Part shown: one piece after another, positions 1 through 33,986 of the stretch
Layout of the letters: each line of letters opens with the position of its first letter
Position numbering within the stretch: the stretch's first letter is position 1
DNA from: Alphaproteobacteria bacterium
GTDB lineage: Bacteria; Pseudomonadota; Alphaproteobacteria; Elsterales; Elsteraceae
Reading direction: 5' to 3'
NCBI GenBank assembly: GCA_004292755.1
Contig: RDXE01000066.1
Span: 1-33,986, forward strand
Length of the DNA stretch: 33,986 bases
Notes under the pieces: model-generated
The model's input: only the letters and a program-made list of their open reading frames with translations
Told to the model about the DNA's origin: nothing
Databases searched by the model: none
Made by a program: the position numbers and the translations under genes

Positions 1-624
1 GCCTTCCGCCTGGAGGTGATGCGCACCCAGCCGGAGATGTTCTCACTCGCAGAATGGCGGGCCTTGGCGGGCTTCGCCGCCACCGACGATGAGGCTTTCA
101 ACACCAAGCGCTTCAATCCGCTGCAACCACGTGTACCGGCAGGCAACCCAGGTGGAGGCCGCTGGACTGATGGCGATGGCGAGGTAACATTCGTTCAAGG
201 TCGTCGACCGCGACCGCCGCGCAGTGATCAAGCACCACGACCACCGAGCGAGCAGCAGCGGCCACCCAATCAGCCTAACCTGCAGACCCATCGAGAGCGC
301 CAAGACAGGTATGTCGACCCTCAGCCTGAGCTTCGCCGCGTGCTGGAGCGATCGACGCCAGATAAAGCGGACGCCAAGCAGTTTATCTACGTGCGTCCTG
401 GGACAGTCGAGGACTTAATGAGTGATTTTGATGCTATCGCTCGAGGCTCTCGAATAACAGAGACGCAAACATCGAAAGGGCGACTTCGACATGCTACGCT
501 TCCTGATGGTAGAACCGTTGTGGCGCGCGAGCATAGCTCCGACGGGCGACCGACCTTAGAGATCCAAGTACCAGAAGGTTATCCTGATCCTGCCCTTCCC
601 AGCCGAATAAAGGTACTCTACTAA
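1..624 (+). CDS. Portal/minor-head C-terminus fused to toxin-like domain (5' partial)
   Basis: The reading frame is open to the window edge, so the start is missing and about 207 residues are visible. The first part (residues about 1-50) contains SLAEWRALAG and then RVPAGNPGGGRWTDG. A stretch of this kind is typical of the C-terminal end of alphaproteobacterial phage portal or minor head proteins, where it acts as a linker to variable domains. A proline/arginine-rich low-complexity spacer follows (about 60-115). The last ~80 residues form a compact domain with LPDGRTVVAREHSS, GRPTLEIQVP and a final RIKVLY. This layout resembles small RNase-like C-terminal domains of polymorphic toxins. The stop overlaps the next start as TAATG, so the two genes are translationally coupled, as expected of a toxin and its immunity protein. 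The phage-linker reading is fairly firm. The toxin activity is inference; the C-terminus could instead be an ordinary structural extension. Confidence 0.6.
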   Translation, partial: AFRLEVMRTQPEMFSLAEWRALAGFAATDDEAFNTKRFNPLQPRVPAGNPGGGRWTDGDGEVTFVQGRRPRPPRSDQAPRPPSEQQRPPNQPNLQTHRERQDRYVDPQPELRRVLERSTPDKADAKQFIYVRPGTVEDLMSDFDAIARGSRITETQTSKGRLRHATLPDGRTVVAREHSSDGRPTLEIQVPEGYPDPALPSRIKVLY

Positions 625-1184
625 TGACAACCTATAGCAACGAGCTTGATGAGTTCCTGGCGATCGCAAAGGAACTTTCATTCGGATATGCGCGGTTGCG
701 CGTGTCTGCAATCGAGGCGCGCGGCTGGGTGGGGATACCACTTTGGTGTTCTTTAATTCCAAGTTGGGATGAGGTTACGACTCTGATTTTGGCACTCTCC
801 AAGTGCGGTGTTGATAAACTAGCGTGGATTGGGACTGAACAGTATGAGGTCACAGATAATCCAATCCAAGCTTTGACGAAGCAAAATATTCAAGATGCCG
901 AATTCAATCAGCCTCTAGTTCGCATAATGATTTCTGGAAACAAAAATTTTATCATGACTAGTGATACCGATTTACTCAGGTACGCAGCTGGCCCGATTGG
1001 TTTAATGGAAGGAATTTATGGAAAACCGTTATCAAAATACTTTGATGAAATGGAAGAACACACATCTTCAGAGTATTTCCGGGTTAGAATTCCGGCGCAG
1101 CTCCAGGAGGACTGGCTGCAAGATATTGCTGATTTGCGCAACCTGCTGGGTAGCGTCGAGGCTAAGCGTTCGCCTGCTACATAG
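624..1184 (+). CDS. Probable immunity protein (hypothetical)
   Basis: This gene encodes 186 residues and starts at the ATG of TAATG, overlapping the stop of the toxin-like gene by one base. I do not recognise the family. The protein is acidic and soluble, with no signal peptide or membrane segment. It has an internal WIGTEQYEVTD stretch and an acidic C-terminal helix region (EDWLQDIADLRNLLGSVEA). Its DNA is clearly poorer in G+C than the phage genes downstream, with many A/T-ending codons, which suggests recent acquisition. Position, coupling and composition are what one expects of an immunity partner for the upstream C-terminal domain. That role is inferred from context only. Confidence 0.55.
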   Translation: MTTYSNELDEFLAIAKELSFGYARLRVSAIEARGWVGIPLWCSLIPSWDEVTTLILALSKCGVDKLAWIGTEQYEVTDNPIQALTKQNIQDAEFNQPLVRIMISGNKNFIMTSDTDLLRYAAGPIGLMEGIYGKPLSKYFDEMEEHTSSEYFRVRIPAQLQEDWLQDIADLRNLLGSVEAKRSPAT

Positions 1185-1243
1185 CCGCGCGGGTAGTGAT
1201 CATGGTAAGGATGGGCGGGCGTTAGGATTCGATGTCAGCCTAG

Positions 1244-1471
1244 TCGACCATAGCCTTCCGTGATCCGGATCCGCGCCGTCCCTATGGTCGCGGGCTGGAC
1301 GAGGTGACGGCCCGCTTCCTGGCAGCGTTCTTCGAGAACCACGCCCGGCCCGACATGATCGTCACTGGCACCCGCGACGCACCGCTGTCCAAGGACGCAG
1401 CGAAGCGCTTGGCGGCTGAGTGGGAGAGTGGCCATCGCGGTGCGGCCCAGGAACACCGAGCGATAATGTGA
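1244..1471 (+). pseudogene. Orphan fragment of HK97-type phage portal gene
   Basis: A frame opens after a TAG at 1241-1243 and runs to TGA at 1469-1471. It encodes about 75 residues with no credible start near the homologous part. It reads AFRDPDPRRPYGRGLDEVTA, then RFLAAFFENHARPD, and KRLAAEWESGHRGAAQEHR. The order YGxG-L, FF-NGARP-like, and a final xAEWE-xHRG-xxxHR is the middle of HK97-family portal proteins (clip/stem region). Both the portal N-terminus and C-terminus are missing, so this is a remnant. It lies downstream of what looks like another portal C-terminus, which suggests a partial duplication left by recombination around the toxin/immunity module. Confidence 0.6.
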
Positions 1472-1738
1472 GTCATGATTTCAAACAAAGAAAGTATTGG
1501 TAGGACAACTGACGCAGATCGACTGCGATCCTCCGGTATTCTCTACGCTGCGGTTCTGATGCGCATCAGCGCTTAGCTGCAGCCACGACTGGTTCGGCAG
1601 GCTGGCATCCCCGCGGCGGGTGCCGGGCCGAGCTGGCACATCCGATCACGTCTGACCCGGACCCGAGTGCGTGACCAGGGATGGTTCACGCAGAGCGCTG
1701 GGTGCGGCTGTCGTCTGTCTCATCTCAGGAGAACCAAG
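1472..1738 (+). other. Gene-poor scar between portal remnant and neck genes
   Basis: I see no supportable gene in these ~267 bases. The prohead protease and major capsid genes that normally follow a portal are absent here. The stretch contains a perfect 14-base palindrome at 1556-1569. At its end is a good ribosome binding site (AGGAGA, about 1728-1733) for the next gene. The frame of the next gene is open back to about 1577, but that translation (arginine- and serine-rich) resembles nothing recognisable. Confidence 0.5.
1556..1569. repeat. Perfect 14-bp palindrome CTGATGCGCATCAG
   Basis: CTGATG and CATCAG flank a central CG and are exact reverse complements with no loop. The site lies ~170 bases ahead of the first neck gene. 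Such symmetry would suit a dimeric DNA-binding protein or a recombination site; no function can be assigned. Confidence 0.3.
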
Positions 1739-2137
1739 ATGATCTTGTTGACGCAGGCACCAATCACGGTGCCCCGCGCAGAAGAGCCGTGCCCGCCAGT
1801 TGGTGGCTTTGCACGCCTAGCCCCCCTGGACCTGTTTGCCCGGCTGGATGTCCAGGGATCGCCGGGTGCGCTGGTGCGGGTGCGGGTACAGACATCCCTG
1901 GATGGTGGGCTCACCTGGTTCGATCTGGCGGTCTTTGCCTTCACCGGTGCCGGGATGCTGGCAGCGCGCCTGCCCGGCACCTCCGCCTTGGCGCCCAGCG
2001 CCTTGCCACCGCTGGCCGATGGTCAGTCGCGCGACGGACCGTTTGGCAATCGATTGCGCGCCACAGTGGAAAGCACGGGCACTTGGGGACTCGGCACGTT
2101 GGTCACGGTGTTGGCCGGGGCAGGTGGGCCATGTTGA
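1739..2137 (+). CDS. Small phage structural protein, neck region
   Basis: The gene encodes 132 residues from the ATG at 1739, which has AGGAGA just upstream. An upstream in-frame extension exists, but it looks non-coding and lacks a ribosome binding site. The sequence is a beta-rich, hydrophobic, glycine/alanine-rich protein with VRVRVQTSLDGGLTWFDLAVF. This resembles small phage proteins encoded between capsid and connector genes, or decoration-type beta sandwiches. Its ATGTTGA junction makes the stop overlap the start of the connector gene, so the two are cotranslated. The exact role is unknown. Confidence 0.6.
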   Translation: MILLTQAPITVPRAEEPCPPVGGFARLAPLDLFARLDVQGSPGALVRVRVQTSLDGGLTWFDLAVFAFTGAGMLAARLPGTSALAPSALPPLADGQSRDGPFGNRLRATVESTGTWGLGTLVTVLAGAGGPC

Positions 2138-2706
2138 CCACTGTCGCCACGTTGGCCCAGGAACTGGACCGCGATCCAGCCGTGGAGGAGTTGCTGCTGG
2201 CGCGGCTGATCCGCGAAGCCTCTGCCACCATTGAGCGCGCCTGCCAGCGGCGGTTTGGCTATCAGCGCGCTACCGATCGACTGGTCGGCGATGGCGGACG
2301 CATCTTGGTTCTGCCGCGCACACCCGTGCACGAGATCCACGCCATTCACTGCGATGGTGTCCCGGTGCTGGATTGGAGCGTGCTGGACAGTCGTGTTGGC
2401 CTGCTGGATCGCGCCGCCGGGTGGGGTTGGCGTGCGGCGATGAGCTGGTGGGGCGATGGTCCCACCAGTCCGGCGCAGTTTGAAATCGACGCCACCGCTG
2501 GTTTTCGCCTGCCGGGTTGCCTGGAGCGCGATTTGCCAGAGGATCTGGAGCGAGCCTGCCTTGAACTTGCCAAGGCTTGGTGGTGGGCGCGTGGGCGCGA
2601 TCCGTTGGCAACGTCCGAAAGTGCCGGCAGCCTGAGCCACGGCCTGGCCGCTGGTCTGCCCATGGTGGTGGTCGAGTTGCTGCGACCCTGGCGACGGGGG
2701 ATTTAA
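2131..2706 (+). CDS. Phage head-tail connector protein (gp6-like)
   Basis: The protein has 191 residues. It starts at the ATG at 2131, which overlaps the previous stop. The pattern fits the gp6/YqbG-like head-tail connector family: an N-terminal helical part (LLLARLIREASATIERACQRRFG), then a beta part with LPRTPVHEIHAI, and a C-terminal helix LERACLELAKAWWWARGRDP. Such proteins form a ring under the portal that joins head and tail. The next gene starts two bases after the stop, which fits a continuous neck operon. The family call is good; the length is slightly above the usual 100-190 residues. Confidence 0.75.
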   Translation: MLTTVATLAQELDRDPAVEELLLARLIREASATIERACQRRFGYQRATDRLVGDGGRILVLPRTPVHEIHAIHCDGVPVLDWSVLDSRVGLLDRAAGWGWRAAMSWWGDGPTSPAQFEIDATAGFRLPGCLERDLPEDLERACLELAKAWWWARGRDPLATSESAGSLSHGLAAGLPMVVVELLRPWRRGI

Positions 2707-2707
2707 C

Positions 2708-3019
2708 ATGCAAGCCGCGCACTTCCAGGCGCTCCTGCACCGCACCGGCCAGCAGGTCGAGTGGTGGTCGGCCAGCAGCGGCTATCGCTATTGTGGCCCG
2801 GCTGAGGTGCAGGTGATGCAGGCAGCTGCCTTGCCGGGCGGCCTGCCGCAGCCGGCCCTCACGGTCACGGTGCCAGCGGCGGGCGTTCCTCCTGGCGTTA
2901 CGCCCGAGCCGGGCGATGCGATCCAATGGCAGGGCCGTCGGTTCACCATTGAGGGCCTGCCAAGCCCCATCCAGGCGCGTGCCGTCTGCCTTGGCTGGCG
3001 CTGCAACTGCCTTGGTTAG
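2708..3019 (+). CDS. Phage head-tail closure/adaptor protein
   Basis: This is a small protein of 103 residues directly after the connector gene. It starts MQAAHFQALLHRTGQQVEWW and has a central strand-rich part with GDAIQWQGRRFTIEGL. Both fit phage head completion/closure (gp16/SPP1- or HK97 gp7-like) proteins, which are short, beta-barrel-like and usually contain a W-x-G-x-x-Y/F-x-I motif. Gene order (connector, closure, terminator, tail tube) supports the call more than sequence alone does. Confidence 0.65.
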   Translation: MQAAHFQALLHRTGQQVEWWSASSGYRYCGPAEVQVMQAAALPGGLPQPALTVTVPAAGVPPGVTPEPGDAIQWQGRRFTIEGLPSPIQARAVCLGWRCNCLG

Positions 3020-3102
3020 CGGCCCCTCCTAACCAACACGTCTCACCTGCTCGCCTCCCGCCGACTAGCGGCGCTGGAGTGAGCGCCGATACGGAGACTG
3101 CC

Positions 3103-3537
3103 ATGTCGTACCAAGAGGACTGGCAGCGGCTGACCACGCGGTTCCAGGACGCGTGGGTGATGCCCAATCCCGCCGCTCCCCCTGATGTTCTGCCCCGCAC
3201 GCCCGTGGTGCTGGGCGACCAGCCCCAGCCACCCCCGCGCGAGGGCGGTGCCTTTGTGCGTGTGGACCTGCGCCCCGATGGACAGGAGCAGGTCTCTATC
3301 GGTAGCCCCGGTAACGACCGCGTTCGGCGCCGCTGGACTTTGCTGCTGCATATCCACCTGAACCGAACCGCATCGCTGGATCAACTCCACGCCCTCGTCG
3401 ATCACGCCGTCGCTGTGTTCCAGGGCTGGAGCGAGGACCGCCTGATCGCTGCCACGCCGTCCTTGGTCCGTGTGGACCTGCGCGGCGCCTGGAGTGTTGC
3501 CGTCGTCGCCGTGCCGATCAGCCGCGACAGCCCCTAA
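3103..3537 (+). CDS. Phage tail terminator protein
   Basis: The protein has 144 residues. I chose ATG 3103 over the GTG at 3079 because ACGGAGA lies at a proper distance before it. It begins MSYQEDWQRLTTRFQDAWV. The middle has a VDLRPDGQEQ strand and RRRWTLLLHIHLNR, where a minor tail-end protein ring would form its beta-sheet. The helix LDQLHALVDHAVAVFQGWSEDRL follows. Size, fold pattern and place between closure and tail tube genes match tail terminator (gpU/DUF4128-like) proteins, which cap the tail tube and join it to the head. Confidence 0.7.
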   Translation: MSYQEDWQRLTTRFQDAWVMPNPAAPPDVLPRTPVVLGDQPQPPPREGGAFVRVDLRPDGQEQVSIGSPGNDRVRRRWTLLLHIHLNRTASLDQLHALVDHAVAVFQGWSEDRLIAATPSLVRVDLRGAWSVAVVAVPISRDSP

Positions 3538-3565
3538 GCCCCGTCCTGTTCAAAGGAGTATCTCG

Positions 3566-4993
3566 ATGTCCGATACCAACCGCGTGCGCCTTGCCTATGT
3601 GGAGGAGGGAGTGCTGGGACAGACCCCGGCTACTCCCACCCTGCGCACGGCGCGGATCACGGGCGAGAGCCTCGTGTTCCAAATCACCAACACCACGTCC
3701 AACGAGTTGCGTGCCGATCGCATGACCGCTGACCTAGTCCAGACTGGCGCGCAGGTTGGTGGCGACCTCAATTTGGAACTCAGCCACCCGCTTTCCGGCA
3801 GCTTTGTCGGCGACATGATGGCAGCCGCCCTGTTCAATCACTGGGTCGAGCGGCCAGAGCGGATTGGCCCGCCCGCTTGCGGCGCTGTCTCCGGTGGGGC
3901 GACCTTTGGTGTCGCCAGCACCACAGGGTTCGCTGCAGGCCAGTTGATCGCAACCAGCGGCTACACCAGTGCTGCCAACAATGGCCTGTTCCGCATCACG
4001 ACCGTCGGCGCTGGCTTGACCGTGGCAGGTGCCCTGGTGAACGAGCCTGCCACCGCCAACAGCCGGATCAAGCTGGTCGGCCTGGAGGCTGCCAGCGGCC
4101 AAATCAGCGCAGTGGCTGACGGCTTGGCGGCCACAGGTTTGGACTTCACCACCCTGGACCTCGCGGTTGGCCAGTTCATCCGCATCGGCGGTGCCACGGC
4201 AGGTACCCGCTTTGCAACCGCAGGCACCAATGGGTTTGCCCGCATTGCAGCGATTGCCCCGGCAAAGCTGACCCTCGACAACCGGCCGGCGGGCTGGGCG
4301 GCCGATGCGGGAACGGGCGTGACGCTGCACCTGTTCCTCAGCGACCGGCTCGTCAACGGTGTCACCCGGCGCAGCTTCACCATCGAGCGTTGGTTCCAAG
4401 ACTTGACGGCTGAGTTGGTGGTGATGCGCGGCATGGTCCCCGGTCGCTTTGACCTCACCGTCGCTGCCCAGGAGATCGCCACGGCGCAGATCGGCTTTGT
4501 TGGCATGATGGCCGAGCATGCGACAACACCCCTGGGACCAGCCCTGCCCGCCACCGCTGAACCCGTGCTGAATGCCGTTGCCAATGTTGGCCGGATTGCC
4601 GAAGGGGGAGAGACCGTCAGCGGCCCCAACTTCATTCGCCGCTTCACAATGAAGCTGAACAACAGCCTGCGCGAACGCCAGGCCATCGGCACGCTGGGTC
4701 TTGTTGATGTCGGGGCTGGTCGCATCGATTTGTCGGGGGAGATCGAGACCTATTTTGGTTCGTCTGCGCTCTATCAGAAGTACCTCGATGGCGCAGAGAC
4801 CAGCTTGTCAATCCGGGTGGAGGCAGCGGGGCGTGCGCTCGTCCTGCAATTGCCGCTGGTCAAGTTCGAAAGTGGGCGGGTCAATGCGGCGGGGGCCAAT
4901 CAGGACGTGATGGCAGAGCTGACCTGGCGGGCCATCCGCGATCCGCTGACCGACGCGATGATCCTGATCGACCGCTTTGACCGCGCCGCCTGA
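3566..4993 (+). CDS. Phage major tail tube protein
   Basis: The protein has 475 residues. The start is ATG 3566, preceded by AAAGGAG; the 32 extra upstream codons overlap the terminator gene and are not credible. It begins MSDTNRVRLAYVEEGVLGQTP, then TGESLVFQITNTTSNELRADR and QVGGDLNLELS, a pattern typical of phage tail tube proteins of the TTP_13 type. The C-terminus has the tube core again (SGEIETYFGSSALYQKYLDGA, then DVMAELTWRAIRDP). At 475 residues it is longer than a basic tube protein. The middle (about 110-290) is rich in G, A and T and probably encodes surface-exposed inserted domains. It is followed 41 bases later by the chaperone gene. Confidence 0.85.
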   Translation: MSDTNRVRLAYVEEGVLGQTPATPTLRTARITGESLVFQITNTTSNELRADRMTADLVQTGAQVGGDLNLELSHPLSGSFVGDMMAAALFNHWVERPERIGPPACGAVSGGATFGVASTTGFAAGQLIATSGYTSAANNGLFRITTVGAGLTVAGALVNEPATANSRIKLVGLEAASGQISAVADGLAATGLDFTTLDLAVGQFIRIGGATAGTRFATAGTNGFARIAAIAPAKLTLDNRPAGWAADAGTGVTLHLFLSDRLVNGVTRRSFTIERWFQDLTAELVVMRGMVPGRFDLTVAAQEIATAQIGFVGMMAEHATTPLGPALPATAEPVLNAVANVGRIAEGGETVSGPNFIRRFTMKLNNSLRERQAIGTLGLVDVGAGRIDLSGEIETYFGSSALYQKYLDGAETSLSIRVEAAGRALVLQLPLVKFESGRVNAAGANQDVMAELTWRAIRDPLTDAMILIDRFDRAA

Positions 4994-5034
4994 GCCGCGC
5001 GCATCCCCCAAGACTGAGGGAAAGGACGAGTATC

Positions 5035-5433
5035 ATGGACATTCGCAAAGCATTCGCCACCGACCGCACGGCTGAGCAAGAAGGAGTCTGGGTGGCGTTG
5101 GGTGATGGAGCGCGGGTCAAGGTGGCCCGGTTCAACAATCCGCGCCATCGCTCGGTGCTCGATCGCCTGCGTCGCCCCTACCGGTCGCTGCTGATGGCGG
5201 GGCGGGATCTGCCGGAGGATGTTGCCGAAGCGATGGCGGTGGAAGCCACAGCCGAGGCATTGCTGCTGGACTGGGATGGCATCACCGAGAATGGTCAGCC
5301 GCTGGCCTATGGGCGGGAGACGGCACGCCGCCTGCTGGCTGAGCTTCCGGACTTTCGCGACGCGGTGGCCTATCTGGCGATGCAGGCCGAAACCTTCCGG
5401 CGTGAGGCCCTGGAGACCGCGGAAAAAAACTGA
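5035..5433 (+). CDS. Tail assembly chaperone G
   Basis: The protein has 132 residues and starts after GGGAAAGGACGAG. MDIRKAFATDRTAEQEGVWV and VARFNNPRHRS are typical of siphophage tail assembly chaperones of the gpG type. These bind the tape measure protein and recruit tail tube subunits. The rest is helical. The last codons are GAA AAA AAC TGA, which contain a canonical slippery heptamer, so a fraction of ribosomes should shift -1 and make the longer GT form. Size, location just before the tape measure gene and the slippery end make this a strong call. Confidence 0.85.
   Translation: MDIRKAFATDRTAEQEGVWVALGDGARVKVARFNNPRHRSVLDRLRRPYRSLLMAGRDLPEDVAEAMAVEATAEALLLDWDGITENGQPLAYGRETARRLLAELPDFRDAVAYLAMQAETFRREALETAEKN
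5424..5430 (+). promoter_or_regulatory. Programmed -1 frameshift site A AAA AAC
   Basis: Within the zero-frame codons GAA AAA AAC TGA, the heptamer 5424-5430 matches X XXY YYZ exactly. After slippage the next codon is CTG at 5430, and the -1 frame is open from there to TGA at 5787-5789. This would append 119 residues to chaperone G, giving a GT protein of about 251 residues, as in lambda gpG/gpGT. The zero-frame stop lies immediately after the heptamer. Confidence 0.85.
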
Positions 5434-5789
5434 CCTCTCGCCTCGCCTGGGATTTGTCCTGGAGCGAGGCCTCGCACTGGTTGGCAGCGGCAGCGGCGGA
5501 GGCGGGCGAGCCCGTCCCCGCCGACAGTCTGCCGCCCCCGATTCCCGCCGTGCTGGTCCCGGTGCGGGAGGCCTTTGCGCTGCTATCCCGCGCGCGGACG
5601 TGGACCACGGCTGGTCCGCTGCCGATCTCGATGGAGGCGACAGCGGCTTGGATGGCGATGGTTGGTCCCATCGACCCTGACGACCGGATGGAGATGCTGC
5701 ATCTCCTCGCGAGCCTTGACGATACCTGGCTGAGCGACTGGTACCGCCGCCGCGCCGCCGCGGCTGCCGCCGCCCCAGCCTCAGCCTGA
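5430..5789 (+). CDS. Tail assembly chaperone T part (frameshift extension)
   Basis: This frame is entered by the -1 shift at 5424-5430 and encodes 119 residues: LTSRLAWDLSWSEASHWLAA, an alanine/proline-rich stretch, then VREAFALLSRARTWTTAGPLPI. The end is an acidic helical part (DPDDRMEMLHLLASLDDTWLSDWYRRR) and an alanine tail. No good start codon with a ribosome binding site exists inside it; the first apparent start is a TTG at 5454. Translation as a separate protein is therefore unlikely and fusion to G is expected. The GT form normally binds the tape measure protein through this T part. Confidence 0.75.
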   Translation: MTSRLAWDLSWSEASHWLAAAAAEAGEPVPADSLPPPIPAVLVPVREAFALLSRARTWTTAGPLPISMEATAAWMAMVGPIDPDDRMEMLHLLASLDDTWLSDWYRRRAAAAAAAPASA

Positions 5790-5806
5790 CCCCTCGGAGA
5801 CGATGC

Positions 5807-8434
5807 ATGTCTGAGATCGATGCTGGCCCGGCTCAGCTTCCGGCGCCCGCAGCGCTGGCTGCAAGCACAGCGGCGTGGCGTGCCTATGGGCGATCCTTGG
5901 ATGATATCCAGCGGCGCAGTCGGGAGATCACGTCGCTGTCCCGCCAAGTCAGCGGCGCCTTTGACGCCTCCACCCGCAGCCTGGTCCGCAATGGGCAACA
6001 GGTTGCGGGCACCGGCTCCTCCTGGGAGCGGATGAAGGTGATCCTGCGCGATGCCGCGGGGGCGTGGGATCGGGAGGCCATCCGCTTCAGCATGTCCGCA
6101 GCCGACTCGATGGATCGCGCGTCAGAGCGCATGGAGCGATCACTGGCGCGCGGCTTTCAGCGGGTTCTGCAGGCGGGCCGAGCGGTGTTTCAGCAGTTTG
6201 GCAGATCTGGCTGGGCCGGTGGTGATCTGGGCACTGGCGGCTGGACCGGTGGCGGGCTGCCGGGGATTGCGATCCCAAACCTTGCGCTGCCCATGCCATC
6301 GGCACAGACCGGCGGTGGTGGTGGCGGGTTTGGTGGTCTGATTGATGCGTCCAGTGCCGTGATTGGCGGGCTGCGCCAGGTGGTTCCCTACCTCGGCTCC
6401 TTCGGGCAAGCGATTGGGCAGGTGCTGCCGGGTCTGGGGGCAGTTGCGTCGATTGCGGGGTTCATCAATCGCCCCAGCCTGTCGTCGGGTCTATCGGCTG
6501 CGGGTGGTTTGATGAGCGCTGGCTCGGCAATGGGTCTGTTGCCCGCCACGCTGGGGCCAGTCGGCGCGATCGTGAGCGCGGTTGGCATGGTGGTTAGCAT
6601 GTTTGGCAGTCGCCAGCGCCACCCCGGCGCTGGTGTTGACCTTGATTTCACTGGATCAGGCTTTACGACGGGCAAAGTGACAGCCAAACACATGGACCCA
6701 ACGCCGATGGTTGAGTTCGTGCGCACGGCAGCCGATGCGTTAAATCGCGTGCCCGAAATCCTGGGCGGGCGTTGGAGCGCCGATCCGCGGGCAGCGACGC
6801 TTGCCATGGGCGTCGGCAACGGCGGTCGCATCAGCGTCCACGGTTTTGGTGCCGTGGTGGAGCATGAAAAACCTGAAGATGCTCTGAATGACTTGTTCTA
6901 CCGCGCGATCCGCAACGTTCGGATGGAGGGCATCAGCGCAAGCATGCAAACCGTGCTGCGGACGTCCCGCGCGACGGATTTGAAGGGTCTGCTGGAGGAT
7001 CTGGACTTTGCCCGTCTGTATGACTCGTTGGGCGAGGCCCCGCGGGTGATCGGGCCGTTTGAGCAGCAGTTGGCCGCGCTCAACCAGCGCTTTGATGAGA
7101 TTCGCGAGCGTGCCCGCTCCCTCGAGCTGGCGATTGAACCCGTGGATGCCGCGCGCCTGGTCGAGCAACAGAAACTGCGCGATCGCTTTAATCAGGAAAT
7201 TGGGGATCAGTTGCTGCAGCGATTGAACCCAACAGCCCTTGCCTTGCGCCAGTTGGGTGAGGAATTTGATCTGCTGCGTCAAGAGGCTGTGGCATTGGGC
7301 GCCAATCTGGACCAAGTCAACCAATTGGAGCGGTTGCAGCGCCAGCAGATCATCCAATCCGCAGTGGACCGCATCCTGGATGCCGAACGCCAGCAGCAGC
7401 GGGATCGGCTGCAAATTCAGCTTGATGGTCATCGCCAGCAACTGCAGGCCGAACAGCGCCGGGTCGCCCAGTTGGAGCGACTGGTGCCATCGCTGAAGCT
7501 GGCCTTCGACCGGCTGGCTGTCGACCAAGCGCTATCGCCGCTGTCCCACGAGGATCGGCTGGCGGAGGCGCGTCGCCAGTTTGAGGAGGTGGCAACGCGT
7601 GCCGCAGGCGGTGATCTGGATGCGGCGGAAGACTTGGAGCAGGCGGGGCGAACCCTGTTGGAGGCCAGCCGAGGCTTCAATGCCTCCAACCAGGATTATG
7701 TTCGCGACTACGAGCGCGTGCGCGAGGTCCTGGCAAACACCCGCACCGTGGCCGAACTGCAGCTGGAGGAAGCCCGCCGCCAGTCCACGCTGCTGGAAAC
7801 CCTGATCACGCGGATCGAAGGCACGATCCGCGGCACCACGGCGATAGCACCGCCGCCGCGCGCGATTGGTGACGCCTATTTGGCTGCCAATCCCGACGTG
7901 GCGGCGGCGGTTGCGTCGGGGTTGTTCACCAGCGCAGAACAACATTATGAGATGTTTGGTCGCGCCGAGGGGCGAGCCTGGAGCGCCACACAGCCGATCA
8001 ACGTGGCAACCACCGACACCTTCAATGATCGCCAGCAGGCCTATCTGGATGCCAATCCGGATGTGGCGGCTGCCGTCGCAGCGGGCACCATCTCCAATGC
8101 TTACAGCCATTACCTGCAGTTTGGCCGTGGGGAAGGGCGCACCTTCGCCCGTGGTGGCTTTCTGCCTGCTGGTGAGATTGGTCTGGCGGGTGAGACGGGT
8201 CGGCCTGAGCTGATTTTGGGACCGGCCTATGTCGCCAACCCCGACGTCACCCGCCGAGTGATGGGGCAGGGCGAGGCGGCACCGGGTCACGCAGACGCCG
8301 TGGTTGGTCGCCTGGACCAATTGGTGGCGGTCAGCCACGACGGCGCCCGGCGGATCGATCAGGCGATCACCCGCCTCAGTGGGTTGATTGACGATCTGCG
8401 CGCCAACACCCAGCGCCTTGCGGCTCGGAGCTGA
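5807..8434 (+). CDS. Phage tail tape measure protein with NPDV repeats
   Basis: The protein has 875 residues and starts at ATG 5807 (GGAGACGATGC upstream). It begins with a helical scaffold. Residues about 130-280 are glycine- and alanine-rich and hydrophobic, as in tape measure proteins that cross the host membrane. Residues about 390-680 are heavily charged and glutamine-rich, with strong coiled-coil character (LEQAGRTLLEASRG, RDRLQIQLDGHRQQLQAEQRR). Two repeats follow at about 689-725 and 744-780, each AYL-ANPDVAAAV...HY--FGR-EGR. A third, shorter AYVANPDV copy is near 807-814. These repeats are otherwise seen in secreted or surface proteins. The motif AGEIGLAGETGRPELI between repeats 2 and 3 is a typical tape measure C-terminal signature. 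It sets tail length and is packed inside the tail tube. Confidence 0.8.
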   Translation: MSEIDAGPAQLPAPAALAASTAAWRAYGRSLDDIQRRSREITSLSRQVSGAFDASTRSLVRNGQQVAGTGSSWERMKVILRDAAGAWDREAIRFSMSAADSMDRASERMERSLARGFQRVLQAGRAVFQQFGRSGWAGGDLGTGGWTGGGLPGIAIPNLALPMPSAQTGGGGGGFGGLIDASSAVIGGLRQVVPYLGSFGQAIGQVLPGLGAVASIAGFINRPSLSSGLSAAGGLMSAGSAMGLLPATLGPVGAIVSAVGMVVSMFGSRQRHPGAGVDLDFTGSGFTTGKVTAKHMDPTPMVEFVRTAADALNRVPEILGGRWSADPRAATLAMGVGNGGRISVHGFGAVVEHEKPEDALNDLFYRAIRNVRMEGISASMQTVLRTSRATDLKGLLEDLDFARLYDSLGEAPRVIGPFEQQLAALNQRFDEIRERARSLELAIEPVDAARLVEQQKLRDRFNQEIGDQLLQRLNPTALALRQLGEEFDLLRQEAVALGANLDQVNQLERLQRQQIIQSAVDRILDAERQQQRDRLQIQLDGHRQQLQAEQRRVAQLERLVPSLKLAFDRLAVDQALSPLSHEDRLAEARRQFEEVATRAAGGDLDAAEDLEQAGRTLLEASRGFNASNQDYVRDYERVREVLANTRTVAELQLEEARRQSTLLETLITRIEGTIRGTTAIAPPPRAIGDAYLAANPDVAAAVASGLFTSAEQHYEMFGRAEGRAWSATQPINVATTDTFNDRQQAYLDANPDVAAAVAAGTISNAYSHYLQFGRGEGRTFARGGFLPAGEIGLAGETGRPELILGPAYVANPDVTRRVMGQGEAAPGHADAVVGRLDQLVAVSHDGARRIDQAITRLSGLIDDLRANTQRLAARS

Positions 8435-8437
8435 GCG

Positions 8438-10003
8438 ATGGACGGTGTCTTTGTGTTGACCTTGGAGGGGCTGCCGCCCGCGCCAAGTCCGATGGCGTCC
8501 CTCACGGTCGCTAGCACGCCGGGTCTCACCACTCGGCCTGACGACACACCAGCCGACGCGGTGTTCGAGGCCCGCTTGATCGACCCCGGCAATCTGGAGC
8601 GTCACCTGTTCAGCCTCGGGGCGACTCGAGGGCGCTCCCAGGTGGGGTTCGGTGCGATCACGCTGAACAATGCCGATGGCGGATTGGATGATGTGTCCAC
8701 CTGGGCCTGCGATGGTCGAGCGCTGGTGCTGCGCCGTGGCCCTGCGGGTGCTGCCTACCCCGGTGCCTTTCCCGTTCTGTGGCGTGGTACGGTCGAACAG
8801 GTGGAGGCAGACTGGCGCCGCATGACCATCCGGTTGCGGGACCGTCAGGCCGAAGTTGCAGAAAAACAGCTGCAGCCGTTGAGCTTTGCTGGAACCAACG
8901 CGCTGCCCGATGGGATTGAGGGCACGCCGGAGGATTTGAAAGGGCGTGCGAAGCCGCTGGTCTGGGGCCGCGTGCTGAACCTTGCCCTGCCGATGGTCAA
9001 CACCTCAAAGCTGATCTGCCAGATATCCACTGCACCGGTTACGGCCTTGTCTGCCGTGTACGACAAAGGTGCCGCCCTGACACTTGCGACGGAGCGGGCG
9101 ACCTTGGTCGATCTGCTGGCTGCCACGCCGGCGCCCGGCACTGTCGATTATGTGTTGAGCGATGGTGTTGGTGCGTTTTTGCGCCTTGGCTCGCCGCCCG
9201 TCGGGACAGTGACGGTTGATGTTGCCGCTGGGGTGGCGGGGGAGCGTTCAGCCGCATCGGTCTTGCGCGCGCTGCTCCTGGGCCCTGGTGGCCTGACCGC
9301 AGCGGATCTTGATAGCCCAAGCTTTGATGCACTGGCAGCGACCGCGCCGGCAGAGGTTGGCCTTGCCATCGACTCCGACTCGGCCACTGTCGGCGATGCG
9401 CTTGACTTGGTCGCAGGCTCGATTGGAGCGTGGTGGAGTGTCGATCGCCTGGGTCGGTTCCGGGTAGGCCGCTTAGTCGATCCCGCAGGGTTGCCCCCCA
9501 AACTCACCGTGACTGATCGCGAGGTGCTGGACCGCGGCGGTGGGTTTGAGCGGATTGCCAGCACGGATGTTGGGGGTGGTCTGCCCGTTGCGACGGTCCG
9601 GCTTGGCTATCAGCGCAACTGGTCTCCGATGGTGGAGAGCAGTGTTGCGGGGATTGCCCTGCCGCGGCTGGTTTGGCTGCGGGAGGAGTTGCGCTTTCAC
9701 GTGGTGGATCGTCCAGCCGTGCGGGCGCGTCATCCCCTGGCGCGCGACTTGGCGGTGACAACGGTGCTGCTGGAAGACGCCGATGCCCTGGCTGAAGCAA
9801 CCCGGCTCGCTGATCTCTATGGTATCAAACGCGATGTCTTGTCGATTGCCGTCCCCGCGGATCGGGTGACGGGCGTCGACCCGGGCGATGCCATTCGCGT
9901 TGTGCTGCCGCGCTTCGGCTTGGCCGCTGGCAAGACCTTCCTGGTGCTCGGCATGACTGAGGAGTTCGGACGCGGCATCGCGACCTTGCACCTCTGGGGC
10001 TAG
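8438..10003 (+). CDS. Phage tail hub/baseplate protein
   Basis: The protein has 521 residues and starts four bases after the tape measure stop. The first 130 residues hold FEARLIDPGNLERHLF, then FGAITLNNADGGLDDV and LWRGTVEQVEADWRRMTIRLRD, which match the N-terminal barrel of distal tail/hub proteins in siphophages. The middle has LPDGIEGTPEDLKGRAKPLVWG, also typical of this tail protein family. The C-terminal half contains WWSVDRLGRFRVGRLVDP and ends with FLVLGMTEEFGRGIATLHLWG, similar to gp27/gpD-like hub domains with an oligonucleotide-binding-like fold. It likely forms the tail tip ring through which the tape measure leaves. No peptidase or lysozyme motif is visible. Confidence 0.7.
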   Translation: MDGVFVLTLEGLPPAPSPMASLTVASTPGLTTRPDDTPADAVFEARLIDPGNLERHLFSLGATRGRSQVGFGAITLNNADGGLDDVSTWACDGRALVLRRGPAGAAYPGAFPVLWRGTVEQVEADWRRMTIRLRDRQAEVAEKQLQPLSFAGTNALPDGIEGTPEDLKGRAKPLVWGRVLNLALPMVNTSKLICQISTAPVTALSAVYDKGAALTLATERATLVDLLAATPAPGTVDYVLSDGVGAFLRLGSPPVGTVTVDVAAGVAGERSAASVLRALLLGPGGLTAADLDSPSFDALAATAPAEVGLAIDSDSATVGDALDLVAGSIGAWWSVDRLGRFRVGRLVDPAGLPPKLTVTDREVLDRGGGFERIASTDVGGGLPVATVRLGYQRNWSPMVESSVAGIALPRLVWLREELRFHVVDRPAVRARHPLARDLAVTTVLLEDADALAEATRLADLYGIKRDVLSIAVPADRVTGVDPGDAIRVVLPRFGLAAGKTFLVLGMTEEFGRGIATLHLWG

Positions 10004-10182
10004 TGGCCTCGCTCAACGTCTTGGATTTCCTGTGGTGCCGGACGCAGCCGTCCACGCTTCCGGCTGGCGCTGGCCTCCTTCTCTTCTCGGTTCCGGCAGT
10101 GACTGGCGCTGGCGCCAGCGCGCCCACGGTGTGGAAACCTGACCATGGCACGCTGTCTTTTGGCTTTTCCCAACTTGATTGA
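10003..10182 (+). CDS. Hidden 59-residue tail-region ORF
   Basis: A GTG at 10003 overlaps the TAG stop of the hub gene (TAGTG) and opens a 59-codon frame that ends in TGA at 10180-10182. It fills the apparent 141-base gap and overlaps the next gene by 38 bases. The product starts VASLNVLDFLWCRTQPSTLP, has a hydrophobic stretch GAGLLLFSVPAVTGAGA and ends KPDHGTLSFGFSQLD. It is too short for most ORF calls. The one-base stop/start overlap, like others in this operon, favours a real small tail protein. The function is unknown. Confidence 0.45.
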   Translation: MASLNVLDFLWCRTQPSTLPAGAGLLLFSVPAVTGAGASAPTVWKPDHGTLSFGFSQLD

Positions 10183-11026
10183 TGGCGATCAGGGCGCCGT
10201 GACGCTCAGTGGTGGCCGATGGCGCGCAGCGCTGCCATTGAGCAATCTCGGGCTGCCGCACTTGGCAGCGGTGGCGCGCTCTGAAACGGCTGCGCCGGAG
10301 GATACCTGGTTTCAGGTGGACCTCGGGGTGACCCGCGATGTTCGCGTGCTGGCGATCCCTCGCCACACCTTGTCGCCGTCGGCCAAGGTGCGGGTGCGCG
10401 CGGGTCCAGCTCCCCTGGTCGGGGTGGCCCCCATCGCAGACATCGACACCGGCTGGTCGGAGGTGTGGGGTCAAATCTACCCCGCTGGCACGCTGCCGTG
10501 GGGACACCCCTCGGTGTGGGATGGGCGGCTCAGAATGGAAGATACGGCCGGTTATCCCATGCCCGTTCTGGTGGTGTGGGAGCCTGCCTGCCTAGCCCGC
10601 TACTGGCGGGTGGACATTGAAGATGCGAGCAACCCCGCGGGCGTGATCGACCTCAGCCGCCTTGTGTTATCGCCTGGCTGGCAACCAAGCTTGAACCTCT
10701 CCTACGGCGCCCGGCTGGGCTGGGATATCGCGACAACAGCCGAGATCAGCCTCGGCGGCGCCCGCTGGTTCGATGTTCGCCCGCCGCGCCGGGTTGCCAG
10801 TTTCACGCTGGAGGGGTTGCCGGAGGATGAAATGCTGTCGGTCGCTTTCGACCTGCAGCAGCGGCTGGGTCTGCATCGCCAGCTGTTCTTCGTGTTCGAC
10901 CCGGACGACCGCTTTCACCGCCATCGTCGCAGCTTCCTCGCCACGCTGGGGCAAGTCTCCCGCCTGGAGTTTCCCTACTTCCGCCGGGTTTCCGCCGGCT
11001 TTGACATCGAAGAGGTAATCGCCTGA
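10145..11026 (+). CDS. Phage tail protein with discoidin-like domain
   Basis: The protein has 293 residues. The first ~90 show a jelly-roll, F5/8C-like pattern: ARCLLAFPNLIDG, LPLSNLGLPHLAAVARSE, TWFQVDLGVTRDVRVLAIPRHTLS. This is common in phage baseplate and tail-tip proteins that touch sugars. YWRVDIEDASNPAGVIDLSRLVLS follows around 157-180, again a discoidin-like strand pair. The C-terminal part, FFVFDPDDRFHRHRRSFLATLGQ, resembles phage tail proteins that connect hub to fibre. The stop TGA overlaps the fibre gene start (TGATG). A role in positioning the receptor-binding fibre is inferred from fold pattern and neighbours. Confidence 0.6.
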   Translation: MARCLLAFPNLIDGDQGAVTLSGGRWRAALPLSNLGLPHLAAVARSETAAPEDTWFQVDLGVTRDVRVLAIPRHTLSPSAKVRVRAGPAPLVGVAPIADIDTGWSEVWGQIYPAGTLPWGHPSVWDGRLRMEDTAGYPMPVLVVWEPACLARYWRVDIEDASNPAGVIDLSRLVLSPGWQPSLNLSYGARLGWDIATTAEISLGGARWFDVRPPRRVASFTLEGLPEDEMLSVAFDLQQRLGLHRQLFFVFDPDDRFHRHRRSFLATLGQVSRLEFPYFRRVSAGFDIEEVIA

Positions 11027-13692
11027 TGTCGACCGTCACACTCGATGGCATCGCATTCGACGATGCCGCCTTCAACGGCTATGGGTACTTGGACCCCATC
11101 ACCGTTGGCGGCCAAGTCTATCCTCGATTTCTGGCCCTGCATGTCGCGGCGTTGCGCGATGCTGCGCGGAGCCTTGTGGTGGCATCGGCGACTGCTGCAC
11201 CGTTGCAGGCTGGTCCCGTGACACTGACCCTTGCCCGCGCCGTGCCGCTGCCGGTTGGTCTTCCCGTGATCCTCTTGGCCGCCACCGACCCCGTCACCGA
11301 CTGGATGACTGGTCGGGTCACCAGCATCACCGATACCGTGGTGACCGTGGAGGTGGACAGGGTCAGCGGGTCCGGTACGCGCACCGGATGGACCCTATGC
11401 CCCATCGGCCAGTCAGGTCTGGTTGGTCCGCAAGGACCCGTTGGACCCGTTGGACCTGTGGGCCCACAAGGACCGGTCGGTCCAACGGGTCCCGCTGGTG
11501 CGCCGGGCGGCATCACCGCTGCGGCCGATGGCAGCCTTGCCAACCCAGGCTTTGCTTGGGTTGCAGACCCGGACACTGGCTTGCGCCGTGCGGGCTCGGG
11601 CGATCAGCGCGTTGTGGCGAACGGTGCCGATGTTCTGGCCTTGCGCGCGGCGACCCAAGCGGAGGCCGAAGCAGGGCTCCACGCCCTTGCCGTGATGACG
11701 CCGGAGCGGACCGCCCAGGCGATTGCAACACTCTCCCCCTCCGAACTGCGGAGTGCCTTCCAGCCGACCAACCTGTTGGCCCACTCCGGCGCACCGGGCA
11801 CAGCTGCGGCGTGGTCGACCCTGGATGTAACGGTGACGGCAGGTCAACCCGATCCATTTGGTGGGACAACTGCGGTTACCTTGACCGATAGCCTGGGCAG
11901 CAGCGCTGGCTACTTCAGCCAATCGGTATCGCTATCGGACCGCACGGGGTGGTGGACCGTGTCCCTTCATCTGAAACCGGGAACATCGACGCAAAGCGAA
12001 CTCTATGTCTCCATCGCGGGTGCCACGGTCGGTGTGTACATCCAGTGGCCAACGGCTGTTGCGACCCGCTTGCCGTCCCCCATTGCAGAGTCGACGGTAT
12101 CAACAACGGCCCTCAGCGATGGCTGGGTTCGTGTGACGCTGAGTGTCCAGTCACCCGCAGGCGGTGCTGGCCCACTATTTGTCTCGTTGTTCCCGAGTGG
12201 TAGTGGCCCATCTGCCCAGGGAACTCTCACCCTCGCGGCGCCTCAATTGGAGGCGGGTCCGAGTGCGGGTCCCTATGTGATGACTGGTGCGGCTGGGGCG
12301 ATGCCAACTCTGGTGCTGACCTGGGCCGACCGCCCCGTTCACGTGCTCGAGCCTGGGTCCGCGGGTCTGAGTGTCTGTCTGCCGCCTGTTTCCAGTCCGC
12401 CAGCAGGGCGCGCAGCCTTGCGCGTGTTGATCAATCGGGGGCGACGGCCTGTCCTTGTGCGTGACTCAACAGGTGCTAGCACGGTCGGATCTGTGGCACC
12501 GGGAGGCTGGCTTTGGTGCTTCCTTGCGACCACTGCAAGTGGAGCCCGCTGGCAACTTCAAAGTGGTCAGCCTGAGATGGATGCCTGCCGCGTGGCACTT
12601 ACCTCCCTCGACACTCGGGCGAGTGACGCCAATGATGGCGTCATGCTGTATCCTTTAACCGCCAATCGCTTTGTCTTGGTGATCCTTCAGTCAAACGCCC
12701 TGCGTATGATAGCGTTGGAGTGGACCGATACTGATATCCGTCTCTCTCCCACTGAAGCTGTAATTAATGCTGTGCCGACATCGTCTTTCTATTTTCCTGG
12801 CTTTGCGCTTCGACCGTGGGGAACAGGGGCCTTGATCACCTATATCGTCAATCCCGGCGGTGGGAATGAGTCTTACTATGCTCGCACTCTCACCATCGAC
12901 TGGTCGTCGATGGTTATCACTGTCAACACCGCTGCGACCTATCCGCTTCAGGCCGCAGCGGGGTGGGGGCTGTGTGAGGTCCGATCGGTTGATGGTGGCA
13001 ATACCTATATGGCGCTGTTCTCGGGTTACACCTCTGCGCTCACCAGTGTCCTGGTTGCAGTGATTGTGGCTGGTGTGACGTGCACCATCAGTACCCCGGT
13101 GACGTTGCCCGGCTTCACAGCGTCCGGATCCCTTGCGTGCTTTGACGCGACGCGGGCTGCTGCAGTCTATGTGAGCGGCGGACAAGTAATCGCAAACCGT
13201 TTGACAGTTTCCAGCGGTTCCGTGTCAGCTGGGCCGCAGATTACGGTAGATGCGGCTGCCACTGTGTCGTCGTGCGCGGTGTGGCGTCATTCAGCGACAA
13301 CGGCGACGGTGCTGTACCAGAAACAGGGTGTGCTGTTCGCGCGGCTGCTGACGGATACCGGCAGCACGCTGACGGTCTCAGTGGAACAACGTCTGCTCAG
13401 TGCGCCAATGGGCAGTGCGGTCAAGCCATTGTCTGCCTCGCAGGCATTGGTGCTGGTGTTTGAGCACGCCGTCGGCATGCAGTTGCAGCGGCTACGCTTG
13501 GTCGGCAGCTCGGTTGAGGTGGCGAGCGCTCGGATCGCTGCCCCCCTCCTGCAGCAGTGCAGCGTGCCAGCACCCTTGGAGTTTGCGAATGCCCAGCCCA
13601 CCCCCGACGGTGTGATCGGCCTTGGAGTGATCCGCCGTCACGGCGAGGGGTTTGCTGCTGTTGGCATCACCATGCTGTGTGGAGAGCTTTGA
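11026..13692 (+). CDS. Collagen-stalk tail fibre, receptor-binding
   Basis: The protein has 888 residues. The N-terminal ~120 form a small beta domain ([34 protein letters not shown]) that likely attaches to the tail tip. Residues about 131-162 are perfect Gly-X-Y repeats ([11 protein letters not shown]...), a collagen-like trimeric stalk. A phage-fibre segment [20 protein letters not shown] follows. Residues about 245-420 look like a carbohydrate-binding beta sandwich ([46 protein letters not shown]). From about 510 to the end are repeated strand units typical of a beta-propeller-like head ([34 protein letters not shown]). This is the probable host-recognition protein; the glycan target is unknown. 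Confidence 0.75.
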
Positions 13693-13693
13693 T

Positions 13694-14188
13694 ATGAGCA
13701 CGACTGTTGCGCTGATCGTGTCAGCATCGCGACCTGACGTTCTGGCGGTGCTGGCGGCGGATGAAACTGCCACCATTGACGAACACGGCGTGACCCAATG
13801 GGGACCCGATGGTGCCCCGCGGCGCATCACGCCGCGCACGGTCTATCCCGACCCGGAGCTGGTTGAGGTGACGGTGGCCGAGGTCGTACCGGCTGATCGC
13901 CTGAGCTGGGTGGACGGGGCACTGGTGATTGCTGCCTCCCCGAAGCTGCCGGTGCCGGACCGGGTGTCTCCCCTGGCGGCTCGCCTTGCGTTGCGCCGCG
14001 CTGGCCTGTTGGGCGCCGTGGAGGCCGCCCTCGCCCAGCCAACAACACCGGAAGAGTATCGCATTGCCTGGGAGTACGCGACTGAGCTCCATCGGACCGA
14101 CGCCATGGTGCACGCGGTCGGCACCCTGATCGGTCTGTCGGAGGAAGCCGTTGACGACCTGTTTCGCGCTGCGGCTAGCGGGCCGTAG
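13694..14188 (+). CDS. Fibre-associated small phage protein
   Basis: The protein has 164 residues. The start is ATG 13694, preceded by GGAGAG, one base after the fibre stop; upstream codons lie in the fibre gene. The N-terminus is a short beta part ending in VYPDPELVEVTVAEVVPADR. The C-terminal ~70 residues are helical, with LAARLALRRAGLLGAVEAALAQ and IAWEYATELHRTDAMVHAVG. That C-terminal pattern recurs in proteins encoded right after phage tail fibre genes, some of which help fibre assembly. I do not recognise a specific family, so the fibre-chaperone role is inference. Confidence 0.55.
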   Translation: MSTTVALIVSASRPDVLAVLAADETATIDEHGVTQWGPDGAPRRITPRTVYPDPELVEVTVAEVVPADRLSWVDGALVIAASPKLPVPDRVSPLAARLALRRAGLLGAVEAALAQPTTPEEYRIAWEYATELHRTDAMVHAVGTLIGLSEEAVDDLFRAAASGP

Positions 14189-14253
14189 CGCTGCGAGCGG
14201 TGCGCGTCACCACCGCCGAAGCCCCGTGGCGCAGTTCGGATGAGGAGAGCGTG

Positions 14254-14439
14254 ATGAGTGGATCATCCAGCCTGCAGGTGTTGCAGCGTTTGCGTGAGCC
14301 GTCCACCTGGGCGGGCCTGGCCGGTTTGGCCGCCTTGTTCAATCTGCCGGTGGCAACCGACGTGTTTGCAGCTGTCAGCCAGACCGGCATGGCAGCTGCC
14401 AGCCTAGCGGCCATCCTGCTGACAGAGCGCGGACGCTAA
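14254..14439 (+). CDS. Holin-like small membrane protein
   Basis: The protein has 61 residues. The start is ATG 14254, preceded by GAGGAGAGCGTG. It begins MSGSSSLQVLQRLREPSTWA, then a hydrophobic segment (GLAGLAALFNLPVATDVFAAV) and a second (TGMAAASLAAILL) before the charged end TERGR. The opening REPSTWAGLAGLAALF followed by a short amphipathic part and a second membrane helix is typical of small membrane proteins at the end of alphaproteobacterial prophage operons, often annotated as holins. No endolysin or spanin gene adjoins it in this window, so a lysis role is not certain. Confidence 0.55.
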   Translation: MSGSSSLQVLQRLREPSTWAGLAGLAALFNLPVATDVFAAVSQTGMAAASLAAILLTERGR

Positions 14440-14460
14440 CCACCACAGACCATGGGTCTT

Positions 14461-14508
14461 ACAGCGCGGCCGATACCTCCCACCGGGGGTGTCGGCCGCG
14501 CTGTTTTG
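14461..14508 (+). terminator. Rho-independent terminator of the phage operon
   Basis: A 17-bp stem (14461-14477 with 14488-14504, one G-T pair, otherwise perfect) encloses a 10-base loop. It is followed by TTTT in the + direction. The stem starts 21 bases after the holin-like gene and marks the right end of the + strand phage transcript, opposite the convergent glycosyltransferase gene. Confidence 0.85.
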
Positions 14509-14538
14509 TGTCCGAAAAATCGCTTTTTAGTTGTGTTT

Positions 14539-15288
14539 CTAGAGAGCTTTGGAGTGCAATCGCGTCCGCCACCGCTGCTGTGTCTCTTCGCTCTGGGACC
14601 GCCACCATGCAATCGGGGCGGAGAGTTCGTCATCCCCCTTGGCGTCCGAGGGCGGCGACTCGCCCGCCTCGACAAAGTGCGCGACGCGGTTGGTGCGATA
14701 GGCAACCGTTGGGGTGGGGTCATGGGCGTGGCTGTGTCCACGCGCCCGCATAGCGTCGAAGAACAGGCGATCGCCGATTCCAGCCATCTCCTGCGGCATC
14801 GCAAGCCACGCGGCAGCAAGGTCAAACCCAGCTGGGAACAACACGTAACAACTCGTGTCGACATGGTGGACGCCGTCGCTTTCCTGGTCTTCGTACATCA
14901 GGCTGCCATCGGCGCGATGGATGGTGCGTCCCGCCGTGCAGACCGCCGCACCCGTGGTGCGGAACAGCGCCAGCATGCGTTCAAGATGGTCGGCCCGGTA
15001 CCAATTGTCAGCATCCAGGAAGGCGATGGCCGTAGCACCGGCTGCGATGGCATAGAGTCCGCCAATGCCCCGCGGTGTGTTGCCATAGTCACGATGCCCC
15101 GTGACCAGCGGCAGATGGCACAACCGCGGGTCAGCCATTTGCAGCCCGTCCAGCCAGAGGGCATCCGTGCCATCCCCCACCATCAGGTGCCGGAGGTCCG
15201 GATGGCTCTGGTCCGCGACGCTGGTGCAGCACTGGCGCAACCACGCCTCTGGCTCCCGGTGGTAGGGAGTAACAACCCACACCGTCAT
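14539..15288 (-). CDS. Family 2 glycosyltransferase
   Basis: The protein has 249 residues when started at MTVWVVTPYHREPEAWLRQC; an upstream ATG at 15351 would overlap the RlpA gene by 41 bases. It has the GT-A fold pattern: a first strand VVTPYHRE, then GDGTD, and AIAFLDADNWYRADHL with the DAD metal/nucleotide motif at residues 92-94. TSCYVLFPAGFDLAAAW and GIGDRLFFDAMRARG follow as an acceptor-side region. It would transfer a sugar from a nucleotide donor to a surface glycan or protein. It lies 22 bases downstream of rlpA on the same strand and next to an aminotransferase and an OGT-like enzyme, which supports a glycan role. Confidence 0.75.
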   Translation of the reverse strand: MTVWVVTPYHREPEAWLRQCCTSVADQSHPDLRHLMVGDGTDALWLDGLQMADPRLCHLPLVTGHRDYGNTPRGIGGLYAIAAGATAIAFLDADNWYRADHLERMLALFRTTGAAVCTAGRTIHRADGSLMYEDQESDGVHHVDTSCYVLFPAGFDLAAAWLAMPQEMAGIGDRLFFDAMRARGHSHAHDPTPTVAYRTNRVAHFVEAGESPPSDAKGDDELSAPIAWWRSQSEETQQRWRTRLHSKAL

Positions 15289-15310
15289 TCCGGCGACTTT
15301 CGACTGTAGG

Positions 15311-16072
15311 TCAGGTCCGTCGCGGAGGGCGCGCAGGCGTCGACGTTGCACGCTGGGCGGACGCTGGCGCAGCGGACTGGCTACGCGCAGACGTCACCGG
15401 CGCTGCCCGTTGGCTGGAAGAGCGCGCACTGGCAGCTGGGGGCGCCGCGGAGCGTTGAGACGCGGGCCGTTGCACAGCTTGCCGCTGAGGTGTGGCCGAC
15501 GGGTTGCTGGCGCGCGCCGGTGTGGCAGGAGCCACCTCGATCCGGCCTTGTAGCGCGATGGCCTCCGGCACGATGTCGTACTGCACCAGTGCCACACCCG
15601 AGCGAAGCATGCCCAATTCCCGCGCCGCGGCCTGCGACACGTCGAGCACCCGGTTGCCCCGATAGGGACCGCGGTCGGTCACCTTCACAAACACGCTTTG
15701 GCCGGTTTCGAGGTTGGTGACCCGCAGATAGGTACCGAACGGCAAGGTACGGTGGGCAGTGGTGAACTCGTGGCGGTTAAACCGCTCACCATTGGCTTTG
15801 CGGCGGTTCTGAAAGCGACCGCCATACCAGGAGGCCATACCCTGACCGCTGACCGCTGCATCAGCGTCAGCCCCAATCGTCGCCGGTGGGCGCAGCCATT
15901 CGTCCGGGATCGGCAGAAGCGGCAACGACGCCGTGCGCGGGGCAGTGGCGGGAGGGGGAGCGAGGCCAGACCCAGCCGGCGCTGTCGCTACCCGCTGAGT
16001 GGCGCAGCCGGACAAGAATGCTGCAAAAACAAGCATTCCCATCGCGGCGTGGAGGGAGATCCGTCGCGTCAC
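15311..16072 (-). CDS. rlpA: RlpA-like septal ring lytic transglycosylase lipoprotein
   Basis: The protein has 253 residues from the GTG at 16072; the frame is open to an ATG at 16120 with a poor ribosome binding site. The N-terminus VTRRISLHAAMGMLVFAAFLSGC is a lipoprotein signal with lipobox LSGC (Cys 23). Residues about 78-165 are a double-psi beta-barrel: GMASWYGGRFQNRRKANGE, FGTYLRVTNLETGQ, VKVTDRGPYRG, RVLDVSQAAARELGM. This fold cleaves naked peptidoglycan strands at the septum. The C-terminus is alanine/serine/arginine-rich and disordered. No SPOR domain is present, so septal targeting must differ from E. coli RlpA. Confidence 0.85.
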   Translation of the reverse strand: MTRRISLHAAMGMLVFAAFLSGCATQRVATAPAGSGLAPPPATAPRTASLPLLPIPDEWLRPPATIGADADAAVSGQGMASWYGGRFQNRRKANGERFNRHEFTTAHRTLPFGTYLRVTNLETGQSVFVKVTDRGPYRGNRVLDVSQAAARELGMLRSGVALVQYDIVPEAIALQGRIEVAPATPARASNPSATPQRQAVQRPASQRSAAPPAASARSSSQRAAPVTSARSQSAAPASAQRATSTPARPPRRT

Positions 16073-16187
16073 CGGCGCACCATGGCAGAGTGGGCGCCAG
16101 GGGCAAAGTATTTTGTCCATGACGGATTATTGAGATTGGTCGGCCGGTGCCTGTCTGGCTAGCGCCAGGGCGGCACGATCCATGACG

Positions 16188-17276
16188 CTAGGCTCCGAAG
16201 AGACCGCGCACTGCTGTCGCTATGCTGCAGACATCTGCACGGGTCAGCCGCGTGTGGAACGGCAGACTTATCAAGCAGTCGGCCAGGTGCTCGGTCACCG
16301 GGCAGGGTTGATCCTGGCGCCGTCGCCAGGGGTGCTGGTGCAGTCCGGGGGTGTAGAGGCGCCGCGACCCGATCCCATGGGCGGACAAGTGTTGCTGAAC
16401 CGCATCAACTGCATGGTCCCCGCAATCCAGCACCAGATTGGCGGGGGCGACGGCCTGACCTGCCAGGCAAGACATGATCCGGTTTTGCGGCAAGGCGTCG
16501 CGATAGGCAGTCCACAGGTCAGCCCGCGCTTGGGCTAGGTCTGGCCAGCGCTGTGCCTGTGCTAAGCCGACGGCGGCATGCAGTTCGCTCATCTTGGCGT
16601 TCAAGCCGACGGCATGGACGACGCCATCCTCGAAGCCGAAATTGGCTAGCTTGCGGGCGCGATCTGCCATGGCTGGGTCCGCTGTGATCAAAGCGCCGCC
16701 CTCGCCGATACCGAAAGGCTTGGTCGCATGAAAACTCACCACGACATGGCAGCACTGCCCCGGCGCTTGGTGCGGAAAGCTGGCTGCCGCGTCGATGATG
16801 ACCGGTCGTCCGGTGGCCTTAGCCACGTTGTCCCACAGGGCGGTGTCCAGCACTGAGCCAAACACAGCAACTGGCACCACCGGCCCTGCTGCGGCAGTTG
16901 AAACAGCCGTTGGTGACAGTGTTCCCGTCTGTGCATCCACATCGGCCAATTCTACCTGAAAGCCAGCGTGCTGCAGCGCATGGGCAGTGGCGGGAAAGGT
17001 GAAGCTTGGCACTGTCCCAGTTGCCCCTGCCGGGGCGCCCGATGCCGCTGCCGCCATGTGCAGCGCGGTCGTTCCGGAACTGGCCAGCACGACGAAGGGT
17101 GCGGGTGCCTGTGGATGATAGGCCTGCACCATTGCGGCCAGTACACTCTCCAGTTCCTGCACCAGCGGTCCGTTGTTGCTATAGACTCGAGCCGCATCGA
17201 TGCGGGCTAAAAACGGCCCCAGGGCAGCCGCGTCCGGCAAGTCCGAGACCAGCCAGGGAATCCGGTGGGGGCTCAT
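16188..17276 (-). CDS. DegT/DnrJ/EryC1-type sugar aminotransferase
   Basis: The protein has 362 residues. The start is the ATG at 17276, whose ATGA overlaps the stop of the upstream TPR gene; 10 extra codons further upstream are not needed. Visible parts are ASSGTTALHMA (residues 65-75), VPSFTFPATAHALQHAG, VPVAVFGS, the PLP-binding DAAASFPHQ (Asp 162) and SFHATKPFGIGEGGALIT with the Schiff-base lysine at about 186. The family aminates keto-sugars on nucleotide carriers to make amino sugars for lipopolysaccharide, flagellin glycans and similar. Translational coupling to the OGT-like gene suggests that the amino sugar is used by that transferase. The substrate is not known. Confidence 0.85.
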   Translation of the reverse strand: MSPHRIPWLVSDLPDAAALGPFLARIDAARVYSNNGPLVQELESVLAAMVQAYHPQAPAPFVVLASSGTTALHMAAAASGAPAGATGTVPSFTFPATAHALQHAGFQVELADVDAQTGTLSPTAVSTAAAGPVVPVAVFGSVLDTALWDNVAKATGRPVIIDAAASFPHQAPGQCCHVVVSFHATKPFGIGEGGALITADPAMADRARKLANFGFEDGVVHAVGLNAKMSELHAAVGLAQAQRWPDLAQARADLWTAYRDALPQNRIMSCLAGQAVAPANLVLDCGDHAVDAVQQHLSAHGIGSRRLYTPGLHQHPWRRRQDQPCPVTEHLADCLISLPFHTRLTRADVCSIATAVRGLFGA

Positions 17277-19288
17277 GCTGATGACTCTGCCAAGCGTAGG
17301 TGCCACAGCGCCCGCAGCATTGCCTCAAAATCCCGCGCCATGCCCGGATGATCTAGGAACGGCGACGCTTGGAGCCGCTGGCGCAGGCCAACGCGCAGGT
17401 TTGCCAACCGCGGGGGATCCTTCAGTAGAGCCAACACTTCGGCGATCTGCCCACCGCGATCCCGAGTGATCAACTCAGGCAGGCCAATCGCCTCTAAGAA
17501 CATCGCGCCGTTGCGGGCAACCCAGCGCGGGCCGATCCGGGTCACGACTGGCACCCCCATCCACAAGGCGTAAAAGCTCATCGTGCTGCCGTTGAACGGA
17601 TAGGGGTCGAGGATCACATCCACCTCGCCCAAGCTATCCAGGAAGGCGGGCAAGGGTTGATGGCCGCGAAACTCAATCTGCTCCGGTGTAGCGCCGTGGT
17701 GCACCAGCCGTGCCCGCGTGGACTCGATGGTGCCGGGGTCATCCAAGCCCTCATACTGAAATCGCAAGCGGATGGTGGAATCGGCAGCCAGCAGTGCGCC
17801 CGCGGTCGCCAATGTCTCCTCCGACACCTTGTGAGGGCGGGCAAAGCAGCCAACCACGGGCCGTCCCGCGGCAGCGCCCGGCGCCACACGGACTGGCGGG
17901 GCGTCCGCAGGCGGGTCGAAGCAGTGGAGCGTGCGTGGCATCCGCCACACCCGCTCGGTGTACATCCAGTCCAACTCTGGCGGGACCAGAACAGCATCTG
18001 CTAATCGCCAGTCCATCGCCGGAACGCCCGTGGTGCCGGGATAGCCGACCCAGTGGGCCTGAACCGGGGCGCAACGCCGGGCCAGCGCACGCAACCGGTT
18101 GTCTGCCGTGTGCCCGGCAAGGTCGATCGCAATATCGATTTGGTCTGCGCGCAGGCGGCGGACAAGGTCAGCATCGCTCAGCGGCGCTGTCGGCAGCCAC
18201 TGGTCGCACAGACGACGGATCTCTGCCGTGACCTCGTCCTCCAGCTTGGTTTGTGAGCATCCAACGATCTCAACAACCGCCCGATCCAGGTGGCGCAGCA
18301 GCGGTAACAGGCGCAATGCCACCACATGGGTGCGCATGTCGCCTGACAGAAATGCGATCCGCAGCCGACGATCCGGGCGTGGATCGGCAATGCTCAGCGG
18401 GAGCGCGGGTGGACAGTGGTTAGCAAACGCCCGATGACGAGCCAGCAAGTCGGCCTCGTCCAAGGTTTCGTCGGCAAGGGCTGTCCACAGCATCGACTGG
18501 TGCACGCTCCAGCTGTTGGGATCTAGCGCAATCGTATGGTCAAGGGTTCTCAACGCCTCAACGGCCCGGCCCGGTTGGCGGAGTGCGTAGCCCAACACCG
18601 CGTGGGCATCGGGATTGTTGGGGGCCAGGGTAACCGCGCGCCGCGCGGCATCTTCCGCGGCGGATAGTCGTCCGAGGTGCCGATAGACTGTCGCCAACTG
18701 CACCCAAGTCAAGGCAAAGTCTGGCTGAAGGTCACGGGCGGTGAGGAGTGCGGCCTCCGCCTCTTCATAGCGGCTGGCTTGTATCAAATACAGGCCAAGA
18801 TTGAACCACGCCTGTAACAAGGCGGGATTGATGCGAACGGCCTGCTGGCCGCAGTCAATCGCTGCATCCAGGTGTTTCAGAGCGCTGTAGGCTGCGGATA
18901 GGTTGACCAACAGATCGGCTCGGACACGCAGAAGCTCCGGCGCGCGGTGCAACACGTCGACCGCGGCCTGGAAGTCCTTCCGGGTGATCAGCAGGTCGGT
19001 CTCACTCAACAATGCTTCGGCATTGCTGGGCATGATAATGCGTGCCGTGCGCAAGGCCGATAGTGCCTCGCTTGTTCGTTTCTGTTCCGCAAGGGCTAGG
19101 CCCAGCCAATGCCATGCCTCGGGGTGGCGGGGGCTCTGGCGGATCAGCCGTCGCGCTGCCTGCTCCGCCGCCATGCTGTCCCCCGCCGCCAGCAATGCTG
19201 GTGCCGACTGGCCGAATGCAACGCCACCAGCCGCCGCGCGCTGCCGGGACGGCGATCTGGCAGCGTGGCGGGAGGCGGATCGAGGCAT
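17273..19288 (-). CDS. TPR-containing SPINDLY/O-GlcNAc transferase-like enzyme
   Basis: The protein has 671 residues. Residues about 35-290 are tandem TPR repeats (PEAWHWLGLALAEQKRTSEA, AWFNLGLYLIQASRYEEAEA, ALTWVQLATVYRHLGRL-like units). The rest is a GT41 catalytic part: LRIAFLSGDMRTHVVALRL, IDIAIDLAGHTADNRLRALA, APVQAHWVGYPGTTGVPAMD, then VVGCFARPHKVSEETL and ILDPYPFNGSTMSFYALWMG. Bacterial members add sugars to Ser/Thr of proteins, for example flagellins or surface adhesins. It shares an ATGA junction with the DegT gene. The likely role is protein O-glycosylation; the target protein is not in the window. Confidence 0.85.
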   Translation of the reverse strand: MPRSASRHAARSPSRQRAAAGGVAFGQSAPALLAAGDSMAAEQAARRLIRQSPRHPEAWHWLGLALAEQKRTSEALSALRTARIIMPSNAEALLSETDLLITRKDFQAAVDVLHRAPELLRVRADLLVNLSAAYSALKHLDAAIDCGQQAVRINPALLQAWFNLGLYLIQASRYEEAEAALLTARDLQPDFALTWVQLATVYRHLGRLSAAEDAARRAVTLAPNNPDAHAVLGYALRQPGRAVEALRTLDHTIALDPNSWSVHQSMLWTALADETLDEADLLARHRAFANHCPPALPLSIADPRPDRRLRIAFLSGDMRTHVVALRLLPLLRHLDRAVVEIVGCSQTKLEDEVTAEIRRLCDQWLPTAPLSDADLVRRLRADQIDIAIDLAGHTADNRLRALARRCAPVQAHWVGYPGTTGVPAMDWRLADAVLVPPELDWMYTERVWRMPRTLHCFDPPADAPPVRVAPGAAAGRPVVGCFARPHKVSEETLATAGALLAADSTIRLRFQYEGLDDPGTIESTRARLVHHGATPEQIEFRGHQPLPAFLDSLGEVDVILDPYPFNGSTMSFYALWMGVPVVTRIGPRWVARNGAMFLEAIGLPELITRDRGGQIAEVLALLKDPPRLANLRVGLRQRLQASPFLDHPGMARDFEAMLRALWHLRLAESSA

Positions 19289-19308
19289 GGACCACTCAAC
19301 GATGTTGG

Positions 19309-19329
19309 CGCAGTGCTAACAACACTGCG
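19309..19329. promoter_or_regulatory. Inverted repeat in divergent glycan promoter region
   Basis: CGCAGTG and CACTGCG are perfect 7-bp arms separated by 7 bases. They lie in the 137-base gap between the divergent OGT-like gene (start 19288) and the NeuD-like gene (start 19426). They could be an operator for both transcripts. No regulator is identified. Confidence 0.35.
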
Positions 19330-19425
19330 GAGAGCCTACTGGAAGCCTCGACACGATATGATATCGCTAACAGCAGCAGCAATCGCTAGGTTCGATGTGA
19401 AACTGCAGGAGGCTGCGGCACTGTC

Positions 19426-20070
19426 GTGTCAATCATTATCATCGGCGCCGGTGCGCACGGCCAGAACCTGGCAACTGTCTTCGATGCGATGGCTGTTCCT
19501 GTCGTTGGGTTTTTGGATGACACAAAGCCGATCAGCACTTCGGTGATCGGCAGGCCGGTGTTGGGCGGCTTTGCCTGTTTGGAGCAGCCGGGCTTTGCGC
19601 ACGGCCAGTCCTTCGCCGTTGGGTTGGGGCACCCGGCGCGGCGCTTGGCGGTGGCCGCGCGCGTGATTGCCGCAGGCGGCAGAGTGGAGACGGCGGTGCA
19701 CCCGCTGGCCGCTCTATCGCCCTATGCGCATGTTGGGGTTGGATGCTATGTGCCCGCGTTCTGCCGCATCTCGCCTGGTGCCCGCCTGGGTTCCGGCGTT
19801 CTGATCGAGAGTGGCACGATGATTGGGTTTGAAGCGGAGTTGGGGGACGGCGCGACCTTGGGTCTGTCGGTTACCGTGGTCGCGCGGTCGCAGATCGGTG
19901 CTGGATGCTTCATTGGGGCTGGTGCCGTGGTGGGCGCGGTTCGCATCGGTGCTGGGTGCATCATTGGCGCCGGTGCGGCAGTGGTGCGCGACATCCCTGC
20001 AGGCCAGCGCGCCTATGGGGTGCCTGCACGACCCGTTGGGCCTGCCGATTGGTCGCGCTCACCCGTGTGA
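19426..20070 (+). CDS. NeuD/PglD-like sugar O- or N-acyltransferase
   Basis: The protein has 214 residues and starts at GTG 19426, with AGGAGG 13 bases upstream. It opens with a Rossmann-type segment (SIIIIGAGAHGQNLATVFDA, then VGFLDDTKP). From about residue 95 it consists of left-handed beta-helix hexapeptide repeats (VGVGCYVPAFCRISPGARLG, IGAGCFIGAGAVVGAVRIGAG) and ends with VVRDIPAGQRAYGVPARPVG. The family transfers an acetyl or similar group from acyl-CoA to amino sugars such as sialic acid or bacillosamine precursors. Next to DegT it fits an aminate-then-acylate route to an N-acyl sugar. Confidence 0.85.
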   Translation: MSIIIIGAGAHGQNLATVFDAMAVPVVGFLDDTKPISTSVIGRPVLGGFACLEQPGFAHGQSFAVGLGHPARRLAVAARVIAAGGRVETAVHPLAALSPYAHVGVGCYVPAFCRISPGARLGSGVLIESGTMIGFEAELGDGATLGLSVTVVARSQIGAGCFIGAGAVVGAVRIGAGCIIGAGAAVVRDIPAGQRAYGVPARPVGPADWSRSPV

Positions 20071-20085
20071 GAAAGAGGTGAAATT

Positions 20086-20829
20086 GTGACGATTCCAGTG
20101 CTCGAAACCCCAAGCTTGGCGCGTGATGGCTTCTGCATCTTTCGTGGTGCGGTTGATGCCGAGACAGTGTCGGAGTTGCTGGCGGAAAGCCATCGTCTGC
20201 GGGCCGACGCGTTGGCGGGCAACGCAACACCGGTGGAGGTTTTGCGGGTACCCGGCACGGGACCCGATGGGCCGATTCGGGCGTTACGGAACGTCACTCG
20301 CGGTAGTGCCCACTTCGCAAAGGCCGTCGCCGATCAAATCATGGCCCGTCCCTTGGTGCCGCCAGAGGTGCCGCTGCACTGGGTTGGTGTGCAAAGCCTG
20401 TTCTGGAAACGACCGGGCGACGAGAGCGCGACGATTGGCTGGCACCGCGATACTTGGTTTCGCGCTGACCAGGCCTGGGTGGTGGAGCGCTCACCAACCT
20501 ATTTCCACTGCGCTTTGATACTGGAGCCGATGAGCCCGGAGACGGGTAGCATCCGATTGGTGCGCGGCAGCCACTTGGTGGGGCCAGTCGAGCGTCAGGG
20601 CGGCAGTGTGATGGTAACTGCAGCGGAGCCGGACGATGTCCGCGCCTATGGGCTCGACCCAGCCGCTGTGGTCGCGGTTCGGCTGGCGCCGGGTGACCTT
20701 CTATGCTGGTCGGTCGAAACCGTCCACGCCTCCGGTCCTAACTTGCATGGACCGGGGGAGCGCACCCAATTCGTCACTGGCTGGGTGGTGGGCGGCACAT
20801 CTCCTGTGCCAGATCTGGTGATTGCATAG
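20086..20829 (+). CDS. Phytanoyl-CoA dioxygenase (PhyH) family protein
   Basis: The protein has 247 residues. The start is GTG 20086 after AGAGGTGAAATT. ARDGFCIFRGAVDAETV is the usual PhyH opening. The iron-binding HxD is GWHRDTW (His 120, Asp 122), the distal His is in ETVHASGPN (His 214), and the 2-oxoglutarate Arg is in GERTQFVTGW (Arg 226). All Fe(II)/2-oxoglutarate ligands are present, so it should be an active oxygenase. Lying 15 bases after the NeuD-like gene, it may hydroxylate the sugar or an attached acyl group. This is inference; the substrate range of the family is broad. Confidence 0.8.
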   Translation: MTIPVLETPSLARDGFCIFRGAVDAETVSELLAESHRLRADALAGNATPVEVLRVPGTGPDGPIRALRNVTRGSAHFAKAVADQIMARPLVPPEVPLHWVGVQSLFWKRPGDESATIGWHRDTWFRADQAWVVERSPTYFHCALILEPMSPETGSIRLVRGSHLVGPVERQGGSVMVTAAEPDDVRAYGLDPAAVVAVRLAPGDLLCWSVETVHASGPNLHGPGERTQFVTGWVVGGTSPVPDLVIA

Positions 20830-20878
20830 CGGGCCTGTGCGTGGCACGGCTAGTGCTCAAGCACCGGCTGGACCCGAC

Positions 20879-22732
20879 ATGACTGCACCCTCCTATACAC
20901 CGTCCGCCCCGAGCCCAGGGGAATTGGCGCCGTTGCGCGATTTGGCGCCCCATCTCTGGCCCGCAGGCGATAGCGCCTTGCGCGCCCGCGTGGTGGTGGC
21001 ACTTGGCTGTCTGTTGATCGCGAAGTTGGTCAACGTGGTTGTGCCAGTGTTCTACAAAGGGGCAGTGGACGCGCTGGGGCCAACCGGTGCCGCAGTCACT
21101 GTGCCAGTTGCCTTGATTCTCGGCTATGCGTTGGCGCGCGTGTTGGCCCAGGCGTTTGGTGAGTTGCGCGACGCGGTGTTTGCGAAGGTGGCCCAGCGCG
21201 CGGTGCGCTCCGTTGGGCTAGCCACATTTCGCCATCTGCATGCGCTGTCGCTGCGCTTTCACCTGGATCGCCAAACCGGCGGCATGACCCGCGCGATTGA
21301 GCGGGGCACCAAGGGTATCGAGCTCTTGCTGCAATTCATGCTGTTCAATGTTCTGCCAACAATTCTGGAGATTGCCCTCGTCGCGGGTATTCTGTGGTAT
21401 TTGTATGACTGGCGCTTCGCCGTGGTCACGGCAAGCACAATCCTTGGCTACATCCTCTTCACCATCACAGTATCCGAGTGGCGGACCAAGTTTCGCCGTG
21501 AAATGAACGACCGGGACCAAGAAGCCTCCACCAAGGCGATTGATAGCCTGTTGAACTACGAGACAGTCAAGTATTTCGGTAATGAGGATCATGAAGCGCG
21601 GCGATTTGATCACGCCTTGAAGGCCTATGAGAAGGCCGCAGTGCGCAGCCAGACCAGCTTGTCGATGTTGAACATTGGACAAGGTGCGATCATCGCTGTT
21701 GGCTTAGCCTGGGTCATGGTGATGGCGGGCAGCGGCGTGCGCAACGGTACGATGACCCTGGGTGACTTCGTCCTGGTAAACACTTACTTGATTCAGCTGT
21801 ATCTGCCGTTGAATTTCCTAGGTTTTGTGTATCGTCAGATTCGTCAATCCTTGACAGATATTGCCCAGATGTTCACGTTGTTGCGGGTGGATCGGGAAGT
21901 GGCCGACGATCCAGCCGCCCCGCCGCTGACCGTTGGGGAGGGGCGGGTTGCGTTTGAAGATGTTCACTTCGCCTATGACCCCCGGCGGCAAATCTTGCAT
22001 GGCATTAGCTTTGAGGTGCCCGCTGGCAAAACTGTGGCGGTGGTCGGCTCCTCTGGTGCGGGTAAGTCTACCCTGTCGCGTCTGCTGTATCGGTTCTATG
22101 ATGTAACCGGTGGGCGGATCACCATTGATGGTCAAGACATTCGTACAGTGCAGCAGGCGACGGTTCGGGCCGCGATTGGGATCGTTCCGCAGGATACGGT
22201 GCTGTTCAACGACACGATTTACTACAATATCCTTTATGGCCGACCCGATGCCACCCCAGGCGAGGTGGAGGAGGCAGCACGCCTTGCCCGCATCCATGAT
22301 TTCATCACCAGCCTGCCTGACGGCTATCAAACCCGTGTTGGTGAGCGCGGCTTGAAGCTGTCTGGCGGTGAGAAACAACGTGTCGCCATCGCCCGCGTGA
22401 TTTTGAAACGCCCGCGCATCTTGATCTTCGACGAGGCGACCAGCGCGCTCGACACCCAGACCGAGCATGCCATTCAGGCCAGCCTCGATCAGGTCAGCGC
22501 CCAGCGCACCACTCTGGTGATCGCCCACCGGCTGTCGACCGTGGTGGGCGCCGACGAGATCATCGTCCTCGACCAGGGCCACATCATCGAACGCGGCACC
22601 CACACCGCCCTGCTCGCCGCCGCTGGCACCTATGCCGGGATGTGGGCTCGCCAGCAGGAAGCGCGGGAGGCGGCTGGCTCCGGCCTGTCGCCGCAGTCGT
22701 CAGAGGCCAAGCCGATCGAGAAGATGGCTTAG
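20879..22732 (+). CDS. Atm1/HMT1-like ABC exporter (fused membrane and ATPase)
   Basis: The protein has 617 residues from ATG 20879; an earlier TTG at 20822 would overlap the PhyH gene. The N-terminal half has six predicted membrane helices (for example LGCLLIAKLVNVVVPVFYKG, VPVALILGYALARVLAQAFG) and the Atm1 hallmarks HLHALSLRFHLDRQTGGMTR, DSLLNYETVKYFGNEDHEARRF. The ATPase half has Walker A GSSGAGKST (390-398), LSGGEKQRVAIAR (from 494), Walker B ILIFDEATSALD (Asp 518, Glu 519) and IAHRLST. The family exports glutathione-linked sulfur or metal conjugates. Its 3' end overlaps the convergent TetR gene by 33 bases. Confidence 0.88.
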   Translation: MTAPSYTPSAPSPGELAPLRDLAPHLWPAGDSALRARVVVALGCLLIAKLVNVVVPVFYKGAVDALGPTGAAVTVPVALILGYALARVLAQAFGELRDAVFAKVAQRAVRSVGLATFRHLHALSLRFHLDRQTGGMTRAIERGTKGIELLLQFMLFNVLPTILEIALVAGILWYLYDWRFAVVTASTILGYILFTITVSEWRTKFRREMNDRDQEASTKAIDSLLNYETVKYFGNEDHEARRFDHALKAYEKAAVRSQTSLSMLNIGQGAIIAVGLAWVMVMAGSGVRNGTMTLGDFVLVNTYLIQLYLPLNFLGFVYRQIRQSLTDIAQMFTLLRVDREVADDPAAPPLTVGEGRVAFEDVHFAYDPRRQILHGISFEVPAGKTVAVVGSSGAGKSTLSRLLYRFYDVTGGRITIDGQDIRTVQQATVRAAIGIVPQDTVLFNDTIYYNILYGRPDATPGEVEEAARLARIHDFITSLPDGYQTRVGERGLKLSGGEKQRVAIARVILKRPRILIFDEATSALDTQTEHAIQASLDQVSAQRTTLVIAHRLSTVVGADEIIVLDQGHIIERGTHTALLAAAGTYAGMWARQQEAREAAGSGLSPQSSEAKPIEKMA

Positions 22733-23290
22733 CCCCGCCTTGGCCCGACGCAAGGTTGCTTGAGGGTCTGCGCTGCCCGCGATCCATAGCGCAAGGTCAA
22801 CCATCACAGCGTTGAGCATGCGTGCCAGCGTTTCCGGGTCGGCGATCTCGACTCCATGGCTCAGCGACAGTTCTTCTAGTGCTTCGATAAGCGGACCGAT
22901 CGAGCCCTCTCGGTCCAACTCCCGCAGGCGATGGCCAAGGACAGCGGGTGCGTCGATGAACAAAATGCGTTGCAGCTCAGGCTCAAGTGCACTGTCGAGA
23001 TAGGCGTCGCAGGTGGCGCGCAAGGCGGCGTGTTTGTTGGGAATACTGTCCCACACCGCTTCGAGTCGGGCACCGAGCTCTTGGTTGATCTGACGGACAA
23101 CTGCTTCCAGCAGCCCATCCTTACCACCGAAGTGGTGGTACAGCGCACCGCGGGTTAACCCTGCCTGTGCCGTCAGGGCGTCCATAGAGGCGGCGGCGTA
23201 GCCATCGCGGGCAAACGCCATCCGAGCGGCTGCAATCAGCTTTTCGGTTGTCTGCGCGATCATCGTTGCGCGGGAGCGTCGTTGCGCCAT
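22700..23290 (-). CDS. TetR-family transcriptional repressor
   Basis: The protein has 196 residues from the ATG at 23290; the longer frame upstream runs through the operator region and is not credible. The N-terminal helix-turn-helix is TTEKLIAAARMAFARDGYAA, then MDALTAQAGLTRGALYHHFG and GKDGLLEAVV, the standard TetR DNA-binding signature. The C-terminal part (about 75-196) is a helical ligand-binding domain (ILFIDAPAVLGHRLRELDRE, MLNAVMVDLALWIAG). It is divergent from the GNAT gene, with two palindromic operator-like sites between them, so autoregulation and control of the GNAT gene are likely. The inducer is unknown. Confidence 0.88.
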   Translation of the reverse strand: MAQRRSRATMIAQTTEKLIAAARMAFARDGYAAASMDALTAQAGLTRGALYHHFGGKDGLLEAVVRQINQELGARLEAVWDSIPNKHAALRATCDAYLDSALEPELQRILFIDAPAVLGHRLRELDREGSIGPLIEALEELSLSHGVEIADPETLARMLNAVMVDLALWIAGSADPQATLRRAKAGLSHLLDRLGL

Positions 23291-23293
23291 TCC

Positions 23294-23322
23294 TTGACAT
23301 ACATCCCGTATGTATCTACATG
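23294..23322 (+). promoter_or_regulatory. Promoter for the GNAT gene
   Basis: TTGACA at 23294-23299 is a perfect -35. A 17-base spacer leads to TACATG (23317-23322) as a fair -10. Its spacer contains the first TetR-type palindrome, so repressor binding would block RNA polymerase. The GNAT start is 52 bases further on. Confidence 0.55.
23297..23313. promoter_or_regulatory. TetR-type operator 1
   Basis: ACATAC and GTATGT are perfect 6-bp arms around a 5-base spacer (ATCCC). The site lies between the divergent TetR and GNAT starts and inside the TTGACA promoter spacer. Confidence 0.65.
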
Positions 23323-23326
23323 ATGG

Positions 23327-23343
23327 ACATACGGATCGTATGC
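23327..23343. promoter_or_regulatory. TetR-type operator 2
   Basis: CATAC and GTATG arms around a 5-base spacer (GGATC) repeat the GACATAC-N5-GTATG pattern of operator 1. The centres are 30 bases apart, close to three helical turns, so two repressor dimers could bind on one DNA face. Confidence 0.65.
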
Positions 23344-23374
23344 CAACAGATGCCACGGTCAAGTAGGAGCCGCC

Positions 23375-24088
23375 ATGGTCGCCGTTCACGAGCGTGCCAG
23401 CCCCCCCATCACCCGATGGGGGGCACCCCACGCAGACATTCCATTCCTCGCTGAGATCGAGGAAATCGCCTCAAAACCCCCCTTTGAATACTCAATGTGG
23501 GATGCCCTTGTCGCGCCGTTTGGCGTGACACCGCGCGCGTTTCTGGAGGCAATGCTCGCGGCGAATGCCGCCAACTGGGGCGCGGTTGAGGATTTTCTCG
23601 TGCTTGAAGTCGAGGGCCGCCCCGTCGCTGCGTGCGCAGTGTTCGATGCCCCCCTTGAGCCGTGCGACCGCCGCCCGGTGAAGCTTGAGCGGTTACCGGA
23701 GGTCGGGCGCTTGCTTGGCTGGGACACTGAGACGACCAACGGCTTCCGCGATCACTACAACACCCTGTGGGGGGCACCCGACCCGATCTTCCTCCAACCG
23801 CAGGCTCCTGTGCTCATTGAAAGCGTCGGCGTGCTGGACGGTTTCCGCGGGCGTGGGCTGGGTGAACGGTTGATGCTGGAAGCCAAGGCCACCGCCAAGG
23901 AGCGCGGTTACGACACGATCGGCATCATGGTGATCCACGGCAATGATCGCGCTCAGCAGCTGTATGAGCGGCATTTTGAGCGCTGGGCGTCGTTCTACCC
24001 TGCCGTGTTCGATCACAAGTTTCCGGGTCTTACCAAGTATCGCGCCAAGCTGACCAGCACCGAGAGCGATCCCGATCAAGCGGCGTGA
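23375..24088 (+). CDS. GNAT-family N-acetyltransferase
   Basis: The protein has 237 residues; AGGAGCCGCC lies before the ATG. Residues about 145-220 hold the GNAT acetyl-CoA fold: VLIESVGVLDGFRGRGLGERLMLEAKATAKERGY, with the Q/R-x-x-G-x-G/A pyrophosphate loop as RGRGLG. DTIGIMVIHGNDRAQQLYERHF follows, as in motif B. The N-terminal ~140 residues are longer than in a minimal GNAT and may determine substrate. It is probably controlled by the divergent TetR repressor through the two palindromes upstream, which suggests an inducible detoxifying or modifying acetylation. The substrate is not known. Confidence 0.82.
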   Translation: MVAVHERASPPITRWGAPHADIPFLAEIEEIASKPPFEYSMWDALVAPFGVTPRAFLEAMLAANAANWGAVEDFLVLEVEGRPVAACAVFDAPLEPCDRRPVKLERLPEVGRLLGWDTETTNGFRDHYNTLWGAPDPIFLQPQAPVLIESVGVLDGFRGRGLGERLMLEAKATAKERGYDTIGIMVIHGNDRAQQLYERHFERWASFYPAVFDHKFPGLTKYRAKLTSTESDPDQAA

Positions 24089-24141
24089 TCACTCACGTTC
24101 ATCAGCCGCGCGGACGCCAAGGTCTGGACGTCACCGGCTTG

Positions 24142-24209
24142 GCCATCCATTCAGGATGGCATCGACTGTCAACGCGGGTCCCCTCCCGCCGCCTGGGCGA
24201 CGGGAGGGG
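24142..24209. terminator. Two hairpins between convergent genes
   Basis: GCCATCC/GGATGGC (24142-24148 and 24154-24160) is a 7-bp stem with a 5-base loop. CCCCTCCCG/CGGGAGGGG (24180-24188 and 24201-24209) is a 9-bp GC-rich stem. They sit between the ends of the convergent GNAT and aapJ-like genes. Neither has a clear T-run, so termination is likely but not certain. Confidence 0.5.
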
Positions 24210-24217
24210 GCTGTCGC

Positions 24218-25240
24218 CTACCGGAACGGTGGGGAATACATCAGGCCACCCTTGGTCCACAGGTTGTTGACGCCGCGGGAGAGGCCGAGGGGGGTGTCGG
24301 CGCCGAGGTTGCGCTCGTACATCTCGCCGTAATTGCCGACGGCTTTGATGACATTGATCACCCAATTGTCGGCCAATTGAGCACCGCGGGAGAAGCCTGC
24401 TTCGCGACCGAGGAACCGCATCATCGCGGGGTCTTTGGTTTCAGCGGCCATGCGTTCCACATTGGCCTGGGTGAGACCCATTTCTTCGGCTTCGATCAGG
24501 GCGAAGACCGTCCACTTCACAATGTCGAACAACTGGTCATCGCCATGACGAACCAGCGGCGCCAGCGGCTCTTTCGAGATCACTTCGGGCAGCACGACGT
24601 ATTGGCGCGGGTCTGGCGCCACGGCGCGCGCCGAGGCCAGGGCCGAGCGGTCAGTGGTATAGACATCGCACCGACCGGAGAAGAACGCCGCGCGGATTTC
24701 GTCGGACGACTCGATCACCACAGCGTTGAAGCGCATGTTGTTGGAGCGGAAATAGTCCGCCAAGTTCAATTCTGTCGTCGTGCCGGGTTGCACGCACACC
24801 GTGGCGCCATCCAACTCCCGCGCGCTCTTGATCCCGGAGCGTGCGCTGACCATCAGCCCTTGGCCGTCGTAGAAGATCGGCGGGGCGAAGTTGAAGCCCA
24901 GGGTTGTGTCGCGGCTGAAGGTCCAGGTGGTGACCCGTGCCAGCATGTCCACTTCACCATTCTGCAACGCCGGGAAGCGGTTGGCCGAGGTGGTGGTGAC
25001 GAAGTTCACCTTGCCAGCATCGCCAAACAGCGCAGCCGCTACCGCGCGACAGGTGTCGGCATCCATCCCACGCATCACGCCGCGATTGTCTGGTGCTGCC
25101 CAGCCCGCCGTTGGCTGTGGGATGCCGCAGCGAATATCTCCGCGGGCACGGATCTGGTCGAGAATGGCGCCTGCCTGAACCGGTACGGCAGCCACCAACG
25201 CTGTGCCAAGCACAGCGGTTGCAAGGGCTAAGGATTTCAC
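24218..25240 (-). CDS. aapJ: General L-amino acid ABC transporter substrate-binding protein
   Basis: The protein has 340 residues and starts at GTG 25240 with GGGGAG before it. The N-terminus MKSLALATAVLGTALVAAVPVQAGA is a Sec signal peptide. ILDQIRARGDIRCGIPQ, MRGMDADTCRAVAAALFGDAGKV, NGEVDMLARVTTWTFSRDTTLGFNF and PIFYDGQGLMV are the order seen in AapJ/BztA proteins, which bind a broad range of L-amino acids in the periplasm. WTVFALIEAEEMGLTQANVE is another family block. The aapQMP permease and ATPase genes are not adjacent, so it is a stand-alone copy that may feed a transporter encoded elsewhere. Confidence 0.85.
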   Translation of the reverse strand: MKSLALATAVLGTALVAAVPVQAGAILDQIRARGDIRCGIPQPTAGWAAPDNRGVMRGMDADTCRAVAAALFGDAGKVNFVTTTSANRFPALQNGEVDMLARVTTWTFSRDTTLGFNFAPPIFYDGQGLMVSARSGIKSARELDGATVCVQPGTTTELNLADYFRSNNMRFNAVVIESSDEIRAAFFSGRCDVYTTDRSALASARAVAPDPRQYVVLPEVISKEPLAPLVRHGDDQLFDIVKWTVFALIEAEEMGLTQANVERMAAETKDPAMMRFLGREAGFSRGAQLADNWVINVIKAVGNYGEMYERNLGADTPLGLSRGVNNLWTKGGLMYSPPFR

Positions 25241-25333
25241 AGCTTGCTCCCCAATTGATGCGCCGACACGCGGCCAGCGCTACTCCCCTCCGAAGCCGCT
25301 GACCGCAGCAGAGGCCATGGGCTCGGTGGGGCT

Positions 25334-25363
25334 ATCTGAGAAGCGCTGCGGCCTCTATGTCAA
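25334..25363 (-). promoter_or_regulatory. Possible promoter for the aapJ-like gene
   Basis: On the - strand TTGACA (25363-25358) is followed after 18 bases by TCAGAT (25339-25334). The -35 is perfect and the -10 is weak. It lies ~94 bases before the start, in the 176-base gap after the FAD oxidoreductase gene. Confidence 0.35.
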
Positions 25364-25416
25364 TCCTGTGTCATTTCAGGATCAGCCGTCGGTGCAGGGC
25401 GCAGGGTCACGCCCCG

Positions 25417-26793
25417 CTATCCTGCCGCGTAGAGATGGGTTTGCCCAAGGCGCGGGGTCCAGTTCGGATCGTCCCAGGCGAGCATCTTGCCGGGGTTGAG
25501 CAGGCCTTTGGGGTCGGCCTCGCGCTTGAACGCCAGATGAACCTGATCGATCGCCTTCATGCCGCCTTCTTCCAGGGTGAACACGTGGGGATCAAAAATA
25601 GGACAGCCCGCCGCCTCATGCAGCGCCATGATCTCCTGCAAACGTGCCTCAGTGGTGTAGCGCACAATCGGCAACCCAACGCAGGTGACCTGACCGTGGA
25701 ACCGCACGAATTCTAGATGCGGAATCACTTCATCGCCAAAGGCGTCAGCCATCTTGGCCACCAGACTGAGATTGTTGGGCCGGGGATACAACACCTGCAA
25801 GTAGGTGATGCCCTTGTCGGTTTTCAGTGTCTGCAGCGTGGTGTGGTTCCAGGAGTATTCATAGAGCGGAACCTCTCCCTCGCCATCGGTGCGGTGCACC
25901 AGACGCCCGCCATGTTCCGCCAGCAGCACCTCCGCCGCTTCGACATTGGCTGTCGCCACCATCGCCAGCACGATGGCGTGACCTTCGGGTAGAGCGTCGC
26001 GGAAGCCTTTGAAATGAAGCTGCGGGATGGGTGCCGCGATCACAGACAACAGCTTTTTGGCAATGCCGTCACACTCCCCCAACGCCTGGGCAAACGCCGC
26101 GGCATCGATGAAGGATGGGAAGGCGAACACCAGCTCACTCCAGGGAATCGCCGCCGTCAGCGGCATTTCCACTTCCGTGATCACGCCATTGGTGCCATAG
26201 GCGTGGTTGACCTTCTGGATGTCTGCGCCGCGCAGTTCCAGCACGCGCGGTTCGGCTTCCATGGTCACCACGCGCACGCCCAGAATGTTGCCGGGATCGC
26301 GCAGCAAGCCCCAGCCGATGGAGCCGATACCGCCGGAGCCCCCGGCGATAAAGCCAGCAACCGTCGCCGTGCGCTTGGTGGAGGGGAAGAAGCGTACCTC
26401 CTGCCCGCTATCGGCACGGGTTGCTTCGTCCAGTGCCAGCATTTTGACGCCCGCCTCGCAGCGCACCGCACCGGGCTTGATCCAGCGGATCGCCTCCATC
26501 GCCGTGGTGTCGAGGATGACACCCCCCTTCAGCGGCATGGCCTGGCCGTAGTTGCCGGTGCCCGCACCGCGCACAGTCACCGGCACGTCGTGAGCATAGG
26601 CGGTGCGCAGCACGTGGATGATGTCGGCCTCGGAGCGCACCTGGACCAGCAGATCGCCCGCAACATCGCGGAGCTGCCGCTTCAGCACTGGGCTGTACCA
26701 ATAAAAGTCGCGGCTTTTCTGGCGCACCAACGCGGTATCATCGGTGCGCGGAATGTCGCCAAGGGCATCCAGGAACTGAGGTGAGAGCGGCAT
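25417..26793 (-). CDS. GlcD-like FAD-binding oxidoreductase
   Basis: The protein has 458 residues from ATG 26793, with AGGAGA 13 bases upstream. The N-terminal half has the PCMH/VAO FAD-binding fold: VRSEADIIHVLRTAYAHDVP, VTVRGAGTGNYGQAMPLKGG, FIAGGSGGIGSIGWGLLRDP, NHAYGTNGVITEVEMPL. The end FKREADPKGLLNPGKMLAWD is the C-terminal signature of the glycolate/D-lactate oxidase group. It probably oxidises a hydroxy acid or alcohol to a keto compound. It starts 13 bases after the permease gene, so substrate uptake and oxidation are linked in one operon. No Fe-S motif is present. Confidence 0.8.
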   Translation of the reverse strand: MPLSPQFLDALGDIPRTDDTALVRQKSRDFYWYSPVLKRQLRDVAGDLLVQVRSEADIIHVLRTAYAHDVPVTVRGAGTGNYGQAMPLKGGVILDTTAMEAIRWIKPGAVRCEAGVKMLALDEATRADSGQEVRFFPSTKRTATVAGFIAGGSGGIGSIGWGLLRDPGNILGVRVVTMEAEPRVLELRGADIQKVNHAYGTNGVITEVEMPLTAAIPWSELVFAFPSFIDAAAFAQALGECDGIAKKLLSVIAAPIPQLHFKGFRDALPEGHAIVLAMVATANVEAAEVLLAEHGGRLVHRTDGEGEVPLYEYSWNHTTLQTLKTDKGITYLQVLYPRPNNLSLVAKMADAFGDEVIPHLEFVRFHGQVTCVGLPIVRYTTEARLQEIMALHEAAGCPIFDPHVFTLEEGGMKAIDQVHLAFKREADPKGLLNPGKMLAWDDPNWTPRLGQTHLYAAG

Positions 26794-26806
26794 TGGGGGA
26801 GGTCTC

Positions 26807-27601
26807 CTAATTCTCGCGCGCGACGGCGCTTTCATGCCAACGGCGCAACATCAGATGGCTGATCAGACTGAGCAGCAGATAGATCACAATCCCGGCACTG
26901 GAGATTAAGAACAACGCTGCGAACATTCGCGGGATTTGTAAGCGGTATCCAGCCTCCAGAATCCGATAAGCAAGGCCGGAAGCAACACCGCCCGATCCGG
27001 CGACAAACTCGGCCACCACAGCGCCAATCAGCGACAGCCCGCCGGAAATCTTCAGGCCCGCCAAGTAGTAGGGCAGGGCGTTGGGAATCCGCAGCAGCCA
27101 GAGTTGCTGCCACCGGCTGGCGCCGTAGAGCTGGAACAGGTTCAACAGGTTATGGTCGGTGGAGCGCAGGCCCAATGTGGCATTTGAGACCACGGGGAAG
27201 AACGCAACAATCCACGCCAGCACCAGCATCGCCGTGAAGGGATCTTTCACCCAGATGATCAGCAGCGGCGCGATTGCCACCACGGGTGTGACCTGCAGCA
27301 CGATGGCGTAGGGCAACAGCGCCAATTCCACCCAGCGCGCCGATACGAACAGGATCGCCAGTAAGGCCCCACCCACCGCGGCCAGCGCGAAGGCAGAAAC
27401 GGTGACGGCCAACGTCAAGCCAAGGCTAGAGGCCAGCAGGTCGAAGTCCGTGCCCAGCGCTCGCCAGATCGCCGAGGGCGGTGGCAGGATGAAGGGATTG
27501 ATGCGCCAGACAGTCACCGCCACCTCCCACCCGCCGATCAGCAGCACGGCAACCAGCAGGGGAGCCAGAATGGCGGTAACAGTGTCGCGAGACAGGGTCA
27601 T
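26807..27601 (-). CDS. ABC transporter permease (SsuC/TauC type)
   Basis: The protein has 264 residues. The start is ATG 27601 of an ATGA overlap with the ATPase stop, so the two are coupled. It has about six hydrophobic helices (TAILAPLLVAVLLIGGWEVAV, LAVTVSAFALAAVGGALLAI, AMLVLAWIVAFFPVVSNATL). The EAA-like loop FQLYGASRWQQLWLLRIPNA, then LPYYLAGLKISGGLSLIGAV, contacts the ATPase. The family carries nitrate, sulfonates, taurine or thiamine-precursor-like compounds. With an NMT1-type binding protein and a GlcD-like oxidase, the cargo is probably a small organic compound. Confidence 0.87.
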   Translation of the reverse strand: MTLSRDTVTAILAPLLVAVLLIGGWEVAVTVWRINPFILPPPSAIWRALGTDFDLLASSLGLTLAVTVSAFALAAVGGALLAILFVSARWVELALLPYAIVLQVTPVVAIAPLLIIWVKDPFTAMLVLAWIVAFFPVVSNATLGLRSTDHNLLNLFQLYGASRWQQLWLLRIPNALPYYLAGLKISGGLSLIGAVVAEFVAGSGGVASGLAYRILEAGYRLQIPRMFAALFLISSAGIVIYLLLSLISHLMLRRWHESAVAREN

Positions 27602-28365
27602 GCTGCCATCGCCTCCTTCAGCGCTGCGGAGACCCGGCGGCACTCCTCGTTGTAGGTGGGGGAGGTGCGGAACACGTCGTCGCGCACCTCTGGCCCTGCG
27701 ATGGTGAGGTCAGCCGTAATCCGCCCCGGGCGCGGTGCCATCACCACCACGCGGGTGGACAGATACACACTCTCATAAACGGAGTGGGTGACGAACACAG
27801 CCGTGAAGCCCAAATCCCGCCACAGGGCCAGCAGGTCATCATTCAATTTCAGGCGGGTGATCTCATCCAGAGCGGCGAAGGGCTCGTCCATCAGCAGCAC
27901 GCGTGGCCGGGTGACCAGCGCGCGGGCGATCGAGACCCGCATCTTCATGCCGCCTGACAGCGCCCGCGGATAGGCGTCGGCAAAGTCAGCAAGACCAACC
28001 ATCGCCAGCGCGTCCAATACCAGGGGACGCACAGCGCTGCGTGGTTGACGCTTTAGGGTCAGTGGCAGGGCGACGTTGGCTGCAACCGTCGCCCATGGCA
28101 TCAGAGTCGGTTCCTGGAAGACAAAACCGAGGGAGCGTTCTGGCCGACCACTTGCGTCAACTGTGGTGGTTGGCCAATCGATGCTGCCAACGGTCGGCTC
28201 CCCCAACCCAGCGATCAGGCGCAGGATGGTGGACTTGCCACAGCCCGACGGGCCGACCAGGGACAGGAATTCGCCCTGGGCGATGTCGAGGTCGACACCG
28301 CGCAGGGCTTCGGTTCCGGTGGTGTAGGACTTGCCTATGCCAGCAAGTCGCACGACTGGACGCAT
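27598..28365 (-). CDS. ABC transporter ATP-binding protein (SsuB/TauB type)
   Basis: The protein has 255 residues. Walker A is GPSGCGKST (38-46), the signature is ALSGGMKMRVSIARAL, Walker B is VLLMDEPFAALDEITR and the H-loop is VFVTHSVYESVYLS. The signature reads LSGGMKMR where LSGGMRQR is usual, a mild change. The TRLKLNDDLLALWRDLGFTA and APRPGRITADLTIAGPEVRD segments are typical of the nitrate/sulfonate/taurine importer group. It starts 14 bases after the binding-protein gene and is coupled to the permease. Confidence 0.9.
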   Translation of the reverse strand: MRPVVRLAGIGKSYTTGTEALRGVDLDIAQGEFLSLVGPSGCGKSTILRLIAGLGEPTVGSIDWPTTTVDASGRPERSLGFVFQEPTLMPWATVAANVALPLTLKRQPRSAVRPLVLDALAMVGLADFADAYPRALSGGMKMRVSIARALVTRPRVLLMDEPFAALDEITRLKLNDDLLALWRDLGFTAVFVTHSVYESVYLSTRVVVMAPRPGRITADLTIAGPEVRDDVFRTSPTYNEECRRVSAALKEAMAA

Positions 28366-28379
28366 GGAGGGCGATCCAG

Positions 28380-29381
28380 TCAGGGCTTGATCGACAGGCC
28401 GTGGCCCTTGTTGACAAAGGCCGTGGTGAACGCCGTCTGCCAGGGCATGGTGGCCGGATAGACACCCGCCTGAACCGTGGTCTCGAAGAACGACTTCCAG
28501 CGCGCTTCCGTCATGGCGCCGATGCCAGCGCGCAGGCTGTCGCCGCTGTCAACGATGCCGTACTGGCGCATCAAAGCAATGGAGTTGGCGATCTTGGCGT
28601 CGCTCATCTCGGGATTGTCCCGCTTGATCAGCGTGTTGCCGGGGGTCGGATCGCGGTAGATGTAGTGGTACCAGCCCTCAATCGTCGCTTCGACAAAGGC
28701 CTGCACCACCTGCGGCTGCTGTTGGATCAGGCTTTGCGGCAGCACGATCATGCAGGAATAGGTGTCGTACCCGGCATCGGCCAGCAGATGCACCACCGGG
28801 GTCACCCCGGCCTCCTGGATGGCAAACGGCTCGGAGGTCAAAAAGCCCTGTTGGATCACAGACTTGTCGGCCAGGAACGGCGCCATGCTGAAGGTGTACG
28901 GGCGGATTTGGGAGTCGCTGAAGCCGAACTTTGCGCGCAGGAACGACCAGTAGGAGGTGCGGGCGGCCGCGGAAATCAAGATCGGCTTGCCGCGCATGGC
29001 CTCCAGGCTGTCATTGCCCTGGCCGGGGTGGGCAATCAGCACCTGCGGGTTCTTCTGGAACAGGGCCGCCACAGCGACCATGGGAATACCCTGATTGGTG
29101 TAATTGAACACCGAGAACCCGTCAGAGAACATTTGTGCATTGACCACGCCCGAGACGAGGTTTTGCGCAACATTCTGCTGTGGACCGCCCATACGGATGG
29201 TGACATCCAAGCCGCGTTGGCGATACAGGCCCATCGCCAAGGCTTGGTAGAAGCCGCCATGCTCGGCCTGGGCAAGCCAATCGGTGCCGAAGGTCAGGCG
29301 GGTTGGCTGTTGAGCCAGCGATGGCCCGGCGGCAAAAGTGCCGAGCGCGAGCGCTGCAGCGGCGAAGAAGAGACGGCGCAT
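28380..29381 (-). CDS. NMT1/SsuA-like ABC substrate-binding protein
   Basis: The protein has 333 residues. I chose ATG 29381 because MRRLFFAAAALALGTFAAGPSLAQQ is a clear Sec signal peptide; upstream codons are not. The mature part reads RLTFGTDWLAQAEHGGFYQA, LYRQRGLDVTIRMGGPQQNV, VNAQMFSDGFSVFNYTNQGI and KPILISAAARTSYWSFLRAK. This is the NMT1/THI5-like fold used for pyrimidine precursors, sulfonates and aromatic compounds. It is the first gene of an operon with ATPase, permease and FAD oxidoreductase. The ligand cannot be named from sequence. Confidence 0.87.
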   Translation of the reverse strand: MRRLFFAAAALALGTFAAGPSLAQQPTRLTFGTDWLAQAEHGGFYQALAMGLYRQRGLDVTIRMGGPQQNVAQNLVSGVVNAQMFSDGFSVFNYTNQGIPMVAVAALFQKNPQVLIAHPGQGNDSLEAMRGKPILISAAARTSYWSFLRAKFGFSDSQIRPYTFSMAPFLADKSVIQQGFLTSEPFAIQEAGVTPVVHLLADAGYDTYSCMIVLPQSLIQQQPQVVQAFVEATIEGWYHYIYRDPTPGNTLIKRDNPEMSDAKIANSIALMRQYGIVDSGDSLRAGIGAMTEARWKSFFETTVQAGVYPATMPWQTAFTTAFVNKGHGLSIKP

Positions 29382-29525
29382 CCTGGCGTGCTCCCGTGAC
29401 TGTCTGGACCAAGGGTGTCGGACGAATGGTCCGGCGGCGCGCTGTCGCATGCAACGCCAGGGCCACTCCCCCCCGCCCACAAGCCATAGCCGCTTTGAGC
29501 CTCCGCGAACAGCGCCGTCGTGCCG

Positions 29526-29548
29526 CCCTGCCCAAAGAATGGGCAGGG
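29526..29548 (-). terminator. Hairpin after the patatin-like gene
   Basis: CCCTGCCC and GGGCAGGG are perfect 8-bp arms around a 7-base loop. The hairpin lies 6 bases past the stop of the patatin-like gene on the - strand. No T-run follows. Confidence 0.5.
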
Positions 29549-29554
29549 TGCAGA

Positions 29555-30691
29555 TCAAGCAGCCTTGGCCCAGCGGATGGGCACCACGTTGCTGTCCTCC
29601 AGCCGGGGCAGCACGTGGCTGTGGATCACCCGGGTTGCTTCGCGCTTGCCTTCATCGAACAACTCAATCGTTTCATTGAAGTAGTCAAAGAACCCACGCT
29701 CGCTCTGCACCTCGACCGGCAGAACATCAACAGGGTGGTAGAGCGCGCTGCGCAGAGCCCCGCTCGCCACGCCGCGATTGATAAAGTCAATGTGGTGGAT
29801 TTGTTGCATGTACGAGCTGTCAAACCACAGCTTGGTTTCCAAATCCTCAATGTCGAGACTGGTGCGTGGAAGGTTACCCTGCCAATCGAACCGGCGCGGT
29901 CGAGCAACCAGGATCGTGTCGGCCGCAATCAATTCGTTCAGCAGGAACTGGCGAACATAGGCGCCATCAATGCGCTTCTGGCTCTCGAAGCCATAGCGCG
30001 TAAGCCAGAGCGCGTCGCGAATGGCGCCTGCGGTGATGGTGCGCGGCAAAGTGGCTGGCAGAACGCCGCCCGTGGCACTGGTGCGCCGCCGCGGCGGCGT
30101 CGCGGTGTCGCCGTCACCGTCACAGAAGGCAGGATTGCCGTAGGCGCGCCACAGATCATACCCAGCCGGGTTCATGTGAACCAATTCCACACCACGGCGC
30201 GGGGCATAGCTGTTGAGGAACAGTGGGCGATCCCAGCTGTTGAAGCAGCTTGCCATCGCCTCAAACAGCTCATCGGAGCGGGTTGGCACCCACATCTGCG
30301 CTGGCATCAGGCGTTCAAGCCAATCGTTTGCAGTCACGGGTGGGGGCGAGGTGAGGAATCGACTCCAGTATTCCGTGGTGGCGGTGCGGAACACCCCCTC
30401 CACGCCGCCGGTCATCAAGGACCACAGCGAGGCGGGCTTGGGGTCTGGTTGCTTTTGATGCGCGATCGCGGCGGCCAATTCCTGGCGCAGATCGGCATTC
30501 TCCAAATAGCGCCACGTCCAGTGAATCATGCCGGACGTGCAGGAAATCAGATCGGGCTCAACACCTGCGGCGCGCGCTGCAGTTAACACTCCCGCCCCAA
30601 AGCCATTGGCGCCGGCCAATCCGCCGAGGGCAAAGGCGATGCGGTGGGGGGGCTGAGGTACGGGCAAGCTGGGCGGCTGCGAGGCGGGCAT
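29555..30691 (-). CDS. Patatin-like phospholipase domain protein
   Basis: The protein has 378 residues. It begins with a proline-rich leader and then RIAFALGGLAGANGFGAGVL, the glycine-rich oxyanion loop of patatins. ISCTSGMIHW (Ser 53) is in the nucleophile position, but the usual G-x-S-x-G reads C-T-S-G-M, so both glycines are replaced. The dyad aspartate is QKRIDGAYVRQFLLNELI (Asp 242, D-G-A), followed by ADTILVARP as usual. A C-terminal helical part, FFDYFNETIELFDEG, also resembles patatin enzymes. It could be a lipase with an unusual elbow or a non-catalytic member. It is 173 bases upstream of the transport operon on the same strand. Confidence 0.75.
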   Translation of the reverse strand: MPASQPPSLPVPQPPHRIAFALGGLAGANGFGAGVLTAARAAGVEPDLISCTSGMIHWTWRYLENADLRQELAAAIAHQKQPDPKPASLWSLMTGGVEGVFRTATTEYWSRFLTSPPPVTANDWLERLMPAQMWVPTRSDELFEAMASCFNSWDRPLFLNSYAPRRGVELVHMNPAGYDLWRAYGNPAFCDGDGDTATPPRRRTSATGGVLPATLPRTITAGAIRDALWLTRYGFESQKRIDGAYVRQFLLNELIAADTILVARPRRFDWQGNLPRTSLDIEDLETKLWFDSSYMQQIHHIDFINRGVASGALRSALYHPVDVLPVEVQSERGFFDYFNETIELFDEGKREATRVIHSHVLPRLEDSNVVPIRWAKAA

Positions 30692-31160
30692 GGGACAATC
30701 TCTGCTGGCGGGACAGGGAGGTGCGCGCTTCTGCCTAGATCAGATGGGATAGTCTATGGGAAATGCAGAAGCGACTCGCAGCAAAAAAAGCACCGAAGCG
30801 CGGCGACAGCTAGAAATAATGACTTAGAATAGAGCGACGGTCTGTCATTTCTCTGCAATTTTGTAGTCATATTAGGGATATTGCTGTCTCCGGGAGCGAC
30901 AACGCACCTGATGTGACCTGTCGATATTCATTTTGAAATTGCATATTTATATGCTTTAAATGCATATCGCGAGCATTTTGTCGCAGTCTTCGGTTGGTTC
31001 TGCGCTCGGTGGAGCGACAGCGCGTTACGATCCCGCTACGGCAAATCTTCCACCACCGATGCACCTGTCAGTCGTAAAGAGTCTTTCTCGCCAACACGTG
31101 AACGGCTATGCAACAGCCGCAGCGCGGTTGCGGACACGCGGGAGAGGGAGGGCAGGGGTG
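30692..31160. other. AT-rich gene-free stretch with promoter elements
   Basis: Between the divergent patatin-like and hydrolase genes lie about 470 bases clearly poorer in G+C than the rest. I see no supportable gene here; an ORF running into the hydrolase from 30960 has no ribosome binding site. The stretch holds a palindrome and a promoter-like pair near 30933-30961. Confidence 0.5.
30933..30961 (+). promoter_or_regulatory. Promoter-like pair with palindrome
   Basis: TTGAAA (30933-30938) and TTTAAA (30955-30960) are 16 bases apart. Between them is the perfect palindrome GCATAT-TT-ATATGC (30941-30954). A regulator could bind here for the hydrolase gene ~200 bases on. Confidence 0.4.
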
Positions 31161-32006
31161 ATGTCGCCACAGCACAAGTTTGTGATGGCTGCGGGCTACT
31201 GCATCCACGTGATGGAATGGGGCCGGTCGGGCGGCCCAGCGGTGTTGATTCTGCATGGGTTGGCACGCAGCGCGCGCGACCACGATGAGTTTGCCGCCGC
31301 GCTTGCCGATACCTACCGCGTGATTGTCCCGGACCTGCCGGGCCGGGGCCTCAGCCAATGGGCGGCATCGGGGGCGGATTATGGCTGGCATACCTATTTG
31401 CCAGTGATGGCGGAGCTCTTGGACGCGTTGGACGTCGTGCGTGCCGTGTGGGTCGGCACCTCCATGGGAGGGGCATTGGGAATTGCTGCCGCAGGCGATC
31501 CGCGCATCGGGCCCAAGCTTGCAGCGCTGCTGTTGAATGACATGGGGCCGGAGGTGCCCGATGCAGCGTTCGACCACATCTTAAGCTATGCAGGCACGCC
31601 GCCGGTGTTCGACACGCTGCCGGAGTATGAAGAGTTTTTGCGCAAAACCTATGTCGGTCGAGGTCCCATTCCCGACAGCGCCTGGCGGCGCATGGCCGTT
31701 TATGGTCATAGACGCACCGATGACGGGCGGATCACGGTTCACAACGATCCCCGCGTGATCGATCAAATCCGCGACCGTCGGGCTGACTACAGGCAGTGGG
31801 AGGTGTTCCGCAAACTCACCTTGCCGGTGCTCTGTTTTCGTGGGGCAACATCACTCTTACTGCCACTGAGCGTATCTGCGGCGATGGCGACACAGCCGCC
31901 TTTTGCTCAAATTGTTGAGGTGCCCAATTGTGGGCATGCCCCTGGCCTCGACTCAGACTTTCAAATAGATGTTTCCCGCAGCTTCATCCGGAAGTATCTT
32001 GGATAG
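31161..32006 (+). CDS. Alpha/beta hydrolase
   Basis: The protein has 281 residues. I chose ATG 31161, with GGGAGGGCAGGGG before it, over ATG 30960, because the extra 67 residues look random. The fold pattern is clear: HG oxyanion motif LILHGLARSARDHDEFAAAL (32-33), DLPGRGLSQWA, nucleophile elbow WVGTSMGGALG (Ser 101), and catalytic His in VPNCGHAPGL (His 259). The acid is usually the D of an RGxxSDLL segment before the His; here it reads CFRGATSLLLPLSV with no Asp. Another Asp may serve. The likely role is hydrolysis of an ester or related bond. The substrate is unknown. Confidence 0.82.
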   Translation: MSPQHKFVMAAGYCIHVMEWGRSGGPAVLILHGLARSARDHDEFAAALADTYRVIVPDLPGRGLSQWAASGADYGWHTYLPVMAELLDALDVVRAVWVGTSMGGALGIAAAGDPRIGPKLAALLLNDMGPEVPDAAFDHILSYAGTPPVFDTLPEYEEFLRKTYVGRGPIPDSAWRRMAVYGHRRTDDGRITVHNDPRVIDQIRDRRADYRQWEVFRKLTLPVLCFRGATSLLLPLSVSAAMATQPPFAQIVEVPNCGHAPGLDSDFQIDVSRSFIRKYLG

Positions 32007-32060
32007 CACAACCTGACCGGAACGATCGTCAAGCATTCTGTCACAGAAAGGAAACTTGCG

Positions 32061-32837
32061 GTGCAATGTCCTGGTTTCCTATCAGTGCGCGGACTTTTTC
32101 GTCTTCTGGTGGTGTCTGTTTTGCTTTCCATGTCTAAAGCGGAGGTGGCGCGTGCCGAAACCGCTCCGCTTCCACCTACGGTTCGTATGGTCTTTTTTTC
32201 GTTTCCTCCCTTCAATTATAGTGACGGGGATGGTATTCCAAGGGGGCATCTGATTGATCAATTCCAGCGAATGATTGCAGTCGCCGGGTTAGCTGGCTCT
32301 ATGCAAGAATTCCCAGTGGGCCGGGCGCGTGCAATGCTTATCGATGGCCGTGCAGACGTCATGTTAACTAATAACACAGCACCAGAACTTCAGGGTCATA
32401 TTTTTTCCACTGCCGAGCCAATAATGATGATTGTGATAGAGATAGTTTCATTACAGTCATTCTCTTCTTTAACAATCCCAGATATGCTGAAGGGGCGCTC
32501 CGTGATCTTACAGGAACGCTATCATTATTCTGGTATCATGGATATTTTGACCAATCCAGAAAATGCCGTGCGGGTATCTGGCTTTGCACGGGACGCTGTA
32601 TCGGGGCTTCGCATCCTGCTGGCAGGGCGTAGTGACCTTTACATCCAATATCAAAATCATGTTGATGATGCGATTGCACGCTTAAATGTAACGCAGCTAC
32701 TTTATCGCTACCCGGTAAGTCGCATCCCTGTTTACATAAATGTTTCCAAGCGGGTCCCCTATGCTCAGGCACTGTTGGATACATTGGTCGATGCCTTCAC
32801 AAAGATCAACGCGTCAGGAGTCGGATGGTCGCGCTAG
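32061..32837 (+). CDS. Periplasmic solute-binding protein (SBP_bac_3-like), AT-richer copy
   Basis: The protein has 258 residues from GTG 32061 (AAAGGAAACTTGCG before it). A signal peptide (LFRLLVVSVLLSMSKAEVARA) precedes the mature protein. VRMVFFSFPPFNYSDGDG, VGRARAMLIDGRADVMLTNN, PELQGHIFSTAEP, GRSVILQERYHYSG, SGLRILLAGRSDLYIQYQN and RIPVYINVSK give the order of SBP_bac_3-type proteins. It has a close paralogue 99 bases downstream. Its codons are clearly richer in A and T than that paralogue and neighbours, which suggests different recent histories. There is no permease gene nearby, so it may serve an unlinked transporter or a sensor. Confidence 0.75.
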   Translation: MQCPGFLSVRGLFRLLVVSVLLSMSKAEVARAETAPLPPTVRMVFFSFPPFNYSDGDGIPRGHLIDQFQRMIAVAGLAGSMQEFPVGRARAMLIDGRADVMLTNNTAPELQGHIFSTAEPIMMIVIEIVSLQSFSSLTIPDMLKGRSVILQERYHYSGIMDILTNPENAVRVSGFARDAVSGLRILLAGRSDLYIQYQNHVDDAIARLNVTQLLYRYPVSRIPVYINVSKRVPYAQALLDTLVDAFTKINASGVGWSR

Positions 32838-32936
32838 ATCAATCGACGACCGTCGGTTCTCAGATCCCCTCTCCGGGTGCTTGTTGACATCAACCGCTTA
32901 TGGCAGCTTTTGGGTAGAAACACCGAGGAGCTGGCA

Positions 32937-33752
32937 GTGATCCGACAAGCGGGCTGGACACGGCGTGGGGTGGTGGCGTGTGGACTCGCAACTCTCTTGA
33001 CGCGCCCATCCTTGGGGCAACCGGCTCCGGGCCTGACGTCTCCCCTGCGCATGGTGTTCTTCCCGTTTCCGCCGTTCAATTATGTCGATGCGGCCGGACA
33101 GCCGCAGGGTGATCTGGTCGTCCTGTTTCGGCGCATGTGTGAGCATCTGGGGGTGGAGTCCGATGTTCGCGAGTTTCCAGTCGCGCGGGCCCGCCAGATG
33201 ATCATCAACGGCGAAGCCGATGTGCTGCTCACCAACAATGCAGCACCGGAGTTGCAGGGCCACATCCTGTCTAGCAGCAACCCAATCGATGAGATCGTGA
33301 TCCAAGCATTCACCTTGGATCCTACCTTGCGGATTCGTACGCTCAACGATCTGCGTGGACGCAGTGTAATTTTGCAGCAGCGCTTCGCCTATGGCGGTAT
33401 TCGTACGTTCATCGAAACCCCAACCAACGATGTTCGCATCACAGGCGAGCCAAACGACACGGCTTCCGGCTTGCGGATGTTGCTGGCGCGGCGGGGTCAG
33501 ATCTACGTCCAGTATCGCAACAAGCTGCAAGAGGCACAGACGGAGGTTGGCAGTTCGGTTGAGTTGTTCTCCCACACGCTCAACGTGATCTCGATCTACA
33601 TCAATGTGTCCGCGCGGCACCCCCACGCCAAGCTGTTGCTCGACCGTTTGGTCGAGGCTTACGCTGCCGTCAGGCCACAACCTGGACGGTCCAATACGCC
33701 GCTCGAGGAGCAACTCGCACAGTACAATCCTGTGTGGAGGTTGACCAAGTAG
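32937..33752 (+). CDS. Periplasmic solute-binding protein (SBP_bac_3-like), GC-rich copy
   Basis: The protein has 271 residues from GTG 32937, with GAGGAG eight bases upstream; an earlier start at 32877 lacks this. The N-terminus WTRRGVVACGLATLLTRPSL has a twin-arginine-like TRR, so Tat export is possible. The mature part repeats the blocks of the upstream gene: LRMVFFPFPPFNYVDAAGQ, VARARQMIINGEADVLLTNN, PELQGHILSSSNP, GRSVILQQRFAYGG, SGLRMLLARRGQIYVQYRNK, SIYINVSAR. By eye roughly half the residues match, so this is an old tandem duplication. No permease gene lies nearby. Confidence 0.78.
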   Translation: MIRQAGWTRRGVVACGLATLLTRPSLGQPAPGLTSPLRMVFFPFPPFNYVDAAGQPQGDLVVLFRRMCEHLGVESDVREFPVARARQMIINGEADVLLTNNAAPELQGHILSSSNPIDEIVIQAFTLDPTLRIRTLNDLRGRSVILQQRFAYGGIRTFIETPTNDVRITGEPNDTASGLRMLLARRGQIYVQYRNKLQEAQTEVGSSVELFSHTLNVISIYINVSARHPHAKLLLDRLVEAYAAVRPQPGRSNTPLEEQLAQYNPVWRLTK

Positions 33753-33920
33753 CGCGTCGGTTGCTGATGGGTAGGCCCAGCAAAGTAATGCCTACTAGTG
33801 ATCAGTCACACAACCGTAGTAGGCTCGACGGAGGGAGCATGCAGCGAATTCCGCGTTTGCTGCATTGCGAAAAACCCGCGGGTATGGTAGGGGCTCCCAT
33901 CCATTTCTGGAGTGAGAGTC
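33753..33920. promoter_or_regulatory. Intergenic region with 8-bp inverted repeat
   Basis: GCCTACTA (33790-33797) and TAGTAGGC (33817-33824) are perfect arms around 19 bases, with GTGA-TCAG-TCAC nested inside. This may be a terminator for the binding-protein genes or an operator for the next gene. No T-run follows. Confidence 0.4.
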
Positions 33921-33986
33921 ATGGCTACCGTGGACTTCAAGTTGCCGCCGACCTTCCGCCCGAAAAGCCTGGAAGAATGGCGCGCT
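33921..33986 (+). CDS. Start of an unidentified gene (3' partial)
   Basis: ATG 33921 is preceded by GGAGTGAGAGTC. The 22 visible codons read MATVDFKLPPTFRPKSLEEW and two more residues (RA), then the window ends. No family can be recognised from this. Confidence 0.5.
   Translation, partial: MATVDFKLPPTFRPKSLEEWRA

What the first reader, a model, noticed from the sequence alone, without database searches (positions are those of the whole stretch)
1..1184. Toxin/immunity cassette fused to a phage portal/minor-head C-terminus
The first gene joins a phage-type linker (RVPAGNPGGGRWTDG) to a compact C-terminal domain with GRTVVAREHSS and GRPTLEIQ. It is translationally coupled (TAATG) to an AT-rich gene of unknown family. 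This is the layout of a toxin and its immunity protein, but carried by a phage structural protein, which would let the virion or tail deliver the toxin, or let the prophage exclude rivals. Seen: the fusion, coupling and composition change. Inferred: toxin and immunity roles.
Basis: partly seen in the sequence, partly recalled or inferred. Interest (0 to 1): 0.7.

Follow-up and report, generated by a model that had tools for sequence, protein, structure and literature searches.

The report
Toxin domain on phage portal protein
A bacterial genome carries a virus-derived protein, the ring through which a phage loads its DNA, whose tail end is a swappable toxin-family domain also found on known bacterial weapons, followed by a likely antidote gene, which suggests that some phage-like particles may be armed.

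Summary
The window starts at a contig end, so gene 1 is cut. In a same-genus genome the matching gene is an HK97-type phage portal protein (Pfam Phage_portal): gene 1 is a portal 3' end, a linker and a C-terminal domain. That domain (residues ~108-207) belongs to a toxin family that no Pfam or NCBIfam model describes. A profile of 15 other members hits the window protein at E=1.4e-15, the next ORF at 1.3. Members end Rhs, LXG and CdiA-type proteins and are followed by a small gene. The window's own partner gene (624-1184; TAATG; 46% GC) has no relative in what was searched, so its immunity role rests on position, coupling and composition. Other alphaproteobacterial portals end in different toxin-like domains (Colicin E5 RNase, HNH-like) after a similar linker, most with a small gene close behind; one lies in a terminase-portal-protease-capsid cluster of gene-transfer-agent type. 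This is polymorphic-toxin architecture with the portal as carrier, like MuF phage toxins but on another carrier. Toxicity, immunity and delivery are untested; a BECR fold was not shown.

The parts
1..93 (+). 3' end of an HK97-type portal gene (cut by the contig start)
   Evidence: Matches residues 282-312 of the G008 portal query, 52%, E=0.002; P0001 residues 1-110 match the G008 portal-fusion frame, 48%, E=3e-12; that frame is Phage_portal by Pfam.
112..174 (+). Linker FNPLQPRVPAGNPGGGRWTDG between portal and effector part
   Evidence: similar linkers (QPR...GGQW) follow the portal in G008 and in other alphaproteobacterial portals.
175..321 (+). Pro/Arg/Gln-rich spacer
   Evidence: by eye; GC 0.63 over 175-339.
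322..621 (+). C-terminal toxin-family domain (residues about 108-207 of gene 1); stop TAA at 622-624
   Evidence: Profile of 15 other members: E=1.4e-15 among 1,100 segments, next 1.3; leave-one-out 5.6e-16; AlphaFold2 pLDDT 93.2.
624..1184 (+). Candidate immunity gene, 186 aa, start codon overlaps the toxin stop (TAATG), GC 0.461
   Evidence: no relative found; not in the usual partner family.
1253..1468 (+). Relic of a second portal copy (portal residues about 87-183, internal deletion, two TAG at its 5' side)
   Evidence: DNA identity 96% (1253-1298) and 91% (1295-1450) to the genome's own portal on C38.
2131..2706 (+). Head-tail adaptor gene (start by eye)
   Evidence: phrog_442 head-tail adaptor 2.1e-25 on the frame 1681-2706.
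2708..14188 (+). Rest of the head-tail module: tail terminator, tail tube, assembly chaperone, tape measure, tip and fibre genes
   Evidence: phrog_179, phrog_290 / Phage_tube_2, phrog_313, phrog_973, phrog_8917, phrog_8610, GTA_spike_fiber.

Best explanation
It is a polymorphic-toxin cassette whose carrier is an HK97-type phage portal protein, in a chromosomal head-tail module that looks like a domesticated prophage or gene-transfer-agent-like element. Shown by sequence: portal end, linker and a toxin-family C-terminal domain in one frame; a translationally coupled downstream gene; a relic of a second portal copy; different toxin-like domains on related portals. Inferred: the downstream protein neutralises the toxin in the producer; the toxin is built into the particle with the portal ring, is freed (perhaps at the linker) and enters recipient cells with the DNA, so that cells without the immunity gene are harmed. 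The most likely activity is nucleic-acid cleavage, by analogy with the Colicin E5 and HNH-like domains on related portals; the active site was not established. My odds: toxin domain on a portal 0.9, gene 2 as its immunity 0.7, delivery by particles 0.35.
For: Portal identity. Toxin family and its place on Rhs, LXG and CdiA-type carriers with a small gene behind it in 14 of 14 genome loci. Confident fold of its own. Coupling and GC drop. Duplicated portal segment with different continuations in G008, and a portal relic in the window. Seven of the 22 portal C-termini read for this carry a linker and an extra C-terminal part; G027 has Colicin_E5 over the Pfam cut-off; coupled or overlapping partner genes in G279 (C17), G184 and G355.
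Against: No toxicity data. Gene 2 has no relative found and is not in the family of the 15 usual partners. The window domain and the Rhizobium one are the weakest full-length members, and the window lacks the nearly invariant Arg before the last Tyr. Part of the portal is missing from the assembly, so the window's portal may be broken. The module lacks a terminase next to it; a portal that is no longer built into particles would deliver nothing. Most portals read had no such extension: 15 of the 22, and none of 18 more printed.
Confidence: 0.72

Rival explanations
1. A selfish addiction or exclusion module: the toxin and antidote stabilise the prophage-derived locus, or stop the cell when a rival phage attacks, and no particle delivers anything; the portal end is only where the cassette landed.
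For: The window portal may be incomplete and the module is split from its terminase. In genus g163 portal-toxin-partner loci stand without recognised phage neighbours (by eye).
Against: The toxin is in frame with the portal and linker in several lineages, and family members elsewhere sit on export carriers, not in stand-alone toxin-antitoxin pairs in the loci seen.
Confidence: 0.25
2. A decayed remnant: portal, toxin and partner gene are passing through, no longer made or active.
For: Portal relic at 1253-1468, missing portal middle, broken G184 and G122 copies.
Against: Both window frames are intact and coupled; invariant positions of the toxin family are kept.
Confidence: 0.2
3. The C-terminal domain is an ordinary structural extension of the portal and gene 2 a head protein.
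For: Portal C-termini vary in length; gene 2 lies where a head gene could.
Against: The same domain ends Rhs, LXG and CdiA-type proteins; the same-genus portal carries other C-termini.
Confidence: 0.04

Closest known systems
MuF polymorphic toxins of temperate phages (Jamet et al. 2017, PMC5576092, passages read; also listed in Zhang et al. 2012, PMC3482391, passages read)
   Same: A phage head protein as carrier, a variable C-terminal toxin domain, a small gene behind it, location in the packaging/head region.
   Different: The MuF gene is a separate gene just downstream of the portal gene; here the portal itself is the carrier, and Pfam finds Phage_portal and no MuF domain.
Bxa of Bacteroides stercoris prophage (PMC11699363, passages read)
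   Same: Prophage head protein with an antibacterial C-terminal domain neutralised by adjacent immunity proteins, shown by experiment there.
   Different: MuF carrier and ADP-ribosyltransferase toxin; no portal.
CdiA, Rhs and LXG polymorphic toxins
   Same: The same C-terminal domain family occurs on them with a small gene behind it.
   Different: Carriers are cell-surface or secretion-system proteins; their partner genes form one family to which the window's does not belong.
Gene transfer agents of the RcGTA type
   Same: Chromosomal head-tail cluster without integrase seen; G027 has terminase, portal, protease, capsid in the order recalled for RcGTA (named by eye).
   Different: No toxin on a GTA portal was found in the papers searched; DNA transfer is untested here.

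Membership tests
Polymorphic toxin system | Variable C-terminal domain shared between different carriers | tested here: met
   Same domain on Rhs (3), LXG (1) and PT-VENN (1) proteins among 10 scanned frames, and on a CdiA-like and a PT-TG protein; window member at E=1.4e-15.
Polymorphic toxin system | Same carrier with different C-termini in relatives | tested here: met
   G008 tandem portal copies share 503 bp at 88% and no DNA similarity beyond; g163 portals 86-87% identical with ends 28% identical between G279 and G355.
Polymorphic toxin system | Immunity gene directly downstream | tested here: inconclusive
   Coupled gene present but without any known relative.
Polymorphic toxin system | Toxicity neutralised by the partner | not testable with these tools
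   Needs experiment.
MuF toxins | N-terminal MuF domain (PF04233 or PF06152) | tested here: not met
   No MuF match in P0001 (cut gene) or in the five portal-fusion frames of G008, G279 and G355, which match Phage_portal.
MuF toxins | Encoded just downstream of a portal gene | tested here: not met
   The toxin domain is in frame with the portal.
BECR-fold RNase toxins | BECR fold | tested here: inconclusive
   Confident model; no Foldseek match at E<=0.001; CDI toxin complex 5t86 at Z 4.8, below teneurins at 6.9.
Gene transfer agent | Complete chromosomal head-tail-packaging gene set without integrase | tested here: inconclusive
   Head-tail module on C38/C91 and TerS-TerL-protease on C3 look complementary; regulation and other genes not examined.
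Gene transfer agent | Particles that package and transfer host DNA | not testable with these tools
   Needs experiment.

The most novel reading that the evidence does not exclude
Portal proteins are a carrier class of polymorphic toxins: gene-transfer-agent-like or domesticated phage particles of Alphaproteobacteria carry toxin domains on the portal ring and inject them together with DNA, so that DNA transfer is safe only for kin with the matching immunity gene, and cassettes are exchanged by recombination in the repeated portal segment.
Probability: 0.35. Interest if true: 0.88.

Novelty: new variant of a known kind. Interest (0 to 1): 0.68.

Why it matters
If portals deliver toxins, some gene transfer agents or domesticated phages are weapons as well as DNA carriers, which bears on the open question of why such costly particles are kept. 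It extends phage-borne toxin carriers from MuF to the portal, links one uncharacterised toxin domain across Rhs, LXG, CdiA-type and phage carriers, and can be tested directly by expression and particle proteomics.

Tried and rejected
Led nowhere: viral contigs with P0001, P0002, the G008 portal and the toxin alignment (no relative confirmed); sequence searches of the PDB with P0001, P0002 and the toxin profile (hits such as PPR proteins and lactate racemase judged chance); Foldseek against PDB and BFVD (nothing at E<=0.001); structure of P0002 without an alignment (pLDDT 39, not used further); plasmid searches with four other portal C-termini (none for three; for the G355 end one unannotated stretch of a Priestia megaterium plasmid, 37% identity, E=1e-7, not followed). 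Promoter and terminator scan unremarkable. No tRNA in L008 or L091. PADLOC: nothing. BECR-type chains were not at the top of the structure lists; this absence excludes nothing.

Considered and rejected: the hit in G355:C108 lies in an ABC1-kinase-like frame (named by eye) and was dropped. The Rhizobium partner gene looked a little like P0002 by eye, but BLAST and hhalign gave nothing. The terminase on C94 belongs to another element with its own portal. Portals of G049, G271, G144, G064, G249, G163, G240, G241, G077, G336, G133, G360 and G013 showed no toxin-like C-terminus; G030 and G225 run into other sequence. A family search around G027 held only two genomes with identical proteins, so it could not test polymorphism there. 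Paper searches.

Full report
1. What is in the window. Gene 1 (1-624) is open at its 5' end because the window starts at the first base of contig C91. It reads portal-like tail, linker RVPAGNPGGGRWTDG, a Pro/Arg-rich spacer and a C-terminal domain. Gene 2 (624-1184) begins in TAATG. GC is 0.649 over 1-174, 0.535 over 340-621, 0.461 over 624-1181 and 0.628 for the window. Pfam, NCBIfam, PHROGs and PADLOC give no model over a cut-off or convincing match for gene 1 or gene 2.

2. The carrier is a portal protein. In a search of 9 genomes of the family, P0001 matched in 2: its own and a same-genus genome, G008. On G008 contig C159 (5,561 bases) the matching frames are Phage_portal by Pfam (2.5e-12 for the cut copy, 2.2e-47 for the longer one). 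With that portal as query the window genome holds three pieces: residues 13-176 on C38 minus strand (75% identity) running to the contig end; residues 282-312 at window 1-93 (52%, E=0.002, weak alone); residues 87-183 at window 1214-1468 with two TAG. C38 carries a major capsid gene upstream of the portal (phrog_10, 1.2e-46). The simplest reading is that C38 leads into C91 with about 105 portal residues missing. Those residues matched nowhere in the assembly, as expected of an unassembled repeat; this is inference.

3. Duplicated cassettes. In G008 a 503-bp portal segment is repeated at 88% DNA identity with no DNA similarity beyond it; the small genes behind the copies are 54% identical in protein to each other, and the first is 31% identical to a third. 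In the window, DNA after gene 2 is 96% (1253-1298) and 91% (1295-1450) identical to the genome's own portal on C38, with a deletion between. This resembles displaced cassettes of Rhs and CDI loci (recalled).

4. The C-terminal domain is a toxin-family domain. It weakly matched a CdiA-like plasmid protein of Duffyella gerundensis (E=2e-3) and a 'putative toxin-like protein' of Paenibacillus phage Likha (E=1e-2), which carry Fil_haemagg_2 with PT-VENN, and PT-TG, respectively; each has a small gene right behind it. An alignment of the three was used to scan genome contigs: 236 stretches matched a pattern and 14 encoded relatives, from Proteobacteria, Firmicutes, Bacteroidota and a Treponema. The domain is at the C-terminus of its frame in 14 of 14, and a frame of 122-159 codons begins between 10 bases before and 145 bases after the stop in 14 of 14; the script looked only from 40 before to 200 after. 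Of 10 of these 14 frames scanned with Pfam, Rhs repeats were found in 3, LXG with PT-TG in 1, PT-VENN in 1 and no carrier domain in 5. Because the pattern includes SSDGRPT, conservation of that motif is partly by selection. So a profile of 15 members without the window was run over 1,100 open segments of C91, C38, C94 and part of C3: the window protein scored E=1.4e-15, the next segment 1.3. Leave-one-out over 17 members gave E from 6e-47 to 6.4e-16, the window 5.6e-16. Invariant in the alignment: G63, R69, S72, T78, Y100 of the 100-residue piece; the nearly invariant R99 is Leu in the window. Pfam and NCBIfam scans of the 17 members gave no toxin family.

5. Structure. AlphaFold2 on the window domain with 14 relatives gave pLDDT 93.2, pTM 0.84, order H-E-E-H-E-E-E-E-E. 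Foldseek found nothing at E<=0.001. VIA-align over 993 of Foldseek's chains put teneurins in 8 of the first 9 rows (6fb3_A residues 2621-2709, Z 6.9, rmsd 2.2, 76 aligned) and the CDI toxin complex 5t86 at rank 16 (Z 4.8, rmsd 3.9, 79 aligned). Z below 8 may be only a common arrangement. By passages of PMC5851990 that stretch lies in the antibiotic-binding-like domain, directly after the chain leaves the YD shell. A BECR fold was not shown.

6. Gene 2. The small partner genes of 15 relatives form one family: each of 15 is found by a profile of the other 14 at E<=2e-9. The Rhizobium partner and the window's gene 2 are not members (E 0.15 and 0.18 in a two-sequence search, scores below zero). 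Gene 2 matched only itself in 385 class genomes, nothing in plasmids and nothing in viral contigs. Its immunity role is inferred from position, coupling and composition.

7. Other portals. With the G008 portal, 36 of 385 class genomes matched at 1e-10. With a g163 portal, 89 of 385 matched at 1e-30, in 90 rows. I read the C-termini of 22 of the 90 for this (the 21 with frames of 463 aa or more, and G013); tails of 18 more were printed and showed no such extension; 50 were not read. Seven rows in six genomes carry a linker and an extra C-terminal part: G279 (two), G184, G355, G027, G158 (the last two identical over the query) and G122. G027: Colicin_E5, 38.6 bits over a cut-off of 25, an 80-aa gene 16 bases behind, a terminase-like frame before and protease-like and capsid-like frames after (named by eye). 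G279 (C17) and G184: HNH-like ends (G184: AHH 0.043 and DUF2380 0.008, both under cut-off) with overlapping partner genes 40% identical to each other; G184's partner is weakly DUF2019 (7e-4, under cut-off), that of G279 matches nothing. G355: HNH-like end (by eye; no Pfam match), 28% identical to that of G279, partner starting in ATGA, weakly HEAT and DUF2019. G279 (C90): a Cys-containing segment running in frame into TPR repeats, no separate partner seen. G184 has a TAA inside the matched stretch and G122 an odd short end with a 91-aa frame 102 bases on; both look broken. In g163 I recognised no phage gene next to these portals (by eye).

8. Element type. The window module runs from capsid (C38) through portal, adaptor and tail genes to about 14188; genes on both sides look like host genes by eye. 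Terminase_6C in the whole genome gave two places, one of them under the cut-off: C94, an element with its own portal, and C3, where TerS, TerL and a prohead protease lie together. The C3 protease matches positions 19-165 and the C38 capsid 293-626 of phrog_617, so the loci look complementary. This fits a dispersed domesticated element, but also two remnants.

9. Literature. Passages of Jamet 2017 (PMC5576092) define MuF toxins by a MuF gene just downstream of the portal gene; passages of Zhang 2012 (PMC3482391) list MuF as the phage-packaging carrier; passages of PMC11699363 report an antibacterial MuF toxin with two immunity proteins. None of these passages, nor those of PMC7824862, describes a toxin fused to a portal, and no title or abstract start listed names one; searches returned no paper. 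The listed papers were otherwise not read, and the library lacks most subscription papers, so this is not proof of absence.

10. Mechanism. Shown: homology and gene layout. Inferred: neutralisation by gene 2; incorporation with the portal ring; release, perhaps at the linker by the prohead protease; entry with DNA. HK97-type portals have their C-terminal end towards the head interior (recalled), which would place the toxin inside the particle.

Noticed in passing
L091:4651-6129 (G000 contig C3, 24650-26128, minus): A prohead protease (Peptidase_S78, 29.1 bits, cut-off 21) whose C-terminal part matches Pesticin, a phage-lysozyme-like toxin domain (54.9 bits, cut-off 25.8): a second head gene of the same genome with an effector-like C-terminus.
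   Followed up: no
model of window 322-621: The toxin domain's best structural matches are the antibiotic-binding-like domain of animal teneurins (Z 6.9, rmsd 2.2, 76 aligned), which stands where Rhs toxins stand; a possible common origin, below the trust limit of Z 8.
   Followed up: partly
L007:958-4921 (G008): A row of small genes behind the two portal-toxin copies, the first three related to each other (54% and 31% identity to the first): perhaps an array of immunity genes.
   Followed up: partly
L077 and L075 (G030, G225): Portal frames that run after residue 225 or 350 of the query into unrelated, tail-protein-like sequence: look like deletions inside gene-transfer-agent-like clusters.
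   Followed up: no
L048:5879-7978 (G279 contig C90): Portal, linker, Cys-containing segment and TPR repeats in one frame of 699 aa: perhaps toxin and immunity fused.
   Followed up: no
window 32061-33752: Two adjacent related frames (45% identity over 240 residues) in a stretch that dips to 49-52% GC.
   Followed up: no
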